In this document: positions 1-64,000 of the stretch, piece by piece
Layout of the letters: every line of letters begins with the position of its first letter
How positions within the stretch are numbered: the first letter of the stretch is position 1
Source: Candidatus Leucobacter sulfamidivorax
GTDB taxonomy: Bacteria > Actinomycetota > Actinomycetes > Actinomycetales > Microbacteriaceae
Reading direction: 5' to 3'
Assembly (NCBI GenBank): GCA_016771945.1
Contig: QZLF01000003.1
Coordinates: forward strand, 558,001-622,000
DNA: 64,000 nucleotides
The notes under the pieces: generated by a model
The model's input: only the letters and a program-made list of their open reading frames with translations
Databases searched by the model: none
What the model was told of the DNA's origin: nothing
Made by a program: the position numbers and the translations under genes

Positions 1-1
1 G

Positions 2-1807
2 ACCGTGTGGCCCGCATTGGGCCGGCTGCAGGAGCTGCACAATATCGGCTTCGCGTCCGTGTTCGGGGTGAACTGGGCGTTCGCCTATGACGCCGTCGAC
101 TACCTGGGCGGCGATTCGAGCGGTTCGATCGTGCAGCACTACTGGTCTCTCTCACTTGAAGAGCAGTTCTATCTCGTCTGGCCGGTACTGCTGCTGCTGG
201 TTGCGCTCGCAGCGACCAAGGCGAGCCGTCGCATGCCGAGTATCGGACGCTCGACGCGGCCCTACCTCGTAGCGATCTCGCTCGTGTTCGCCGCATCGCT
301 GCTCTACTCGATCTACGAGACCGCCCACTCCCAGCCCGTCGCCTACTTCATCACCCCGACCCGCATGTGGGAGCTTGCTGCAGGCGGCTTGATCGCCTTC
401 TTGCCGGCATCCAAGCGATTCGCGCCCCCAGAGCTTCCAGTATCAGCGGAGCGAGCGCTGGACCGTCTCGTACGAGCCGCGCACCCCGTACTGTCGTGGG
501 TTGCGTGGGCAGCGATCCTCGCCTGCGCTCTGCTCTTCGATGCGGCGACTCCGTTTCCGGGCTCCATCGCGTTGATCCCCGTCGCCGCGACCGCATACCT
601 GCTCTGGCAGCAGCCGGCGGGGCATCGCTGGTCGCCGCAGCGGCTCAGTGAGGTCAAGCCGGTCCAGTGGCTCGGTGACATCTCGTACCCCGTCTATCTC
701 TGGCACTGGCCCTTGATCGCCGTGTTCATCGCACTACGGCACAACACACCCGGGCCACTCGGAGCCGTGGCACTGATCGTGGCGACGCTGCTGCTGGCCT
801 GGTTGACGAAGCGATGGGTCGAGGATCCGCTGCGCTTCCGGGTCGCGCCCTTCTCGAAGCCGCAGGTGATGCTGCCGGTTGCGGCCGCCGGGATCGCCGT
901 GGCGCTCGTGGCGGCGTTGGTGCCGTCGGCCGCGATTCGCGCAGAGTATCAAGCCAGCTATGCGCAGTTCGAGCAGCTCGACCCTGTTGACCAGAGCTGC
1001 CTCGGTGCGCTCGCCCTGGTCAACAACTGCGAGAATCCGTTTGCACGCACCAGCACGGTCGATCCCGCTGCTGCGAGGGAGGACAACTACATCACTCGGG
1101 GCATCCGCGATTGCCCGCAGCGGCCGAACTTGAGCGGCGATCTCGAGATCGACTGCGTGTTGAGCGATCCGAGCGATCCTCAGCGCAACGCGGTGCTCAT
1201 CGGCGATTCGTTCACCGCCCAAATCGCGGACTCGCTCGGCGACGCGGCCGAGCGTCTGGGATGGAGGCTGCACGAACGCACGCTCACCGGCTGCACCGGA
1301 TTCTTGCGCGAGACCGACGGCTCCGATAACGATGCGCTGCGCTACTGCATCGACTGGGCGAACCGCAACTACCAAGAGGTGCTCGACGACCAGACGGTGG
1401 ACACTGTCATCATCAGCGCGAGGTCGCTCGACGCGAACGCCTGGCAGGAACCGGTCGCCCGCGAGAGGATCGCAGCGTTCGTCGATGCCGGCAAACTGGT
1501 CGTGGTCGTGCACAGCCCCCCGGGTTTCGATCTCGACCCGCCCGTATGCGTCGGCGAGACGCCCGGCGATGATCCCTGCACACAGCCCGACGAGGGGCGC
1601 AATGATTGGCTCGCACAGGCAGCGGATGGAACAGGGGCCGAACTGCTCGAGCTTCGCGCGCTGCTCTGTCCGGAGGGCGTCTGCCACACGGTCATCGGAG
1701 GCACCGTCGCTTACCTGGACCAGCACCACCTGACGCAGTCCTTCGCGCACACCCTGAGTCCCTGGTTCGAACGTTCACTCAGCGAGCTGGTCGCCGAACA
1801 CGGCTGA
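2..1807 (+). CDS. Acyltransferase 3 / SGNH-type O-acyltransferase (5' end outside window)
   Basis: Integral membrane O-acyltransferase of the OafA/YrhL kind, expected to acetylate an exported polysaccharide. The frame is open to the window edge, so the N-terminus is missing; the first GTG at 5 is probably internal. The N-terminal half holds many hydrophobic segments and an SLSLEEQFY motif typical of acyltransferase 3 proteins. The C-terminal third looks like an extracytoplasmic SGNH hydrolase domain: IGDSF near residue 399 supplies the nucleophile block and DQHH near residue 571 fits the DxxH block. It converges with the WbqC gene, 65 bp away. Family assignment is solid; the acceptor is unknown. 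Confidence 0.9.
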   Translation, partial: TVWPALGRLQELHNIGFASVFGVNWAFAYDAVDYLGGDSSGSIVQHYWSLSLEEQFYLVWPVLLLLVALAATKASRRMPSIGRSTRPYLVAISLVFAASLLYSIYETAHSQPVAYFITPTRMWELAAGGLIAFLPASKRFAPPELPVSAERALDRLVRAAHPVLSWVAWAAILACALLFDAATPFPGSIALIPVAATAYLLWQQPAGHRWSPQRLSEVKPVQWLGDISYPVYLWHWPLIAVFIALRHNTPGPLGAVALIVATLLLAWLTKRWVEDPLRFRVAPFSKPQVMLPVAAAGIAVALVAALVPSAAIRAEYQASYAQFEQLDPVDQSCLGALALVNNCENPFARTSTVDPAAAREDNYITRGIRDCPQRPNLSGDLEIDCVLSDPSDPQRNAVLIGDSFTAQIADSLGDAAERLGWRLHERTLTGCTGFLRETDGSDNDALRYCIDWANRNYQEVLDDQTVDTVIISARSLDANAWQEPVARERIAAFVDAGKLVVVVHSPPGFDLDPPVCVGETPGDDPCTQPDEGRNDWLAQAADGTGAELLELRALLCPEGVCHTVIGGTVAYLDQHHLTQSFAHTLSPWFERSLSELVAEHG

Positions 1808-1872
1808 TCCGAGGCGGGCGGCAATGCCGTTCGGATGTTCGGCAGTGCTGGAAAGTTCGCGTCGGTCAGGAA

Positions 1873-2583
1873 CTACTCGAGCGACCAGCGCGATGCGGCG
1901 AGCAGTTCGTCGAGATAGGGCAAATCGTAACGCATGACGAGATCGACGATCGAGAGCGCGAGTTCGCCCGACCCTCCTTCGAGTTCCTCGTCGAACTCGC
2001 GGAAGCGCAACTCCAAGCCCCGCTCAGCGAAGCTCCTGGGCGAGTAGAGCACCCTCCCACCGCTGAGCTGGTAATAGCTGTCGCCACCGGCCGCGAGGCT
2101 GAGTTCGATCAGTCGCTGCTCCGGCGGCAGGCTCTCATCGTGCTCGATATTCGATGCGAACTCGAGCGTCGAGGTGATACCGAGCAGCTCGCGCACCGCA
2201 TGCATCGAATGCAGCAGTAACTCGAGCAGCGACCCACCGGCCTCGCCTCCTGCGAGCCCGGTTTCTACGAGCTCGAGCCCACGATCGCGGTGAGGCGCGC
2301 CCCTGTAGGCCCGATCGAGACTGCTCAGCAGGCAGTCTCGCTGCTCGACGAAATTGTCGGCCAGCCGGCGTTCTCGAATCGTCGTGCGCGCAGGCCCGTG
2401 CCTCACGGGGACGGTCATCCAGCGCACCCTGCCGCCGTTGCGGTATCGATTGCGATTCATCCATCCACTCGTATATTGCACCGTGTCGTAGACGACGAAG
2501 GTGTCGACCGAGCGCATCATCTGCCAATAGCCCAGGTAGGGGAAGAAATAGGGCTGCATGATCGCGACGCGGGTACCGCTCAC
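1873..2583 (-). CDS. WbqC-like family protein
   Basis: Member of the WbqC family, found in polysaccharide clusters and of uncertain biochemistry. The N-terminus has the hallmark IMQPYFFPYLGYWQ followed by a D-x-V-QY stretch. I prefer the GTG at 2583 because GTGA overlaps the upstream stop by 4 bp; a GTG two codons earlier (2589) is possible. It is the last gene of a four-gene leftward set (epimerase, ATP-grasp, phosphoesterase, WbqC) joined by 4-bp overlaps, which suggests translational coupling and one shared pathway step, perhaps decoration of a sugar (inference). Confidence 0.85.
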   Translation of the reverse strand: MSGTRVAIMQPYFFPYLGYWQMMRSVDTFVVYDTVQYTSGWMNRNRYRNGGRVRWMTVPVRHGPARTTIRERRLADNFVEQRDCLLSSLDRAYRGAPHRDRGLELVETGLAGGEAGGSLLELLLHSMHAVRELLGITSTLEFASNIEHDESLPPEQRLIELSLAAGGDSYYQLSGGRVLYSPRSFAERGLELRFREFDEELEGGSGELALSIVDLVMRYDLPYLDELLAASRWSLE

Positions 2584-3263
2584 CGGCACTCCCTGCAGTG
2601 CGAGCCGACGGGAAGACCGAGCGGAAGACTGCTGCCGACGTAATCGGGCAGCCCCGCGGAGGCGATCGCCGCACGGGTCGCTTCGATGTCATACTCCACT
2701 CGCTCGATACGCATGCTCTCGCCGTCGACGATCGCAAAGGATGCTCGGGGATCGCTATCGCGGGGTTGGCCGACCGACCCGGGGTTGCAGTACCGTATGC
2801 CCGCACCCTCCCAGAGCAGAGGAACATGGGTATGGCCCGAGGCGAACAGGCCGCTCTGGCGCCCCGTAAACATCTCGACGCTCGGCTCGCGAAGATACTG
2901 CTCGAGCGGGTCATCCCAGCCACCGTGCACTGCCTCGATGCCGAACGCGCTCAGCACCAGCGGTAGGGCGCCGAGCCACTCCAGGTGCTCGGTCTCGATG
3001 ACGGTGCGCTGGTAGGCGATGCACAGATCCGCAGTGGCCGAGCGACCGCTCAACCGACCCGTGACCAGGTAGTCGTCGTGGTTGCCCCGCACACCGACCG
3101 CACCGCGTTCGCGCAGCGCAGCGCAGCACTCGTTGATCTGCGGAGCCCACCCCGCGGTGTCACCGAGACAGAACAGTTCGTTGACGCCGAGCCGATCGAG
3201 CCGCGCGAGCACGGCACTGAGCGCGGGGTAGTTGCCGTGGATATCGGAGAGCAGCGCGATCAC
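2580..3263 (-). CDS. Metallophosphoesterase, calcineurin-like (YfcE type)
   Basis: Small cytosolic phosphoesterase of about 227 residues. The dinuclear-metal motifs are visible in order: SDIHGN at the N-terminus, GDTAGW, GNHD, then HGGWDD and GHTH. This set defines calcineurin-like phosphodiesterases of the YfcE/MJ0936 type. The start ATG overlaps the ATP-grasp stop by 4 bp (3260-3263), and its own stop overlaps the WbqC start. Placement between an ATP-grasp ligase and WbqC suggests it removes phosphate from an intermediate of the same pathway; the substrate cannot be read from sequence. Confidence 0.88.
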   Translation of the reverse strand: MIALLSDIHGNYPALSAVLARLDRLGVNELFCLGDTAGWAPQINECCAALRERGAVGVRGNHDDYLVTGRLSGRSATADLCIAYQRTVIETEHLEWLGALPLVLSAFGIEAVHGGWDDPLEQYLREPSVEMFTGRQSGLFASGHTHVPLLWEGAGIRYCNPGSVGQPRDSDPRASFAIVDGESMRIERVEYDIEATRAAIASAGLPDYVGSSLPLGLPVGSHCRECR

Positions 3264-4222
3264 TCGAGCACCGCCGAGTCCTCGATGTAGCGCACGGCCT
3301 TGCCGTGCAGGATCTCGGGCTGCGTCGGCACAGCCCCCTCGAGCTGGTAGCGCACGAGCATGGCGGCTTCGTTGTAGCCGAAAAGCCTACGCAGGGAGCT
3401 GCTCGACGAGATTCGAGCATTGATCTCGAGCAAGCGGGCTTCTCCATGGTCGATTCGGAATTGCATGTTGATCGCGCCCGAAGGTCGAAGCATACGAGTA
3501 ATACGTGTCACCGCCGCTTCGATTTCGGGAACCTCTCCCGAACTGCGCACTCGCGTCGTCGTTCCCCCGGGATCGAGCCATCGCTGCAGGGTGATACTTG
3601 CGGCAACACCACCTGCACCGTCGCCGAACACGCCGACAGTGTATTCGGCGTCGGTGTTTCCGACGATCTGCTGCGCAAACAGCTGCTCCGGAAAGCCGGC
3701 TCGCACCGCAGCGAACTCCGCCTCGGAGCCGATACGGCAGATTCCGCGCGAGCCGTAGCCCGAACGCGGCTTGGCGAGGAAGGGCGAGCCGAGCAGGCGC
3801 GCGAGTCGTGCGTAGTCGACGTCGAGCGAACTCGGGATCCGGGCAGGATCCCCTTCCAGCATCTCGTGAAGCAGCCATTTGTCCTGGGAAACCTCGAGCG
3901 TCGCGCAACCGGGCAGCGCGACCGGCGCGGGCAGTCGGCTTTCGAGCTCGGGATCGAGGATGAAACGATCAAGTTCGGGGTCGAGCGTCGGAATGAACAG
4001 CTCGACTCGACTCGAGCGCATCAGCCCGGCCAGCCACTCCGGCCACTGAGCCGACGCGGCAGACGGGGCATGAACGAACTCGTCAGCCCACGCCCGGCCC
4101 ACGGCGTGCTCATGGATGTCGCTGCCGATCAGATGAAACCCCGGGCAGTGGGCGCGCAGAGATCGCAACACCCCGTAGCCGACCACACCGCCGACACCAC
4201 TGATCAAGATGCGTCGGGTCAT
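3260..4222 (-). CDS. ATP-grasp domain protein
   Basis: ATP-grasp ligase-like protein of 320 residues, resembling carbamoyl-phosphate synthase large-subunit-like proteins of polysaccharide clusters. It opens with a Rossmann-like segment (ISGVGGVVGYGVLRSL), then has the nucleotide-binding segment FLAKPRSGYGSRG and, near the C-terminus, LLEINARISSSSS, the metal and phosphate part of the fold. Such enzymes join a carboxylate to an amine or thiol through an acyl-phosphate. It overlaps both neighbours by 4 bp. A role in amidating or aminoacylating a sugar is inference only. Confidence 0.85.
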   Translation of the reverse strand: MTRRILISGVGGVVGYGVLRSLRAHCPGFHLIGSDIHEHAVGRAWADEFVHAPSAASAQWPEWLAGLMRSSRVELFIPTLDPELDRFILDPELESRLPAPVALPGCATLEVSQDKWLLHEMLEGDPARIPSSLDVDYARLARLLGSPFLAKPRSGYGSRGICRIGSEAEFAAVRAGFPEQLFAQQIVGNTDAEYTVGVFGDGAGGVAASITLQRWLDPGGTTTRVRSSGEVPEIEAAVTRITRMLRPSGAINMQFRIDHGEARLLEINARISSSSSLRRLFGYNEAAMLVRYQLEGAVPTQPEILHGKAVRYIEDSAVLE

Positions 4223-5037
4223 GCACGGGCCGCCTCGATGATGCGGCTGAGCCCCATTTCGATGGACACCACGGATCGGAATCCCGGCAGCGTCGACACT
4301 GCGGACTCCTCATCGTTCATCTCGCTCGCCGGTCGACCTTCGACCAGCTCGTGCGCTGCGCGGGCGAGCTCTTCGAAGCTGCGGGAACCCGGTGAGACGA
4401 TATCGAACACGCCGCCCGCGTCCAGTTCGAGTGCGACGAGCACTGCGGTGCAAAAATCATCGATGTGCAGATAGTCGCGGCTCAGCCCGGGTTCGGGCAC
4501 CGGCGTCTCGACTCCGGCGAGCGCGCCGTCGACGAGCCGATAGAGGCCGAGCTGGCTGGGCCGACACCGGCCTTCGTCATCGTAGACATGACTCGGACGT
4601 AGCACCGTAACAGTCAATGGCGACTGCGGGATCCGCGCCGCGAGCAACTCGTCGCCGTGCCGTTTCGTCAGAGGGTAGAGGGGGTGCCCTCGATAACCTG
4701 CGGGGTCGGTGACGTAGCAGGTCGAGATATGCACGAGGCGCGTCGCTCCGACGGCTTCGGCGAGCTGTGCTGCGAAGAGCGGGCCGAACGAGTTCACAAG
4801 CATCATGTCGCGATCGCTGCCCGCGCTTTCGGGTGAGAGCGCACCGGCCAGGTTGACCACGGCGTCGAATCGTTCGCGCACAGCCCACTCCGGCGGCTCG
4901 CCCAGGCCCAGCTCCAATTGCAGCGATCCGGAGCGACCGGCGAATCGCACCTCGTCCCCTCGGTTCTCGAGTCGAACCGCGAGCGCCTTGCCGAGCAGCG
5001 ATGTGCTGCCGATCAGGAGGACTCGCATGCGGCTCAT
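4219..5037 (-). CDS. NAD-dependent epimerase/dehydratase (RmlD-like SDR)
   Basis: Extended short-chain dehydrogenase of 272 residues. The N-terminus MRVLLIGSTSLLGKALA is a Rossmann glycine-rich loop, the middle has VVNLAGALSPES and HISTCYVTD, and YPLTKRHGD fits the YxxxK catalytic pair. It resembles dTDP-4-dehydrorhamnose reductase-like proteins, but a full RmlD occurs elsewhere in the window, so another sugar is likely. An internal ATG at 5028 is an alternative start. Only 37 bp separate it from the divergent aminotransferase gene, so the two promoters must be very compact. First gene of the coupled set ending in WbqC. Confidence 0.82.
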   Translation of the reverse strand: MSRMRVLLIGSTSLLGKALAVRLENRGDEVRFAGRSGSLQLELGLGEPPEWAVRERFDAVVNLAGALSPESAGSDRDMMLVNSFGPLFAAQLAEAVGATRLVHISTCYVTDPAGYRGHPLYPLTKRHGDELLAARIPQSPLTVTVLRPSHVYDDEGRCRPSQLGLYRLVDGALAGVETPVPEPGLSRDYLHIDDFCTAVLVALELDAGGVFDIVSPGSRSFEELARAAHELVEGRPASEMNDEESAVSTLPGFRSVVSIEMGLSRIIEAARA

Positions 5038-5074
5038 CCTACCAACCGCGTTGGAAGTCTCCTACGATAGTGCT

Positions 5075-6151
5075 ATGAGCGACGACGGGAACCGCAGTAC
5101 TGTCGTGCCCCTCATGCGTCCGCGGTTGCCGACCGCCGACCAAGTGCTGCCGAGACTGCGCAGCATCGACGCCTCGGGCTGGTACTCGAACTTCGGCCCG
5201 CAGGTACGCAGTCTGGAGGCGCGCCTCGCCGAGTTGCTCGGCGTGCCCGCGGAGACCGTGATCACCGCGGCGAGCGCCACTCGGGGCCTCGAAGGCGCGC
5301 TCGCCATCTCCGGTACTCACCGGTGGGAAGTGCCTGCCTGGACCTTCGCCGCCACCGTCGGGGCCGCGCTCGGAGCGGGCAAGCAGTTACGGTTCGTCGA
5401 CGTCGAGGAGCACTCCTGGTGGCTCGAGAGCAGCGCGCCGGCGCGTATCGTGGTCGCCCCCTTCGGCTCCTGGCGCGATGACGTGATCCTTAGCTGCGAT
5501 GAGGTGGTCGTGGACGCGGCCGCCTCACTGGGCGCGATGCCGAGACTCAGCGGTATCGGCCCACGGGTCACGGTAGTCTTCTCGCTCGGCGCGACCAAGG
5601 TGCTCGGTTCTGGCGAGGGCGGATTCGCGGTGTTCGGAAGCGCAGAGCGGGCTGAGCAGTTCCGTGAGTGGACCCGGCACGGCTTCAGGGACGATCGGAT
5701 CGCGTACACCATAGGCTCGAACGCGAAGTTGTCGGAGCACGCTGCCGCCTATGCGCATACGGCATTGGATCTGTGGGGGCAGGAGCGTGCCGAGTGGGAT
5801 CGGGCACGCGGGCTGGCGCGCGACGTGGAGCACGCGACGGGGCTCACCTCTCACCCGGGAGTCGCAGCTCACCCGAACCCGTACTGGATCGTCATGTTCC
5901 CGGATCGCGGAACCCGGGATCTCGCCGAGCGCACCCTTGCGGCGCACGGCGTCGAGACGAGGCGTTGGTGGGCGGACGGGTGTCATAGGATGCCCGGTTT
6001 CGAAGCAGTAGAACGGGGTGATCTACCTCGCAGCGATCGCGCGGCCGAAACGAGCCTCGCCCTGCCGATGTTCAGGGAAATCGGCGAGATCGAAGCTCAT
6101 CGGATCGCCGATGCACTTCGTCAGACGCGGCTTCTGGCCGGCACGTGGTGA
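5075..6151 (+). CDS. DegT/DnrJ/EryC1 family aminotransferase
   Basis: PLP-dependent sugar aminotransferase of 358 residues. The Schiff-base lysine is predicted at K175 in LGATKVLGSGEGG and the pyridine-N aspartate at D147 in VVVDAAASLGA; ITAASATRGLE near residue 63 binds the cofactor phosphate. The start at 5075 (MSDDGN) gives the usual family length; the frame extends further upstream but only across the divergent epimerase gene. It overlaps the following glycosyltransferase by 4 bp (GTGA). It likely transfers an amino group to a 3- or 4-keto nucleotide sugar; the exact sugar is unknown. Confidence 0.88.
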   Translation: MSDDGNRSTVVPLMRPRLPTADQVLPRLRSIDASGWYSNFGPQVRSLEARLAELLGVPAETVITAASATRGLEGALAISGTHRWEVPAWTFAATVGAALGAGKQLRFVDVEEHSWWLESSAPARIVVAPFGSWRDDVILSCDEVVVDAAASLGAMPRLSGIGPRVTVVFSLGATKVLGSGEGGFAVFGSAERAEQFREWTRHGFRDDRIAYTIGSNAKLSEHAAAYAHTALDLWGQERAEWDRARGLARDVEHATGLTSHPGVAAHPNPYWIVMFPDRGTRDLAERTLAAHGVETRRWWADGCHRMPGFEAVERGDLPRSDRAAETSLALPMFREIGEIEAHRIADALRQTRLLAGTW

Positions 6152-7125
6152 GGCGGCTCGGGGTCGGCGACCCCGCTCCCTCGCCGCTCGTCGCCAGCCC
6201 CGAGCACGAGCTGTCGGCCGCGTGGGAGGCGCACAGCCAACCGGCGGTAAGCATCATCTGTGCGACCTACCAGCACTCCGAGTTCATCAGCGACGCTCTG
6301 AACGGGTTTCTCGGCCAGGTGACCGACTTCGCGTTCGAGGTGCTCGTGCGCGACGATGCCTCCGACGACGGCACCGCCGAGATCGTCGCCGATTTCGCCG
6401 AGCGCTACCCCGGCGTCGTTCGTGCGGTGCTGGAGCCCGAGAACACCTGGCCGCAGCAGCAGGCGGCCTTCCTGCTGCAACCGCAGAGCCGTGGCGAGTT
6501 CATCGCCTACTGCGAGGGCGACGACTACTGGACCGACCCGCACCATCTCGCCACGCTCGTCGCGGAGTTGCGGGCGCATCCCGAGGCATCCGCAGTCTAC
6601 TGCCCCACGGTCAACATCGCCCGTGGTCGCATCACCCTCCGGTACGAGTACAAGCACGGCGTCCACGATCCCCTGCTCATCCCCCACTTCCCCGGTATCC
6701 CGCTCGGCGCGATCTGCGCCCGCAACATTCCCGTGCCGGCCCCGCCGATGCGGCACCGGATCAGAGCGCTCGACCGCTACCACCTCTCGACGTGGGCGAA
6801 GGCAGGACCCATCCTCCCGGTGCCCCATGCTGCGCCCTCCGTCTATCGACTGCACGAGGGCGGCCAATGGTCGCCGCTGACCGAGAAGGATCGCGCCGCA
6901 CTTGTGGTCGATTCCTACATCTGGATCGCCGAGTGGTGGCGCGACCAGGGCGATGACGCCCTCGCGGGCGAGTTCGAGCGTGCCGCGATCCGTCGTCTGC
7001 TCAACGCGCTGCCAGAAGCGGAACTGATCGCGTTTCGATGTCGATTCGTCTTCCTCAGAGGTGTCGGCGCCGCGATACTGAGGCACCTCTCAGATCTGCG
7101 GCGCGCTATTTGCCGGCACCGATGA
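6148..7125 (+). CDS. Glycosyltransferase family 2
   Basis: GT-A glycosyltransferase, 325 residues. VSIICATYQHSEFI opens the nucleotide-binding fold, LVRDDASDDGTAE is the family-2 signature, and YCEGDDYWTDP carries a DxD-like metal site. I chose GTG 6148, which overlaps the aminotransferase TGA by 4 bp; GTG 6145 is equally readable. It has no obvious membrane segment. Its 3' end overlaps the convergent nucleotide-sugar dehydrogenase by 20 bp. Likely adds one sugar during repeat-unit assembly at the cytoplasmic face. Confidence 0.9.
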   Translation: MRRLGVGDPAPSPLVASPEHELSAAWEAHSQPAVSIICATYQHSEFISDALNGFLGQVTDFAFEVLVRDDASDDGTAEIVADFAERYPGVVRAVLEPENTWPQQQAAFLLQPQSRGEFIAYCEGDDYWTDPHHLATLVAELRAHPEASAVYCPTVNIARGRITLRYEYKHGVHDPLLIPHFPGIPLGAICARNIPVPAPPMRHRIRALDRYHLSTWAKAGPILPVPHAAPSVYRLHEGGQWSPLTEKDRAALVVDSYIWIAEWWRDQGDDALAGEFERAAIRRLLNALPEAELIAFRCRFVFLRGVGAAILRHLSDLRRAICRHR

Positions 7126-8401
7126 CGATGCGGGGCACGCCCGTCCAGGCCGCAGGCTCGGTGTAGTTGCGCCCGTCGGCGAACAGCTTGATCCCGGGGA
7201 AGTCGGCGGGTCCGAGCTCACGGTACTCGACATGGTCGGCCTGCAGGATCGCGACATCGACCGAATCGCCGAGCCGGTGCGCGGTGAAGCCGTAGTGCGC
7301 GAGCTCCTCGTCGTTGAACAGCGGATCATGCACGGTGACGATCGCGCCGCGCTTCTTGAGCTCCTCCACGGTCGGGAACACTCCCGAGACCGCGGTCTCC
7401 TTCACCCCACCGCGATAGGCCGCGCCGAGAACGACCACGCGCTGTCCTGCGAGATCGCCGATGAGCTGCTGCACTCGATCGACGACGTACGTCGGCATCG
7501 TGGCGTTGTAGTTACGGGCGGTGCGCACGATGTCGGCGTCGGGATCGGTCGAGAGGTAGAGCCGCGGGTAGACGGGGATGCAGTGGCCGCCGACCGCGAT
7601 ACCGGGCCGATGGATGTGGCTGAACGGCTGCGAGTTGCAGGCCTCGATCACCTTGTAGACGTCGATGCCCGCCGTGTCGGCGAAGCGGGCGAACTGGTTC
7701 GCCAGGCCGATGTTCACGTCGCGGTAAGTGGTTTCCGCGAGCTTCGCCATCTCGGCGGCCTCGGCCGTGCCCATGTCCCACACTCCGTTCGGACGGGGCA
7801 GGTCGTCGCGCTCGTCGAAGGTGAGCACCGACTCGTAGAACTCGATAGCGCGCTCCGTGCCGGCCTGGTTCAGGCCGCCGACGAGCTTCGGGTACTTCTT
7901 GAGGTCCGCGTACACACGGCCTGTGAGCACGCGCTCCGGGGAGAAGACGAGGTGGAAATCCTGCCCCTCCGTGAGGCCCGAGACCTCTTCGATGAGCGGC
8001 TTCCAGCGACCGCGGGTCGTGCCCACGGGCAGAGTCGTCTCGTAGGAGATCAGTGTGCCGGGAGTGAGGTTCTCCGCGAGCGAGCGAGTGGCCGCGTCCA
8101 TCCACCCGAAGTCGGGCTGCCAGGTCTCCTCGTCAACGAGCAACGGCACCACGATGACGACCGCATCGGCACCCGGGATCGCATCCGCGTAGTCGGTCGT
8201 GGCACGCAGCTTGCCGGCGGGTACCTGCTCGGCGAGCCTCTCGGCGAGGCCGTGCTCGCCTGGGAACGGTTCGACCCCCTGGTTGATGCAATCCACCAGT
8301 GCCTGGTTCACATCGACGCCGACGACCTCATGCCCCATCGAAGCGTATTGAGTGGCAAGCGGGAGGCCGATTTTTCCGGTAGCGACAACAGCAATCTTCA
8401 C
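7106..8401 (-). CDS. Nucleotide sugar dehydrogenase (UDP-N-acetylhexosamine 6-dehydrogenase, WecC/WbpA type)
   Basis: Oxidises C6 of a UDP-N-acetylhexosamine to the uronic acid with two NAD+. The 431-residue protein starts with the Rossmann motif ATGKIGLPLA and has the catalytic cysteine C274 in VGGHCIPVYP and lysine K220 in EMAKLAETTYRDV, as in WecC, WbpA and related enzymes. The product would be UDP-ManNAcA or UDP-GlcNAcA. A Gfo/Idh oxidoreductase, a DegT aminotransferase and an LpxA-like acyltransferase elsewhere in the window could continue a diacetamido-uronic acid pathway (inference). It lies 41 bp from the upstream glycosyltransferase on the same strand. Confidence 0.9.
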   Translation of the reverse strand: MKIAVVATGKIGLPLATQYASMGHEVVGVDVNQALVDCINQGVEPFPGEHGLAERLAEQVPAGKLRATTDYADAIPGADAVVIVVPLLVDEETWQPDFGWMDAATRSLAENLTPGTLISYETTLPVGTTRGRWKPLIEEVSGLTEGQDFHLVFSPERVLTGRVYADLKKYPKLVGGLNQAGTERAIEFYESVLTFDERDDLPRPNGVWDMGTAEAAEMAKLAETTYRDVNIGLANQFARFADTAGIDVYKVIEACNSQPFSHIHRPGIAVGGHCIPVYPRLYLSTDPDADIVRTARNYNATMPTYVVDRVQQLIGDLAGQRVVVLGAAYRGGVKETAVSGVFPTVEELKKRGAIVTVHDPLFNDEELAHYGFTAHRLGDSVDVAILQADHVEYRELGPADFPGIKLFADGRNYTEPAAWTGVPRIVIGAGK

Positions 8402-8442
8402 GCGAGAAGTCTATCTTCCTTCACAGGCCTGCCCTCACCGTG

Positions 8443-9600
8443 TCAGGCGCGAGCAGAGGCCGCCGCAACGATCCTCTCGACTCCCTCGAGCCAAGCGCCG
8501 CTCTGCTGCTCTGCCGAGAGCTCGTATGCGCAGTCGTGCGCCGCTCGTTTCCACGCATCGACCTGTTCCAGGGTCAAACCGTCCAGCACGATCGCCAATG
8601 AGGCAGCGGAGAAGTCTTCCGCAACGGCCCCGAGACCATACTTGCCGACATACTGGGCGAGTTCGGGCGATGGGCCGATGATGATTCCCAGCCGCGCCTG
8701 AATGAAGTCGAAGAACTTGTTCGGCAGGCACCATTCGTCGTTGAACTGCGTCGGCAGGATGAAGCTCAAACCGAGATCGTAGGAGTGCAGCGTCTCGACC
8801 AGCTGCTCGTAGGCAACGGGCTTCTGAAAGGCGATGCGCGCATCCGAGCCGGCGAGCTCCTTGAGCTTCGCCAAATACTCTCTATCCGTCTCCATGAAGT
8901 AGAAATCCAATGTCACATCCGCCCGGGACTGCTTCACCGCTTCGATCATCACCTCCGGGCGACGTTCAGGCGCGGGAATCCCGCTGTGCACGAGTCGAAT
9001 CGGAGAGGCAGTCGGTGTCGGCTCGAACTCCTTGTACGGGCTTGCGTTGGTGACCAGCGCCGAGCGGATGCCGAACTCCTTCTCGTACCGATCGATGATC
9101 CCCTCGCCGACGTTGATGACCTCGTCCACGTGCCTCACCTCATGGCGCAACAGCCACTTGATGTACGGCAGAACCAGGAAACGCCACTTCGCCGACGGCT
9201 CGTGCTGTTCGGGCGCGTACTCGTGCAGATCGCACATCACGCCCATGTTCGGCCGCAGCGTGCGAGCAATCGGCACGGTTTCCGAGTTGTGCGCGATGAT
9301 GACATCCCACTTCCTGAACGAAAGCTTGTCGATCGCATCCAGGAAGCGCGGATTATTCATGGTGAACGCGCGGAACATGCGCAACAGGAAGATGATCTGG
9401 TACAGACCGCGAAGTCGGTAGATCCCCCTCAGCTCCGGATCCGTCGCAAGCTCGATGTGCTCCGTTCCTGAGATTCCTTCGGCCCCGAAGCCTGCCGTGA
9501 CCACCTCGTACTCGTCGCGCAATATCGCCACCTGCTTGCGTACACGTGGCGAGCTGCTGATGGGACTGAAACTGATGATTAGAATCGATGGCTTCGCCAT
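8443..9600 (-). CDS. Glycosyltransferase (GT-B fold)
   Basis: 385-residue glycosyltransferase-like protein. The N-terminus MAKPSILIISFSPISSSPRV is typical of GT-B enzymes that process envelope polysaccharides. The C-terminal half has FILPTQFNDEWCLPNKFFDFIQARLGIIIGPS, shown here only as WCLPNKFFDF and nearby residues, the donor-binding part with the conserved NKxF segment. ATG 9600 is chosen because a GGAGACGGT ribosome site lies just upstream; an ATG 13 codons earlier lacks one. It belongs to a leftward run of glycosyltransferases. Donor and acceptor are unknown. Confidence 0.82.
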   Translation of the reverse strand: MAKPSILIISFSPISSSPRVRKQVAILRDEYEVVTAGFGAEGISGTEHIELATDPELRGIYRLRGLYQIIFLLRMFRAFTMNNPRFLDAIDKLSFRKWDVIIAHNSETVPIARTLRPNMGVMCDLHEYAPEQHEPSAKWRFLVLPYIKWLLRHEVRHVDEVINVGEGIIDRYEKEFGIRSALVTNASPYKEFEPTPTASPIRLVHSGIPAPERRPEVMIEAVKQSRADVTLDFYFMETDREYLAKLKELAGSDARIAFQKPVAYEQLVETLHSYDLGLSFILPTQFNDEWCLPNKFFDFIQARLGIIIGPSPELAQYVGKYGLGAVAEDFSAASLAIVLDGLTLEQVDAWKRAAHDCAYELSAEQQSGAWLEGVERIVAAASARA

Positions 9601-9669
9601 ACCGTCTCCGATGCTTTTCCTGCGCTCCGGCTGAGACACCCCCGCCTAGCTGCGTACACCACGCCGAGT

Positions 9670-10848
9670 CTAGTCAACAGCCAGAAAGTTCTTGTACAGC
9701 ACCTCAGCCGAGTACCGACCGCTGTGCACACGGTCGATGAACTCCGGCCCGCGGGCAGCGATCTCCCCATATCGCTCCTGGTTGGCGGCGATGTCTCTCA
9801 GGCGCCACTCGATGTTCTCCAAGGTCGTTTCCGGAATCGGCAGCTCGCTTCCAGTGCTTTCCTTGATTTCGGCGCGCACCTGTTCGCTGACATGAGACAG
9901 CACTACTCGCCCCGCGGCCAAACCTTCGCAAGCGAATACGCCGTAGTCGCCGAGCGCGAACTGATCCAGGACTATGTCACTCGCGGCGAGGATCTCTGGG
10001 ACCTGTTCATGCGAGATGCCGCTGTACTCCCGGAACTCGATCCATCCTTCAGCTTCGAGTTTCCTCATGATGGGATTGAGTCTCGTCGTCGCTTTCAACG
10101 CGCTGTGACTGGAGACGTGGCACGCGATCAGCTTCTCGCCCGTGAATGGAACGGTGTCCGTAGCGTACTTTCGGGGGTCGAGAGTCAAGCCGAGGAACAT
10201 GGCCTGCGGCAAGTCGACTTTGAGTCCAGCGGTCGAGACGAATGCGGGCACCGCGAACTCTCGATAGAGCGCCGCATTCTTCTCAGCACCGGCTTCCAAC
10301 GCAGCAGTGAGCTCTGCGATCTGCGGGTCGCCGAAGGGCGACCACTTCTCCGATTCCAGGTGGCGCGACGGGAGTCGGATCTCACTGCCGTGAGCGATGA
10401 AGGCGACATGGATTCCCTGCTGATGCAGCCAGACGATCTGTCTACGGAAATCGCCGCCGAAGCTGCCTGCGAGGGGTGGAAGCGAAGCTTCAACCAGAAT
10501 ATGCGTGTAGTGCTCGCGCAAGACCCTGCGCAGCTCACGCTGCCATCTTGTCGACAGCGTCGCATAGGCCCAGGAGACCTGATACTCGGCATCATGCCCG
10601 AAACCGGCATCTTGCACGGTGACGCTACGCGCGGAGACCTCAGGGAGCCTGTCCAATGCGTCGCTCCAGAGCTTCCCCTGCCCGGCATGTCTGGCCGGTG
10701 TCACCAGCACCCGATACGGACTGCTTGCCTCTGGCAGCGGTATCTCGGAAACCACTCGCGACCACTTATGCTTCTCCCAGAACCGCAGCAGCCATTCGGG
10801 TACGAAGAATCGCGATCCGTACCAGATCCTCTCCGCCAGGCTTCTCAT
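9670..10848 (-). CDS. Glycosyltransferase-like protein (GT-B fold)
   Basis: 392-residue cytosolic protein that I place with GT-B glycosyltransferases on weaker grounds than its neighbours. AFIAHGSEIRLPSRH in the first half and a C-terminal segment with ASDIVLDQFALGDYGVFACEGLAAG, whose FACEGLAAG part matches the conserved donor-site glutamate region of GT4, support this. It overlaps the upstream glycosyltransferase by 4 bp (ATGA at 10845-10848), so both should be made from one message. Confidence 0.75.
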   Translation of the reverse strand: MRSLAERIWYGSRFFVPEWLLRFWEKHKWSRVVSEIPLPEASSPYRVLVTPARHAGQGKLWSDALDRLPEVSARSVTVQDAGFGHDAEYQVSWAYATLSTRWQRELRRVLREHYTHILVEASLPPLAGSFGGDFRRQIVWLHQQGIHVAFIAHGSEIRLPSRHLESEKWSPFGDPQIAELTAALEAGAEKNAALYREFAVPAFVSTAGLKVDLPQAMFLGLTLDPRKYATDTVPFTGEKLIACHVSSHSALKATTRLNPIMRKLEAEGWIEFREYSGISHEQVPEILAASDIVLDQFALGDYGVFACEGLAAGRVVLSHVSEQVRAEIKESTGSELPIPETTLENIEWRLRDIAANQERYGEIAARGPEFIDRVHSGRYSAEVLYKNFLAVD

Positions 10849-11999
10849 CGCGACTCCGCGTTGCTACTGTGCGCTGCAAGCGCCTCACGATACGCATCGA
10901 CCAGTTCGGCGGCCTGATCCTCCCAGCCCGTGATCCCTCGCCACTGCCTCTTGAACTCGGCGATATCCTGCTGCCCGATGCGCTCGAGTGCCGCGTGAAG
11001 CTGCTCTTCGGGTGAGTCGAGGATCCAAGTCCTCGAAAGCTCCGGCCCCAGACGCCTGCGGGCCTCCTCGATGTCCGAGCACAGGGGCGGCACGCCGGCG
11101 GCAAGACACTCCATGAGCTTGTTCGGGGTCGAGAGCTTGTCGGAAAGGCTCACGTGCTCGACAAGGCAGAACCCCGCATCCGCGCCGCGAACGACCGAGA
11201 CGACTTCTTCAGGGGCGACGAGCGGCAGCAGATGGATGTTCGGGTGCGCCGCCGCTGCCTGCTCCACCTCGGGTCGCAGGTATCCGTCGCCGAGGAAGGC
11301 GATGTGCACCCGGGGGTTCGCAGCGAAGGTCTCGAGAAGCAGGGGAATGCTCCTGCCTTCCATGAGAAAGCCCACGTGAATGTAGAGCAACTCGCCGTCC
11401 GGAATGCCGAGCTGTCCGCGCAGGTCGACCTCGCCGCCGGCGTCAATCGGCGTATTGGTCAACACGATGGGCTCGATCCCCGGATAATTCGTCGAGTACC
11501 ACTCGGCGATCGGCTCGTTCACCACCGACACGACATCGGCATGACGGATGTACCGTCGCTCGATGAATTTCGCGATCTTCTGCTTCAGACCCCTCGCACC
11601 GATCGTCTCCGTCTCGAGCTCGTGAGCGTTGTAGACCATGACCGCGCCGGTGCGCCTGCTCAGGTGATAGGCCAGCGGCAACAAGTAGACGTTCTGCGCT
11701 GCGACCGCCGAGAGGTTCTGCTTGCGATAGTGCCGATAGACGCGAAACGGCCAGAACAGCATGATGCGTATCCCACCAAGCAGCTGCTGCAGACTTGCAC
11801 CGGGAATACGAACGACGCGCACACCGTCTGCGAGTTCATCGGTCGGTGCAGGGTCACCCGAGTCGATGCCCACGATGTGGGTTTCCGAGAACCGCCCCGA
11901 GGATTGCAGACTGTTCGAGAGCTTGCGCAGCCTACCGGAACTCACGATCGATGAAGGGTACATGAGGAGGTTCAGACCCGTACTCCCCTGCAATGACAT
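10845..11999 (-). CDS. Glycosyltransferase family 4
   Basis: 384-residue GT-B glycosyltransferase. Visible elements are VYNAHELETETIG in the acceptor domain, a linker with VVSVVNEPIAEWY, and a donor domain with YIHVGFLMEGRSIPLL and NKLMECLAAGVPPLCSD, the E-x7-E-like region of GT4 enzymes. It is the first gene of a leftward pair with the following GT-B gene (4-bp overlap). The 118 bp upstream is shared with the divergent ABC exporter gene and must hold both promoters; I could not assign -35/-10 boxes with confidence. Confidence 0.87.
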   Translation of the reverse strand: MSLQGSTGLNLLMYPSSIVSSGRLRKLSNSLQSSGRFSETHIVGIDSGDPAPTDELADGVRVVRIPGASLQQLLGGIRIMLFWPFRVYRHYRKQNLSAVAAQNVYLLPLAYHLSRRTGAVMVYNAHELETETIGARGLKQKIAKFIERRYIRHADVVSVVNEPIAEWYSTNYPGIEPIVLTNTPIDAGGEVDLRGQLGIPDGELLYIHVGFLMEGRSIPLLLETFAANPRVHIAFLGDGYLRPEVEQAAAAHPNIHLLPLVAPEEVVSVVRGADAGFCLVEHVSLSDKLSTPNKLMECLAAGVPPLCSDIEEARRRLGPELSRTWILDSPEEQLHAALERIGQQDIAEFKRQWRGITGWEDQAAELVDAYREALAAHSSNAESR

Positions 12000-12117
12000 C
12001 CGTCTACTCTACACACGGCTCCTCTCCCGTGTTCGAGTCTGGGTGCCGAACTCGGGCACATAGGGCGGATAGGTACGATAGGTTGCGGGCCGCGAGCATC
12101 GAACGGAGTCAAGCAAT

Positions 12118-13896
12118 ATGCGCGAACTATGGGGTCTCTACAAAGAGGTTCTCGGTGCAATCTCGCCTTCCGCTCGAAGCTTCCTGATCTGGTACGCAGT
12201 GCTGCTCGGGCTGCTTTCGATCATCGACGCGTTGGCGCTCGGATTCCTCGCGATACTGATAGCGCCGGTCGCCGTCGGCGAAACCGTTTCTCTGCCTCTA
12301 CTGGGTGAACTCAACACGGCGCAGGTGTTCATCGCAATCGGGGCATTGTGCCTCATCATCATTCTCAAAGGCTTTGCCTCACTCGGGGTGCTCTTCTGGG
12401 GCTACCGGCGGTGCGAGAACTACGAGATCGAGCTCGGCAGCAGACTGTTCTCCGCATATATCCGCTCACCGTGGGAGATGCGCATCGCCCGCAACTCATC
12501 CGACATCGTTCGCTTCACCGACGGCAGCGTGGCAACCATGGTCAATTCGTTTCTCGTGCCTGGCGCCACCCTGCTCTCCGAAGGGCTGAGCTTTCTCTCC
12601 ATACTCGTGGTGCTCGCCGTCGCCCAACCGGCTACCGCCGCGATGACGCTCGTCTATTTGGGCCTGATCGGTATATTGCTTTACCTCCTGGTGGCACGCC
12701 GGGCCCGTCTTGCAGGCGAGGTCAACCTGCGTTTCGCGGTGCTCACCTCCCGCCTCATTCTCGGCATGGTGCAGTCGATGAAGGAGATCGCACTGCGCGG
12801 CAAGCTCGACGAGGTCGGCGGCATTGTCGAGGCCTCGCGTCGCAGGGCGACTCGTGCGCGTGCGAACATCATGTTCCTTGGGCAGGTGCCCCGGTACGCC
12901 CTCGAGTCCGGCATCATCGGCGGCTTCGTGCTCATCGGCCTAGTCGGCTTCTGGGTCGGCGGCGCCGCGGGTGCGCTCACCTCGGTTGCGCTGTTCAGCG
13001 TGGCGGGGTTTCGCATGGCGCCAGCGGTGGTGCGCACCCAGTCAGTGCTCTCCGAGATGACTGCGAACGCCCCGCACGCCCGCGTGGTGCTCGATGAGAT
13101 CGCTGCCAGCGAGAAGGCCAGCGAGGAGTTCGACTCGGCGAATCAACAGCCTCTGCAGGCCAATCCCCAGCGCCTGACATTCGAAGACGTCACCTTCACC
13201 TACAAAGGAGCACCCGAGCCCGCTCTGAAACGACTCTCGCTCTCAATCGAGATGGGAACGACCGTTGCCTTCGTCGGCCCCTCCGGTTCAGGCAAGAGCA
13301 CGCTGATCGACATGGTTCTCGGATTTCTGCAGCCTCGCTCGGGTTCGGTTCGGCTCGACGATGTGCCACTCGTCGATGTGACGGAATCCTGGCGTCCCCG
13401 TCTCGGCTATGTCCCGCAAGACGTCTCGATCTTCGACGGCACCGTCGCCGAGAATGTGGCGCTCTCGTGGTCGGGCGAGTACGACGAGCAGGCGGTGAAG
13501 AAGGCGCTCGGGCAGGCACGGTTGCTCGAGACGATCGAGGCGAGACCCGGTGGCCTCAACGCGAAGGTGGGCGAGCGCGGCCTCGCCCTCTCGGGTGGGC
13601 AGAGGCAACGACTGGGAATCGCACGGGCTTTGTACCCTGAACCGCTCGTGCTGGTCATGGACGAGGCGACCAGCGCCCTCGACACCAAGACCGAGGCCGA
13701 GGTGAACGACGCGATCGCTGGACTGCGCGGCAAGACGACCCTCATCCTCGTCGCCCACCGGCTGTCGACCATCATGCAGGCCGACACGATCTTCTACATG
13801 AGAGACGGCAAGGTCGTCGACCAGGGCACCTTCGACGAATTGATCGAGCGCGTACCCGACTTCGCCCACCAGGCGCAACTCTCTGGCCTCGCCTGA
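12118..13896 (+). CDS. ABC transporter, fused membrane and ATPase domains (MsbA-like exporter)
   Basis: 592-residue half-transporter: about six membrane segments in residues 20-310, then a nucleotide-binding domain. Walker A GPSGSGKST starts near residue 388, the signature LSGGQRQR near 491, Walker B LVMDEAT near 511, and the H-loop lies in LVAHRLST. The layout matches lipid-linked oligosaccharide or lipid flippases such as MsbA and PglK. Amid glycosyltransferases it probably flips a lipid-linked glycan across the membrane (inference). It is followed after 12 bp by the insertion sequence at 13909. Confidence 0.9.
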   Translation: MRELWGLYKEVLGAISPSARSFLIWYAVLLGLLSIIDALALGFLAILIAPVAVGETVSLPLLGELNTAQVFIAIGALCLIIILKGFASLGVLFWGYRRCENYEIELGSRLFSAYIRSPWEMRIARNSSDIVRFTDGSVATMVNSFLVPGATLLSEGLSFLSILVVLAVAQPATAAMTLVYLGLIGILLYLLVARRARLAGEVNLRFAVLTSRLILGMVQSMKEIALRGKLDEVGGIVEASRRRATRARANIMFLGQVPRYALESGIIGGFVLIGLVGFWVGGAAGALTSVALFSVAGFRMAPAVVRTQSVLSEMTANAPHARVVLDEIAASEKASEEFDSANQQPLQANPQRLTFEDVTFTYKGAPEPALKRLSLSIEMGTTVAFVGPSGSGKSTLIDMVLGFLQPRSGSVRLDDVPLVDVTESWRPRLGYVPQDVSIFDGTVAENVALSWSGEYDEQAVKKALGQARLLETIEARPGGLNAKVGERGLALSGGQRQRLGIARALYPEPLVLVMDEATSALDTKTEAEVNDAIAGLRGKTTLILVAHRLSTIMQADTIFYMRDGKVVDQGTFDELIERVPDFAHQAQLSGLA

Positions 13897-13908
13897 GCGC
13901 CTCGCCTA

Positions 13909-14832
13909 GGGCGTGTCTCGTAAAGTTTCTTGATGGGGGCTGGGATCGTGGAACTATGTCACGATTCCAGCTCCTTTCGGATGATCAATGGGCCCTCATC
14001 TCGGATCTCATGCCTGGCCCTACTGGGAAACAGGGACGCCCGTTCGCAGACGCTCGCACAATGGTCGAGGGCATCATCTACCGGTATCGGTGCGGGATCG
14101 CGTGGCGGGATCTCCCGGAAGTGTTCGGCCCCTGGCAGACCGTCTGGCGATGGCATCGCCGGATGGCTGGTGACGGCACCTGGGATCAGGCGCAGCGCCT
14201 GCTTCACGAACTTGCAGACCGGAACGGCTTGGTCGACTGGTCGGTGTCGGTGGATTCCACGATCGCGCGTGCGCATCAGCACGCAACCAATGTCACGCGC
14301 CTAAAAAAGGGATTCATCGAATTACAAGAATCTGCTGACCGAGCCGCTTGACCACGCGGTTGGCCGTTCTCGTGGTGGTCTCTCGACGAAAACGCACCAG
14401 TTGGTCGATGGGCAGGGCCTGCCGCTCGTGACGATCTGCACCGCAGGTCAAGATGGGGACTCGCCGATGTTCGTCCCGCTCATGGAGCACGTGCAGATCG
14501 GCCGCCGCACCAGACCCGATGCGGTCTTGGGCGACAAGGCGTACTCGTCACGCAAGAACCGCGAGTATCTTCGAGAGCATCGCGTCGAGGCGGTCATTCC
14601 TGAGCCCCGCGACCAGCAAGCACACCGAAAGCGCCGCGGCCGTACCGGTGGCAGGCCGCCGAAGTTCGATGCCGAGAAATACCGGGGTAGGAACGTGATC
14701 GAGCGTGGCTATTGTCGGCTCAAGCAGTGGCGCGGGCTCGCAACCCGATACGACAAGCTCGCGGTCGTGTACCGGGCCGCGGTCGTCCTGAACGGGGTCG
14801 TAGCCTGGCTCAACTATTTACGAGACACGCCC
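13909..14832 (+). mobile_element. IS5-family insertion sequence (IS427-like group), copy 1
   Basis: 924-bp element with near-perfect terminal inverted repeats: GGGCGTGTCTCGTAAA at the left end and its reverse complement ending at 14832. A TA duplication flanks it (13907-13908 and 14833-14834), within a restored CTAG target. It carries two transposase frames joined by a frameshift. The right end lies on the stop codon of the leftward glycosyltransferase gene, whose TAG is rebuilt from the last IS base plus the TA duplication. A related, non-identical copy of exactly the same length lies at 59749-60672. Confidence 0.93.
13956..14351 (+). CDS. IS5-family transposase, N-terminal part (OrfA)
   Basis: 131-residue first part of a DDE transposase. 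It has the N-terminal DUF4096-type domain of IS427-group elements (LSDDQWALISDLMPGP, YRCGIAWRDLPEVFGPW) and ends just after SVDSTIARAHQ, which carries the first catalytic Asp. An A6G run at 14303-14309 lies at the end of the frame; the rest of the catalytic domain is in the +1 frame. The protein alone should lack transposase activity. Confidence 0.92.
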   Translation: MSRFQLLSDDQWALISDLMPGPTGKQGRPFADARTMVEGIIYRYRCGIAWRDLPEVFGPWQTVWRWHRRMAGDGTWDQAQRLLHELADRNGLVDWSVSVDSTIARAHQHATNVTRLKKGFIELQESADRAA

Positions 14833-14835
14833 TAG
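14305..14835 (+). CDS. IS5-family transposase, C-terminal part (OrfB)
   Basis: Second part of the DDE transposase, open from 14305 in the +1 frame relative to OrfA and probably made as a fusion by frameshifting at the A6G run; GTG 14401 would be the nearest separate start. It carries the second catalytic Asp in VLGDKAYSS and the catalytic Glu in NVIERGYCRLKQWR, followed by the usual LATRYDKLA segment. Its stop TAG (14833-14835) lies outside the element and is formed by the TA target duplication plus the next base. Confidence 0.9.
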   Translation, partial: KRDSSNYKNLLTEPLDHAVGRSRGGLSTKTHQLVDGQGLPLVTICTAGQDGDSPMFVPLMEHVQIGRRTRPDAVLGDKAYSSRKNREYLREHRVEAVIPEPRDQQAHRKRRGRTGGRPPKFDAEKYRGRNVIERGYCRLKQWRGLATRYDKLAVVYRAAVVLNGVVAWLNYLRDTP

Positions 14836-16016
14836 GCGCGAGCGATGCGCTCGAGCTCTGTGACGATCCGATCGGCGACAGCCGAGAGCGATACATGCTC
14901 GAGCCCCCAAGCGACCACCCGCATTCGGTGCTCGACCTCGTCACCTTGTCGGAGCATCTGGAGCATCGCATCGGCAACCGCTGAGGGGTCGATCGGCACC
15001 GACAGGCCGAGCGGGGCGCTCTCGAGCTCCGTGTTCAAGAACTCGACCGCCGGGCCGACTCCGGCAAAGATCGCAGGGGCGCCGCAGAGGGTAGAGGCGT
15101 ACAGCTTCGTGGGGAAGGTGAACTCGTTGCCAAGCCCCGGACGAATACTCGCCAGGGCCGCGACTGCACCTCGCAGAATCGGAGCGAGTTCAGCGGGAGG
15201 CAGGAACGGTTCGAGGGTCACGGCGTCCGAGACCCTAAGTTCGGCTGCAAGCGACTTGATCTGCTCGAACTCCGAGCCGCCGCCGATGAACCGGATCCTC
15301 GTATCGGGAAACCCGGCGAGCACAGTCGGCAACGCCTCGACGAACACCGTTGAGCCGTGCCACTCCGACGCGGTGCCCGCGTAGACGAACTCACGGGGTG
15401 AGACCCTGCGATAGTGCTCACCGGTCTCCATGCCCGAATAGAACGGTTTCGTGTCAACGCCATTGCCCACGGTCAGCACGTTGTGCACGATACTGAGTTC
15501 CGCGAGCCGATCGGTGAGGTCGTCAGAGACCGAGAGCACGGTCTTCGCGCCGCGCATGGCGAAGCGCTCCACCATCCTCACGGTACGGATGATCCAGCCC
15601 GGGGCACCGGTCTGCGAAGCACCGTCTGCCCAGATGTCCGCCGCGTAGTAGACGTAGGGGGTGCGGCGGATGGCCGCAGCGAGACGCACGAAGAAGCCTG
15701 TCGTGGGCGGGGGTTCGGCGACGATCGCGTGCACCTTGCGGCCGAAGAGCACACGGAAGAACAATGGCACATCGAAGCTGAGGTACTGCACATAGCCTCG
15801 CACATAGCCGGCACGGTCGCGCAGCACGGGGAAGCGCTTCACGCGGTAGGTTTGCCGCCGGTCGTCTGTCTTGCCGCGAAGACTCTTCGGCGGCTTCACA
15901 GTGAACACGACGGCCTCGTGCCCTCGCTCTGCGAGCTTCTCGGCGAGCGCACCGAGCCTGAACGAGGCCGCGCTGGGCTCAGGGTTGAAGATGCGACTGA
16001 CAATCGCGACGCGCAT
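14832..16016 (-). CDS. Glycosyltransferase family 4 (WcaI-like), paralogue 1
   Basis: 394-residue GT-B glycosyltransferase. It shares VRGYVQYLSFDVPLFFRV, EPPPTTGFFVRLAA and PYVYYAADIW with the next gene to the right, so the two are tandem paralogues. The start ATG 16016 (MRVAIVSRIFNPEPSAA) is set by alignment with the paralogue; the frame stays open 49 codons further up without support. The stop codon TAG (14834-14832) is rebuilt by the IS5-family insertion: the last IS base and the TA duplication give exactly the original codon, so the protein is intact. Confidence 0.88.
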   Translation of the reverse strand: MRVAIVSRIFNPEPSAASFRLGALAEKLAERGHEAVVFTVKPPKSLRGKTDDRRQTYRVKRFPVLRDRAGYVRGYVQYLSFDVPLFFRVLFGRKVHAIVAEPPPTTGFFVRLAAAIRRTPYVYYAADIWADGASQTGAPGWIIRTVRMVERFAMRGAKTVLSVSDDLTDRLAELSIVHNVLTVGNGVDTKPFYSGMETGEHYRRVSPREFVYAGTASEWHGSTVFVEALPTVLAGFPDTRIRFIGGGSEFEQIKSLAAELRVSDAVTLEPFLPPAELAPILRGAVAALASIRPGLGNEFTFPTKLYASTLCGAPAIFAGVGPAVEFLNTELESAPLGLSVPIDPSAVADAMLQMLRQGDEVEHRMRVVAWGLEHVSLSAVADRIVTELERIARA

Positions 16017-16251
16017 TGTCCCGCGCCCGCCGCTTTCGAGAGCGGAATTCGCAATGGGGGCAGAGCCGACGGCCATCCTCTTCAAAGTCCCCCTGCCTAT
16101 CGCCCGAGAACTCTTCCCTCCCGAGCGCCCGTTGCAAGAATACCGTTCGTCGAGGCGGTTCATCGGTATTCGAAAGGCCTTTTTTTGGGCGGCCGAAGCT
16201 CTGAGCAGCCGACAGAATTCATCGGCTCGGAGGGTTCACCCTGAATCGCGC

Positions 16252-17421
16252 TCAAGCACCGACGGTTCTCTCGATCTCGCGCCGGATGCGTTCGGCGACA
16301 CCGGCGAGGTCGACGTTGCGCTGGCCCCAACGGGATACTTGCACGCGCTGCTTGGCACTCGGAGGAGATTCGATCGCATGGATCATTGCTTCCGCCACCT
16401 CTTCATGCGAGAACCCGCATACGTGACCCAGTGGCCTCCCCGCGACCTCGGTGCGCACGAAATCAACCGCAGGTCCACCGCCCGCGAAGATGAGAGGAAC
16501 CCCTGCTGCCGCAGAACCGTAGAGCTTCGTGGGAAAGGCGTACTCGTATGCGGTGCCCTGGCGAACGCTGGCGAGGGATGCAGTAGCAGATGCCAACAGT
16601 TCCCCGAACTGCTCAGGCGGGAGCGGATCCATGAACTCCACGTGGCGAAGGCGCATTCGATTCGCCAATTCCGAAAGCTGCTCCTTCTGCGATCCTCCTC
16701 CGATGAAGCGCAGTCGCGCCGATGGATACCGTCTCTGCACGATCCCCATCGCCCGTACGAACACCTCGGCCCCGTGCCACTCGGCCGCGGTGCCTCCGTA
16801 TATGAAGAGCGGATCGCTTTGCACCGCGGGCGGGCCCTCGAGCGAGAAAGCCGAGACGTCGACACCGTTACCGACCATTGCGACGGGCGAGCGCACCCCG
16901 ATCTCTTCGTGACGCTGCTCCACTTCACTGGAGGTCGCGAGCACCAGATCGGCACCGTTCAACACCCAGCGCTCGATGGCGGAGACCATCCTGACCACGA
17001 ACGAGGGGGCGCCCGTCAGCTTGGTCGCATCCGACCAGACATCGGCTGCGTAATACACGTACGGCATGCGCCTCAGTCGCGCGGCGATACGCATGAAGAA
17101 CCCCGTGGTCGGCGGCGGCTCGACCACGATCGCATCGGCGCTTCTACCGAAGAGCACGCGGAAGAAGAGGGGAAGATCGAAGCTCAGATAGGGAAGATAG
17201 CCTCGGACATAGCCCGACCGATCGCGCAGCACCGGAAACCGATGCACTCGGTAGGGTCGTTCGTCATCCGCGCTCAACTCCGCGAGATCCGTGGGGGGCC
17301 GGACGGTGAGCACCGTGACGGCGTGCCCTGCGTTCGCCAGTTCCGAGGCGAGCGCGCCCAGCCGGAATGAAGCCGCGCTGGGTTCGGGCTCGAAGATACG
17401 GCTGGCAATCTTGAACCGCAT
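16252..17421 (-). CDS. Glycosyltransferase family 4 (WcaI-like), paralogue 2
   Basis: 389-residue paralogue of the gene to its left, sharing the start (SRIFEPEPSAASFRLGALA), the middle (EPPPTTGFFMRIAA) and the PYVYYAADVW segment. The acceptor-domain part is the most alike, and the donor domain differs more (IYGGTAAEWHGAEVF here, VYAGTASEWHGSTVF there). They probably add different sugars to similar acceptors, or the same sugar at different steps (inference). It follows the DegT aminotransferase by 12 bp. The 235 bp between the paralogues shows no gene, only a T-rich run near 16180. Confidence 0.88.
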   Translation of the reverse strand: MRFKIASRIFEPEPSAASFRLGALASELANAGHAVTVLTVRPPTDLAELSADDERPYRVHRFPVLRDRSGYVRGYLPYLSFDLPLFFRVLFGRSADAIVVEPPPTTGFFMRIAARLRRMPYVYYAADVWSDATKLTGAPSFVVRMVSAIERWVLNGADLVLATSSEVEQRHEEIGVRSPVAMVGNGVDVSAFSLEGPPAVQSDPLFIYGGTAAEWHGAEVFVRAMGIVQRRYPSARLRFIGGGSQKEQLSELANRMRLRHVEFMDPLPPEQFGELLASATASLASVRQGTAYEYAFPTKLYGSAAAGVPLIFAGGGPAVDFVRTEVAGRPLGHVCGFSHEEVAEAMIHAIESPPSAKQRVQVSRWGQRNVDLAGVAERIRREIERTVGA

Positions 17422-17433
17422 ACGCCCCCCTTG

Positions 17434-18546
17434 CTACGACCCCGCTCTCAAGACCGCGACGACTGCACCGATGATGCGTTCGAGATCGGCGTCGGTGAGT
17501 GAGGGATGGACAGGCAACGAGAGCACCTCGCGGGCGGCCTTCTCGGTCTCGGGCAGGTCGAGGCCAGGCGCATACTTCGCGAGCGAGGGCAGCCGGTGGT
17601 TCGGTATCGGGTAGTACACCCCGGAGCCCACGTTGTGATCGTCGGCGAGCGCCTGACGCAGGCGATCGCGCTCTCCCGCGTCCACCCGGATCGTGTACTG
17701 GTGGTACACGTGCACGGCGCCGTCGGCGACCTTCGGGGTGGTCACGCCGGCCACGCCCGCGAGGCCTTCGTTCAGCACGACCGCGTTCTGCTGCCGCTTC
17801 GCCGTCCACGCATCGACCTTGGTGAGCTGCACTCGGCCGATCGCGGCGTGGATGTCGGTCATGCGCGCGTTGAAGCCGACGACCTCGTTCTCGTACTGCT
17901 TCTCCATGCCCTGGTTTCGCAGCAGGCGAAGGTTGCGGGCGATCGCGTCGTTCGCGCAGGTCACCATCCCGCCCTCGCCCGAGGTCATGTTCTTCGTCGG
18001 GTACAGGCTGAACATCGCGAAGTCGCCGATCGTGCCGACCTGGCGCCCACCCCAGCTCGCTCCGTGCGCCTGCGCGGCGTCCTCGTAGATCGCGAGCCCG
18101 TGTTCGCGTGCGATCTCCTCGATCTGATCGACGAGGAACGGGTGCCCGTAGAGGTGCACCGGCATGATGCCCTTCGTCCGCGGCGTGATCGCAGCCCTGA
18201 CTGCTGCAGGGTCGAGCGTGAAGAAGTCGGGCTCGATATCCACGAACACCGGGGTCGCTCCGGTCAGCGCAACCGAGTTGCCCGTCGCGGCGAAGGTGAA
18301 AGAGGGCACGATGACCTCATCGCCCGGGCCGACCCCTGTCGCGAGCAGCCCCAGGTGCTGACCTGCCGTACCGCTGTTGACGGCGACCGTGGGACGTCCA
18401 CCTGCGAAGTGCTCGCCGAACTCCTGCTCGAAAGCCGCAACCTCCGGGCCCTGTGCGATCATGCCCGAGCGCAATACTCGATCGACCGCTTCGCGCTCCT
18501 CATCGCCGATGATCGGCTTCGCAGGAGGGACGAATTCATTGGACAT
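17434..18546 (-). CDS. DegT/DnrJ/EryC1/StrS aminotransferase (WbpE/WlbC-like)
   Basis: 370-residue PLP enzyme with canonical motifs: NSGTAGQHLGLL at residue 57, D156 in IYEDAAQAHGA, and the Schiff-base lysine K185 in MFSLYPTKNMTSGEGG. It is much closer to standard nucleotide-sugar aminotransferases than the one at 5075. By motif it suits the WbpE/WlbC role, transamination of a UDP-3-keto-N-acetylhexosaminuronate, and the needed dehydrogenase, oxidoreductase and acyltransferase occur elsewhere in the window (inference). First gene of a leftward set with two glycosyltransferases. Confidence 0.9.
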   Translation of the reverse strand: MSNEFVPPAKPIIGDEEREAVDRVLRSGMIAQGPEVAAFEQEFGEHFAGGRPTVAVNSGTAGQHLGLLATGVGPGDEVIVPSFTFAATGNSVALTGATPVFVDIEPDFFTLDPAAVRAAITPRTKGIMPVHLYGHPFLVDQIEEIAREHGLAIYEDAAQAHGASWGGRQVGTIGDFAMFSLYPTKNMTSGEGGMVTCANDAIARNLRLLRNQGMEKQYENEVVGFNARMTDIHAAIGRVQLTKVDAWTAKRQQNAVVLNEGLAGVAGVTTPKVADGAVHVYHQYTIRVDAGERDRLRQALADDHNVGSGVYYPIPNHRLPSLAKYAPGLDLPETEKAAREVLSLPVHPSLTDADLERIIGAVVAVLRAGS

Positions 18547-18799
18547 GCTCAGGGATTCCTTAATCGCTCGATTCCACTGCCCTCACAAGAGCAGAAGGGT
18601 CATCTGCAAGAATAGCGGGGCTCACTGCGAGGTCGCAGCGCGCCAGCTTCATGCCCAGATGAGACTCGCCGAGGCTCATGGAGTGAGACCCGATTCTCCA
18701 AGAGCACGAGCCACTGCTGCTGCTGCAGCACCTCTGCGCATGCAGCCATGCATATCTGCGCACGAAGCTCGATCGACATCATTACGGAATAATGGTGCT

Positions 18800-18875
18800 G
18801 TGCTGACCTCCTTCGCGAGGAGGCTCGGGCGTTCTCGCTTCGTCTTCCTCCTCACCCTCGCATGCCTACCGCTAG
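18800..18875 (+). pseudogene. 5' remnant of glycosyltransferase gene split by IS1182-family element
   Basis: Short coding remnant beginning at GTG 18800 (an in-frame ATG at 18740 is an alternative). It encodes a basic stretch and a hydrophobic segment, SFARRLGRSRFVFLLTLACLPL, a signal anchor by appearance. Removing the insertion sequence and one CTAG copy joins codon CTA (18872-18874) and G18875 to TG at 20604, so the reading continues without a break into the glycosyltransferase at 20603-22153. Confidence 0.8.
18872..18875. repeat. Target-site duplication CTAG, left copy
   Basis: CTAG directly before the left inverted repeat of the IS1182-family element; the matching copy is at 20600-20603. 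Confidence 0.85.
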
Positions 18876-20599
18876 GTGCGCGGGTCAGAATCGGGTGGCG
18901 TGGCGCGCGGCGTTGACTCTGGCATCGCGCGCTGACGGTCGCGAACGGGAACGGGCGGGCCGTTGCGGTGTGAGAGCGTGCGGGATCGCACGGCGAGGGG
19001 CTCGTGGCGACTGTCGGTGCGTGCTGTGACGCCCAGGGACCCCTGGGGAGGCCTATGCGGGCGCCAGCCCGGCGGCTGTAGCGACGCGGAGCTTGCGGAG
19101 GTTGTGGCAGATCGTGTGGAGTAGCCATTCGCCTTGGGCGCCGGCGAGTCCGCGTAGCCGGAGCTGTCCGGCGTTTTGCCGGGTCTTCATCTGCCCGAAC
19201 GCGGGTTCAACGATGGCTTTGCGGCGCGCGTAGTCGGTGCGGCCCTGCTCGGTGCGCAGCGCGTGCGCCATCCGCTCCCGCCGGCTCGCGTCCTCTGGGG
19301 CCGGGTCCGGGGCGCCGGCGGTAGGGAAGCTCTCGCCGTGACGTTGCCGTCCCGTCGCGATCAACACCTGTGCGTCCAGATCGTCGGCGGCTTCGAGGTT
19401 GGCTTCCGAGCAGTAGCCCGCGTCAGCGAGGACGACCTCTGGGGAACGCTCGATTCCTGCCGCGTCGAGGTTCCGTAGGGTCTGCTCGGCCATCGGGACG
19501 AACTGCTGGATATCGGTGGCCTGCTGGGTGACCTCGGCGCTCAACACGATCTGGTGGCCCTCATCGACAACGGCCTGCGCGTTGAACGCGTAATCGAAGC
19601 CGCGGACCGTCTTCATCATCCGCGCCTCAGGATCGGTGAAATTGCGTTGCGCTTTCGGCTTCGGCGCCGCCGTGTCCACCGCAGTCGCGACGGCCGCGTC
19701 GGCCTGCTCAGGGGGCTGACCGGCGGCGTCGGCCTTCTTCCGCGCCACGGCTGCCGCCTTCTCGGCGGCGTCGGCCTCGATCGCGTCCTTCGCGGCACGT
19801 AGTTTTGCCAGGCGCCCCTCACGGCGGGCCAGCTCCGGGGCGACCTCGTCCCCGCGCCGGTCCTGGCCGAACTGCTGATCCTCGGCCTCATCGACCGCCT
19901 CCGCCTCGGCGAGCAGCGCAGCGACCTCGGCTTGGAGCTGATCGATCTTCGGCACGATCCGGTCATAGCTCATCGCCTTATGCCGCGACGCGTTCGCAGC
20001 CAGCTTCGTGCCATCCAGCGCGACCCGCCCCAACCGCACCAGCCCCGCCTCCGCGCAGACCCGCAGCACCTGCAGGAACAACCCCGGCAGGGCATCCAGG
20101 TGACGCCGACGAAACCGTGCCAGCGACCGGTAGTCGGGCGCCTGGTTGCCCGACAGCCACCGGACGGCGATATCGCGCTTGCAGCGCCGCTCCAACTCAC
20201 GAGACGAGGTCACGCCCGTCGCGTACGCGAACAGCAGCAGCTTCAACATCATCCGCGGGTCATACGGAGGCGCACCCGAGGCGGACGCGTACGACGCGTA
20301 GACCGGCGTCAGATCCAAGAGCTCTTCGACGACCTCGGAGATGAACCGGGCCTCATCATCCTCGTCCAGCCAGTCATCCAGACTCGGCGGGAGCAGGAAA
20401 CACTGCCCCTGGTCATACCCACGGAACGTCTTGCCCGCACCCGCCGGTGCAGCCGATCCCGGCGCCCGCGCCTCACCCGGCTCGACCTCGAACAGACCCT
20501 CCAGGCTGGCAGTCACCGTCATGAATCGATTCTCCCAGCACCCCGCGCTATCCACCGGATTCACCCCGGCGCGTTAACGGAAGGATCTGACCCACGCAC
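18876..20599 (-). mobile_element. IS1182-family insertion sequence
   Basis: 1,724-bp element with terminal inverted repeats GTGCG(C/T)GGGTCAGA at 18876 and, inverted, ending at 20599, and 4-bp CTAG duplications on both sides. It carries one transposase gene on the minus strand. It interrupts a plus-strand glycosyltransferase gene 76 bp after the presumed start. The clean duplication and intact transposase frame suggest a recent insertion. Confidence 0.92.
19053..20564 (-). CDS. IS1182-family transposase
   Basis: DDE transposase, 503 residues from ATG 20564 or 489 from ATG 20522 (MTVTASLEG). Hallmarks are FRGYDQGQCFLLPPSLDDWL, then PYDPRMMLKLLLFAYATGV, WLSGNQAPDYRSLARFR, the catalytic Asp in VALDGTKLAANAS, the second in VVLADAGYCSEANL, and a terminal KAIVEPAFGQMKTRQ with the catalytic Glu. 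An Ala- and charge-rich coiled-coil insert lies between the first two catalytic residues. No frameshift or premature stop is seen, so it may be active. Confidence 0.95.
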   Translation of the reverse strand: MNPVDSAGCWENRFMTVTASLEGLFEVEPGEARAPGSAAPAGAGKTFRGYDQGQCFLLPPSLDDWLDEDDEARFISEVVEELLDLTPVYASYASASGAPPYDPRMMLKLLLFAYATGVTSSRELERRCKRDIAVRWLSGNQAPDYRSLARFRRRHLDALPGLFLQVLRVCAEAGLVRLGRVALDGTKLAANASRHKAMSYDRIVPKIDQLQAEVAALLAEAEAVDEAEDQQFGQDRRGDEVAPELARREGRLAKLRAAKDAIEADAAEKAAAVARKKADAAGQPPEQADAAVATAVDTAAPKPKAQRNFTDPEARMMKTVRGFDYAFNAQAVVDEGHQIVLSAEVTQQATDIQQFVPMAEQTLRNLDAAGIERSPEVVLADAGYCSEANLEAADDLDAQVLIATGRQRHGESFPTAGAPDPAPEDASRRERMAHALRTEQGRTDYARRKAIVEPAFGQMKTRQNAGQLRLRGLAGAQGEWLLHTICHNLRKLRVATAAGLAPA

Positions 20600-20603
20600 C
20601 TAG
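20600..20603. repeat. Target-site duplication CTAG, right copy
   Basis: CTAG directly after the right inverted repeat of the IS1182-family element; it pairs with 18872-18875. Confidence 0.85.
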
Positions 20604-22153
20604 TGGTCGCCGTAGCCGGTGGGAGATCAGGTGCGGCTCGGTTCGCATACCGCGTCTATTCGATCACGCCCTTCGAACTCATCGACCGCGCGGCAAGAGC
20701 CGCTCATCGCACGTCGAAGACCGTCAAAGACCCCATCCTCGCCGAGCTGCATCGAATGACGGCCTACCGCTTCGACTTCGATCTCTCCGAGCACCTCGAC
20801 CAATGGCAGACTCGCACCGAGCAGGTGCTGACCTTCTGCGACGCGGCGATGGCGGACGGCATCTCGGACGAGGATCTCGCCGAGCTCCTGTTCCACGCAC
20901 TGATCCTTGTTTTCCATCCGAACGTCTCCCAAGGCACGGTTCCCTCGCCCTTCGTGGAATCGCCGCTTGAGGCAGGGAGGATTCTCTCGCACCGCTGCAT
21001 GCAATTGCTCCGGTCGGACCTCTCCGGTGATGCTGCCGACGAGGAGAGCGCCGGCCTGTTCCCGGTTCGCGCATCTGACGAGCCTGTGCACCTGCTCGTG
21101 ATGACCGAGACGAACTTCAACTTCATGGGCCCGATTCTCGACACTTGGAGGCATGATCCCTCGGTCTCCCTACGAGTCCGAGATCTGAGCTCGGAAGACG
21201 TCGACTCCTCGTGGTGGAGCCCGCAGAACACCATTCTCGATCGGATCAGAGGTTCCTCCCCGACTCCTCCGGCCTTCCTCGTCGAAGATCTCGAATGGGC
21301 CGACGTCGTGTTCTTGGAGTGGTCGCAGGCGCTCGCCGCTCGCCTTTCAGGGGTGCGCCTTCGAGGGCGGCTCGTGATACGGCTCCACCGATACGAGGCG
21401 TTCACTCAGGAACCGACGCTGACCGACTGGCGCAATGTCGATGAACTGATCATCATCACTCCGTACATGAGGGAACTCCTGGATCGAACCCTTCCCGGTG
21501 TCGCGATGAAGACGTCGATCAGCATGGTCCCCAATGTCATCGAGTTGCAGGGGCTTCGCGAGCGGAAGCTCGCAGTCGCCTCTCGCACGCTCGCGCTCAT
21601 CCAATACGGTTCGATCGTCAAGGACCCGATATGGGCGCTTGACGTGCTCGAGATCCTCCGCAGAACAGACCCCTCCTGGCGGCTCCTGCTCGTCGGAGCG
21701 GCACCGAATACCCTCGCAGCGGACGAGGCCACCATTCGATACTTCACCGCTTTCGAACGACGTCTCGCCCAGTTCGACGGGTCGGTACAGCGCCTCGGGC
21801 ATCGGGATGATCTTCCAGACGTATTGCGGGAGGTGGGATTCATCCTCTCCACCTCCCGCGTCGAGGGCGCGCCGGTGTCACTACTCGAGGGGATCGCCTC
21901 CGGGGCAATTCCAGTCGTCCGCGACTGGCCGATCGTCAGGGCCATCGGAGGCGCCGCCGCGCTCTACCCTGCCGAGTGGATAGTGGAGACGCCGGAAGAC
22001 GCGGCACGGCGGATCCTCGATCAAGCACCCGACTCGGACACGGGCTTGGAAGCCCGGGAATACCTGGATTGGGCCGCCCGGCATTCCGACTCCTCGGTGA
22101 ACCTCTCGGCCCTGAATCAGGTCGTATTCGGCACTCAGACTCGCCTCGATTGA
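20603..22153 (+). CDS. Glycosyltransferase (GT4-like), displaced from its signal-anchor start by an IS
   Basis: 516-codon frame from GTG 20603, formed partly by the target duplication. The C-terminal half is a GT-B donor domain: IQYGSIVKDPIWALDVLE, WRLLLVGAAPN, GFILSTSRVEGAPVSLLEGIASGAIPVV (key part SRVEGAPVSLLEGIA, with the two conserved Glu). The N-terminal half is less familiar. The original gene began upstream of the insertion sequence and had a hydrophobic anchor of about 20 residues. The catalytic part survives, so a soluble or poorly expressed protein is possible; function after insertion is doubtful. Confidence 0.75.
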   Translation: MVAVAGGRSGAARFAYRVYSITPFELIDRAARAAHRTSKTVKDPILAELHRMTAYRFDFDLSEHLDQWQTRTEQVLTFCDAAMADGISDEDLAELLFHALILVFHPNVSQGTVPSPFVESPLEAGRILSHRCMQLLRSDLSGDAADEESAGLFPVRASDEPVHLLVMTETNFNFMGPILDTWRHDPSVSLRVRDLSSEDVDSSWWSPQNTILDRIRGSSPTPPAFLVEDLEWADVVFLEWSQALAARLSGVRLRGRLVIRLHRYEAFTQEPTLTDWRNVDELIIITPYMRELLDRTLPGVAMKTSISMVPNVIELQGLRERKLAVASRTLALIQYGSIVKDPIWALDVLEILRRTDPSWRLLLVGAAPNTLAADEATIRYFTAFERRLAQFDGSVQRLGHRDDLPDVLREVGFILSTSRVEGAPVSLLEGIASGAIPVVRDWPIVRAIGGAAALYPAEWIVETPEDAARRILDQAPDSDTGLEAREYLDWAARHSDSSVNLSALNQVVFGTQTRLD

Positions 22154-22223
22154 ATGCCCCGCGCGACACATCCGATCGACCGCTGCCGGGGTCAGCGGTT
22201 CGGCTCGATGTTGGGCTACCGAC

Positions 22224-23909
22224 TCACCCGTCCAGGCCGGCGCCGAAGAAGAGAACGGCTGAACTCCGACTGCCGCTCGTAGCGTAGCCGACACTCACAA
22301 AACCCCGCACACCGGCGTTCGGCTGGTACAGCCATTGCCCGGTTGCTCGGTAGGATCTCAGCAGATCGTAGCTGCGCTGCACCCGATTCGAGGTCGTCGC
22401 TCCGGTGACCGCAGAGACCTGGTATCGCACCCAGGGCTCTGCCGAGGAGAGCGAAGCCTGGCTCCGCGCCTGACCCTGTGCGATTTGAGCTGCCCAACTC
22501 TGAGCGGGATTCCCTCTCCTGCTATCGCTCACCCTGAGTGCCCCGAGCCCGCGTTCGAAGCGATCCTGGTTCACCCTGCCGTAAAGTGCCTGCGCGGAGA
22601 TCCAGTCCGAGTCGCTTATTCCGCTCGGCCGGATCATGCACTCGTTGCCGTTCCTGACCGAGTCGCTCAATGTACCTGCCCCACCGAGAATCAGGATCTC
22701 TCCCGGAAGCAGGCGGTCCGTAGCCGCGTAGACCACGCTCGGCACGCAACCGCTCTCGACCAGCAGCAAGGCGGAACCCCGAGCACCTGCTGCGGCAGCC
22801 CCCGCTAGAGCATCGGCGAACGCGAGTCCGTTCGCCCAGTACACATCTGCGTACCCGCCGAAGATCGCCGTACTCACGTTGGCGGAAACCTCGTAGCGAT
22901 CCTTGCCGCTGTACCTGGTGACCGCACCCGCCAGGGCGCCGATCGCCGACTCGATCGACGGACTGACGGTAGCCGGACCGCCGACGATGTGCGCACGAGT
23001 CGCTCCGAGGCTACTCAGCCCGTTCTGCAACTCCTGCGGCAAAACGGCGCCACTGCCCGGAACCAGAAGCACCGGAGCGTCGAGCTTCGCGGCTGCAGCA
23101 CCCGCCGAGAGCGCGTCGGCGAAGCCTTCGCCTGTTGCGACGAAGACATTCTGCGTTCCCTCTGGCCAGCCGAACTTCGCTATCTCGACGGAGGTCGTGT
23201 AGCGATCACTTCCCGACAACCTCACCACGCTCGCGGCGTACTGCCGCAGTTCCGATTCGACCTGCGGACTCACCGACCCCGGTCCTCCTGCGATGATGAT
23301 CGTGGAGGGCATCAGCCGAGTCAGTTCCGACTTGATCGCAGCGGGGATCTCATTCCTCGCCACCGGTAGCAGCGGAGCACGCAGCTTCGCAGAAAGCGGT
23401 GCCGCACTGAGCGAATCCGAGAAGAGTTCGCCAGTGGCGACGATCACCGTATCGGCGGTAGAGGGATAGGCTTGGCGGGTGATCGCGGCTGCGGTCGCAT
23501 AGCGATCCTCACCGCCGAGTCGAGTCGCAGGGCGTTCGCTCCACGAGGCCGGATCGGCTACTTGGCCGAAGGCCAATGCAGACAGCGGCATGATGGCGTC
23601 AGCAGTGGTCTCGGGCTGCTCTTCCACCTCCTCCGGAGTATCGCTCGACGGGTCTTCTGAGCCTTCGGGTGCGGAGCCGGCGCCTCCATCGGGCGCATCG
23701 ACGTCAACCGGCTCCGAATCGGAGGACCCTTCGGGCGGCGTATCGGAGCCCGGATCATTCAGCCCGATCGCGGGCAGGGGCGCTGCCGTGGAGGAAGTGG
23801 GCACCGCGACCAACCCGAGCGAGATGAGCACCGCGCCGAGGCCGAAGATACCGAGTATGCGTCGAACCGGAGAACGACGCTTCCCGCCGACATTGTTCGC
23901 TTCTCGCAT
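22224..23909 (-). CDS. Secreted cell-wall-binding repeat protein with CAP-like C-terminus
   Basis: 561-residue exported protein. A basic start and hydrophobic stretch (IFGLGAVLISLGLVAVP) form a signal peptide; an acidic Pro/Ser/Glu-rich linker follows to about residue 105. Three cell-wall-binding-repeat-2 units follow from about residue 131, each opening with a DRY motif (LGGEDRYATAA, LSGSDRYTTSV, YSGKDRYEVSA) and containing F-(S/A)-D-(S/A)-L. The last 130 residues (VNQDRFERGLGALRV ... AVLFFG) look like a divergent CAP/SCP domain (inference). ATG 23909 is chosen for the GGAGGT site upstream. It begins 2 bp after the LGFP gene. Confidence 0.85.
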   Translation of the reverse strand: MREANNVGGKRRSPVRRILGIFGLGAVLISLGLVAVPTSSTAAPLPAIGLNDPGSDTPPEGSSDSEPVDVDAPDGGAGSAPEGSEDPSSDTPEEVEEQPETTADAIMPLSALAFGQVADPASWSERPATRLGGEDRYATAAAITRQAYPSTADTVIVATGELFSDSLSAAPLSAKLRAPLLPVARNEIPAAIKSELTRLMPSTIIIAGGPGSVSPQVESELRQYAASVVRLSGSDRYTTSVEIAKFGWPEGTQNVFVATGEGFADALSAGAAAAKLDAPVLLVPGSGAVLPQELQNGLSSLGATRAHIVGGPATVSPSIESAIGALAGAVTRYSGKDRYEVSANVSTAIFGGYADVYWANGLAFADALAGAAAAGARGSALLLVESGCVPSVVYAATDRLLPGEILILGGAGTLSDSVRNGNECMIRPSGISDSDWISAQALYGRVNQDRFERGLGALRVSDSRRGNPAQSWAAQIAQGQARSQASLSSAEPWVRYQVSAVTGATTSNRVQRSYDLLRSYRATGQWLYQPNAGVRGFVSVGYATSGSRSSAVLFFGAGLDG

Positions 23910-23911
23910 GG

Positions 23912-25666
23912 TCACTGCACCACACCTCCGGTCACAGACTCCCCGGAGCCGGGCGGGATCTCTACCCCCGCTGGCGCCGAATAGCTGGTGAACTGGCTGC
24001 CCCGGCGTTCCGTCCATACTGCGACTCCAGCAACGAAGGTGCCACTGCATTGGGTGCCATCGGCGGAACACAAAGGCTTGCCAGTGGGCCAGCCCCAAGC
24101 ACCCGCAGGGCCGCCAGCCTGCTTATACAGGGTCAGCAGGTTCCCGTTCGGAAAGGCGAACACGCCTGCGGCCGAGCGATACATCATGCCACCGCCCAGT
24201 GGATATTCCTGACCCCCGCCCCCTGCGGATATCTCGACAGCAGCACCGACTGGCAGCCCGATCGCAGCGGACGCGCCGCCGAGGTTCTCCCAGCTCTCGA
24301 GGAACCTCTGATCGAACAGCAGCGGCTGACCGCTGCCGATCTTCACTACCGCGTTCTTCTGGAACCGCTGACTCACCGAACCCTCGACGGTCTTCGCAGG
24401 GGCGGTCGGCACACCGAGAGAGCCGTTGAATCCTCCCGAGCTCTGCCAATAGGAGGCGAGCGCATTCGGGATCAGGAACACACCGATCTCTTTCGCCTCG
24501 ACGACGATTCCACCTTGGAACTGCATGACGTTGTTGCCGGAGCTTCCCTGGTAGACAGCAGGAGAGATCGGCCATCCCCAGGAACCCTCGAGCCCGCCCG
24601 CTGCGGCAAAGTTCTGCAAAATCTGGCTGGTGCGGGTGAGGCCGGCCGCCACCCCCGAATTGGACAGGTAGACGAAGCCGCCCTCAAAGTCCTGCAGGTA
24701 TCCCCCGCCGCTCGAAGATATGGACCGTGCTGCTGCCGTAGGCTGTCCGAGCCAGTCCTTGTTGGTGTTCCAGTAGGTCAGAATGCCACCGTTGACCGGA
24801 TAGCTTGGTCCGCCCTGCGTGCTCCCGAACCACGTCACATAGAAGTTGTAGAAGTTGCGGTTTCCATAGCTCGAGCAGCCGTCACCGGTGCCCCAGCCCG
24901 CGGCGAGCGCAGCCGCATTTGGCTGATAGGGCGTATAGATATACAGCGCCGCAGTCGCCCAGTTCTCGATGTAGACCTGCGATGATCCGCAAGCCGGATT
25001 CGGATGGTACTGGATGGTGTTGTACTGGAACGGCTTGTAATTGAAGCTGCCCGGGAACGCTCGATAGACCTTCAACTGCCAGGCTGCGTAGTAGACCTGG
25101 TTCTGGAAACCGTAATACTCGGGATTGCAGTTCGCCGCCCAGCCCGGTCCGGAGTCCGGGCAAGCATAACCGGTGGCGACGTCGATCTGCCGCTGCGTCG
25201 GCCAGCTGTCACTCACGAGGCTCTGCTCTTTCTCAAGTGTGATCAGCAGCACCCTCTGGCTGATCCCGCAGGCCTGCCCCACCTTCGCGATGATCTCCGC
25301 GGCGCTCTCGTTCGCACGACCGACATACGCGCCGCAGTGGGCGTTCGCCGGCTTACTCACCGTATTCATCGCGTATCCGCGCAGGCACCAGTTGGAGATC
25401 ACCGTGTTTCCCCATGGCATGCCGGCCTGGCGCCCAGGATCCCCGATCGTGCATCTGGGTACCCGCTGGTTCAGGAAGCTCTGCACATCCGACGCGCTCA
25501 TCGCATTGCCGTTGTAGAACAGTGAGTCCGAGATGATGTTGCCAGGGTTGAAACCGACGACCGCCGCCTGAGCAGGAGCCGCGTTCACGAGCGGCGTCGT
25601 GGTGACCGCCACTGCCGCGACACACGCGAGCAGGATTCTGCCCAAGCGCGTGGTTCCTCGCTTCAT
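23912..25666 (-). CDS. Secreted LGFP-repeat protein with lysozyme-like N-terminal domain
   Basis: 584-residue secreted protein. Signal peptide MKRGTTRLGRILLACVAAVA ends near APAQA. Residues about 35-290 form a Cys-containing domain common in actinobacteria, with RVLLITLEKEQSLV (candidate catalytic Glu), DVATGYACPDSGPG and YGFQNQVYYAAWQ; I read it as a glycan-hydrolase-like fold (inference). The rest has several LGFP-type repeats (W-G-W-P, GSLGVPTAPA, AAIGLPVGAA), which bind wall glycans. ATG 25666 is preceded by GGGAGGG. It is cotranscribed with the wall-binding protein 2 bp downstream. Confidence 0.85.
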   Translation of the reverse strand: MKRGTTRLGRILLACVAAVAVTTTPLVNAAPAQAAVVGFNPGNIISDSLFYNGNAMSASDVQSFLNQRVPRCTIGDPGRQAGMPWGNTVISNWCLRGYAMNTVSKPANAHCGAYVGRANESAAEIIAKVGQACGISQRVLLITLEKEQSLVSDSWPTQRQIDVATGYACPDSGPGWAANCNPEYYGFQNQVYYAAWQLKVYRAFPGSFNYKPFQYNTIQYHPNPACGSSQVYIENWATAALYIYTPYQPNAAALAAGWGTGDGCSSYGNRNFYNFYVTWFGSTQGGPSYPVNGGILTYWNTNKDWLGQPTAAARSISSSGGGYLQDFEGGFVYLSNSGVAAGLTRTSQILQNFAAAGGLEGSWGWPISPAVYQGSSGNNVMQFQGGIVVEAKEIGVFLIPNALASYWQSSGGFNGSLGVPTAPAKTVEGSVSQRFQKNAVVKIGSGQPLLFDQRFLESWENLGGASAAIGLPVGAAVEISAGGGGQEYPLGGGMMYRSAAGVFAFPNGNLLTLYKQAGGPAGAWGWPTGKPLCSADGTQCSGTFVAGVAVWTERRGSQFTSYSAPAGVEIPPGSGESVTGGVVQ

Positions 25667-25829
25667 CAGCGTCCCTCCCCAGACCACAAAGTCTCTACTT
25701 TCAAGTGAGCGTTTAAGGTTTAGTGCCTCAGAGTACTGTATCAACGGCATTGCCCGCTTCAGCGGTTTCGCCACACGGTTCCGCCCGCATTCAGCGGATG
25801 ACGGCGTCCCCGTCTGCCAGAATGGTCGC

Positions 25830-26534
25830 ATGACTCTCGAAGCGGCCTCTCACACGCCCGGGAGCACCGACAACCGCGATGTATGGGTGGTGATCCCCCT
25901 CTACAACGAAGCCACGGTGATATCCGAAGTCGTGAGCGGATTGCTTCCCGACTTTCCGAACATCGTCTGCATCGACGACGGCTCCCGTGACGGCTCGGGA
26001 GGGATCGCACGAGCCGCAGGTGCCCGGGTCGTCACACATCCCATCAACCTCGGCCAAGGCGCTGCCCTGCAGACCGGCTTCGAGTATGCGCTGGAGCGCG
26101 GCGCGCGCTATGTGGTGACCTTCGATGCGGACGGTCAGCATCGGGTAGTCGACGCGGTCGCGATGCTGAACCGAGCTCGCGCCGAGGACCTTGCCATCGT
26201 CTTCGGCTCCCGCTTCCTCGACGATCGCACGAAGCCTGGTCTCCTCAAGAAGATCGTTCTCAAGACCGCCGTCGCTGCAACGAACTGGAGCACACGGACA
26301 AAACTCACCGATGCGCACAACGGCCTGCGCGTCATTCGCGAAGACGCGCTGCGCCGCGTCAAGCTTCGCCAGGATCGCATGGCGCACGGCACCGAGATCA
26401 TCGTGCAGCTCGGCCGAACGGGGCTCCCCTATTCGGAGCATCCGGTCGAGGTGCTCTACACCGACTACTCGAAGGCCAAGGGGCAGTCGCTGTGGAACTC
26501 GTTCAACATTCTCATCGACCTGGTGATTCGGTAG
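25830..26534 (+). CDS. Glycosyltransferase family 2 (polyprenyl-phosphate sugar synthase-like)
   Basis: 234-residue GT-A enzyme without membrane segments. WVVIPLYNEATVISEVV, CIDDGSRDGSGG and VTFDADGQH (metal-binding DAD) match dolichyl/polyprenyl-phosphate mannose synthase-like proteins. The frame is open further upstream, but MTLEAASH at 25830 fits family length. It is followed 6 bp later by a DUF2304 membrane protein, a pairing often seen where the small protein assists a family-2 glycosyltransferase at the membrane. It heads a four-gene plus-strand operon. Confidence 0.88.
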   Translation: MTLEAASHTPGSTDNRDVWVVIPLYNEATVISEVVSGLLPDFPNIVCIDDGSRDGSGGIARAAGARVVTHPINLGQGAALQTGFEYALERGARYVVTFDADGQHRVVDAVAMLNRARAEDLAIVFGSRFLDDRTKPGLLKKIVLKTAVAATNWSTRTKLTDAHNGLRVIREDALRRVKLRQDRMAHGTEIIVQLGRTGLPYSEHPVEVLYTDYSKAKGQSLWNSFNILIDLVIR

Positions 26535-26540
26535 ACGCCC

Positions 26541-26933
26541 ATGATTCTGTTCCAGTTCCTGCTCATTCTCGGCGTCGTGATCGCAGCGCTGCTCGTCGGG
26601 CGCTTCTTGCCGGGCGATCGCTCGCTCGCGCTCAAACGCATTCTCGCCCTGCTCTTCGCCGCCGGTGCAGTGCTCGCGATCGTCTTCCCCGACGCCCTGA
26701 CGACTATCGCGAACTTCTTCGGCGTCGGTCGCGGCGTCGACTTCCTGCTCTACCTCTTCATCCTCGCCACGCTGCTCTTCGCTGCGGCGATGGTACGGGG
26801 GAAGGCGCGCAGCGATGCCCGAGTGACGGAACTTGCGAGAGCGATGGCCCTCACGGAGGCTCGCCTTGCCGAGCAGCAGGAGCGGAAAGACCCCCCTGGC
26901 CCCGACAACGACAGAAGCGGAGACACTGCATGA
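26541..26933 (+). CDS. DUF2304 family small membrane protein
   Basis: 130-residue protein with three hydrophobic segments (ILFQFLLILGVVIAALLVG, ILALLFAAGAVLAIVF, VDFLLYLFILATLLFAA) and a charged, probably helical C-terminal tail. This topology and its place right after a family-2 glycosyltransferase identify it as DUF2304. The stop overlaps the next start by 4 bp (ATGA at 26930). Its molecular role is not established; helping the glycosyltransferase act on a polyprenyl lipid is a reasonable guess. Confidence 0.85.
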   Translation: MILFQFLLILGVVIAALLVGRFLPGDRSLALKRILALLFAAGAVLAIVFPDALTTIANFFGVGRGVDFLLYLFILATLLFAAAMVRGKARSDARVTELARAMALTEARLAEQQERKDPPGPDNDRSGDTA

Positions 26934-27928
26934 CGATCAAGTTGGGCATCATAGGTCTCGGCATGATGGGCCGCCATCACGCACGAGTCGCGCGCGAAAT
27001 CGAGGGAGTCGAACTCGTCGCTGTCGCCGATGCAATGGGCGATCCCCATGGAGTGGCCGGCAGCCTTCCCCTCTACGACTCGGTCGAGCGTCTCATCGCG
27101 CACGGCATCGACGCGGCGGTCGTCGTGGTGCCCACGCAGTTCCACGAGGAGGTCGGCATCGCCCTCGCAGAGGCCGGCGTGCACGCGCTCATCGAGAAGC
27201 CCATCGCGCACTCGCTCGAGGCGGGTCAGCGGCTGGTCGACGCCTTCGAGCAGCAGGGCCTCGTCGGCACCGTCGGTCACGTCGAGCGCTTCAACCCCGC
27301 GCTCATCGAGCTGCGCAGGCGCCTCGAACAGGGCGAACTCGGTCAGGTCTTCCAGATCCACACCCGACGACAGGGGCCCTTCCCTGCGCGCATCGCGGAT
27401 GTGGGAGTCGTCAAGGATCTCGGCAGCCACGACATCGACCTCACCGCCTGGCTTGCCGGTTCGGGCTACACGCAGGTGGCCGCGCACACCGCGTTCCGCA
27501 GCGGGCGCGAGCACGAGGACATGATCACGGTCTCGGCCAAGCTCGCCAACGGCATCATCACCAACCACCTGGTCAACTGGCTCACCCCGTTCAAGGAGCG
27601 GCTGACGCTGGTCACCGGCGAGCGCGGCGCCTTCGTGGCGGACACGCTCACCGCCGACCTCACCTTCTACGAGAATGGGACCTTCGCGAGCGACTGGGAT
27701 GCGGTCACCGCATTCCGGGGGGTGAGCGAGGGCACGGTCACGCGCTTCGCGCTCGACAAGCGCGAGCCGCTGAAGAGCGAGCAGGAGGCATTCCGCGACC
27801 GCATCCTCGGCAGACCGAGCGAGGCGGTCACCCTGCGCGACGGTCTGGAGGTGCTGCGGGTCTGCGAAGCGTCGATCGAGTCCGCGAAGAGCGGGCGGGC
27901 CGTGCAGCTCGGATCCCACGGTGGATGA
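26930..27928 (+). CDS. Gfo/Idh/MocA family oxidoreductase (WbpB/WlbA-like)
   Basis: 332-residue NAD(P)-dependent sugar oxidoreductase. GIIGLGMMGRHHARV is the Rossmann loop, HALIEKPIAHS carries the EKP signature, and GHVERFNPA plus KDLGSHDIDL mark the catalytic face; this combination is seen in WbpB/WlbA/GnnA-type enzymes that oxidise C3 of a UDP-N-acetylhexosamine or its uronic acid. The start overlaps the DUF2304 stop by 4 bp and the stop overlaps the acyltransferase frame. Pairing with an LpxA-like acyltransferase supports 3-amino-3-deoxy sugar synthesis (inference). Confidence 0.88.
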   Translation: MTIKLGIIGLGMMGRHHARVAREIEGVELVAVADAMGDPHGVAGSLPLYDSVERLIAHGIDAAVVVVPTQFHEEVGIALAEAGVHALIEKPIAHSLEAGQRLVDAFEQQGLVGTVGHVERFNPALIELRRRLEQGELGQVFQIHTRRQGPFPARIADVGVVKDLGSHDIDLTAWLAGSGYTQVAAHTAFRSGREHEDMITVSAKLANGIITNHLVNWLTPFKERLTLVTGERGAFVADTLTADLTFYENGTFASDWDAVTAFRGVSEGTVTRFALDKREPLKSEQEAFRDRILGRPSEAVTLRDGLEVLRVCEASIESAKSGRAVQLGSHGG

Positions 27929-28667
27929 CCGGCGTATGAATCAGAACCGCATCAGCTCGCACGCCTTCGTCGGCCCCGGCGTCGAGCTCGGCGAACGCGT
28001 CGCCGTCGGCCCGGGCGCGGTGCTGCTCGGGCCCTGCGTCATCGAGGACGACGCCTGGATTGGTCCCGGGGCACAGGTCGGCGCACCCCCAGAGATGACC
28101 GATCACCTGCAGAACTCCGCATGGACGGGCGAGCTGGAGCACGCGGGCGTGCTGATCCGCCGCGGCGCGGTGATCCGCGAGGGGGCCGTGATCCACCAGG
28201 GCAGCTACCGCGCGACCACCGTAGGAGTCGGCTCCTGGGTGCTCAACCGCGCCTACCTCGCCCACGACGTGCTGCTCGGTGACGATGCCACCGTAAGCGC
28301 CGGCGTGAGCATCGGCGGCCACTGCGTCATCGGCGACCGCGTGAACCTCGGCATGAACGCCTCCGTGCATCAGCGCACCTTCATCGGCGCAGGGTGTATG
28401 GTCGGCATGGGCACGCCGGTCGCCCGCGATCTTCCGCCCTATGTGAAGGCCTTCGGCTCACCGGCCCGCATCCACGGCCTGAACGCGATCGGCATGCAGC
28501 GGCACGGCATCGATGAGGCGCAGATCCAGGCGCTGCGCGCCGCCTACGAGACCGAGGACCTCCTGCTGGAGCGCGTCGCCGGACACGAGTGGGGACACCC
28601 GCTCTCGGCCGCGGTGGCGCAGTGGCAGGCGCGCGAGAACCGGCGTCCGGCGGCATTGGCGGTCTGA
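27921..28667 (+). CDS. LpxA-like left-handed beta-helix acyltransferase
   Basis: 248-residue hexapeptide-repeat acyltransferase. Residues about 10-185 are built of isoleucine/valine-patch hexapeptides (VGPGVELGERVAVGPGAVL and on), with the LpxA-like SWVLNRAYLAHDVLLGD and, after the helix, ARIHGLNAIGMQRHG, which copies the LpxA C-terminal domain start. The enzyme should N- or O-acylate a nucleotide sugar. GTG 27921 overlaps the previous stop; ATG 27936 is an alternative. As actinobacteria have no lipid A, the product is more likely an acylamino sugar for the surface glycan (inference). Confidence 0.87.
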   Translation: MDDRRMNQNRISSHAFVGPGVELGERVAVGPGAVLLGPCVIEDDAWIGPGAQVGAPPEMTDHLQNSAWTGELEHAGVLIRRGAVIREGAVIHQGSYRATTVGVGSWVLNRAYLAHDVLLGDDATVSAGVSIGGHCVIGDRVNLGMNASVHQRTFIGAGCMVGMGTPVARDLPPYVKAFGSPARIHGLNAIGMQRHGIDEAQIQALRAAYETEDLLLERVAGHEWGHPLSAAVAQWQARENRRPAALAV

Positions 28668-28707
28668 GTTCCGCGGCCGGGCATCGGCCGGCGCGGGTCC
28701 GAGACGC

Positions 28708-29574
28708 TCAGCCCTGACCGGGGAGCGTCGCCAGGTACCGACCGTACCCGCTCTTCAGCAGCGGCTCGGCGAGCGCGCCCAACCGGGCATCGTCGATCCA
28801 CCCGTTGCGCCAGGCGATCTCTTCGATGCACCCGATCTTGAATCCCTGCCGATCCTCGATCACGCGCACGTACTCCGAGGCCTGCATCATCGACTCGAAA
28901 GTTCCGGTGTCGAGCCAGGCGGTGCCGCGGTCGAGCACCTGGACGTTCAGCCTTCCGGCTCGCAGATAGTGCTCGTTGACGCTCGAGATCTCCAGCTCGC
29001 CACGAGCGCTCGGCTCGATGGTCTTCGCGATCCCCACCACGTCGTTGTCGTAGAAGTAGAGCCCCGGTACCGCATAGTTGCTCTTCGGCTCGATCGGCTT
29101 CTCCTCGATCGAGACCGCCCGCATCTGCTCGTCGAACTCGACCACCCCGTACGCCTGCGGGTTCGAGACGTGATAGGCGAACACCACCCCGCCGTCGATA
29201 TCCGTGTGCTTACGCAGGTTGGTGCCGAGCCCCACGCCGTGGAAGATGTTGTCGCCCAGCACCAGCGCGACGCTGTCGTCGCCGATGAACTCCTCGCCGA
29301 TGATGAAGGCCTGGGCCAGCCCGTCCGGAGAGGGCTGCACCGCGTACTCGATCCGCATCCCGAGCCCGGATCCATCGCCGAAGAGGGCCTTGAACTGGTC
29401 ATTGTACTCCGGGGTCGTGATGATCAGCACCTCGCGGATGCCAGCCATCATCAGCGTCGACAGCGGATAGTAGACCATCGGCTTGTCGTAGATGGGCATC
29501 AGCTGCTTCGAGATGCCCTTGGTGATGGGCCACAGGCGGGTACCGGAACCGCCTGCGAGAATGATGCCCTTCAT
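28708..29574 (-). CDS. rmlA: Glucose-1-phosphate thymidylyltransferase (RmlA)
   Basis: 288 residues, the standard length. It makes dTDP-glucose from glucose-1-phosphate and dTTP, the first step of dTDP-L-rhamnose synthesis. The N-terminal [11 protein letters not shown] loop, [19 protein letters not shown] and [17 protein letters not shown] are diagnostic. It lies on the minus strand, apart from the plus-strand rmlB and rmlCD genes about 3 kb to the right, and converges with the acyltransferase gene 40 bp away. A 36-bp gap separates it from the upstream epimerase on the same strand. Confidence 0.96.
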
Positions 29575-29610
29575 ATGCGCGCACGTCCTTCCGGTGAGTC
29601 GGCCATAATC

Positions 29611-30564
29611 CTACCGAGGCTTCTGCCGGGTGGATGGTTCGGCGGCTCCGAGCCTACGTCGCAGTTCCCTCCACCCCTCCTCGCCGACCGGCGGCGCCCA
29701 GCCCTGCTGGGTCAGCCAGCTCACCGCCTGCCCCTGACCGAACCACACCATCTCGATCCGTCGGGCGTTCGCGGCGAGCGGGGGCAGCACGACACCGAGG
29801 ACGGCCCCGATCCGCACCAGCGTGCGAGCGAACCACCTCGGCAGGCGGCGCGGGCGACGGTCGCCGAGCAGTTCGAGCAGACTCGCACAGGTGAGGCCCT
29901 CCCAGGGATGGATCACCACCCGTGGCGGCTGCGCGGGGCAGGTCGCGAGCTCGGCAACCGCGTCGCCGACGTTGGCAGCGAGCGCCTGCGGCGTGGGCTG
30001 TGTGCCCGGCGCGGCCACACTCGACAGCGGGGATGCGGCGATCCTGGCGGTCGCGCGGGTGACGCGGCGCGACTCGTGGTGCACACTCGGCGGGCGATAG
30101 CAGACCGTCCCCTTCGGGCCGAAGCGCCGGGCGAGACGCTCCCCCAGCACCTTCGACCTCGCATACGGCGAGAAGGCGTCCAAGCTGTCGCTCGCGTCGA
30201 GCAGCGGTCTGCGGCCCTGCACGACCGCGCTGCTGACGTGCACGAAGCGCGCGATGCCGGCCTCGGCGGTCAGGCGTCCGAGCACTCCCGCGAGAGCACC
30301 GTTGGCTGCGGTGAGCGCATCGGCGTCGCGCGATGAGGCGTCCGGATCACCTGCCGCGTTCACCACGGCTGCGGCTCCGCTCCACTCCTCGACCATCGCC
30401 GGGTCCGCGACGAAGCGTTCGACGGCGGCAGCCGCCTCGGCCTCCCTGACCTTTCCGAGCCGAGGCGCGGAGCAGCGGATCACGGTGACGCCCCTCGCCT
30501 CGAGCGCATCGCAGACCTGTCCGCCGACGAAGCCGGAGGCCCCGACCACCACCACCTTGACCAC
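29611..30564 (-). CDS. NAD-dependent epimerase/dehydratase family protein
   Basis: 317-residue extended SDR. Start MVKVVVVGASGFVGGQV is a Rossmann loop; VVNAAGDPD, HVSSAVVQG and YARSKVLGE (YxxxK) form the usual catalytic set. The C-terminal part is Pro/Arg rich and does not identify a substrate. It lies upstream of rmlA on the same strand and is divergent from the family-2 glycosyltransferase, with 84 bp between starts. Could act on a dTDP- or UDP-hexose. Confidence 0.8.
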   Translation of the reverse strand: MVKVVVVGASGFVGGQVCDALEARGVTVIRCSAPRLGKVREAEAAAAVERFVADPAMVEEWSGAAAVVNAAGDPDASSRDADALTAANGALAGVLGRLTAEAGIARFVHVSSAVVQGRRPLLDASDSLDAFSPYARSKVLGERLARRFGPKGTVCYRPPSVHHESRRVTRATARIAASPLSSVAAPGTQPTPQALAANVGDAVAELATCPAQPPRVVIHPWEGLTCASLLELLGDRRPRRLPRWFARTLVRIGAVLGVVLPPLAANARRIEMVWFGQGQAVSWLTQQGWAPPVGEEGWRELRRRLGAAEPSTRQKPR

Positions 30565-30648
30565 CCGCCCACTCTACCGAGCGCAGGTTCGGATCCGGGC
30601 CAGGAAGGGCTGTCCGACGTCGGGCGTCCCGACGCCTAGAATCGACGC

Positions 30649-31542
30649 ATGCCCGAAACCGCGCCGCGCTCCCTGCCGAGGGTGGCGGTCGTCACCGTGA
30701 GCTACGGCTCGGGCGAGGTGCTCGAGGACTTCCTCACCTCCCTCCGCGAATTCCACGGTGACGCGCTGCCGGTCGCGGTCGTCGATAACAAGCCCGACCA
30801 CGAGAACGTGGCCGAGCTCGCCGCCCGCTTCGACGCGAGCTACGTCCCCCTCCCGGAGAACCCCGGCTACGGCGCCGGGATGGACGCGGGCGTACGCGCG
30901 CTCGAAGCGGGCGATGGCGGATCCGCCGCCGTTCCCTTCGACGCCTACTTCTTCTGCAACCCCGATGTCCGCTTCGTCGAGGAGGCCGCGGTTCCCCTCG
31001 CCTCGGCGCTGCTCGCGGGCGAGCGCATCGGATCGATCGGCCCGCGGGTGCTGAACGAGGATGGCAGCGTCTACTCCTCGGCCCGCAACATCCCCTCGGT
31101 CGGCACCGGCGTCGGTCACGCCCTTTTCGGCAAGATCTGGAAGGGCAACCCCTGGAGCCGCGCGTACACCGCGGCCGCCGACTACGACACCGCCCGCCCC
31201 GCCGGCTGGCTCTCGGGTTCGGCGGTCATGGTGCGGGCGGATGTCTACCGCGAGATCGGCGGCTGGGATGACGACTACTTCATGTACTTCGAGGACGTGG
31301 ATCTCGGCTACCGGATGGGCCTCGCGGGCTATGAGAACCGCTACGAACCCGCAGTCGCGGTCGTCCACAGCGGCGCGCACTCGACGCGGAAGCACGCTGA
31401 AGTGGTCGAGCGGGCCATGACGGCGAGCGCGATCCGCTTCATGCGCAAGCGCTACTCAGGATTCTGGCGGGCGCCGCTGCGCTGGGCGATCGTGCTCGGC
31501 CTCAAGGCGCGCGGATGGGTGCGCATGCGCTCTGCGCGCTGA
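30649..31542 (+). CDS. Glycosyltransferase family 2, rhamnosyltransferase-like
   Basis: 297-residue GT-A protein similar to WbbL-type rhamnosyltransferases. VAVVTVSYGSGEVL begins the fold, AVVDNKPDHENV follows, PENPGYGAGMDAGV is the family signature, and SGSAVMVRADVYREIGGWDDDYFMYFEDVDL has the metal and catalytic acidic groups (key part YFMYFEDVDL). Location among the rml genes supports dTDP-rhamnose as donor (inference). Confidence 0.9.
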   Translation: MPETAPRSLPRVAVVTVSYGSGEVLEDFLTSLREFHGDALPVAVVDNKPDHENVAELAARFDASYVPLPENPGYGAGMDAGVRALEAGDGGSAAVPFDAYFFCNPDVRFVEEAAVPLASALLAGERIGSIGPRVLNEDGSVYSSARNIPSVGTGVGHALFGKIWKGNPWSRAYTAAADYDTARPAGWLSGSAVMVRADVYREIGGWDDDYFMYFEDVDLGYRMGLAGYENRYEPAVAVVHSGAHSTRKHAEVVERAMTASAIRFMRKRYSGFWRAPLRWAIVLGLKARGWVRMRSAR

Positions 31543-31588
31543 TACTCTTTGAGCAGTGCCGCGAAACACTATGAATCGAGGCACAATC

Positions 31589-31873
31589 ATGTCCCTTTCC
31601 CTTGCTGCAGCCCTCACTTTTCTCGGCGCATCGATCATGTTCTTCATCTGGGCCGTGTTTCTGTTGCCCCTGGTTGCACCACCTACTTGCTGGACTTGCG
31701 GTGGCAGGATTGCGGTTCGCCCCCGGAGATCGGTCCCCTGCTCGTGCAAAGCAGACAGGCAGCAGCGACACCTCGAGACCGAGATCGCCCAATTGAAGAT
31801 CACTGTCGCGAGGCTTGAACGCTCACTGCCGTCTGCATCGGACGCCCGACGCGGGCGAAGCGGCCAATGCTGA
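31589..31873 (+). CDS. Hypothetical small membrane protein with Cys pairs
   Basis: 94-residue protein of no family I recognise. It starts with a hydrophobic segment (residues about 3-27), followed by CWTCGG and PCSCK, a four-cysteine pattern that could bind zinc, and a C-terminal helix (HLETEIAQLKITVARLERSL) with heptad-like leucines. ATG 31589 is chosen because GAGG lies 7 bases upstream; ATG 31571 and 31556 are also in frame. The DNA is less GC-rich than the genes around it, which hints at a different origin. Confidence 0.5.
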   Translation: MSLSLAAALTFLGASIMFFIWAVFLLPLVAPPTCWTCGGRIAVRPRRSVPCSCKADRQQRHLETEIAQLKITVARLERSLPSASDARRGRSGQC

Positions 31874-32039
31874 ACGCATCCAGCGGACTCACGCCGGACC
31901 CTCTCCATTCGCCGTCCACAGGCAGCTTCAGCCTGGGTACTCCCTGACCTTTCCACAGATTCGTCGCCACACGCTGTTGAGCTGCCCCAACTCTGTAGCT
32001 TTGCTTGCATAGAAGATTCTTCACTCCCAGAATCGAGGT

Positions 32040-32495
32040 ATGACGGTGCCCATAGATGTCATCACCACGCTCGGAACAGGCGTAGCGTTGTTCGCTGGGC
32101 TCACCACGCTATTCCTCTATCTGTTTAAGGTCTTCAAGAAGCAGCTCAAGTCTGAGTTCGGCGCGAACTTCGTCGCGATAGATCAGTATTTCGGTGCAAT
32201 GAAACTGCGTTTCGACGGGGTGGATCAACGCTTCGACGGGGTGGATCAACGCTTTCAAGTGATCGACCAGAAGCTTGATGTCATAGACCGGAGATTCGAG
32301 CTGGTCGACACCCGTTTTGAGCTGATGAACAGGCGCTTCGATCGGGTCGACGAGCGACTCGACAGGGTCGAGAGTAACGTTGTCGGGTTGAAGGGCGATG
32401 TCACCGTCCTGAAGGGCGACATCGCCGAGGTCAAAGTCTCGATTGCGAGAATCGAGGGCGCTCCACCGCGACTGCCACAGGCCCGACCCAGCTAG
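32040..32495 (+). CDS. Membrane-anchored coiled-coil protein with heptad repeats
   Basis: 151-residue protein: one N-terminal membrane segment (VITTLGTGVALFAGLTTLFLYLF), then about eight consecutive seven-residue units of the form F-x-x-V/I-D-x-R (FDGVDQR twice, FQVIDQK, LDVIDRR, FELVDTR, and so on), and a last part with LKGDVTVLKGDIAEVK. It should form a long coiled coil under or outside the membrane. Two units are identical at the DNA level. No enzyme function is suggested. It sits 80 bp before rmlB. Confidence 0.65.
   Translation: MTVPIDVITTLGTGVALFAGLTTLFLYLFKVFKKQLKSEFGANFVAIDQYFGAMKLRFDGVDQRFDGVDQRFQVIDQKLDVIDRRFELVDTRFELMNRRFDRVDERLDRVESNVVGLKGDVTVLKGDIAEVKVSIARIEGAPPRLPQARPS
32211..32252 (+). 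repeat. Tandem 21-bp duplication inside coiled-coil gene
   Basis: Two perfect copies of a 21-bp unit beginning TTCGACGGGGTGGATCAACG (32211-32231 and 32232-32252), each encoding FDGVDQR. It shows heptads being added in register by slippage or unequal exchange. Confidence 0.9.
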
Positions 32496-32514
32496 AAGAA
32501 ATGGGCGCCGGTAG

Positions 32515-33576
<1,062 letters not shown>

Positions 33577-33578
33577 GC

Positions 33579-34973
33579 ATGGCGGCGAAGCAGCTCGCGA
33601 TCCGCGAGACGACGATCCCGGGCATGGTGCTCATCGACCTGCCGGTGCACGGCGACAATCGTGGCTGGTTCAAGGAGAACTGGCAGCGCGAGAAGATGGT
33701 CGCGCTGGGGCTCCCCGACTTCGGACCGGTGCAGAACAACATCTCGTACAACGACCAGCGCGGGGCGACGCGCGGCATCCACGCCGAGCCGTGGGACAAG
33801 TACATCTCCGTCGCGACGGGACGCATCTTCGGCGCCTGGGTGGATCTGCGCGAGGGCGACTCCTTCGGCACCGTCTTCACCGCCGAGCTCGGCCCCGACA
33901 CCGCGATCTTCGTGCCGCGCGGCGTCGGCAACAGCTACCAGACGCTCGAGGACGACACGGCCTACGTCTACCTCGTGAACGACCACTGGAGCGCTGAGGC
34001 GCAAAGCGAGTACACCTTCCTCAACCTCGAGGACGAGACCGTCGCGATTCCCTGGCCGATCCCGCTTTCCGAGGCCGAGCGCAGCGAGAAGGATCTCGCG
34101 CATCCGCGTCTCGCCGACGTCGCCGCGATGAAGCCGAAGCGGACGCTCGTGCTGGGTGCGAACGGACAGCTCGGCCGCGCGCTGCAGGAGGCCATGCCCG
34201 AGGCCGACTTCGCGGATCGCTCGCGCATCGACCTCTTCAACGAGGAAAGCCTCGACCGCGTGCGCTGGGCCGACTACGACACCGTCGTCAATGCCGCCGC
34301 GTATACGGCGGTCGACGAGGCCGAGACCGAGACCGGGCGCGTCGACTGCTGGGACGCGAACGTCACCGGCGTCGCCCGCCTCGCGCGCCACGTCGCGCGC
34401 CACGGCCTCACCCTCGTGCACATCTCGAGCGACTACGTCTTCGACGGCCGCAAGCGCCTCTTCACCGAGGATGACAACCCGGCCCCCCTCGGCGTCTACG
34501 GGCAGACGAAGGCGGCCGGCGACGCCATCGTCACGACCCTGCCGCGCCATTACATCGTGCGCACCAGCTGGGTCATCGGCGAGGGGAACAACTTCGTGCG
34601 CACCATGGCATCGCTCGCGGAGCGCGGCATCGATCCATCGGTCGTCGACGATCAGCTCGGACGACTGAGTTTCACGGACGACATCGCTGCGGGGATCCGC
34701 CACCTGCTGCGGATCCGGCCCGCCTTCGGCGTCTACAATCTCACGAACGAGGGCCCGGTGATGAGCTGGGCCGAGATCGCGAAGCTGGTGTTCGCGGGCA
34801 CGGGTCACGACGCGGATCGCGTGACCGGCGTGACGACCGCCGAATACTTCGCGGGGAAGCAGGCGGCGCCTCGGCCGCTCAACAGCGCGCTTGCGCTCGA
34901 CAAGATCGAGGCGATCGGCTTCACGCCGCGCGACGCCCGGGAGGCGCTCGAGGCGTACCTCGCCGCGGGGTAG
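33579..34973 (+). CDS. rmlCD: Bifunctional dTDP-4-dehydrorhamnose 3,5-epimerase/reductase (RmlC-RmlD fusion)
   Basis: 464-residue fusion. Residues 1 to about 180 are the RmlC cupin-type epimerase (NRGWFKENW, GATRGIHAEPWDKYI with the catalytic His, GNSYQTLED); from about 185 comes the RmlD reductase (TLVLGANGQLGRAL, NAAAYTAVDEAE, HISSDYVFDG, YGQTKAAGD). Together they finish dTDP-L-rhamnose from the RmlB product. Fused RmlC-RmlD proteins are known in some actinobacteria. No separate rmlC or rmlD occurs in this window. A strong hairpin follows 14 bp after the stop. Confidence 0.95.
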   Translation: MAAKQLAIRETTIPGMVLIDLPVHGDNRGWFKENWQREKMVALGLPDFGPVQNNISYNDQRGATRGIHAEPWDKYISVATGRIFGAWVDLREGDSFGTVFTAELGPDTAIFVPRGVGNSYQTLEDDTAYVYLVNDHWSAEAQSEYTFLNLEDETVAIPWPIPLSEAERSEKDLAHPRLADVAAMKPKRTLVLGANGQLGRALQEAMPEADFADRSRIDLFNEESLDRVRWADYDTVVNAAAYTAVDEAETETGRVDCWDANVTGVARLARHVARHGLTLVHISSDYVFDGRKRLFTEDDNPAPLGVYGQTKAAGDAIVTTLPRHYIVRTSWVIGEGNNFVRTMASLAERGIDPSVVDDQLGRLSFTDDIAAGIRHLLRIRPAFGVYNLTNEGPVMSWAEIAKLVFAGTGHDADRVTGVTTAEYFAGKQAAPRPLNSALALDKIEAIGFTPRDAREALEAYLAAG

Positions 34974-34987
34974 ACGCGCGACGCCTG

Positions 34988-35048
34988 CGCAAGGGGACGC
35001 ATTTCGCTGTCCCGGCAGTGCGCGGATAGCGGAATGCGTCCCCTTGCG
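34988..35048. terminator. Long hairpin between convergent genes, probable bidirectional terminator
   Basis: Arms of 21 nt (34988-35008, starting CGCAAGGGGACGC, and 35028-35048, ending GTCCCCTTGCG) pair with one mismatch around a 19-nt loop. It lies between the rmlCD stop (34973) and the stop of the leftward glycosyltransferase (35092). There is no T run, as is common in high-GC actinobacteria. Confidence 0.75.
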
Positions 35049-35091
35049 GGACGAACGATCTCCGCCAGCGCCGAACCCATCTCGGGCGCTT

Positions 35092-36114
35092 CTACTCGCC
35101 CTCGGGGGGCACCGGGTGCCGCCAGCTCACGCGAGAGGCGCGGGCCGCGATCCCGTCCCGCATCCGCCCCATGACGCCGCGTCGGCCGTCGCGGAACCCC
35201 GCCCGCATCACCGACAGCAGCGCGAGGCGGCCGCGGGCGCTGTAGAGCGCGACGGCGAAGTCGAGCAGCAGGTCCCGGCGGGCATCCCGTTTGAGGCTCG
35301 CGCCGGCCGGATCCGCGGCGTACTCGCGATTCAGCACCACGCGGTTGCGGGCCCGGTAGTAGTAGCGGAACGGGCTCGACACTGCGACCATGCGCGGGCG
35401 ACCGCTGCGCTTGCGCAGTCGGCGCCCGAGGAAGTGCAGGTAGAGCCGGTGCCCGAAGCCGTGCGGCAGCACGAGCCCGGGGACGCACACGGCTTCGAGG
35501 CCTGCGCGCCGGGCCCGCAGGTAGTACTCGGTGTCGACGAGGTCGATGAAGTAGTCCTCGCGCTGCGGTCCCAGCTCGTCGATCGCGCTCAGCGGCATGA
35601 GCAGCCCCGACTGGATCGGCGCGTAGGCCTCGAGGAAGCCGCGGCCCTGCTCCATGCGAGTCTGCGGCGTCGCCGAGAAGAACTCGGGCGCCACCATGCC
35701 CACTCGCAGCCCTTCTGCCGCGCGCGCGTCGTACTCGTCGACGAGCGCCGCGATGAAGCCCTCGGGCACGCTCGAATCCTGGTCGAAGGTGACCAAGAAC
35801 TCGATCCCGACCTCTCGCGCCGCCTCGATGCCGCGGTTCATCGCGGCCCCGATGCCGCGGTTCTCCGGCTGGCGCAGCACGAGCACGCCGGCCTGCTCGA
35901 GCCCGGCGAGCACGGGTTCGGCGGCCGGTCCGCTCCCGTCGTCGACCACGATCACCCGGGCGACCTGCGGAGCAAGCGCGGCGCAGCGCTCCACGAGCGC
36001 CGGCTCGGGCCGGAACGCGGAGAGCACCGCGACCACACGGCTGCGCACCGCGACTACGCGGTCGCGCGCCGTGGTTTCCCCGTCGTGCGGCCCGCTAGGC
36101 GATGAGGTCGGCAT
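35092..36114 (-). CDS. Glycosyltransferase family 2
   Basis: 340-residue GT-A protein. VVAVLSAFRPEPALVERC starts the fold, VIVVDDGSGP follows, PENRGIGAAMNRGIE and VTFDQDSSVPEGF hold the nucleotide and metal sites, and YFIDLVDTEYYLRARRAG (key FIDLVDTEY) is the rhamnosyl-/galactosyltransferase-like acidic motif. ATG 36114 overlaps the upstream gene by 20 bp. The C-terminus is Arg-rich and amphipathic and may touch the membrane. The donor could be dTDP-rhamnose given the neighbourhood. Confidence 0.87.
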   Translation of the reverse strand: MPTSSPSGPHDGETTARDRVVAVRSRVVAVLSAFRPEPALVERCAALAPQVARVIVVDDGSGPAAEPVLAGLEQAGVLVLRQPENRGIGAAMNRGIEAAREVGIEFLVTFDQDSSVPEGFIAALVDEYDARAAEGLRVGMVAPEFFSATPQTRMEQGRGFLEAYAPIQSGLLMPLSAIDELGPQREDYFIDLVDTEYYLRARRAGLEAVCVPGLVLPHGFGHRLYLHFLGRRLRKRSGRPRMVAVSSPFRYYYRARNRVVLNREYAADPAGASLKRDARRDLLLDFAVALYSARGRLALLSVMRAGFRDGRRGVMGRMRDGIAARASRVSWRHPVPPEGE

Positions 36115-37294
36115 AGAGCTCCCGGATCCTTCCCTCGAAGGCGGCGACGCCGTAGACCCCCTCGGCCCATTCCCTGGCACGGGCGGCGAGCGCTTCGTCC
36201 GGGTCGCGCAGCTGCCGCACCGCGGCCTCGGCGAAGCTCCCCGCATCGTCGGTGACGGCGGCGAACAGCTCGGGCGCGTCGATCCCCTCCGCCCCGACCG
36301 CGGTCGTCACGATGGGCACCCCGCGCAGCATCGCGTCGATCGTCTTGAACTTCACCCCGGCGCCCGCGCGCAGCGGCGCGACGAAGAGCGAGGCCCGCGC
36401 GTACCAGGGCTCGAGCGAATCGACGAAGCCTGTGAGCTCCGTCCTCGGCGCGGTCGCGACCCTCGCGCGCAGCGACTCGGGCGGGTTCGCGCCGGCGATC
36501 ACGAGACGCGCCTCGGGGACGCCCCGCAGCACGGCCGGCCAGATCTCGTCGAGGAACCAGGCGACGCCGCCGTGGTTCTCGGGCCGGTTCATGGCCCCGG
36601 TGAAGAGCACGATCGGTTCTGCGGGATCGGTCGAACGCGGAAGCGGATCGGTGGGTCCGAGCCCCGGGTGCACGACCTCCACCCGCACCGCCGGTGCGAG
36701 CTCCCGGGCCAGCGCCGCATCCTTCTCGCTGAACACGATGAGCAGATCGAGCCAGGCGAAGGTCGCGGCCTCGCGGCGGCGGCAGCGCGCGGCGGCGATC
36801 CGCAGCAGGGCGCGGCGGATCGGCGAGGAGGCGCCGGCGGCCTGGCGCTCGAGGCGCTGGGTGATGACGTCGTGGGCGATGCCGACGAGGGGGGTGCCCG
36901 GCAGCCGGCGACGCAGCGACGGCGCGAGCGCGATCATCTCGGACCACTGCAGCTCGATCGCGTCGGCCCGTTCGAGCGCGGCCCAAGGGGCCCGGTCGCC
37001 GCGGAACAGCCGGCGCACCGGCCGGTAGATCGAGCTGCCCGCCCAGACGGACTCGAGCTGGAACAGCCCCAGCAGCGGACCCGTGAGGCTCGGACGCGCC
37101 TCGGTGAGCAGCGCGGCGGGCGGGCCGTCCGCCGCCTTCGGGAGGGCGTCGCGATTGATCGGGGTGTCGGGGGCGAGATGCTCGACACGGGCGAATCGCG
37201 AGAGCGCGCGGTCATGGGCGAGGAGGTACTCCCCTCCCGCATGGGTGACGGCGGGGTACGGGATATACTTCGTCAGGCTGACCACCGTCGGCAT
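36095..37294 (-). CDS. Glycosyltransferase family 4
   Basis: GT-B glycosyltransferase of 399 residues from ATG 37294 (MPTVVSLTKYIPYP); ATG 37339 adds 15 residues. The donor domain shows VLFTGAMNRPENHGGVAWFLDEI (key FTGAMNRPENHGG), GFVDSLEPWYARASLFVAPLRAGAGVKFKTIDAMLRGVPIVT, whose AGAGVKFKTIDAM part is the conserved phosphate-binding Lys/Glu-like region of this subfamily. It precedes and overlaps the family-2 glycosyltransferase on the minus strand, and is divergent from the gene at 37383. Confidence 0.87.
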   Translation of the reverse strand: MPTVVSLTKYIPYPAVTHAGGEYLLAHDRALSRFARVEHLAPDTPINRDALPKAADGPPAALLTEARPSLTGPLLGLFQLESVWAGSSIYRPVRRLFRGDRAPWAALERADAIELQWSEMIALAPSLRRRLPGTPLVGIAHDVITQRLERQAAGASSPIRRALLRIAAARCRRREAATFAWLDLLIVFSEKDAALARELAPAVRVEVVHPGLGPTDPLPRSTDPAEPIVLFTGAMNRPENHGGVAWFLDEIWPAVLRGVPEARLVIAGANPPESLRARVATAPRTELTGFVDSLEPWYARASLFVAPLRAGAGVKFKTIDAMLRGVPIVTTAVGAEGIDAPELFAAVTDDAGSFAEAAVRQLRDPDEALAARAREWAEGVYGVAAFEGRIRELYADLIA

Positions 37295-37382
37295 TGGGGC
37301 CCGGGATTCCGTGTTCCCGGGTCGATGAACGGCGGTCATCGGCCCAGTCTAGAACACCCCCGTCGCGCGTCAGGAGTCGGCC

Positions 37383-38234
37383 ATCAGCGACTACGTCGGC
37401 CTCGTCATCGCCTATCGCAACCCGAGCCTCGTCTCCGAGGTGCTCGAGCGGCTCGCCGCGCAGACGCGGACGCCGAGAGCCGTGCTCGTCGTCGACAACG
37501 GGGGCACGCTCGACGAGGCCGCGCTCGCCTCCATGCCCCTCGCGGATCGAACCGAGCTCGTCTCGCGACCGGACAATCCGGGGTACGGGGCTGCCGTGAA
37601 CGAGGCGAGGGAGCGGATCGGCGACGACGCGCTGCTCGTGCTCACCCACGACGCGGTGTTCGGTCCCGAGCTCGCGGAACGGCTGCTCGAGGCGCTCGAC
37701 GGCGACGCGGGCATCGGCGCCGCGGCGCCGGTGCTGCACTACGCGGCGGAGCCCGAGCGCGTGTTCTCCGGCGGAGGGCGCCTCACTCGCGGGGGCCGCG
37801 CGGCTCACTGGCCTCGCCCCCTCTCCGAGTCGCCCTACCCGGTGGACTGGGTCGACGGGGCCATCGTGATGTACCGGCGGGCCGCGCTGGATGCGATCGA
37901 CTGGATCGCCGAGCACTACTTCCTCTACTTCGAAGACGTCGACACCGGCTGGCGCATGGCCCGCGCCGACCTGAAGACTGTGGTGGTGCCGGGCGCGGTC
38001 GCGCACCAGCAGCCGGGCGAGCACCCCATGTACCTGGGCGTGCGGAATATGACGCTGTTCGCGAGGACGGCCGGGATCCCGGGCCCTCGGTTCCTCGGCG
38101 CACTCGTCCTGCGCGTGGGGCGCGAAGGCCTCGGCAGACTGCGCCGGGGCCGCCCCGCGGCCTTCGGCGAGGCCTGGCGGGGCTGGCGGGACGGCCGTGC
38201 GGGCTCGAGCGGTCGGCCGCCGAGCGACGACTGA
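37383..38234 (+). CDS. Glycosyltransferase family 2, apparent ATC start
   Basis: GT-A protein of about 283 residues. The fold begins YVGLVIAYRNPSLV, which lies upstream of any ATG, GTG or TTG: the first usual start in frame is GTG 37440, which would remove the first beta strand. An AGGAG site (37372-37376) sits 6 bases before ATC 37383, and an in-frame stop is at 37350. VVDNGG, RPDNPGYGAAVNEA, WVDGAIVMYRRAAL and YFLYFEDVDTGWR confirm the family. ATC initiation or a G-to-C change or error at 37385 are the options; the coding part is otherwise intact. Confidence 0.8.
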   Translation: MSDYVGLVIAYRNPSLVSEVLERLAAQTRTPRAVLVVDNGGTLDEAALASMPLADRTELVSRPDNPGYGAAVNEARERIGDDALLVLTHDAVFGPELAERLLEALDGDAGIGAAAPVLHYAAEPERVFSGGGRLTRGGRAAHWPRPLSESPYPVDWVDGAIVMYRRAALDAIDWIAEHYFLYFEDVDTGWRMARADLKTVVVPGAVAHQQPGEHPMYLGVRNMTLFARTAGIPGPRFLGALVLRVGREGLGRLRRGRPAAFGEAWRGWRDGRAGSSGRPPSDD

Positions 38235-38246
38235 CGGGAGCGCGCG

Positions 38247-39692
38247 CTACTCCTCCACCGGCTCTGTCGTCTCCGGCACGGGCGTGGCGGCGGCGATCGT
38301 CTGCGCCACCAGGGCGTGGATCTGATCGTAGTCCGGGAACTCCTGGTCGACCTCGGGCGGGGTCATGTTGAAGGTGACCGGGGTGAACTGGCGCGCCTTG
38401 TTCGCGAGGGTCACGAAATAGGCGAGCATCGACGACGGGATGTCGGTCTTCACGAGGTCACTGCCGGCCGCGGCGATCTCCTGGAAATGCAGCAGGACGT
38501 TCGCGGGGTCCATCTGCGCGAGGATCGCGGCCTGCAGCTCGCGCTGGCGGTCCATGCGGTCGAAGTCGCTGCCGGCGGTGAGGTGGCGCGCCCGCGCGTA
38601 CCATTGCGCGTTCTCGCCGTCGAGCGTCTGCAGGCCCGGCTCGATCCACCAAGCGACGTCGACCCACTCGCCGGTGACCTCGTCCTCCCGTCCTCCCACG
38701 GGAATCGGCACCTGCACGTCGACCGTCACGCCGCCCAGGGCGTCGATCAGCGCGGCGAAGCCGTGCATGTCGATGAGCACGTAGAACTGCACCTCGAGCC
38801 CCGTGGCTCCGGCGACCGCGTCCTTGGTCGCCTCGATGCCGGGAGACGAGCCGCGCGAGACCGCGTCAGGGTACATGCCCTCGTAGAGATAGCTGTACTG
38901 CGGATCGTTCACCACCTCGACCTCGGAGTAGATGGCGTTGAGGTATCCCGTGGTCAGGCAGCCTCCGTACTCGCCGAAGGCGTTGGGACCCGCGCAGAAG
39001 CCGTTGGGGTGCACCTCGTACATCGGGGAGGTCTCGGGGAAGGGCATCTCGACCAGCTCGCGCGGCAGGCCGATCATCGCCGACTGCCCCGTCTCCGCGT
39101 CGACGCTGATGAGCGAGATGCTGTCGGGGCGCAGGCCCTCGCGATCCGCCCCCAGATCGACGCCGAGCAGCAGGATGTTGTAGCGGCCGTCGACCGGATC
39201 GACGCTGGGTGCGGCATTGACAAAGATCTCGCCGATCGCGCCGCGCGCCGCGTTCACCGTCGTCGCGGCCCAGGCTGCGGCGCCGACGGGCAGGAGCGTG
39301 AGGACGACGGAGAGCACCGCGATGGGCACCCGCCATCCGGTCGAGACGCGCACGAGCCGGGTCAGCCGCAGCGTGTCGAAGCCCAGCACCAACCACAGCA
39401 CCGCGTAGGCGACGATGAGCACCTGCACCACCAGCAGCACGATGGGATTGAGCAGGATCGACAGCGTCAGGTCGCGCGCGAACAGCACGCCGGCGAGCGC
39501 GAGCAGCCCGAGCACGATCAGGGTGATCGTGGCTCCGAGCCCGAAGCGGCCGAGCCTGCGATTGCCTGCGAGCAGCTGTGCGCTGCCCGGCAGCGCGAAG
39601 CCCAGCACGACCAGCCAGCGCGCCCGCTTGTCCATCAGCGGCTTCGAGCCGGTGTCGGGGTAGCGCAGCGGGCGCTCGAGCTGCAAGGTCAT
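38247..39692 (-). CDS. LytR-CpsA-Psr (LCP) family protein
   Basis: 481-residue membrane enzyme that transfers lipid-linked glycans to peptidoglycan. N-terminal part has four to five hydrophobic segments (residues about 28-150), more than the usual single anchor. The LCP domain follows: RYNILLLGVDLGADREGLRPDSI (key LLLGVDLGADR), SAMIGLPRELVEMP, GIEATKDAVAGATG and the C-terminal YARARHLTAGSDFDRMDRQRELQ (key ARARH and RMDRQRE), which bind the polyprenyl pyrophosphate. It likely attaches the rhamnose-containing polymer made here to the wall. It converges with the family-2 glycosyltransferase 12 bp away. Confidence 0.92.
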   Translation of the reverse strand: MTLQLERPLRYPDTGSKPLMDKRARWLVVLGFALPGSAQLLAGNRRLGRFGLGATITLIVLGLLALAGVLFARDLTLSILLNPIVLLVVQVLIVAYAVLWLVLGFDTLRLTRLVRVSTGWRVPIAVLSVVLTLLPVGAAAWAATTVNAARGAIGEIFVNAAPSVDPVDGRYNILLLGVDLGADREGLRPDSISLISVDAETGQSAMIGLPRELVEMPFPETSPMYEVHPNGFCAGPNAFGEYGGCLTTGYLNAIYSEVEVVNDPQYSYLYEGMYPDAVSRGSSPGIEATKDAVAGATGLEVQFYVLIDMHGFAALIDALGGVTVDVQVPIPVGGREDEVTGEWVDVAWWIEPGLQTLDGENAQWYARARHLTAGSDFDRMDRQRELQAAILAQMDPANVLLHFQEIAAAGSDLVKTDIPSSMLAYFVTLANKARQFTPVTFNMTPPEVDQEFPDYDQIHALVAQTIAAATPVPETTEPVEE

Positions 39693-39845
39693 GGATTCAA
39701 GGGTAAGAGCCGGACGGCTTCTGAGGCTGGAAACCCGCCGCGCCCGGCCGATCCCGGCCCCGCGTTGCGCGGGCGCTCAGGCAATCCCCGAGCTATTCCA
39801 TACAATTGACTGCGTATCTGCTGATATGCGCGATGAGGGGGAACC

Positions 39846-40937
39846 GTGGCAACGCTCACCCTCATCGGCGAGCCCTTCCCCGACGTCGATGCCGAGGCCA
39901 ATGCCGCCGCCGCGCGGGATCTCGCCCGCGCCGTCGCGGTCACCGCGCCCCGGGGCTGCAGCGCGCGCCTGCTCCTCGCCCGCGATCGGCCTGCGCCGCA
40001 GTTCGACACCGCGCTCGCGCAGGTCGAGGCCGTGCCCCTGAACGCGGCCGTGCTGCCGCGGGTGTGGCGCAACGGGACGACCGCCCGTCCGCTCGACGGC
40101 GAGTTCGTGCACGCGACGACTCCGCTCGTGCCCCTGCGCACCCGCAAGGAGGAGGACGGCTCGCAGACCTCCGTGCTCGTGCCGCACGCACTCGCCTGGC
40201 AGGCCCCCGAACTCATGGGCCCCGGGCCCGCCCGCCGGTACCGGGCGTACGTCAAGCGCGCGGTGCGACTGGCCGACGCCCTGCTGGTCGGCACGCACGC
40301 CACCGCGACCGCGCTGCAGGAGCGCTACGGCGCCGGCCTGGACGTGCAGGTGCTGCCCCTCGCCCCGCCCGAGGAGTACCTGCCGCACTCGGATGCCGAG
40401 GCCCGCCGCGCCGCGCTCGGCCTGCCGCCGCACTACCTCGTGACGAACGCCCCGCTCGGTCCGTGCGGCCGCCTCGAGCTGCTCTTCGAGGTGCTGGCGG
40501 CCGACCCCTCGCTGCCGCCCCTCGTCGTGCTGACCACGGCGTCCGCGATGGAGCAGGTGCTCGCCGCTGCCCCCCTGCAGCTGCGCGAACGCCTGCACGT
40601 CATCGCCCCCGCCGAGCTCGCCGACGCCGGCGCGGCGCTCTCTGGAGCGGCCCTGCTCGTCATGCCGCAGGTCTTCATCGGCGCCGGCTACGAGGTGCTG
40701 GGCGCGCTCGCCTGCGGGGTGCCCGTCGTGCACCTCGGCTGCGCCGCGATCGCCGAGCTCGCCGACGAGGCGGGGGTCGCAGTCGAGGAACCGGCCGAGT
40801 TGGGCCGCGCGCTCCCGCATCTTCTCGGCGACGCCGAGGGACTCGATCGCCTGCGCGTGCACGCGCTCGATCGCGCGCGCTCCTTCAGCTGGGAGGGCGT
40901 CGCCTGGCAGCTGTGGGAGCTGCACGCCAACCTCTGA
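39846..40937 (+). CDS. Glycosyltransferase-like protein (GT4-type)
   Basis: 363-residue protein with GT-B features: FVHATTPLVPLR and a signature stretch ADALLVGTHATATALQERYG (key LLVGTHATATAL), a middle with QVLPLAPPEEYLP, and a donor domain with ALLVMPQVFIGAGYEVLGALACGVPVVHL (key GYEVLGALACGVPVV). The glucosyl-binding domain is short. GTG 39846 follows GGGGGAACC. It is divergent from the LCP gene with 153 bp between starts, which should contain both promoters. Acceptor unknown. Confidence 0.78.
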   Translation: MATLTLIGEPFPDVDAEANAAAARDLARAVAVTAPRGCSARLLLARDRPAPQFDTALAQVEAVPLNAAVLPRVWRNGTTARPLDGEFVHATTPLVPLRTRKEEDGSQTSVLVPHALAWQAPELMGPGPARRYRAYVKRAVRLADALLVGTHATATALQERYGAGLDVQVLPLAPPEEYLPHSDAEARRAALGLPPHYLVTNAPLGPCGRLELLFEVLAADPSLPPLVVLTTASAMEQVLAAAPLQLRERLHVIAPAELADAGAALSGAALLVMPQVFIGAGYEVLGALACGVPVVHLGCAAIAELADEAGVAVEEPAELGRALPHLLGDAEGLDRLRVHALDRARSFSWEGVAWQLWELHANL

Positions 40938-41023
40938 GACTCGGCGCCACCACCGCCTCCGATAGGCTCGAATGGGGCAGTGCGCGCTGCGTAGCCTGCC
41001 TCGTGTCGAAGAGTAGGAGTCGT

Positions 41024-42091
41024 ATGTCCTCGTCACTGCACCCGCACAGCCTCATCACTGCGCTGAACGACGGGCAGTTGCTGCAGCTGCTGAGCGACAC
41101 GGCGACGCGGACCCCGCACGCGCAGTACGTCTTCTACCAGCATCCCGAGTCGCGGGCGGCGTTCTCCGCCGCGCTGCAGGCGAATCCCTCGAACGTCGTC
41201 GAGGTGGTGCTCTTCCGCATCGAGCGGCTCCCGCAGGGCTGGAGCATCGCACCCGAGATCGCCTGGCCTCCCGGCTCCGCCGATGCGCCGCACCCGGCGT
41301 CCGAGTATCTCGCCGCGCAGGTGGCCGGCATGATCCGCCGCTTCGATCCGGGCGCCCGGGCGCTCTTCGCGGCCGCTCCCTCCGCCGCGCCCCAGCCGCC
41401 CGCGCCTCCGGTTCCTCCGGCACCGCCCGCACCTGCGTCGACTCCCCCGGCGCCTCCGACGCCTTCCGCGTCCCCTGCACCCCCTGCACCCCCCGCGCCC
41501 GTTCCCGCGGTGCCTCCGGCCCCGCCGGCACCACCCGCTCCGCCGGCGCCTCCCGCTCCCCCAGCTCCGCCGGCACCTCCTGCACCCCCGGCACCGCCGG
41601 CCCCACCCGCGCCCCCGGCCCCGCCGGCACCCCCGGCCCCGCCGGCACCCGCACCCGCCGCACCGCAGCCGGTCCCCGAGCCTGAGCGAACCGAACCGGA
41701 CGGCGACCCCGACGATCTCGATCTCACCGTGGTCGCGCCGCGCCGCGTCCCTCGTCAAGAGTGGGCGCTCGTCACGAGCGAGGGCGAGCGCATCGCGCTG
41801 CAGCAGACCGCCGTCGTCGGGCGGCGCCCGAGCCGCCCTGCGGACCTTCCCGCCGCGCAGCTCATCGCACTGCCCGACCCCGAGAAGATGCTCTCGAAGA
41901 CGCACGCCCTCATCGAGCTCGGCTCCACCGAGGCCTGGGTGACCGACCTGGGATCGACGAACGGCACCGAGCTGCTCGAGGCGTCGGGCGAACGCGAATG
42001 CTCACCCGACGAGCGGATCGCACTGCAACCCGGAGCCCGCCTGCGCTTCGGCGGCGTCGAGATCGAGCTCGTGCGAGAGGAGACCCCGTGA
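41024..42091 (+). CDS. FHA domain protein with long Pro/Ala linker
   Basis: 355-residue protein. An N-terminal domain of about 115 residues is not recognised (contains QYVFYQHPESRAAF). A roughly 90-residue linker made almost only of P-P-A triplets follows (about 41390-41665). The C-terminal 100 residues form a forkhead-associated domain: VVGRRPSRP, LSKTHALIEL and DLGSTNGTELL hold the conserved Arg, Ser and Asn that bind phosphothreonine. ATG 41024 follows AGGAG. It overlaps the next gene by 4 bp (GTGA), so both products probably work together, perhaps under a Ser/Thr kinase outside the window (inference). Confidence 0.85.
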   Translation: MSSSLHPHSLITALNDGQLLQLLSDTATRTPHAQYVFYQHPESRAAFSAALQANPSNVVEVVLFRIERLPQGWSIAPEIAWPPGSADAPHPASEYLAAQVAGMIRRFDPGARALFAAAPSAAPQPPAPPVPPAPPAPASTPPAPPTPSASPAPPAPPAPVPAVPPAPPAPPAPPAPPAPPAPPAPPAPPAPPAPPAPPAPPAPPAPPAPAPAAPQPVPEPERTEPDGDPDDLDLTVVAPRRVPRQEWALVTSEGERIALQQTAVVGRRPSRPADLPAAQLIALPDPEKMLSKTHALIELGSTEAWVTDLGSTNGTELLEASGERECSPDERIALQPGARLRFGGVEIELVREETP

Positions 42092-43755
42092 CCGACCCCC
42101 GTCTCGAACTCGGCGATCCGGCGACGAGCGCGCAGCGGCTGTTCGAGCTCGCGCAGTCCAACCCCGAGCTCGGCCCGCAGATCGCCGCCCACCCCAACGC
42201 CTACCCCGGGCTGCGGGAGTGGCTCGCGCAGCAGCCCGCGCAGCCGACCGCGCCGCTGGCCTACACGCAGCCGACCCAGCAGTTGCCGCAGCAGATGCCG
42301 CAACAGCAACCGCAGCAGCCCGGCTACGGCCAGGCTCCGGCGGATGCCTGGCAGAACGGCGGCTACGCGGCCGGCTATCCGGCGTATCCCGGCGCTCCCG
42401 ACACTCCCGGCTATCCCGTCGGCCCGGGCGCCCCTGGCGCCCCCGTCCACCCCGGCGGGCAGGTGCCGCCCACCGGCGGCGGGGGCAGCAGGAAGGCGCT
42501 CTTCATCGTCCTCGCGGCGGTGCTCGTCGTCGCGCTCCTCGTCACCGGCGGCATCGTCTGGTGGGCGCTGGCGTCGAAGCTGGGCGGATCCGGCTCCCCC
42601 GAGGCCGCGGCGACCAAGCTCATCGACGGCGCCGCGAGCTTCGATCCGCTCACGCTCTACGGCTCGCTCGCGCCGAGCGAGATCTCGGGCTTCACCGCCT
42701 CCACCGAGCGACTGATGGAGATCGAGATCTCGCCGGATCAGGAGGAGAGCCTCCGGCAGACCGTGGACCGGCTCAAGAACGCCGTGAGCATCGAGGTCGA
42801 GGGCATCCAGACCGAGACCGAGGAGATCGTCGAGGGCGTGGAGCGCGTCTTCTACATCGACGGCACGATCACCCTCGACGGCGACGAGGACGAGGTCGTG
42901 GACGCCCTCATGGAGTTCTACGCGCTGAGCGGAGACCTCACCGGCTCGTCCTCGCGCGACTACCGCGACTACCTCGAGGAGGGCCTGCGCGACGAGATCG
43001 ACCTGCCCTACGTGATCGACTTCGCCGAGCTCGAGCGCGACCTGGACGGCCCCCTCGCCGTCGTCGCCGTGCACGAGAACGGGGGCTGGTACGTCAGCCC
43101 GATGCTCAGCATCGCCGACGCCTGGTACCGCGACATGGAGAAGTACGACTACGTCGGCGACCTCGGCTCGAGGATCGTCGAGGGCGAGCCCTCCGGCAGC
43201 CCCGAGGAGGCCGGCTCGGCGCTCGCGGACGCCGTCGTGAGCGGCGACTTCGAGGACATCGCGGCACGGCTCCCGCTCGCCGAACGGCGCCTGCTCTCGA
43301 TCTACGGCCCTCCCCTCTTCGAGGAGATGGACATCGACGGCTGGAACCGGGGCGTCGACCTCGAGGCGGCCGACTTCTCCGCGGAGAACGGCGGATCCAC
43401 GGCCCGCCTGAACATCGAGGACCTCAGCCTCTCGATCCCGGAGTTCGGCTACTACGGCGACGAGGAGCTGAATCTCAAGTTCTACGACCACTGCCTGGAC
43501 GTCGAGTACTACGACTCGTACTGGGACGAGACGGAGCGCAACAGCGGCTGCCTCGACGACCTCATCCCGAGGAAGATCTACCGGGAGCTCGGCCTCGACC
43601 AGATGCGCATCATCGCGGTGAAGGAGGGCAGCGGCTGGTTCGTCTCGCCCATCGCCACGATCGCCGACATCAACGCGATCGTGAGCACGCGCATGATCGA
43701 GCTCTCGAACGAGGGCAGGCTCGAGGAGCTCTTCGACGATCTCTACGCGTACTGA
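42088..43755 (+). CDS. Single-pass membrane protein with N-terminal variant leucine-rich repeat
   Basis: 555-residue protein. Residues about 8-45 (RLFELAQSNPELGPQIAAHPNAYPGLREWLA) match a variant leucine-rich repeat found at the start of many actinobacterial proteins. A Gln/Pro/Gly-rich linker leads to one membrane helix (ALFIVLAAVLVVALLVTGGIVWW, residues about 139-160). The outer part is acidic and holds two similar halves, each ending in G-W-(Y/F)-V-S-P-(M/I). No enzymatic motif is seen. GTG 42088 overlaps the FHA gene. A strong hairpin starts 19 bp after the stop. Confidence 0.75.
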   Translation: MTDPRLELGDPATSAQRLFELAQSNPELGPQIAAHPNAYPGLREWLAQQPAQPTAPLAYTQPTQQLPQQMPQQQPQQPGYGQAPADAWQNGGYAAGYPAYPGAPDTPGYPVGPGAPGAPVHPGGQVPPTGGGGSRKALFIVLAAVLVVALLVTGGIVWWALASKLGGSGSPEAAATKLIDGAASFDPLTLYGSLAPSEISGFTASTERLMEIEISPDQEESLRQTVDRLKNAVSIEVEGIQTETEEIVEGVERVFYIDGTITLDGDEDEVVDALMEFYALSGDLTGSSSRDYRDYLEEGLRDEIDLPYVIDFAELERDLDGPLAVVAVHENGGWYVSPMLSIADAWYRDMEKYDYVGDLGSRIVEGEPSGSPEEAGSALADAVVSGDFEDIAARLPLAERRLLSIYGPPLFEEMDIDGWNRGVDLEAADFSAENGGSTARLNIEDLSLSIPEFGYYGDEELNLKFYDHCLDVEYYDSYWDETERNSGCLDDLIPRKIYRELGLDQMRIIAVKEGSGWFVSPIATIADINAIVSTRMIELSNEGRLEELFDDLYAY

Positions 43756-43773
43756 GCACCGATAGCCCGCGAG

Positions 43774-43844
43774 AGAATACGGCGGGGGTGAGAGAACCCA
43801 CAGGGGAGCTTCCCCGAAGGGTTCTCTCACCCCCGCAGTATTCT
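43774..43844. terminator. Long hairpin between convergent genes, probable bidirectional terminator
   Basis: 26-nt arms (43774-43799, containing GCGGGGGTGAGAGAACCC, and 43819-43844) pair with a single mismatch; the 19-nt loop itself has a GGGGA/TCCCC mini-stem. It ends 2 bp before the stop of the leftward MFS gene and begins 19 bp after the plus-strand membrane protein gene, so it can serve both directions. Confidence 0.8.
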
Positions 43845-43845
43845 G

Positions 43846-45078
43846 TCAGCGATCGGCCATGAGCAGGCCGCCCCGCCGGATGGCGTAGCCCCAGGCCAGC
43901 GCCGCCCCGAGCAGCGTCGATCCGGCGATCATGCCGACCGTGCCGGGCCACTCCCAGACGGCGAAGAAGAGCCCGCCGACCCAGCCGAGCAGGCTCGATC
44001 CCGAGTAGTAGCCGAGGTTGTAGAGGGGTGGCACGAGGCTGCGTCCCTCGGTCGCCCGCCGCGGCGCCACGGCGCTCGTCACCGAGTGCGCCGCGAAGAA
44101 CGCCCCGGTGAACAGCACGAGCCCGACGATGACGAGCGGCAGCGACGGCGCGAGCGTCAGGGCGAGCCCCGCGATCATCACGGCGGCGCTCAGCAGCACC
44201 GTGCCGGTCGGCGACAGGCGCGGCACGATGCGCCACACCCAGCGCGAGGCCGCGGCGCCGGCGAGATAGGCGAGGAAGATCCAGGAGACTTGCGCGAGCG
44301 AGAGGCCGAACGGGGGCTGCTGCAGCCGGAAGGTGAGGTAGTTGTAGGCCGCCACGAAGCCGCCCATCAGCAGGAACGCCTGCGCGATCGCCACCATCAC
44401 CCCGGGGTTGCGCAGATTGGCGAGCACCGCCCGCAGCAGCGGGGGATTCGCCGCCGGCCGTACGGCGGTGGGCGGCACCAGCACGAGGAAGCCGACCGCG
44501 CACAGCGCCGCGAGCACCGCCACGACCGCGAGGCCCAGGCGCCAGTCCCAGGGCTCCGCCGCCTCCGCCGCGATGATGCGGCCGGTCAGTCCGCCGACCG
44601 TGTTGCCCGCGATGTAGGTGCCGATCGCCACGCCGAGCACGGCGGGTCGCACCATCTCGGCCAGGGCCGTCACCGCGATGGCGGGGATCCCCGCGAGCGC
44701 CAGCCCCTCGAGGACGCGGATCGCCACGAGCACCTCGAAGCTCGGCGCGAGGGGCAGCACGAGCCCGACGACGACCGCGGCGAGGACCGCCCACCGCATC
44801 GCACGCACCCGCCCGATGCGGTCGGAGAGCCGCGCCCACGGCAGCACCCCCGCTGCGACGCCGATCGTCGCCGCGCCCACGGCCCAGGACGAGGTGCCGG
44901 CCGAGATGCCGAACTCGCGGGCGATGTCGGGCAGCAGGCCCTGCGGCGAATACAGCTGGATGAAGGTGGCGAGGCCGGCGCAGAACAGGGCGACCATCGC
45001 GCGCCGGTAGGCGGGGGTGTTCGCGGGCGCGCGCGGATCCGGCGCTGCCTTCGGCGGCGGATCCCCCGGCCCCGACAC
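43846..45078 (-). CDS. MFS transporter (YnfM/arabinose-efflux-like)
   Basis: 410-residue major facilitator with about 12 hydrophobic segments. LYSPQGLLPDIAREFGIS near residue 43 and RLSDRIGRVRAMRWAV (the loop 2-3 motif A) are typical of the YnfM/AraJ-like subgroup. Pro-rich N-terminus is cytosolic. It ends at the long hairpin and lies 7 bp downstream of purE on the same strand, so it may be read through from purE. The substrate is not predictable. Confidence 0.87.
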   Translation of the reverse strand: MSGPGDPPPKAAPDPRAPANTPAYRRAMVALFCAGLATFIQLYSPQGLLPDIAREFGISAGTSSWAVGAATIGVAAGVLPWARLSDRIGRVRAMRWAVLAAVVVGLVLPLAPSFEVLVAIRVLEGLALAGIPAIAVTALAEMVRPAVLGVAIGTYIAGNTVGGLTGRIIAAEAAEPWDWRLGLAVVAVLAALCAVGFLVLVPPTAVRPAANPPLLRAVLANLRNPGVMVAIAQAFLLMGGFVAAYNYLTFRLQQPPFGLSLAQVSWIFLAYLAGAAASRWVWRIVPRLSPTGTVLLSAAVMIAGLALTLAPSLPLVIVGLVLFTGAFFAAHSVTSAVAPRRATEGRSLVPPLYNLGYYSGSSLLGWVGGLFFAVWEWPGTVGMIAGSTLLGAALAWGYAIRRGGLLMADR

Positions 45079-45085
45079 TCCTCGC

Positions 45086-45592
45086 CTACTCGGAGATGCG
45101 CGCCTGCAGCGCGGCGTTCTTCGTCTCGACGAGCTCGGCCAGCTCGCGCGCGTAGGCGTCGAGCCTGGCGGCGAGCGCCGCGTCGTGGGCGCCGAGGATG
45201 CGCGCGGCCAGCAGCCCCGCGTTCTTGGCCCCCCCGATCGAGACCGTCGCGACCGGGATCCCGCCGGGCATCTGCACGATCGAGAGCAGCGAGTCGAGGC
45301 CGTCGAGCTTCGCGAGCGGCACCGGCACGCCGATCACCGGCAGCGTGGTCATCGACGCGACCATGCCCGGCAGATGGGCCGCACCGCCCGCGCCGGCGAT
45401 GATCGCCTTGAGGCCGCGATCCGCCGCCCCGCGCGCGTAGGCCACCATCTTCTCGGGGGTGCGATGCGCACTCACCACCTCGACCTCGTGCGGAATGCCG
45501 AACTCGCGCAGCACCTGTACCGCGTCGCTCATCACCGAGAAGTCGCTGTCGCTGCCCATGATCACGCCGACGAGGGGCGCCTCTTCTGCCAT
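45086..45592 (-). CDS. purE: N5-carboxyaminoimidazole ribonucleotide mutase (PurE)
   Basis: 168 residues, class I PurE. It moves the carboxylate of N5-CAIR to C4, making CAIR in purine synthesis. Motifs: [37 protein letters not shown] and [14 protein letters not shown]. In most actinobacteria purE directly follows purK. Here purK lies on the same strand but 10.5 kb upstream, and the catabolic island at 45.7-56.0 kb is between them. purE must now use a promoter in or after the island. Confidence 0.96.
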
Positions 45593-45676
45593 GCCTCGAT
45601 CCTACCCGCGTCGCGGCGCTCGGCCCGTCCGGTCACGACCCGCCCGGCGCCGGCCCCGCCCGGCGCCGGTTCCGGC

Positions 45677-46375
45677 TCAGATCACCAGATGCCGGGTCAG
45701 CAGCCCCTCGTCCCGGGCGAGCTCGGCGGAGATCCCCGAGGCGACGATCTCCCCCTTCTCGAGGATGTACGCCCGATCCGATATCTCGAGCGCCAGGGTC
45801 GCATTCTGCTCGACGAGCAGCACCGAGGTGCCCTCCGCCGAGAGGGCGACGAGCGAATCCGCGATCTCCCGCACGAGATTCGGCTGCACGCCGTCCGAGA
45901 ACTCGTCGATCACGAGCAGCTTCGGCGTGGGCGCGAGCGCTCGGGCGATGGCGAGCACCTGCTGCTGCCCGCCCGAGAGCGACCCGGCAGGTGCGGAGGA
46001 TCGCTCGCGCAGCAGGGGAAAGCGGTCCTGCACGAGGGCGGCGGCGGCGCGTCCCCGTTTGCCGCCCGGCACCGTGAGCAGCAGGTTCTCCATGACGCTG
46101 AGGTCGTGGAAGATCCCCCTGCCCTCGGGCACGTAGCCGATCCCCGCGCGCGCGATCTCGTGCGGCTTGCGGCCCGTGATCCCCCGCCCGAGGAAGGAGA
46201 TCGAGCCGGCGGTGACCGGGGCGAGCCCCATCAGCGCCATCATGAGCGTCGACTTGCCCATGCCGTTGCGGCCCACGACCGCGACGATCTCGCCGGAGGC
46301 GACGGTGAGCGACACCCCCGAGAGGACCGGGGCACCGCCCCGCGACGCATGCACGTCATCGATCTCCAGCATCAA
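45677..46375 (-). CDS. Branched-chain amino acid/amide-type ABC transporter ATPase (LivF-like)
   Basis: 232-residue ATPase of a Liv/Urt-type importer. Walker A is GRNGMGKST, the signature LSGGQQQVLAIARAL, and Walker B LLVIDEFSDGVQPNLV; the Phe in DEF replaces the usual Pro. LVEQNATLALEISDRAYILEKG is the typical LivF end (key VEQNATLAL). It is the last gene of the five-gene transport operon and overlaps LivG by 4 bp. The cargo may be an amide or aromatic acid rather than an amino acid, judged from the neighbours (inference). Confidence 0.93.
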   Translation of the reverse strand: MMLEIDDVHASRGGAPVLSGVSLTVASGEIVAVVGRNGMGKSTLMMALMGLAPVTAGSISFLGRGITGRKPHEIARAGIGYVPEGRGIFHDLSVMENLLLTVPGGKRGRAAAALVQDRFPLLRERSSAPAGSLSGGQQQVLAIARALAPTPKLLVIDEFSDGVQPNLVREIADSLVALSAEGTSVLLVEQNATLALEISDRAYILEKGEIVASGISAELARDEGLLTRHLVI

Positions 46376-47085
46376 TGCACCCCGCTTCCGAGATAGATGT
46401 CCCGCACGCGCTGATCGGCCTGCACCTCGTCGAGGGTGCCCTCCATGAGCAGGGACCCCCGATGCAGCACCGAGACCGTGTCTGCGATCTCCCGCACGAA
46501 GCCCATGTCGTGCTCGATGATGACCGTGGCGGCCTCGGAGCCGTACTTCCGGATCGCGGACGCCACCTCCCGGGTCTCGGCTCCGCTCATCCCCGCGGTC
46601 GGCTCGTCGAGGAGGATCACGCGGGGCGACCGCATGAACGCCATCCCGATCTCGAGCCGCTTCCGCTCGCCCTGCGAGAGCTGGGACGCGATGGCCTGCT
46701 CGCGCCCGGTGAACCCCAGGTCCTCGCGCAGCGACCGGCCCCGCTCCTCGAACGCGCGGTCGAATCTTGCGGCAAGCGCGAAGTTCTCCGCGACGGTGAG
46801 AGCGCCGAAGACCCGGGGCGTCTGGAAGGTCCTCAGGACCCCCGCGCGGGCGAGACGGGCCGGGGTGCGACGGTTCAACGGCTCGCCGTCGAGCCGCACC
46901 CTGCCCTCGCTGGACTTCACGATGCCGGTGATCGCGTTCACGAACGTCGTCTTTCCGGCGCCGTTCGGGCCGATGACGCAGCGGAACTCGCCGCGCCTCA
47001 GCGCGAGGGTGACGTCGTTCAGAGCCGTCACGCCGCCGAAGCGGCAGCTCAGGCCCTCCACCTCCAGGATCGCGGTGCGCTCCAT
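46372..47085 (-). CDS. Branched-chain amino acid/amide-type ABC transporter ATPase (LivG-like)
   Basis: 237-residue ATPase. Walker A GPNGAGKTTFVNAITG, signature LSQGERKRLEIGMAF, Walker B VILLDEPTAGMSG, and an H-loop in VIIEHDMGF; the ERKRLEI form of the signature resembles the UrtD urea-transporter subgroup. The frame is open much further upstream, but MERTAILEVEGLSCRFGG at 47085 starts the domain normally and its ATG overlaps the LivM stop by one base (TGATG). Confidence 0.93.
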   Translation of the reverse strand: MERTAILEVEGLSCRFGGVTALNDVTLALRRGEFRCVIGPNGAGKTTFVNAITGIVKSSEGRVRLDGEPLNRRTPARLARAGVLRTFQTPRVFGALTVAENFALAARFDRAFEERGRSLREDLGFTGREQAIASQLSQGERKRLEIGMAFMRSPRVILLDEPTAGMSGAETREVASAIRKYGSEAATVIIEHDMGFVREIADTVSVLHRGSLLMEGTLDEVQADQRVRDIYLGSGVH

Positions 47086-48068
47086 CACTTGACCGTCAGC
47101 TTTCTCTTCAACAGCGACGGGATCGAGGCGATCCCGTTGGGCAGGAACAGCACCGCGAGCACGAAGAGGCAGCCGGTCACCAGCTGGTAGACCGTCGCCG
47201 AGGAGCCGGCCAGCATCGACTGCGTGGTGGTGAGGAGCACCGCGATGACGATGGGGCCGATCAGGCTGCCGACGCCGCCCAGGGTGACCCAGACGAACAC
47301 CTGGATCGAAAGCGCCACCCCGACGACCGAGGGATCCACGATCCCGATCGTCGAGCCGTAGATCGCGCCGACGATCGCCGCCATCGCCGCGGAGACCATC
47401 GAGATCGCGGTCTTGTACCAGAGCGTCCGGTAGCCGAGCGCGTCGGCTCGCAGCTCGTTCTCGCGCAGGCCGACGAGCACCCGCCCGAAGCGGCTCCGCT
47501 GCACGAGGAAGGCCGCCACGAGAGCGGCGATCAGCAGGACGCCCGCGAAATAGTACAGCGAGAGCTGCGACTTGAGCTCCAGGCGGAACAGCCCCGGCAG
47601 TTCGATGACCGGTGTGGGGATCCCGACCAGCCCGTTGGATCCGCCGGTGATGTCGCCCTGGGAGAGGATGATCTGCTGCACGGCCAGCGCGAGCGCGAGG
47701 GTCAGCAGGGCGAAATAGATGTCCTTGACCCCCGAGCGGAAGGCGACGAGCGCCACGATCCCCGCCACGGCGGCGGCGATCACCGCCGTGACCACGAGGA
47801 TCACCGGGGTGCTCCACCATCCTTCGAACACGTCGTTCAGGATCGCCCACAGGTAGGCCCCGATGCCGAACGACAGTGCCGGAGCGAGGTGGAGGATCCC
47901 CGCCGTGCCCCAGAGCAGGTCCATGCTGAGCGCCAGCACCGCGAAGAGCATCCCCGTCGCGACGATCGTGATGACGAAGTTGCCGGAGAACGCCAGGGGG
48001 ATGCCGATGACGAGCACGACGAGCGCGATGAGCGAGATGACGAATCCTCGTCGACTGAGGAGGTTCAT
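47085..48068 (-). CDS. Branched-chain amino acid/amide-type ABC transporter permease (LivM-like)
   Basis: 327-residue permease with about nine to ten hydrophobic segments. MDLLWGTAGILHLAPALSFGIGAY and VALRSGV/GLRENELRADALGY-like segments (here GLRENELRADALGY) are LivM signatures, the latter being the ATPase-contact loop. ATG 48068 overlaps the LivH stop by 4 bp. A longer reading upstream has no membrane segments and is not supported. Confidence 0.93.
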   Translation of the reverse strand: MNLLSRRGFVISLIALVVLVIGIPLAFSGNFVITIVATGMLFAVLALSMDLLWGTAGILHLAPALSFGIGAYLWAILNDVFEGWWSTPVILVVTAVIAAAVAGIVALVAFRSGVKDIYFALLTLALALAVQQIILSQGDITGGSNGLVGIPTPVIELPGLFRLELKSQLSLYYFAGVLLIAALVAAFLVQRSRFGRVLVGLRENELRADALGYRTLWYKTAISMVSAAMAAIVGAIYGSTIGIVDPSVVGVALSIQVFVWVTLGGVGSLIGPIVIAVLLTTTQSMLAGSSATVYQLVTGCLFVLAVLFLPNGIASIPSLLKRKLTVK

Positions 48069-48925
48069 GCGATCCTCGTCTTTCTCGAGAACAGCCCCTG
48101 AGGTCGCAGCAGGATGGTCAGCATCGCGATGCCGAGAACCAGCAGCTGCGTCGCGGATCCGGAGAGCCACACGCCTGCGACGCTCTGACCTCCTCCGATG
48201 ATGACGCTGCCCCCGACGGTTCCGCCGATGCTGCCCATGCCGCCGGTGATCACCACGAGGAAGGAGCGCACGGTCTGCTCGAGGCCCATCAGGGCGTTCA
48301 CCCCGACGAATGGCGCCATGAGCGCACCTGCGAGTCCCGCCAGCCCCGCCCCCACGGCGAAGGTCGAGCTGAACATCCGGCCCGTGTTCACCCCCAGCGC
48401 CGACGCCGTGCTCGAGGACTCCGCCGTGGCCCGCACCCGTATCCCCCAGGACGTGCGGTACATCGCGTAGGCGATGGCGACGGTCACCGCCACGGAGATG
48501 CCCGCCGCGACCAGGCGATAGCTCGGATACTGGGTGCCGAAGATCGCGAGCGATCCCTCGATCGGGGAGCCCACCGACAGCGATTGGGGTCCGAAGATCA
48601 ACCGGATCAGTTGCTGCAGGACGATGCTCAGGCCGAAGGTGACGAGCAGGGTGCTGAGGTCCCTCCGGACGTAGAGCCGCCGGATGATCCCGCGCTCGAT
48701 CGCGGCACCCACGGCGCCGAGGACAAGAGGGGCGAGCAGGATGCCGAGCCAGAGATCGACCCCGAGTCGATCGACGACCACCATCACGAACGCGCCCAGC
48801 ATGAAGAACTCTCCGTGCGCCATGTTGATGATCTTCATGACCCCGAACACCACCATCAGGCCGAGTGCGACCTGCGCGGTGAATACCGTCGCGACGATGG
48901 CGTTCATCCAGTCAACTGCTGACAC
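48065..48925 (-). CDS. Branched-chain amino acid/amide-type ABC transporter permease (LivH-like)
   Basis: 286-residue permease with about eight hydrophobic segments. GVMKIINMAHGEFFMLGAF is the LivH/UrtB hallmark, RATAESSSTASALGVNTGRM is the ATPase-contact loop, and VVITGGMGSIGGTVGG the conserved late segment. GTG 48925 starts it, 43 bp after the stop of the binding-protein gene. It pairs with LivM to form the membrane pore. Confidence 0.93.
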   Translation of the reverse strand: MSAVDWMNAIVATVFTAQVALGLMVVFGVMKIINMAHGEFFMLGAFVMVVVDRLGVDLWLGILLAPLVLGAVGAAIERGIIRRLYVRRDLSTLLVTFGLSIVLQQLIRLIFGPQSLSVGSPIEGSLAIFGTQYPSYRLVAAGISVAVTVAIAYAMYRTSWGIRVRATAESSSTASALGVNTGRMFSSTFAVGAGLAGLAGALMAPFVGVNALMGLEQTVRSFLVVITGGMGSIGGTVGGSVIIGGGQSVAGVWLSGSATQLLVLGIAMLTILLRPQGLFSRKTRIA

Positions 48926-48968
48926 CGCCCGCCCCTTCTCTCACGATGCTTCGCGAACTCTCGGCGAC

Positions 48969-50192
48969 TCAGGCGTCCTGCGAGCTGCAGCCCGAGAACC
49001 CCGGATGCTCGACCTCGCCGAAGTTCTCGATCAGCGCGTAGCCGTCTCCCTCGATCTGCAGCAGCAGCATCGGAGCCGTCACGATGTGGTTGGCGCCCAT
49101 GGTGAGCGTGCCGGCCGGCGAGTCCACCGAGATGCCGGGCAGCGCATCGGCGATCGCGCCGCCGTCCGTGGACCCCGCCTTCTCGACCGCCTCCTTGAGC
49201 ATCAGCAGCGTCGAATAGGTGCCGACGGCCGCCATCGGATGCACCGGTCGGACATCGGGATACGCGGCGGAGAAGGCCTCGACGAAGCGCTGGTTCTCCG
49301 GATTGTCCAGTCCCTCCCAGTAGTTGTCGACCGTGTAGACGCCCTGGGCGATGTCGGAGACGCCCGAGAGCACCTCGCCCGCGAAGCTCGGGATGCCGGT
49401 GAGCTTCATGTCGCCGATGCCGAACTCGGTCAGCTGCTTGACCAGCGCGACGCCGTCGGCGCCGACGACCGAGATGAAGAGCACGTCGGGATCGGCGCTC
49501 TGGATCTTCGAGATGTAGCTGGAGAAGTCGGTGGTGCCGAGAGGCGCGTAGTCCTTGGCCACCACGGTTCCCCCGTTCTCCTCGACGAGATCGGCGGTGA
49601 TGTCGTTCACGAAGTGCGGGAACACGTAGTCGGAGCCGATGAAGTACACGGACTGGCCGAGGTTCTCGAGCATATAAGGGACGAAGCGGTCCATCTTCTG
49701 CTCGGGGGTCGCGCCGTTGCCGAAGATGAACCGTCGCGCCTCTTCGCCGCTCGCGTCGCAGGTCTTGGCCTCGCCCTCCGCGATGTAGATGAACGGCACC
49801 TCGGCCCGCTCGACCTGCGGGATGACGGCGAGCGTGGTCGCGGAGCTCGTGGTGCCGATCAGCACGTCGACCTCGTCCTGGTTCAGCAGCTTGCTGGCCT
49901 GGGTGGACGCGGCCTTGGGGTCGGTCTGATCGTCTTCCAGGATGTACTCGACCTGCTTGCCGCCGATGCCGCCGTCGGCGTTGATGAGGTCGACGGCGAC
50001 CTCGAAGCCCTGCTCCATGGCGACGCCGTAGGGCGCGAGGGAGCCGGTCTTGGGTGCGAGCACTCCGATCGTGAAGACGTCGTCGTCTCCGCCTCCGGAG
50101 CCTCCGCTCGACGCGCATCCGGCGAGGAGCAGGGCGAATCCGCTCGCCAGCGCAAGCGCCTGTGCGGTGCGCGAGGCGTTCTTCCTTCTCAT
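48969..50192 (-). CDS. ABC transporter substrate-binding lipoprotein (Peripla_BP type, urea/amide-like)
   Basis: 407-residue lipoprotein. The signal ends in the lipobox LLLAGC, followed by a Ser/Gly linker. The mature part begins FTIGVLAPKTGSLAPYG, typical of type-1 periplasmic folds of Liv/Urt/AmiC-like binding proteins, with LIGTTSSATTLAVIPQVE and YFIGSDYVFPHF; the last segment resembles urea- and short-chain amide-binding members more than Leu/Ile/Val ones. ATG 50192 follows AAAGGA. Two operator-like TGTATACA sites lie 52-70 bp upstream. Confidence 0.9.
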   Translation of the reverse strand: MRRKNASRTAQALALASGFALLLAGCASSGGSGGGDDDVFTIGVLAPKTGSLAPYGVAMEQGFEVAVDLINADGGIGGKQVEYILEDDQTDPKAASTQASKLLNQDEVDVLIGTTSSATTLAVIPQVERAEVPFIYIAEGEAKTCDASGEEARRFIFGNGATPEQKMDRFVPYMLENLGQSVYFIGSDYVFPHFVNDITADLVEENGGTVVAKDYAPLGTTDFSSYISKIQSADPDVLFISVVGADGVALVKQLTEFGIGDMKLTGIPSFAGEVLSGVSDIAQGVYTVDNYWEGLDNPENQRFVEAFSAAYPDVRPVHPMAAVGTYSTLLMLKEAVEKAGSTDGGAIADALPGISVDSPAGTLTMGANHIVTAPMLLLQIEGDGYALIENFGEVEHPGFSGCSSQDA

Positions 50193-50243
50193 GGTGTGTC
50201 CTTTCGAGGTTGTCGTGTTCATCGCAGCCGAGGATCGGCGTAT

Positions 50244-50262
50244 TGAATACATTTTGTATACA
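50244..50262. promoter_or_regulatory. Predicted GntR operator pair upstream of the ABC importer operon
   Basis: TGAATACA (50244-50251) and the perfect palindrome TGTATACA (50255-50262), with starts exactly 11 bp apart, between the binding-protein gene and the cysteine hydrolase gene. Likely bound by the FCD-type GntR regulator of the island. Confidence 0.65.
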
Positions 50263-50304
50263 TTTATTCCGAGAGCAGACCGGTCCGGTCCGCCCGTCCC
50301 GGTC

Positions 50305-51114
50305 TCAGCTCGCCGCTTTGAGGTGCGCGCGCTCGCGGCTCGCCTCGTGGTGCAGCTGGTCGCCGTCGGCCAGGGCACCGGCGATCGCCCGATGATCCAT
50401 CACCCTCGCGAACCCCCGGCGCAGCGTCATCAGCGTCGCCTCGTGGGCCATGGCGTTGTCGCTCGCGCTCACATCCGAACCCACTACGACGTGGTAGTTC
50501 AGGAAGTACGCGGTGCGCGCGGTCGACTCGACGCAGAAGTTCGTGATGGTCCCGCAGACGATGACCGTGCGGATCCGGTTCGCGCGCAGCACGTAATCGA
50601 GGTTCGTGCCCGCGAAGGAGTCGTAGGCGTGCTTCACATCGATGATGCGCTCCCCCGGCAAGGGGTCGAGACCGTGATAGAGCTTCGTGTTCCGCTCGCC
50701 CTCCTTGATCGCCCCGGCCGCGATCGGCTCCCAGTACTCGTAGAAGTCGGCGGGAGCGTCCTGGGGGATGTGATGCTCGGTGTAGAGGATCTTCACGCCG
50801 GCCTCGCGACAGGCGTCGATCAGCGCGAGCGTCCGGGGGATCTGCCGATAGGCCTCGGGCACGAACATCGGATTGCCGGGATTCACGAAGTCCTCCTGGA
50901 GATCGACGACGATCAGCGCGGTCTCCTCCGGCTTGATCTCGAAAGCCCAGTGCCGGTCGGTGTGGTAGTCGGACGCGGCGAAACGGATGAACTCCTGCTC
51001 ACCGCTGAACTTGCCGGGAGCCTCCAGGATGTCGCTCCCGAACAGATCGTCGTCCGTTCGCCCGTAGGTCGCCTTGAACTGCTCGACCGGGTCAGTGTTC
51101 ATATCGCCAAACAT
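50305..51114 (-). CDS. Isochorismatase-like cysteine hydrolase
   Basis: 269-residue amidohydrolase. The catalytic triad is visible: D71 in ALIVVDLQEDF, K161 in IIDVKHAYDSF, and the nucleophile C194 in VCGTITNFCVESTAR with the preceding cis-peptide GT. Enzymes of this superfamily hydrolyse N-carbamoyl, maleamate, biuret and nicotinamide-type amides. An N-terminal extension of about 60 residues beyond the core is like N-carbamoylsarcosine amidase-type members. ATG 51114 or 51102. It is a single-gene unit with its own three-copy operator upstream. Confidence 0.88.
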   Translation of the reverse strand: MFGDMNTDPVEQFKATYGRTDDDLFGSDILEAPGKFSGEQEFIRFAASDYHTDRHWAFEIKPEETALIVVDLQEDFVNPGNPMFVPEAYRQIPRTLALIDACREAGVKILYTEHHIPQDAPADFYEYWEPIAAGAIKEGERNTKLYHGLDPLPGERIIDVKHAYDSFAGTNLDYVLRANRIRTVIVCGTITNFCVESTARTAYFLNYHVVVGSDVSASDNAMAHEATLMTLRRGFARVMDHRAIAGALADGDQLHHEASRERAHLKAAS

Positions 51115-51151
51115 CGTCTCTCCTTGGAATCAAGCGCTGACGCGCCCAGTT

Positions 51152-51181
51152 TATATACGGTTTGTATTCAATTTGAATACG
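51152..51181. promoter_or_regulatory. Predicted GntR operator array, three copies, upstream of cysteine hydrolase
   Basis: Three 8-bp elements begin at 51152 (TATATACG), 51163 (TGTATTCA) and 51174 (TGAATACG), exactly 11 bp apart, 38-67 bp before the ATG. The local AT-richness stands out from the surrounding GC-rich DNA. Confidence 0.65.
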
Positions 51182-51233
51182 TTACGGTTACGGTCTCGTG
51201 TCCGCGGTCGTCGGGCCTGTCCCCGCCCCCGCC

Positions 51234-51788
51234 TCAGAACCACCACGGCAGCTCCTCGTGACCGAAGTCCCGGAAGTCGCCGAAGCGGCCGCCCAGGAAG
51301 GCCAGCGGACCTCCCAGGCGATCGCGGCTGGCCGTCACCCTGCCGAAGAACACATCGTGATCGCCGATGACGTGATGCTCATGCAGAACGCACTCGGCCT
51401 GCGCCAGCGCTCCCTCGACGACGGGGATCCCGCCGGGGGTGCCCTCGAACTCGCCGTCCGCGAAGCGCTCCCCGCCGCGAACCGCGAAGCGACGGGCGAT
51501 CGCCTCCTGCTTGGCGCCGAGGATCGAGATCGCGAACCGGCCGCCCTCCTGCAACGCGGCGCCGGTGCGGGTCCCGAAGTTCAGCGCGAGCATGAGGATC
51601 GGCGGCTCCAGGCTGATGGACTGCAGCGAGCTGATCGTGCTGCCGTGATGCGCACCCGCCGCGTCGACAGCGGTCACCACCGCGACACCGGTGAGGTAGC
51701 GCCCCATCGTGTTCCGCATGTCCAGCCCGGTGGGCTCGGAGGTCCACGGCCCGAGGCGGCTGGTCGTCGAGGCTTCGGAGGGACTCAT
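51234..51788 (-). CDS. Flavin reductase (HpaC-like), partner of the HpaB-type monooxygenase
   Basis: 184-residue flavin reductase-like protein. MGRYLTGVAVVTAVDAAG, HGSTISSLQSISLEPPILMLAL (key SSLQSISLEPP) and a GHHDVFFG-like stretch (IGDHDVFFGRV) define the flavin reductase-like FMN-binding family. It would supply FADH2 to the monooxygenase two genes upstream. ATG 51788 overlaps the cupin stop by 4 bp. It is the last gene of the five-gene catabolic operon. Confidence 0.9.
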   Translation of the reverse strand: MSPSEASTTSRLGPWTSEPTGLDMRNTMGRYLTGVAVVTAVDAAGAHHGSTISSLQSISLEPPILMLALNFGTRTGAALQEGGRFAISILGAKQEAIARRFAVRGGERFADGEFEGTPGGIPVVEGALAQAECVLHEHHVIGDHDVFFGRVTASRDRLGGPLAFLGGRFGDFRDFGHEELPWWF

Positions 51789-52147
51789 GGCCGCGGCCCT
51801 CGATCCTGGTAGTAGCGGACCTCGAACATCCTGGCGCCGTGCTCCGATCGCCAGGGACCGTGCTCCATTCCCGGCGGACGCGTCGCCCAATCCCCCGCCT
51901 TGAACTCCCTTCCCAGTCGGAGATCGACGAAGGAGCCCTCGAAGATGAAGACCTCCTCCCAGAAATCGTGCGTCAGCACCCCGTTCGGAGAGGTGTCGGT
52001 CCCGGGCTGGAAGGTGAGGATCCGCGTCACGGCGTCGCTCTCGCTGTCACGTGAGAGGATCTGCTCGCTGAGACCCTCGATGGGGGGATCGCACGGCGTG
52101 GGGGGCACCGAGGCGGAAGCCGTGAACTCGAACTCCGACTTGGGCAT
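51785..52147 (-). CDS. Small cupin domain protein
   Basis: 120-residue single-domain cupin. LTHDFWEEVFIFEGSFVDL fits the first cupin motif (H and E at the metal-binding places) and GDWATRPPGMEHGPW the second (H near the end). Such small cupins can be metal-dependent dioxygenases, isomerases or ligand binders. Placed between monooxygenase and reductase genes, it may open an oxidised ring or chain (inference). Its start shares one base with the HpaB stop (TGATG). Confidence 0.8.
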   Translation of the reverse strand: MPKSEFEFTASASVPPTPCDPPIEGLSEQILSRDSESDAVTRILTFQPGTDTSPNGVLTHDFWEEVFIFEGSFVDLRLGREFKAGDWATRPPGMEHGPWRSEHGARMFEVRYYQDRGPRP

Positions 52148-53640
52148 CAGATCTCCCTCCGATCCGCCGACGCGTCGATCGAGGCCCGGGAGCCGTAGCC
52201 TGCGAGGAACTCGTCGATCTCGCCGAGCAGCTCGTCGTAGCCGAAGTTGCGATAGGCGTACGCGCCCTTCACGACGAACGGGGCGCCGGCGTAGAACATC
52301 TCGTACTGCTGATGGCGGCCGGCGAACTCCGACCCGATGATGTCCCAGGCGAGCTTGAACAGCTTGATGCGCTCCTCGCTCGGGAAGCCGGGCGACTGAT
52401 AGTAGCGGGCGACATCCGCGGCACTGGCCTCGCCGTAGAGATCCTTCACGCTGGACGGCAGCTGCGTGACGCCCCCTCCCACGAGATCCCGCAGGATCTG
52501 GATCACACGCGGATAGGTCTCCGACTGCAGACCCATGATTCCGTACAGCGCGCGGCGGCCGGGGATGTAGACCCCGTTCGCATCGGGCTCCGCGGTGACC
52601 TGGGCGGCGAGGAGCGCGGACTCGACGGTGGAGACGACCGCGGCGAGCTCACCGAGCTTCTCCTGCACGCCCGGGAACTTGTCGGTGCCGTTCACCTGCG
52701 CCACCTTCCGCGCCACGGCCGCGATGAACTTCAGCTTCACCGTGAGACGGGTCTGGGCCTGCCAGTTGCCGAGCGCATGCGCCCCGGTCTCGAAGAACTG
52801 GCGGCCGAGCGCCTGCGGGTTGCGGTTGATGAACACCCGGTCCCAGGGCACGAGCACATCGTCGAAGACCATGAGCACATCGTGCTCGTCGTAGCGCGAG
52901 GTGAGCGGGTAGTCGAAGTCGCTCGTCGCGGTGCTGTGATACGGACGACGGCAGTACATCTTCATGCCGGGCGTCGAGGCGGGCATGGCGAAGCTGATCG
53001 CGAAGTCCCGGTCGTCCGGCCCGAGGGGCTTGATGCAGGTGACGAAGACCTCGTCGGTGACCGGCCCGCCGGTCGCCAGCATCTGCGAACCGCGGACGAC
53101 GAGGCCCTCCTCGGTCTCGCGCACCACGCCGACCTGCAGGAACTCGCCCTCCCAGCCGGAGGCCGTCGTCGCCCTCGAGACCTGCGGCGGGATGATCGCA
53201 TAGGTGACGTAGAGGTTCTCGCGGAGGATCCGCTCGTAGAACCTGCGGACGTTGCCGGCGTAGTCCCGGTCGTCGCCCTCCTCGCCGGCGAAGACCTCGG
53301 GATGGCTCGCGAAGCCCGCGAAGAAGGTGCCGACGTGATCGGGACTGCGTCCGACCCAGCCGTGGGTGTGCTTCGCCCATCTCTCCACGGCCCGCCGACG
53401 GGCCGCGAGGTCCTCCGGAGAACGCGGCACGGAGAAGACGAGGTTCGCGGAGGCGTCGATCTCGGGCGCCCGGTACTGCATGCCGTTGGCGGGGTCCGCC
53501 GCGATGTCGAAGAGCTCGGCCACGGTGGTGCGGATGCCGGCGAAGGCGGGATGCTCAGCCACATTCTCGACGACCTCTCCGTCGAGAATCACCGTGCGTC
53601 CGTCGTTCAGACTGTCGAGGTATTCCTGTCCGGTTCTCAT
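52147..53640 (-). CDS. 4-hydroxyphenylacetate 3-hydroxylase (HpaB)-family flavin monooxygenase
   Basis: 497-residue group D FADH2-dependent monooxygenase with acyl-CoA-dehydrogenase-like fold. MRTGQEYLDSLNDGRTVILDGE (key GQEYLDSLNDGR) is the family N-terminus, THGWVGRSPDHVGTFFAGF follows, and DVLVPWDRVFINRNP is the flavin-site segment. HpaB enzymes hydroxylate phenols; related enzymes open pyridine-type rings. The genes for amide-hydrolysing enzymes beside it favour a nitrogen-containing substrate (inference). The start ATG overlaps the DUF2848 stop by 4 bp; the reductase lies two genes downstream. Confidence 0.92.
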   Translation of the reverse strand: MRTGQEYLDSLNDGRTVILDGEVVENVAEHPAFAGIRTTVAELFDIAADPANGMQYRAPEIDASANLVFSVPRSPEDLAARRRAVERWAKHTHGWVGRSPDHVGTFFAGFASHPEVFAGEEGDDRDYAGNVRRFYERILRENLYVTYAIIPPQVSRATTASGWEGEFLQVGVVRETEEGLVVRGSQMLATGGPVTDEVFVTCIKPLGPDDRDFAISFAMPASTPGMKMYCRRPYHSTATSDFDYPLTSRYDEHDVLMVFDDVLVPWDRVFINRNPQALGRQFFETGAHALGNWQAQTRLTVKLKFIAAVARKVAQVNGTDKFPGVQEKLGELAAVVSTVESALLAAQVTAEPDANGVYIPGRRALYGIMGLQSETYPRVIQILRDLVGGGVTQLPSSVKDLYGEASAADVARYYQSPGFPSEERIKLFKLAWDIIGSEFAGRHQQYEMFYAGAPFVVKGAYAYRNFGYDELLGEIDEFLAGYGSRASIDASADRREI

Positions 53641-54314
53641 GCTGTGTGTCCTTTCATGCGGTAGTCATGGGCGAGTCTGGAGCCGTCCGGGAGCTCGATC
53701 TCGATGTGCCAATACTCCCCTGCGGCGAATGCGCCGTCGAGAAGCGGCAGCGTCCCGCCCAGGCAGACGAAGTCGTCGTCCTCGACGAGCTCGAATCGCT
53801 CGAGGAGACGCCCGATCACGTCGGCCGCGGTGCGCAATCCGCCGAGGCCGCCCTCCTGGTAGAGGCGGCCGTCGACCGTGCAACGGGCGAGCGATCCGTC
53901 GAGGTCGAGAGCGGCGAGCTCGGCGACCGAGCCGATTCGGACCACCTCGGCGCCCACGGGCTTCGGGCATGCGCGTTTCGAGCTGCCGATGTCGATCCGC
54001 TCGAGATCCCGGTCCGTATGATCCGATCCGACGCCGAGGTAGTACGTCCCCCGGTGACGGATGTAGACGGGCTCGATCTCTCCCGAGGTGAGATTCGCCG
54101 AGTCGCGGTACTCGGGGTCGGAGTTCACGCTCGCAGCCTCGACCGAGTAGAACATCGGCACCTCCGGAGGCGGAGCGACTCCGATCGCCGCGAGCTCGTC
54201 GATGTGATGCTGCACGGCCGATGCGTCGCGCCCGGTGTAGCCGGCGACGACGCCGCGGAAATCAGCCAGTTCGATGCGCTCGTCGCCGCCGAGGACTCGG
54301 AAGGAGAGCGTCAC
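53637..54314 (-). CDS. DUF2848 family protein (fumarylacetoacetase-like)
   Basis: 225-residue protein of the uncharacterised DUF2848 family. The segment YYLGVGSDHTDRDLE with SSKRACPKPVG downstream is its signature; the charged GSDHTDR and the DGAFAAGEYWHIEIE end suggest a fumarylacetoacetate-hydrolase-like fold (inference). Members often occur with aromatic-degradation genes, so C-C bond cleavage or isomerisation of a ring-opened acid is possible. It overlaps both neighbours by 4 bp. Confidence 0.82.
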   Translation of the reverse strand: MTLSFRVLGGDERIELADFRGVVAGYTGRDASAVQHHIDELAAIGVAPPPEVPMFYSVEAASVNSDPEYRDSANLTSGEIEPVYIRHRGTYYLGVGSDHTDRDLERIDIGSSKRACPKPVGAEVVRIGSVAELAALDLDGSLARCTVDGRLYQEGGLGGLRTAADVIGRLLERFELVEDDDFVCLGGTLPLLDGAFAAGEYWHIEIELPDGSRLAHDYRMKGHTA

Positions 54315-55126
54315 TGCTCGGCCCCGCTCTCATCCGAGATCGAGGCGTAGTCGGCGAGGCGATCGGCGATCACCGGGAACTCCTCCCGCACCCGGGCGGT
54401 CCGCGCGGGGTCGATCTCCACTATGCGCACTTCCTCCTCGGAGCCGCACTCCGCGATCACCTGACCGGAGGGATCCACGACCCGGCTGGAACCGCCGAAC
54501 TCGACGCCGCGCTGGACGCCGCAGCTGTTCACGGCGAGGGTGAACACCTGATGCTCGATCGCGCGCGCCTGAGTCAGCAACCGCCAGTGCTCCCGTCGCG
54601 CCGCGGGCCAGGCCGCCGGGATCGCCACGGCCTCCGCACCCCGCAGGCTCAGCTGCTGCCAGAGACCCGGGAAGCGGAGGTCGTAGCAGGTGATGCTCCC
54701 GAGCCTGCCGACCGGGCTCTCGATCACGCTCAAGGTATCGCCCGGGGTGAGCAGTTCCGCTTCGAGCGACTCGTATCCGAAGACGTGGATCTTGCGATAC
54801 ACCTGGGCTATCCGCCCGCTCGCGTCGATCAGCACAGCGGTATTGCGCAGACCGCCCTCGGCATCCCGCTCCAGGATGCTGCCGAGGTGAACAGCCGCCC
54901 CCAGCTCCCGGGCGACGCGGCGTCCCATTCTCACCGTGGGTCCGTCGAGGCTCTCCGCACGCTCGGCGTACTGCGCGAAGGAGAGATAGCCCGCGCCCCA
55001 GAGCTCGGGAAGGATGAGGAAGTCCGCCTCCCGCTGCCGCAGGAGGAGCCGCTCGACACGATCGATCCGATCGGACGGAGCCTCGTCGTCGGGACTGGCG
55101 ATTTGCACCAGGGCCACTCGGGTCAT
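54311..55126 (-). CDS. Carbon-nitrogen hydrolase (nitrilase superfamily, omega-amidase-like)
   Basis: 271-residue amidase. The Glu-Lys-Cys triad is clear: E41 in LILPELWGAGY, K112 in YRKIHVFGYE and C147 in ITCYDLRFPGLW. The CYDLRFP form is that of omega-amidases and related amide hydrolases rather than nitrilases. It would release ammonia from a primary amide of the pathway. It is the first gene of the catabolic operon, and three operator-like sites lie 79-108 bp upstream of its ATG. Confidence 0.9.
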   Translation of the reverse strand: MTRVALVQIASPDDEAPSDRIDRVERLLLRQREADFLILPELWGAGYLSFAQYAERAESLDGPTVRMGRRVARELGAAVHLGSILERDAEGGLRNTAVLIDASGRIAQVYRKIHVFGYESLEAELLTPGDTLSVIESPVGRLGSITCYDLRFPGLWQQLSLRGAEAVAIPAAWPAARREHWRLLTQARAIEHQVFTLAVNSCGVQRGVEFGGSSRVVDPSGQVIAECGSEEEVRIVEIDPARTARVREEFPVIADRLADYASISDESGAEQ

Positions 55127-55204
55127 GACCGCTCCTTCGCAGATCGAGTTGGGTCCGCGGCGCGGAGATCGTTCCCCGACCGCATCGAACGTGACTTCTC
55201 AAAG

Positions 55205-55234
55205 TGTAGACCACATGTATACACAATGTCTACA
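55205..55234. promoter_or_regulatory. Predicted GntR operator array, three copies, upstream of the catabolic operon
   Basis: TGTAGACC (55205), TGTATACA (55216, perfect palindrome) and TGTCTACA (55227), starts exactly 11 bp apart, in the 149 bp between the amidase start and the gntR stop. Confidence 0.7.
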
Positions 55235-55275
55235 ATAGGGCGGAAAGATGCTCGCCGCTTCGGCGGCGAACGCGC

Positions 55276-55923
55276 TCAGGCCGCGGTCGCGGCGGCCAGG
55301 GTGGACTGCAGATGGAGCCGGATGGCCTCGTCCACGTCGCCGTCGTCGCAGACGGCGTCCAGGATGGCCTGGTGCTCCCGGAGCACGTTCTCAGCCCTGT
55401 TGGGTCCGTGAGTCACCGCGCGCACGCCGATGCGGAGCTGACGCTGACGCAGCGAGCGGTAGAAGTCGTTGAGCACGGGATTGCTCCCCAGGCTGACCAT
55501 CCGCGCGTGGAACTCGATGTCCAGCTCGATGAAGCGCGCCGTGTCGTCCTGCGACTGCCGCTGCTGGTCGATGAGATCCTGGAACGTCTCGGCATCCCGG
55601 CGGATCGCCTCCCCCGCCGAATGCACCGCCCACTGCTCCACCAGCGCGCGGGCGTCGAGCAGCGCGCGCACATCCGCATCCGTGATCTGCGGCACGTAGA
55701 CGCCCTTCCGGGGGATGCGACGCAGGAACCCCTCGCTCTCCAGCCGGAGCAGGGCCTCCCGCACCGGTGTCCGCGAGGTCTCCGTGGCCGTGGCGAGCGC
55801 CACCTCGTTGAGAAACGCATCCTGGTCCCGCGGAAGATCCACGATGTACCGCTTGATCCACTCGTATGCGACGTCGGGGGCCGATTGGTGGTCGGACGGA
55901 ACCCGCGTGAGAGGCTTGGCCAT
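55276..55923 (-). CDS. GntR family transcriptional regulator, FCD (FadR) subfamily
   Basis: 215-residue regulator. Residues about 15-80 are a winged helix-turn-helix (LNEVALATATETSRTPVREALLRLESEGFL; key SRTPVREALLRLE). The C-terminal FCD domain has ELDIEFHARMV, LREHQAILDAV and IRLHLQST, giving the Asp and three His that bind a metal and ligand. ATG 55923 (MAKPLTRV) gives normal length. It likely represses the island in the absence of a pathway compound, binding the TGTATACA sites, one of which is 54 bp upstream of its own start. Confidence 0.92.
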   Translation of the reverse strand: MAKPLTRVPSDHQSAPDVAYEWIKRYIVDLPRDQDAFLNEVALATATETSRTPVREALLRLESEGFLRRIPRKGVYVPQITDADVRALLDARALVEQWAVHSAGEAIRRDAETFQDLIDQQRQSQDDTARFIELDIEFHARMVSLGSNPVLNDFYRSLRQRQLRIGVRAVTHGPNRAENVLREHQAILDAVCDDGDVDEAIRLHLQSTLAAATAA

Positions 55924-55976
55924 CGATGTCCTCCTGAGTCCGTTTCCTGCACGGCGTCGGCGAGCGTTACACCTCA

Positions 55977-55984
55977 TGTATACA
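55977..55984. promoter_or_regulatory. Predicted GntR operator upstream of the regulator's own gene
   Basis: Single perfect TGTATACA palindrome 54 bp before the gntR ATG, in the 128 bp between gntR and purK. It suggests autoregulation. The position 11 bp upstream (55966) is only a poor match. Confidence 0.6.
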
Positions 55985-56051
55985 CCGCCCGGGCGGGACC
56001 GCGGCGCAGAGCCCCTCCGGAGGCGCGCAGAGGTGCGCAGCGGGACGCGGA

Positions 56052-57215
56052 TCAGCGGAACATCTCGGCGGCCGCGCGCGCCTCGGCCCGCACCTCGGCG
56101 AGATCCTCGCCCGTCACGGTGACGTGCCCGACCTTGCGGCCCGGCCTGGGCAGCTTGTCGTAGCTGTGGATCTTGGCCCGCGGATGCGCCGCGAGCACCG
56201 ACGCGTAGCGCACCGGCATCGGCCCCTCGGCGGGTCCGCCGAGCACGTTCACCATCACCGCGGCGGGGGCCGTCATCGAGGTGTCACCGAGCGGCAGATC
56301 GGCCACCGCGCGCAGGTGCTGCTCGAACTGGCTCGTCACCGACCCCTCGATCGAGAAGTGCCCCGAGTTGTGGGGACGCATGGCGAGCTCGTTCACGAGC
56401 ACGCGCCCGTCGCGGGTCTCGAACATCTCGACGGCGAGCACGCCGGTGACGCCCACGCCCTCGGCGATCGTCCGGCCGATGCGCGCCGCCTCTTCGAGGG
56501 TCGCGGGATCCGCCACGGGCGCGGGGGCGAGCACCTCGGCGCAGACGCCCCCCTCCTGGATCGTCTCCACGACGGGCCACGTGCGCATCTCGGCGGATCC
56601 GACCCCACCGGGCCGTCGCGCGACGAGCTGCGAGAGCTCGCGGACGAAGTCGACCAGCTCCTCGGCGAGCAGGTGGCCGCCGCGGCCGTCCTCCGCGAGG
56701 GCGGTGAACCAGTCGCGCACCTCGTCGGCCTGAGAGACGACCCGGACGCCTTTGCCGTCGTAGCCGCCACGGGCGGTCTTCACGACGGCGCGACCGCCGT
56801 TCGCCTCGATGAAGGCCTGCAGCTCGGCCTCGTCCGAGACGGTCGCCCACACGGGCACCGGCACGCCGAGCTCGGCCAGCCTGCGCCGCATGAGGATCTT
56901 GTCCTGCGCGTAAAGCAGCGCCTCGGGCCGCGGGTGCACCGCGACGCCGCGGGCCTCGAGCTCGCGCAGGATCGGCTGCGGCACGTGCTCGTGATCGAAG
57001 GTGACGACATCGACGGTGTCGGCGAAGGCGTAGACGGTCTCGGGCTCGCGGTAGTCGCCCACCGCGTCCGCCGCGCGGGCCGCGCTCATCCCCTCGGTCT
57101 CGGCGAGCACGCTGATGCGCAGGCCGAGGTGGATCGCGGGCGGCACCATCATGCGGGCGAGCTGGCCGCCGCCGATCACGCCGACGCGGATGATGCCGTT
57201 CTCGCTCGAAGCCAT
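56052..57215 (-). CDS. purK: 5-(carboxyamino)imidazole ribonucleotide synthase (PurK)
   Basis: 387-residue ATP-grasp enzyme that carboxylates AIR with ATP and bicarbonate. IRVGVIGGGQLARMMVPPA is the PurK start, FDHEHVPQPIL follows, VVKTARGGYDGKGV binds ATP, and NELAMRPHNSGHFSIEG is diagnostic. ATG 57215 follows GGAGG. Its partner purE lies 10.5 kb downstream, separated by the catabolic island. The 309 bp upstream, shared with the divergent efflux gene, holds an inverted repeat and two MarR-type operators. Confidence 0.96.
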   Translation of the reverse strand: MASSENGIIRVGVIGGGQLARMMVPPAIHLGLRISVLAETEGMSAARAADAVGDYREPETVYAFADTVDVVTFDHEHVPQPILRELEARGVAVHPRPEALLYAQDKILMRRRLAELGVPVPVWATVSDEAELQAFIEANGGRAVVKTARGGYDGKGVRVVSQADEVRDWFTALAEDGRGGHLLAEELVDFVRELSQLVARRPGGVGSAEMRTWPVVETIQEGGVCAEVLAPAPVADPATLEEAARIGRTIAEGVGVTGVLAVEMFETRDGRVLVNELAMRPHNSGHFSIEGSVTSQFEQHLRAVADLPLGDTSMTAPAAVMVNVLGGPAEGPMPVRYASVLAAHPRAKIHSYDKLPRPGRKVGHVTVTGEDLAEVRAEARAAAEMFR

Positions 57216-57286
57216 GTCCTCCATTCTGCCGCACACCGCGCGGTCCCCCGCTTCGCGCAGTCCGCCGTCCCGTCTCCTCCCGCAAC

Positions 57287-57340
57287 CAGTTGTCACTTTG
57301 ATGCTCTATTCCGCGATTTGAAGCACCGAAGTGACAACTG
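57287..57340. repeat. Perfect 12-bp inverted repeat in the purK/efflux divergent region
   Basis: CAGTTGTCACTT (57287-57298) and its exact reverse complement AAGTGACAACTG (57329-57340), 30 bp apart. It lies 72 bp upstream of the purK ATG. It may be an operator pair or a hairpin in the purK leader; sequence alone does not decide. Confidence 0.6.
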
Positions 57341-57371
57341 TTCGGGGGCGAGGCGAGCGACGACGACATTA

Positions 57372-57387
57372 GTTGACATAAGTCAAC
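57372..57387. promoter_or_regulatory. Predicted MarR operator 1
   Basis: Palindrome GTTGAC-ATAA-GTCAAC upstream of the DHA2 efflux gene, 28 bp (centre to centre) from a second copy. Its 6-bp half-sites are identical to those of operator 2. Confidence 0.75.
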
Positions 57388-57399
57388 CACCGACGTATA

Positions 57400-57415
57400 G
57401 TTGACAATCGTCAAC
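57400..57415. promoter_or_regulatory. Predicted MarR operator 2
   Basis: Palindrome GTTGAC-AATC-GTCAAC, 110 bp before the efflux ATG. TTGAC here can also serve as a -35 box, so binding would block RNA polymerase. The MarR regulator gene ends the operon it would control. Confidence 0.75.
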
Positions 57416-57524
57416 TTTTGATCGCGGTTCGAGCGACCCGATCCCGCACCTCACGGGGGAGCCCCGGACGCCCGCACCCGCCGCGCACCGCACCCCACGC
57501 CCAGGCAAGGAGCACCCTCCGCAG

Positions 57525-59267
57525 ATGTCACGATCCGCACAGCCCGCCGAGAAGGAACTCGACCTCCACAGCGACCCCCGCGACGTACTCGTCGGCCGGG
57601 CGAAGACCCTCGCCCTCACCGGCCTGTTCCTCAGCATGGCCGTCTCCATGCTGTCGATGTCGGTCGTCGGCACCTCGATGCCGATCATCATCGCCGACAT
57701 CGGCGGCGATCAGGCCGCCTTCACCTGGGTGGTCACGGCCACCATGCTGGCGAGCGCCATCACGACCCCGATCTGGGGCAAGCTCGCCGACCTCACGAGC
57801 AAGAAGGCCCTGCTGCAGATCTCGCTCGTGATCTTCGTGCTCGGATCCGCGGCGGCCGGCCTCGCGACCGACCCGACCTGGCTGATCACCGCCCGCGTCT
57901 TCCAGGGTCTCGGCGTCGGCGGCCTCGGCGCGCTCGGCCAGATCGTGCTCGCCGAGATCATCAGCCCGCGCGAGCGCGGCAAGTACATGGGCATCATGGG
58001 CGCGATCATGGCGGTCTCGACGGTCGGCGGCCCGCTGCTCGGCGGGTGGATCACCGACGCCGTCGGCTGGCGCTGGAACTTCTACGTCGCCGTGCCCATC
58101 GCCATCGCGGCCATCATCGTGCTGCAGCGCACCCTGCATCTGCACACGGCGAAGAAGCGGATCAGGATCGACTACTGGGGCGCCGTGCTCATCTCGGCCG
58201 GCTTCTCGAGCCTGCTCATCTGGGTCACCCTCGGCGGCTCCAGCTTCGAATGGTGGTCGTGGGAGACCATCGCGATGGTCGGCGGCGGCATCGCGGCGCT
58301 CGTCATCGCCGTCTTCGTCGAACTGCGCTCCGAGGAGCCGCTGATCCCGCTCAGCCTCTTCAAGAACCGCACGTTCACCCTGTCGGTGATCGCGAGCCTC
58401 GCCGTCGGCCTCGCCATGTTCGGCACGGCGGTCTTCCTCGGCCAGTACATGCAGCTCGCCCGCGGCAAGACCCCGACCGAGTCGGGCCTGCTCACCATCC
58501 CGATGATGGCCGGCGTGCTGATCGCCTCGACGATCGCCGGCCAGCTGATCTCCCGCTTCGGCAAGTGGAAGCGCTACATGGTTGCCGGATCCCTCCTCCT
58601 GCTCGTCGGCCTCCTCATGATGGGGCAGCTGCGCTACGACACCTCCTTCTGGTACGTCGGCATCTCGATGTTCGTGCTCGGCACGGGCGTCGGCCTGTGC
58701 ATGCAGAACCTCGTGCTCGTCGTACAGAACACGGTGGCGCCGACCGAGATGGGCGCCGCGAGCTCGGCGGTCACCTTCTTCCGCACGATCGGCGGCACGG
58801 CCGGCATGTCGGCCATGGGCGCCATGCTCGCCCACCAGGTCACCGCCTACATGGTGGACGGCCTGGCCGAGCTGGCCCAGACCGATCCGGCCGCCGCCGA
58901 GGGCGCGAAGTCGCTGGCGAGCAGCACGATCCCGAAGCTCTCCGAGCTGCCCGAGCCGCTGCGGCTCGTCGTCGAGGCCGCGTACGGCCACGGCATCGGC
59001 AACATCTTCCTCGCCGCCGCACCCGTGGCGATCATCGCGATCGTCGCGATCGCCTTCCTGCCGAACATCCCGCTCGGCACCCTGAGCAATGCGCAGAAGC
59101 TCGCCGCCCAGCAGGCCGCGGAGGCCGCCGTCGACGCCGCCGGCGAGCAGGTCGTGGAGGGCGGACTGCTCGTGGAGGCCGAGGCCGAGGCGCTGCAGCC
59201 CGGATCCCGCGCGGCGGATCCGGTAGCCTCGGATGACGGAACCGAGCGAGCGGAGAGACGACCGTGA
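57525..59267 (+). CDS. DHA2 family MFS multidrug efflux transporter (EmrB/QacA-like)
   Basis: 580-residue transporter with about 14 membrane segments, the DHA2 pattern. VVTATMLASAITTPIWGKLADL contains motif A-like residues (WGKLADLTSKK), FQGLGVGGLGALGQIVLAEII is the mid-domain conserved segment, and GPLLGGWITDAVGWRWNFYV is motif C (key GPLLGGWITD). The C-terminal tail is long, Ala/Glu-rich and cytosolic. It overlaps the marR start by 4 bp. Regulation by MarR through the two GTTGAC palindromes upstream is likely; the exported drug is unknown. Confidence 0.92.
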   Translation: MSRSAQPAEKELDLHSDPRDVLVGRAKTLALTGLFLSMAVSMLSMSVVGTSMPIIIADIGGDQAAFTWVVTATMLASAITTPIWGKLADLTSKKALLQISLVIFVLGSAAAGLATDPTWLITARVFQGLGVGGLGALGQIVLAEIISPRERGKYMGIMGAIMAVSTVGGPLLGGWITDAVGWRWNFYVAVPIAIAAIIVLQRTLHLHTAKKRIRIDYWGAVLISAGFSSLLIWVTLGGSSFEWWSWETIAMVGGGIAALVIAVFVELRSEEPLIPLSLFKNRTFTLSVIASLAVGLAMFGTAVFLGQYMQLARGKTPTESGLLTIPMMAGVLIASTIAGQLISRFGKWKRYMVAGSLLLLVGLLMMGQLRYDTSFWYVGISMFVLGTGVGLCMQNLVLVVQNTVAPTEMGAASSAVTFFRTIGGTAGMSAMGAMLAHQVTAYMVDGLAELAQTDPAAAEGAKSLASSTIPKLSELPEPLRLVVEAAYGHGIGNIFLAAAPVAIIAIVAIAFLPNIPLGTLSNAQKLAAQQAAEAAVDAAGEQVVEGGLLVEAEAEALQPGSRAADPVASDDGTERAERRP

Positions 59268-59749
59268 TCCCCGACATCATCGCCGAGTTCGGTCAGCTCT
59301 TCGCGATCGCGAGGGTGCGGTGGGCAAGACTCGCCGAGCAGCTGCACCCCGACCTGCGGGCCCCGGATCTGCTGATGCTGCAGACCATCGCGCGCAAGGG
59401 CCCCATCACCGCGACCGAGCTGACCCAGCTGCTCTCCACCGACAAGGCGCTCGTGAGCCGTCAGATCGCCAAGCTGCGGCAGCTCGGCCTGGTCGATGCG
59501 GTGCACGACGAGGCCGACCGCCGCGTCGTGCTGCTCTCGGCCAGCGAGGAGGCGCGCACGACGCTCGGCGAGTTGCACGCCAGGCTGTCGGCGAGCTACG
59601 AGCGGCGCCTGGCCGGTTGGAGCGACGAGGACCTCTCGACGCTCCAGACGCTGCTGCACCGCTTCAACGCGACCTCGCCCGAGCCCGAGCTCGACGGGCC
59701 CGCCGCGCGCTGCTCGGCCCGGCAGACGGCGGAGCAGGCCGAGGGCTAG
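59264..59749 (+). CDS. MarR family transcriptional regulator
   Basis: 161-residue winged-helix regulator. ITATELTQLLSTDKALVSRQIAKLRQLGLV is the recognition helix region (key LSTDKALVSRQIAKL) and DEADRRVVLLSASEEA the wing, with the family's D-x-R-R. GTG 59264 overlaps the efflux gene stop. Its stop TAG (59747-59749) is made of the TA target duplication plus the first base of the second IS5-family element, so the insertion has just spared the coding part. Confidence 0.92.
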   Translation: MIPDIIAEFGQLFAIARVRWARLAEQLHPDLRAPDLLMLQTIARKGPITATELTQLLSTDKALVSRQIAKLRQLGLVDAVHDEADRRVVLLSASEEARTTLGELHARLSASYERRLAGWSDEDLSTLQTLLHRFNATSPEPELDGPAARCSARQTAEQAEG

Positions 59750-60276
59750 GGCGTGTCTGTTAAATAGTTCAGCCAGGCGATGACTCCGTTCAGGACCACT
59801 GCGGCCCGGTACACGATCGCGAGTTTGTCGTACCGGGTCGCGAGCCCCCGCCACTGCTTCACCCGGCAGTAGCCGCGCTCGATCACGTTCCGGCCGCGAT
59901 ACTTCACCGCATCAAACTTCGGCGGCCTGCCGCCACGAGAGCCGCGCCGCTTCCGGTTCGCCTGCTGATCACGAGGTTCGGGAATCACCGCCTCGATACC
60001 GTGTCGTCGCAGATAGGCGCGATTCCCTCGTGATGAGTACGCCTTGTCACCCAACGTGGCATCGGGGCGGGTGCGACGACCCACCCGCAGATGCTCCATC
60101 AGCGGGACGAACATCGGCGAATCGCCGTCCTGCCCCGCCGTCACGATCGTCACCAACGGCAGGCCGCGGCCATCGACCAGCTGATGTGCCTTCGTCGACA
60201 GGCCGCCACTGGAACGGCCGATCGCGTGATCAGGCGGCTCGGCCAGCAGATTCTTGTACTTCCACGCAGCCCTTTT
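59746..60276 (-). CDS. IS5-family transposase, C-terminal part (OrfB)
   Basis: Second part of the DDE transposase, open from 60276 in the +1 frame relative to OrfA, probably made by frameshifting. It carries the catalytic Asp in TLGDKAYSS and the Glu in NVIERGYCRVKQW. GTG 60156 (MVTIVTAG) is the nearest separate start. Its TAG stop (59748-59746) lies outside the element and is built from the target duplication, as in copy 1. Confidence 0.9.
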   Translation of the reverse strand, partial: KRAAWKYKNLLAEPPDHAIGRSSGGLSTKAHQLVDGRGLPLVTIVTAGQDGDSPMFVPLMEHLRVGRRTRPDATLGDKAYSSRGNRAYLRRHGIEAVIPEPRDQQANRKRRGSRGGRPPKFDAVKYRGRNVIERGYCRVKQWRGLATRYDKLAIVYRAAVVLNGVIAWLNYLTDTP

Positions 60277-60672
60277 TTAGCCGCGTCACGTTCGTGGCAT
60301 GCTGATGCGCTCTGGCGATCGTGGAGTCCACAGAGATGTCCCAATCGATCAGCCCGGCACGATCGGCATGCTCGTGCAGTCGGGCCTGTACCTGGTCCCA
60401 GGTGCCGTCATTAGCCATCCGCTTGTGCCACTGCCAGACGGTCTGCCACGGCCCGAATACTTCCGGGAGGTCACGCCACGCGATCCCGCACCGATACCGG
60501 TAGATGATCGCCTCGACCATCAGACGGGCGTTAGCGAATGGTCGACCCTTCTTGCCTGTCGGGCCGGGCATTACGTCAGCGATCAGTTCCCATTGGTCAT
60601 CGGAGAGGAGCTGGAATCGAGACATGCCTCCACGATCCCAGAACCCCCACGAAACAATAAACAGACACGCCC
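59749..60672 (-). mobile_element. IS5-family insertion sequence (IS427-like group), copy 2
   Basis: 924 bp, the same length as the copy at 13909 but clearly diverged in sequence. Inverted repeats start GGGCGTGTCTGTTAAA (left) and end with GACACGCCC (right, the last IS base 60672); TA duplications lie at 59747-59748 and 60673-60674 inside CTAG. Transposase frames run leftward. It lies on the stop codon of marR, between marR and the convergent ccsB gene. Confidence 0.93.
60230..60625 (-). CDS. IS5-family transposase, N-terminal part (OrfA)
   Basis: 131 residues, the same length as the copy-1 protein but with many substitutions (for example ELIADVMPG for ALISDLMPG). It has the first catalytic Asp in SVDSTIARAHQ. 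The A6G slip run is at 60278-60272. A longer reading to 61846 runs across ccsB in another frame and is spurious. Confidence 0.92.
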   Translation of the reverse strand: MSRFQLLSDDQWELIADVMPGPTGKKGRPFANARLMVEAIIYRYRCGIAWRDLPEVFGPWQTVWQWHKRMANDGTWDQVQARLHEHADRAGLIDWDISVDSTIARAHQHATNVTRLKKGCVEVQESAGRAA

Positions 60673-60684
60673 TAGGCGATCCGC

Positions 60685-61746
60685 CTACAGCCCCGAGTAG
60701 GCGTGCAATCCTTTGAAGAACAGGTTCACGATCGTGAAGTTGAAGAGGACCGCCGCGTAGGCGATGACGCACAGCCACGCCGAGCGGGTGCCGCGCCAGC
60801 CGCGGGTCGCCCGCGCGTGGATGTAGCCCGCGTAGAGCACCCAGATGACGAAGGTCCAGACCTCCTTCACGTCCCAGCCCCAGTAGCGGCTCCAGGCCCG
60901 CTCGGCCCAGATGGCGCCGGCGATGAGGGTGAAGCTCCAGAACACGAAGCCGATGATCGCGATGCGGTAGGCCAGGTCCTCGAGCCTCGCGGCGGAGGGC
61001 AGGCTGCCGAGGAAGCGCATGGTCGCGATCTGGCCGCCGGCCTGCAGCTGCTGCTCGCGACGGTGCTGCAGCAGCTGCAGCACCGAGAGCCCGAAGGAGA
61101 TGGTGAGGAAGCCGACCGCGAGCACCGCGACGAGGATGTGGATGATGAGCCAGTACGAGTCGAGCGCCGCGGGCAGCGGGACGATCTCGACGTAGAAGTT
61201 GACCTTGGTCACCCCGAGGAAGATGACGGCGAGGCCCGTGACGAGGGCGCCGAGGAAGCGCAGGTCGACGAAGAACTGCACCACCAGGAAGACGAGCACG
61301 ATCGACAGCGTCGCGGTGAGCGCGAACTCGTACATGTTCGCGAAGGGCACGCGACCGGCGCCGATGCCGCGCATGATGTCGGCCGCGAGGTGCAGCAGGA
61401 AGCCCAGCACGGTGAGCGAGAAGCCGATGCGCAGCGCGCGGGATCGGCGGGGCGCCTGCGCCGCGTCGCCCCGGGAGCCCGCCGAGCGTCCCGCCGGAGG
61501 CGACGTGCGGGTCAGCGTCGCGACGGTGCCATCGGATGCCGCGGTGCCGCCGGATGCCGTGGTGCCGCTGGACGCGACGGACCGGGTCGCGGCGGCCCCT
61601 GCGGCCTCGCCTCCGGCCGCCGGGGCGGCGGCCTCGGACCCGGCCTCGGCGCTCCGGTTCGCGAAGTCGATCACGTAGAACACGAAGGCGATCGCGTAGA
61701 CGATCATCGCCGAGTAGAGCGCGAGGGTGGAGTAGTGTTCCAGCAC
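60685..61746 (-). CDS. ccsB: Cytochrome c biogenesis protein CcsB (ResC)
   Basis: 353-residue membrane protein of system II cytochrome c maturation, working with ResB to carry haem across the membrane. Eight or so hydrophobic segments; the WWD-type haem-handling motif is WSRYWGWDVKEVWTF (key WGWDVKEVW), with an HARATRGW segment after it. An Ala/Ser-rich loop at residues about 35-95 is unusually long. GTG 61746 (MLEHYSTLALY) starts it. resB and ccdA, usually adjacent, are not in the window; the upstream gene is a regulator. It converges with marR across the IS element. Confidence 0.93.
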   Translation of the reverse strand: MLEHYSTLALYSAMIVYAIAFVFYVIDFANRSAEAGSEAAAPAAGGEAAGAAATRSVASSGTTASGGTAASDGTVATLTRTSPPAGRSAGSRGDAAQAPRRSRALRIGFSLTVLGFLLHLAADIMRGIGAGRVPFANMYEFALTATLSIVLVFLVVQFFVDLRFLGALVTGLAVIFLGVTKVNFYVEIVPLPAALDSYWLIIHILVAVLAVGFLTISFGLSVLQLLQHRREQQLQAGGQIATMRFLGSLPSAARLEDLAYRIAIIGFVFWSFTLIAGAIWAERAWSRYWGWDVKEVWTFVIWVLYAGYIHARATRGWRGTRSAWLCVIAYAAVLFNFTIVNLFFKGLHAYSGL

Positions 61747-61857
61747 GGTTCCACAGTCTACCCGCTGAAACTTGCGAACGGCCGGGGCGGGGAGACCCGG
61801 CGGAGCCCGGCGGGACGCGCCCGGACCGGGCGGCATCCGAGCGCACCCTGAACCGGA

Positions 61858-62400
61858 CTATGCGGGCGGGGCGATGATCCAGAGCACCTCGGCCACCTCG
61901 TCGCCGACGTTGTCGAGCGTATGGGGCGACGAGCTCTTGTAGTACAGGGTGTCGCCCTCGCGCAGCCGGTACTCCTTGCCGTCGACCTCGGCGCGCACCG
62001 CGCCCCGCACGACCACGAGCAGCTCGTCGGAGTCCCCGTGGAAATAGGGCTCTCCCACGGAGCTCCCCGGCTGGAAGGTCCCCGCGAGCACCTGCATTGT
62101 CTTCACCGCGGGAGGGAGCAGCCGCTCCTTCGTGTACTCGTCGATGCTGATGACGACCCGGTCGGCCCTGCGCATGAGAGCGGGGATCTCGGCGGGCGCG
62201 GGCTCGAGCAGCTCACCGGGGGTGAGGTTGAACACGGCGGCGATGCGGAACAGCGCCTGCAGGCTCGGGAACGAACGACCGCGCTCGACCTGGCTCAGGA
62301 AGCTCTCCGAGATCCCCGCCTGTTCCGCGACGCCCTTGAGCGTCATCCTGCGTGCTCGGCGGAGCTCCCGAAGGGAATCCCCGATAGCGATCTCGGTCAT
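61858..62400 (-). CDS. XRE family regulator with C-terminal cupin domain
   Basis: 180-residue regulator. Residues about 8-65 form a helix-turn-helix (LRELRRARRMTLKGVAEQAGISESFLSQVERG; key ISESFLSQVERG), the rest a cupin: PYFHGDSDELLVVVRGAV (His/Glu) and GDTLYYKSSSPHTLDNVG (His). Such proteins sense small organic ligands and control nearby catabolic genes. It lies on the same strand as a flavin reductase and a bacterial luciferase-like monooxygenase immediately upstream, which may be its targets (inference). Confidence 0.9.
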   Translation of the reverse strand: MTEIAIGDSLRELRRARRMTLKGVAEQAGISESFLSQVERGRSFPSLQALFRIAAVFNLTPGELLEPAPAEIPALMRRADRVVISIDEYTKERLLPPAVKTMQVLAGTFQPGSSVGEPYFHGDSDELLVVVRGAVRAEVDGKEYRLREGDTLYYKSSSPHTLDNVGDEVAEVLWIIAPPA

Positions 62401-62568
62401 GGTGTCGCACTCTCACTCGATGTCCTGAGGAACCGTTCGCATCCGCATCGATGCGCCATGCGTTCGGCAGGTGCAGACTATCAGCGACGAGAGGGCCGCC
62501 CGTGCGCCGGCAGCGCGGAACGGCGCCAGCCGCGCGAGGCGCGGGCACCGCGCGAAGGGCGGCCCCCG

Positions 62569-63087
62569 CTACGCGAGCTTCGTGTGCTCGCCGATCACGT
62601 GCCAGCCGCGGTTGTGGTAGACGAGCGGCGAGAGATCCGGCGATGCGTCGGCCGCATGCGGCTTGCTCTCCAGCGCCTCGACGACGACGAGGTTCGAGCC
62701 GCCGGCGGGGACGACCTGGCTGACGCGACCGCGGATCCAGTCGGCGGCGCCCGGGTAGTACGGCTCGCCGGTGGGCAGGCGATCCCATTCGATCCCGGGA
62801 CCGAAGCGGTCGACACCGCTCGTCGCGCCGAGCTTCGCGAGCTCGATCTGCTCGGCTCCGACGAGGTGCACGACCACGGTCTCCGCATTCAGGATCGTCG
62901 GCGTGGCCGACGACATCGCCGAGGCCGAGAATACGAGCGTCGGGGGCTCGAGACCCACCGAGAAGAGCGAGCTCACGGTCAACGCCACGGGGCCGTTGTC
63001 GGTCTCGGCCGTCACGATGCCCACGCCGGCGGGGTGACCCCGGAACGCGAACTTGAAATCCTCTGCCGACAGCGCTTCTTCGCTCAT
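62569..63087 (-). CDS. Flavin reductase family protein
   Basis: 172-residue FMN-binding reductase. FRGHPAGVGIVTAETDNGPV, TVSSLFSVGLEPPTLVFS (key SSLFSVGLEPP) and AEQIELAKLG match the flavin reductase-like domain. ATG 63087 (MSEEALSAEDF) is preceded by a purine-rich GAGGAAGAG. The adjacent NtaA/DszA-like monooxygenase needs reduced flavin, so the two probably form a two-component system. It is distinct from the reductase at 51234. Confidence 0.9.
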   Translation of the reverse strand: MSEEALSAEDFKFAFRGHPAGVGIVTAETDNGPVALTVSSLFSVGLEPPTLVFSASAMSSATPTILNAETVVVHLVGAEQIELAKLGATSGVDRFGPGIEWDRLPTGEPYYPGAADWIRGRVSQVVPAGGSNLVVVEALESKPHAADASPDLSPLVYHNRGWHVIGEHTKLA

Positions 63088-63256
63088 CTTCGACGCTCTT
63101 CCTCTCTCATGATCTCCGCGGTGCGACACGGAGGGCCGCACACCACTATGGCACTATTGCACCCATTCCCGCCAATGGCCACCACTATTTCCGGTATGCG
63201 AAACTTTCCGTCAGAAATCGGCAAGCCGCCGGAGGCCCGGGACGGACCTTCCCGGC

Positions 63257-64000
63257 TCAGGCGCGGTGCCGGGCGCCCGGGTGCGAGTCGGCCAGGCGCT
63301 TCCGGCCCGGTCCGAAGAAATGCTCCCGCAGCGTGCTGCCCTCGTAGTCGGTGCGATACCGGCCGCGACGCTGCAGCTCGGGCACCACGTACCTCCCGAA
63401 GTCGCGCACAGTGCCGGGGTGCACGTAGTTGCGCAGCAGGTAGCCGTCGAGATCGAACTCCTCGAACCACGACTCGATCTGGTCGGCGACGGTCACCGGG
63501 TCGCCGTAGACGAACATCGGCTCGTTCCGGATGTCCGCGGCGGCGTCGATGATCTCGCCGATCGTCGCCTCGGGTCCGTGCCCGTAGGTGCCGCTGTCCT
63601 GCCGCGTCAGGCCGTCGAGGGCGAGCGCCTCGTCGAGCAGCCGCTCGCGCGGGTGCTTCATCGGGTCGAAGTTCGACATCCCGTACTCGTGCGCGAGATA
63701 GCCCTCGGGGCGGGTCCACTTCTGGAACTCCGCGACCTTGTCCTCGGCCTCGGCCATCGTCGGCGCGGTGATCACGTTCAGCTGCACCATCGCGAGCACC
63801 TCCTCGCGGCTCCTCCCGAAGGCCGAGGCGTTCCGGCGCAGATCCTCGACCGAGAGCTTCAAGCCGTCGAGGGTGCGGGCGACGAAGAAGACCGCCTCCG
63901 CGTGCTTCGCGGCGAACCTGCGGCCGCGATCCGACATGCCCGCCTGGAACAGCACGGGGGTGCGCTGCGGCGAGGGATCGACCATGTGCGGGCCCGAGCA
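63257..64000 (-). CDS. NtaA/SnaA/DszA-type flavin-dependent monooxygenase (N-terminus outside window)
   Basis: C-terminal part (about 247 residues) of a luciferase-like monooxygenase. GPHMVDPSPQRTPVLFQAG, starting at the window edge, is the phosphate-binding segment of the NtaA/DszA/SnaA subgroup, followed by RGRRFAAKHAEAVFF and GTYGHG. The reading is open through 64000, so the gene continues to the right; ATG 63985 is internal. The family oxidises nitrilotriacetate, organosulfur compounds and similar molecules with FMNH2 from a partner reductase, here probably the gene at 62569. Confidence 0.9.
   Translation of the reverse strand, partial: CSGPHMVDPSPQRTPVLFQAGMSDRGRRFAAKHAEAVFFVARTLDGLKLSVEDLRRNASAFGRSREEVLAMVQLNVITAPTMAEAEDKVAEFQKWTRPEGYLAHEYGMSNFDPMKHPRERLLDEALALDGLTRQDSGTYGHGPEATIGEIIDAAADIRNEPMFVYGDPVTVADQIESWFEEFDLDGYLLRNYVHPGTVRDFGRYVVPELQRRGRYRTDYEGSTLREHFFGPGRKRLADSHPGARHRA

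Follow-up and report, generated by a model that had tools for sequence, protein, structure and literature searches.

The catabolic island contained in the analysed window, a stretch of 64,000 nucleotides, is probably under the control of a repressor of its own, an FCD-type GntR regulator encoded at 55276-55923, whose operator would be a doublet of palindromes set 11 bp apart and superposed on the promoter of the main operon. The operator core is GT-N2-AC, with TGTATACA as its presumed best form.

All genes of the island lie on the reverse strand. The main operon starts at 55126 and runs in the order nit-DUF2848-hpaB-cupin-flavin reductase, comprising a carbon-nitrogen hydrolase of the nitrilase superfamily (nit, 54311..55126), a DUF2848 protein (53637..54314), an HpaB-family flavin-dependent monooxygenase (52147..53640), a cupin (51785..52147), and a flavin reductase (51234..51788). 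The monooxygenase scored 333.6 bits against HpaB-1, below the equivalog cut-off of 480.2, which makes it a family member without assigning it to 4-hydroxyphenylacetate catabolism (hpa). Literature searches on the pathway retrieved no paper with DUF2848, and nothing combining most of GntR, Arthrobacter, HpaB, flavin reductase, cupin, and catabolism. Downstream of the operon lie an isochorismatase-family cysteine hydrolase (50305..51114), taken as its own transcription unit, and an ABC importer (45677..50192), in which the substrate-binding protein (48969-50192), the sole importer gene searched against Pfam and NCBIfam, is followed by LivH/M/G/F-like genes labelled by eye from their ORF translations. 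The regulator gene, gntR (55276..55923), encodes 215 aa with a GntR winged helix-turn-helix and an FCD domain (Pfam), and its ATG at 55923 is preceded by AGGAGG, as judged by eye.

The main composite element, TGTAGACCACATGTATACACAATGTCTACA (55205..55234), consists of three units in 11-bp steps, namely TGTAGACC at 55205, TGTATACA at 55216, and TGTCTACA at 55227, and is nearly symmetrical about the central TGTATACA (55216-55223). A weaker three-unit array (51152..51181) precedes the isochorismatase-family hydrolase, with TATATACG at 51152, TGTATTCA at 51163, and TGAATACG at 51174, the first and last matching at just 6/8 positions each. The importer is preceded by a two-unit array (50244..50262; TGAATACA at 50244 and TGTATACA at 50255), and gntR by a single TGTATACA (55977..55984), 54-61 bp upstream of its start, for which no phased partner was found (4/8 at -11 and 1/8 at +11, counted by eye). 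The arrays of the window are separated by ~0.75 to 4 kb. Direct reading confirmed the palindrome and its near matches at every position listed in an earlier note on this DNA, as well as the 11 bp between starts inside each array. The same note placed sites before all four transcription units; all four do have one, upstream of the starts at 50192 (binding protein), 51114 (hydrolase), 55126 (operon), and 55923 (gntR), but arrays stand before three of them, gntR having its single site.

Single near-matches with at most one mismatch numbered 6 in the window against 1.96 expected, a count of at least 6 being reached in 5 of 100 shuffles, and for the window alone they are weak evidence. The phased form is strong evidence, and the 11-bp spacing is not due to chance: at spacing 11 the window has 5 doublets along with 2 triplets, none of the other spacings between 8 and 25 gave a triplet or more than 2 doublets, and in 60 Markov simulations 11-bp doublets averaged 0.017 per 64 kb. 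Across the genome, exact and phased sites are almost restricted to the island: exact TGTATACA occurs at 3 places in the 3.84-Mb genome, all inside the island (reversed control, 6), and the 11-bp doublet (up to 3 mismatches) at 6 places, 5 of them in the island (reversed-pattern control, 1). Since the reversed control gives 6, it is the location of TGTATACA, and not its scarcity by itself, that is unusual in this genome. A crude test, which misses the island's own arrays too, found no 11-bp doublet just upstream of any of the 21 further FCD genes in the genome.

For comparison with relatives, the 55205-55234 array served as query with a threshold of 17/22, which was reached at spacing 11 in 35/36 loci and at 14 other spacings in none. 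With G705 counted once instead of twice (L034 = L048), this corresponds to 34/35 genomes or records. Most compared loci come from one genus, and these counts of related loci do not represent independent events. The 36-locus count leaves out L036 (Embleya) and L065, which stay below the threshold with 14 and 13 of 22 (35/38 loci with both added, or 34/37 genomes or records without the double G705), L079-L081, which are further stretches of genomes already included, and L037, L042, L051, L060, and L066, which are represented by the longer L067-L070 and L074. An apparent absence of TGTATACA in those five was traced to short loci or variant centres, and arrays are present in the longer stretches. 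In L073/L081 (G1333) the operon is present and the triple was not found (12/22). The useful relatives came from family and order searches, the genus of G705, and plasmid records; a phylum-wide search (396 genomes) returned the own genome alone at E ≤ 1e-40, and a lone match of the regulator search in the genome contigs (41% over residues 130-166) was set aside.

Removing arrays with at least 50% identical flanks left 14 non-redundant ones, in which all columns of at least 1 bit fall within the 30 bp (maximum outside, 0.91) and information peaks at -9..-5 and 12..18, the central unit being 0..7. The centre is GTATAC in 14/14, a figure partly built in by the 6/8 match required of centres, and at sequence level displays the GT...AC operator core of GntR/FCD regulators. 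The array accompanies a divergent gntR (L034), a gntR inside the operon (L033, L067), and one in tandem upstream (the window, L032), and it recurs with another GntR lineage that shares only ~42% identity. Because array and regulator co-occur in several gene layouts, the FCD-type GntR is well supported by comparison as the protein that would bind these sites.

The regulator belongs to the FCD group of the GntR superfamily, with Pfam scores of 66.2 bits for FCD and 41.5 bits for GntR, both above cut-off. In a chosen sample of aligned regulators, S50, R51, T52, and R55 together with E40 are invariant (13/13), as are D135, H139, H184, and H204 (13/13), which conform to the D/N-x3-H...H...H metal-site pattern and are by our own assignment putative metal-site residues. 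Structure prediction of one chain was poor, with a mean pLDDT of 45.5.

Promoter-like hexamers are embedded in the main array. A -35-like TAGACA (55227..55232, reverse strand) facing the nit-hpaB operon lies in the right-hand unit, and a -10-like TACACT (TAnnnT; 55203..55208, reverse strand), at an 18-bp spacer, overlaps the left-hand unit, so that the central palindrome falls in the spacer between them. A mirror-image pair, TAGACC-18-TACAAT (55207..55236, forward strand), points antisense into gntR. In relatives, TAGAC(A/G)-18-TACAGT faces the operon in 25/25 gntR-side arrays, the operon beyond the array having been checked in 6 of these and assumed for the rest, and TAGACA or TGGACA-18-TAnnnT occurs in 10 of the 14 other arrays examined. 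These 25 + 14 arrays do not include a second array present in each of L067, L079, and L080; of 36 main loci scored, all but L073 (35/36) have TRGAC(A/G)-18-TAnnnT pointing toward the operon. Part of this agreement is built in, since the query consensus already contains TAGAC and the initial TA of the -10; the last base of each hexamer, T in the -10 and A in the -35, does not belong to it. The third base of the -10 is T in 22/25 when facing gntR and C in 25/25 when facing the operon; therefore, the difference tracks gene direction. The hexamer pair was not found in the importer and isochorismatase arrays of the window, nor in the MFS array of L032. The overlap is a match of sequence, which makes the hexamers a putative promoter.

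The operator core follows a pattern of its own. The centre and at least one complete GT-N2-AC neighbour are present in 35/35 main arrays and in 12/14 non-redundant ones, no complete neighbour being found in L079 and L080. A rule by which the complete partner is always the -35-side unit was rejected, as it holds in 10/10 window-like arrays but in 3/25 gntR-side arrays; in 22/25 of the latter the GT is missing from the unit that overlaps the -35 of the operon, and the partner of the centre is therefore not always on one side.

The earlier note had proposed that each array holds two or three equivalent full operators, bound cooperatively by one GntR dimer each on one face of the DNA. Its choice of the GntR as reader agrees with the comparison, whereas three equal bound dimers are not the best reading, because the outer units coincide with hexamers and all three cores are complete in only 8/35 main arrays; as a whole, the proposal seems rather unlikely. 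The window itself speaks for it, with GT-N2-AC in all three units of the main array. Its phased importer and isochorismatase arrays without the hexamer pair point the same way, as does a fourth recognisable unit at the next 11-bp step in three relatives (TCTATACA in L071 and L072, TGAATACT in L074), and E. coli NanR illustrates that three FCD dimers can crowd one operator (PMC8012715). Against it, one outer core is lost in 27/35 main arrays, and the outer half facing gntR has G replaced by A in 22/25 gntR-side arrays, a change that on both halves reportedly abolished binding of the Agrobacterium regulator Atu1419 (PMC7797058). Moreover, NanR dimers are described as offset by half a turn and reliant on a 32-residue N-terminal extension (PMC8012715), for which there is no room here because residues 94-210 align to NanR 135-250, leaving 41 fewer residues upstream.

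Conversely, a single dimer on the central TGTATACA might suffice, the flanks being merely the -35 and -10 of overlapping divergent promoters. The operon-facing hexamers in 35/36 main loci and the direction-specific -10 sequences agree with this explanation, which is nevertheless unlikely. In 35/35 main arrays the operator core is intact in one neighbour, and in window-like arrays GT is kept outside the -35 hexamer (10/10). The operon-facing -10 carries a non-consensus C (25/25 gntR-side, 9/10 window-like) that keeps the operator core, and a promoter alone would not require such a base. Phasing also occurs where hexamers do not, in the importer and isochorismatase arrays, and loci of distant FCD regulators (32-37% identical), with no HpaB in the fetched stretches of all 19, display a second core, GTATGC, at lag 11 and at no other lag from 7 to 25 in 14/19.

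A tetrameric, Atu1419-like regulator could instead loop the DNA between distant sites, with phased units raising local affinity; Atu1419, an FCD tetramer whose solved chain 6z74 turned up in the sequence search with the regulator, binds ATGTATACAT and has been proposed to loop 190 bp (PMC7797058), but many fetched loci hold one array only within 14-21 kb, and looping is quite improbable. That a regulator other than the island's GntR reads the sites is very improbable, since, despite 22 FCD matches in the genome and a binding role deduced by comparison, in several genera the arrays are found together with this gntR lineage or its ~42% identical relatives, and the exact sites are confined to this GntR's island.

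Repression through an operator doublet laid over the promoter thus remains the preferred reading, the 11-bp step putting the two units nearly on one helix face, where binding may be cooperative. The strong central unit of the main promoter would sit within the 18-bp spacer, and its neighbour 11 bp away would overlap one hexamer, on the -35 side in window-like arrays and on the operon's -10 side where gntR is divergent; the remaining outer unit would be chiefly a promoter hexamer, which in the window has kept the operator core too. Occupying both hexamers and the spacer, the GntR complex would exclude RNA polymerase until a metabolite of the pathway entered the FCD pocket and released the repressor. 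Through their weaker 11-bp arrays, the importer and the isochorismatase-like hydrolase would answer to this repressor too, and the lone site before gntR would serve autoregulation. Counting against this reading, the window has all three cores of the main array intact with no sense gene opposite the operon, which points to a third operator or the remnant of a divergent arrangement. It is also conceivable, though somewhat doubtful, that the arrays represent a clade-specific FCD grammar of at least two palindromes at exactly 11 bp, with dimers stacked on one face and the operator fused with the core promoter; a single 30-bp element would then be operator, -35, spacer, and -10, in both directions in divergent layouts. 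Exact TGTATACA, restricted to the island in this genome, would serve as a marker for the regulon of the HpaB-type catabolic pathway. Sites of one, two, three, and four units, whose regulators can be aligned, offer a natural series for how close FCD dimers can pack in phase, and the overlap suggests that promoter hexamers may account for some of the extra half-sites described next to GntR palindromes.

Among the closest known operators is that of Atu1419, a VanR-type FCD GntR, whose paper was the only one in the literature searched to combine TGTATACA with GntR (PMC7797058). The palindrome recurs within its ATGTATACAT, its sites lie over the -10 or between -35 and -10 of catabolic genes, it has a D/N-x3-H, H, H metal site, and its contacts Ser44-Arg45-Thr46-Arg49 match S50 R51 T52 R55 by eye in the S-R-T-x-x-R pattern. 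It differs in its folate effector and in having two sites 190 bp apart, with no 11-bp neighbour mentioned in the excerpted text. Phased arrays, called unusual for FadR-like regulators in the earlier note, are so only in part, as two close precedents exist. In 13 FadR-subfamily groups, extra half-sites were described at a distance of 7-12 nt from the centre of the palindrome (Suvorova et al., 2015; PMC4494728); the inner GTC/GAC of our arrays, ~8.5-10.5 nt from the centre, falls into this class of weaker boxes, except that one neighbour in our arrays is a complete GT-N2-AC unit, set at a constant 11 bp and coincident with promoter hexamers, an overlap with -35/-10 that the section on extra half-sites in that work does not discuss. 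NanR, likewise an FCD regulator with two or three tightly packed sites whose spacing matters, binds the three repeats of its (GGTATA)3 operator cooperatively (PMC8012715). Its repeats are non-palindromic and its dimers half a turn apart, whereas the units here are palindromes at 11 bp, without GGTATA repeats at about half-turn spacing and with a regulator lacking the N-terminal extension; if the clade-specific grammar holds, in-register stacking would contrast with the half-turn spiral of NanR.

All nine sites listed in the earlier note were found by direct reading of the sequence, and the 11-bp step that it described within each array was confirmed, unit starts lying 11 bp apart. By coordinates, the main array of three units (55205-55234) stands 79-108 bp upstream of the nitrilase gene, the second array (51152-51181) 38-67 bp upstream of the isochorismatase gene and the third (50244-50262) 52-70 bp upstream of the importer. 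The statement that sites precede all four transcription units held for their presence, but the site 54-61 bp upstream of gntR (55977-55984) is single, without a phased partner. Single near-matches in the window were unremarkable (6 against 1.96 expected, with six or more in 5 of 100 shuffles). Spacing 11 gave five doublets and two triplets, spacings 8-10 and 12-25 gave at most two doublets each and no triplets, and 60 simulated 64-kb sequences averaged 0.017 spacing-11 doublets. Across the 3.84-Mb genome, the search for the phased form that the note had proposed returned six doublet places (up to three mismatches), five of which are overlapping doublets of the three island arrays, compared with one place for a control pattern. 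In the search for the motif itself, exact TGTATACA occurred at three places, all in the island; a control was commoner (six places).

The island genes all lie on the - strand, in the order gntR, nitrilase-superfamily hydrolase, DUF2848, HpaB-family monooxygenase, cupin, flavin reductase, isochorismatase-family hydrolase and ABC importer. The regulator combines GntR and FCD domains, and the importer binding protein is UrtA-like, with a score under the cut-off. The HpaB-1 score of the monooxygenase, 333.6 bits, fell short of the 480.2-bit cut-off, and 4-hydroxyphenylacetate was therefore not assumed as substrate. The island is flanked by purE (45086-45592) and purK (56052-57296). Since purE adjoins purK in six of ten same-genus relatives with purK (1.5 kb fetched) and not in four, including G014, insertion at this junction may have occurred repeatedly. 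An ORF at 59746-60156 resembles, by eye only, an IS5-type transposase fragment.

At E ≤ 1e-25 the regulator was found in 22/398 family genomes, exceeding 50% identity in only three, its own included; at E ≤ 1e-40 it was found in 2/54 genomes of its own genus, in 1/396 across the phylum (its own) and in 33/198 of one genus in another family. Longer stretches were compared from G014, G234, G705, twelve further genomes and one Arthrobacter plasmid record, and most matched the operon gene by gene; gntR and nit were the only operon matches in L036 (Embleya), and no flavin reductase match was found in L033. A carrier named by eye as MFS-type lies at or beside the operon in all four relatives with flanks read (L032, L033, L034 and L067), in the position occupied by the ABC importer in the window. 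In L032, from the same-genus relative G014, this carrier adjoins the operon and has its own phased sites (8728-8746); a search of the 20 kb for the window's ABC importer gave no match.

Array conservation was scored against the window's own main array, whose 7+8+7 positions served as the fixed consensus (pass at 17/22). At unit spacing 11, 35 of 36 loci passed, and none did at spacings 7-10 or 12-21; the 35 are not independent events, because most of the 36 come from one genus and G705 is counted twice. The sole miss, L073, has TGTATACC in the expected gap without the triple, while L036 and L065, outside the 36-locus count, scored 14 and 13 of 22. Among 14 non-redundant arrays with mutually diverged flanks, columns of at least 1 bit were confined to 30 bp (maximum outside, 0.91 bit), with three information peaks, TAGAC, GTATAC and GTCTA, and the outer units are mirror images, not direct copies. 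A fourth unit is recognisable at the next 11-bp step in L071 (5491-5531, TCTATACA), L072 (5674-5714, TCTATACA) and L074 (8819-8859, TGAATACT). Three genomes have a pair of distinct arrays roughly 4 kb from each other, at 12393-12422 and 16419-16448 in L067, 2095-2124 and 6105-6134 in L079, and 1619-1648 and 5627-5656 in L080. In L067 the intervening stretch contains genes for a permease of APC type and an amidohydrolase-like protein, both assigned by eye, which hint at a broader regulon there.

A plain promoter scan of 50100-56200 returned two sites against 0.5 expected, both within the main array and one per strand: TAGACA-18-TACACT facing the nit operon and TAGACC-18-TACAAT in the opposite direction. 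Judged from sequence, the outer units of the main array coincide with these promoter-like hexamers. All 25 arrays adjacent to gntR carry TAGAC(A or G)-18-TACAGT towards the operon, whose location on the far side was observed in six and assumed for the remainder; of the -10 hexamers that face gntR, 22/25 have T as the third base and 22/25 read TAnnnT. This -10 difference tracks gene direction irrespective of strand. Ten of 14 other arrays scored, the window main array among them, have operon-facing TAGACA or TGGACA with TAnnnT, a pair absent from the window importer and isochorismatase arrays, the L032 MFS array and L073. Hexamer presence is partly built in, because TAGAC and the -10 TA belong to the array-picking consensus; the last bases of both hexamers fall outside it.

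GT and AC are both kept by the -35-side unit in 10/10 window-like arrays and by the -10-side unit in 5/10; in the gntR-side arrays they are kept by the operon's -10-side unit in 25/25 and by the other outer unit in 3/25. In 35/35 arrays the central unit is therefore accompanied by one or more complete units 11 bp away, but all three units are complete in only 8/35. Among the non-redundant arrays, a complete neighbour is present in 12/14, L079 and L080 having none.

Distant FCD regulators (32-37% identical; 19 loci of 3.6 kb) were first meant as negative controls. Fourteen loci, nine from one genus, carry an 11-bp doublet, GTATAC-N5-GTATGC, with the second core at lag 11 only (lags 7-25 tested); exact GTATAC was not found in the other five. 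These doublets stand beside the gntR start in L011-L020, L022, L023, L025 and L028, whose regulators belong to other genera. The neighbour gene matches the window nitrilase at 30-34% in 13/14, and no HpaB match occurred within the 3.6-kb loci. The distant doublets indicate a wider-clade trait, which a promoter alone would be insufficient to explain. A crude test found no 11-bp doublet adjacent to the other 21 FCD genes of the genome.

Given the core counts and the distant-clade doublets, a putative repressor reading the 11-bp doublet within the promoter is preferred. The strong unit would lie in the promoter spacer and its neighbour over one hexamer, the remainder of the row being promoter, and occupancy would cover the core promoter. 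Two dimers side by side at 11 bp would be a possible arrangement only. S-R-T-x-x-R and an upstream glutamate are kept in 13/13 aligned regulator sequences, and the D-x3-H, H, H set in the same alignment is suited as a candidate metal site.

Earlier work (PMC7797058, PMC8012715, PMC4494728) already describes the palindrome, sites that overlap promoters, cooperative arrays of FCD regulators and additional boxes next to GntR palindromes. The description of phased arrays as unusual for FadR-like regulators is thus too broad as regards cooperative arrays and extra boxes (PMC8012715; PMC4494728). Searches of an open-licence library yielded no report of a fixed 11-bp full-turn doublet fused with promoter hexamers in such a clade. 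NanR packs three dimers half a turn apart, aided by a 32-residue extension (PMC8012715), for which the island GntR has no room. The FCD regulator Atu1419 recognises the same palindrome, and its binding is abolished by replacing a guanine on both halves; the G lost from the gntR-facing outer half in most gntR-side arrays is the counterpart of that guanine (PMC7797058).
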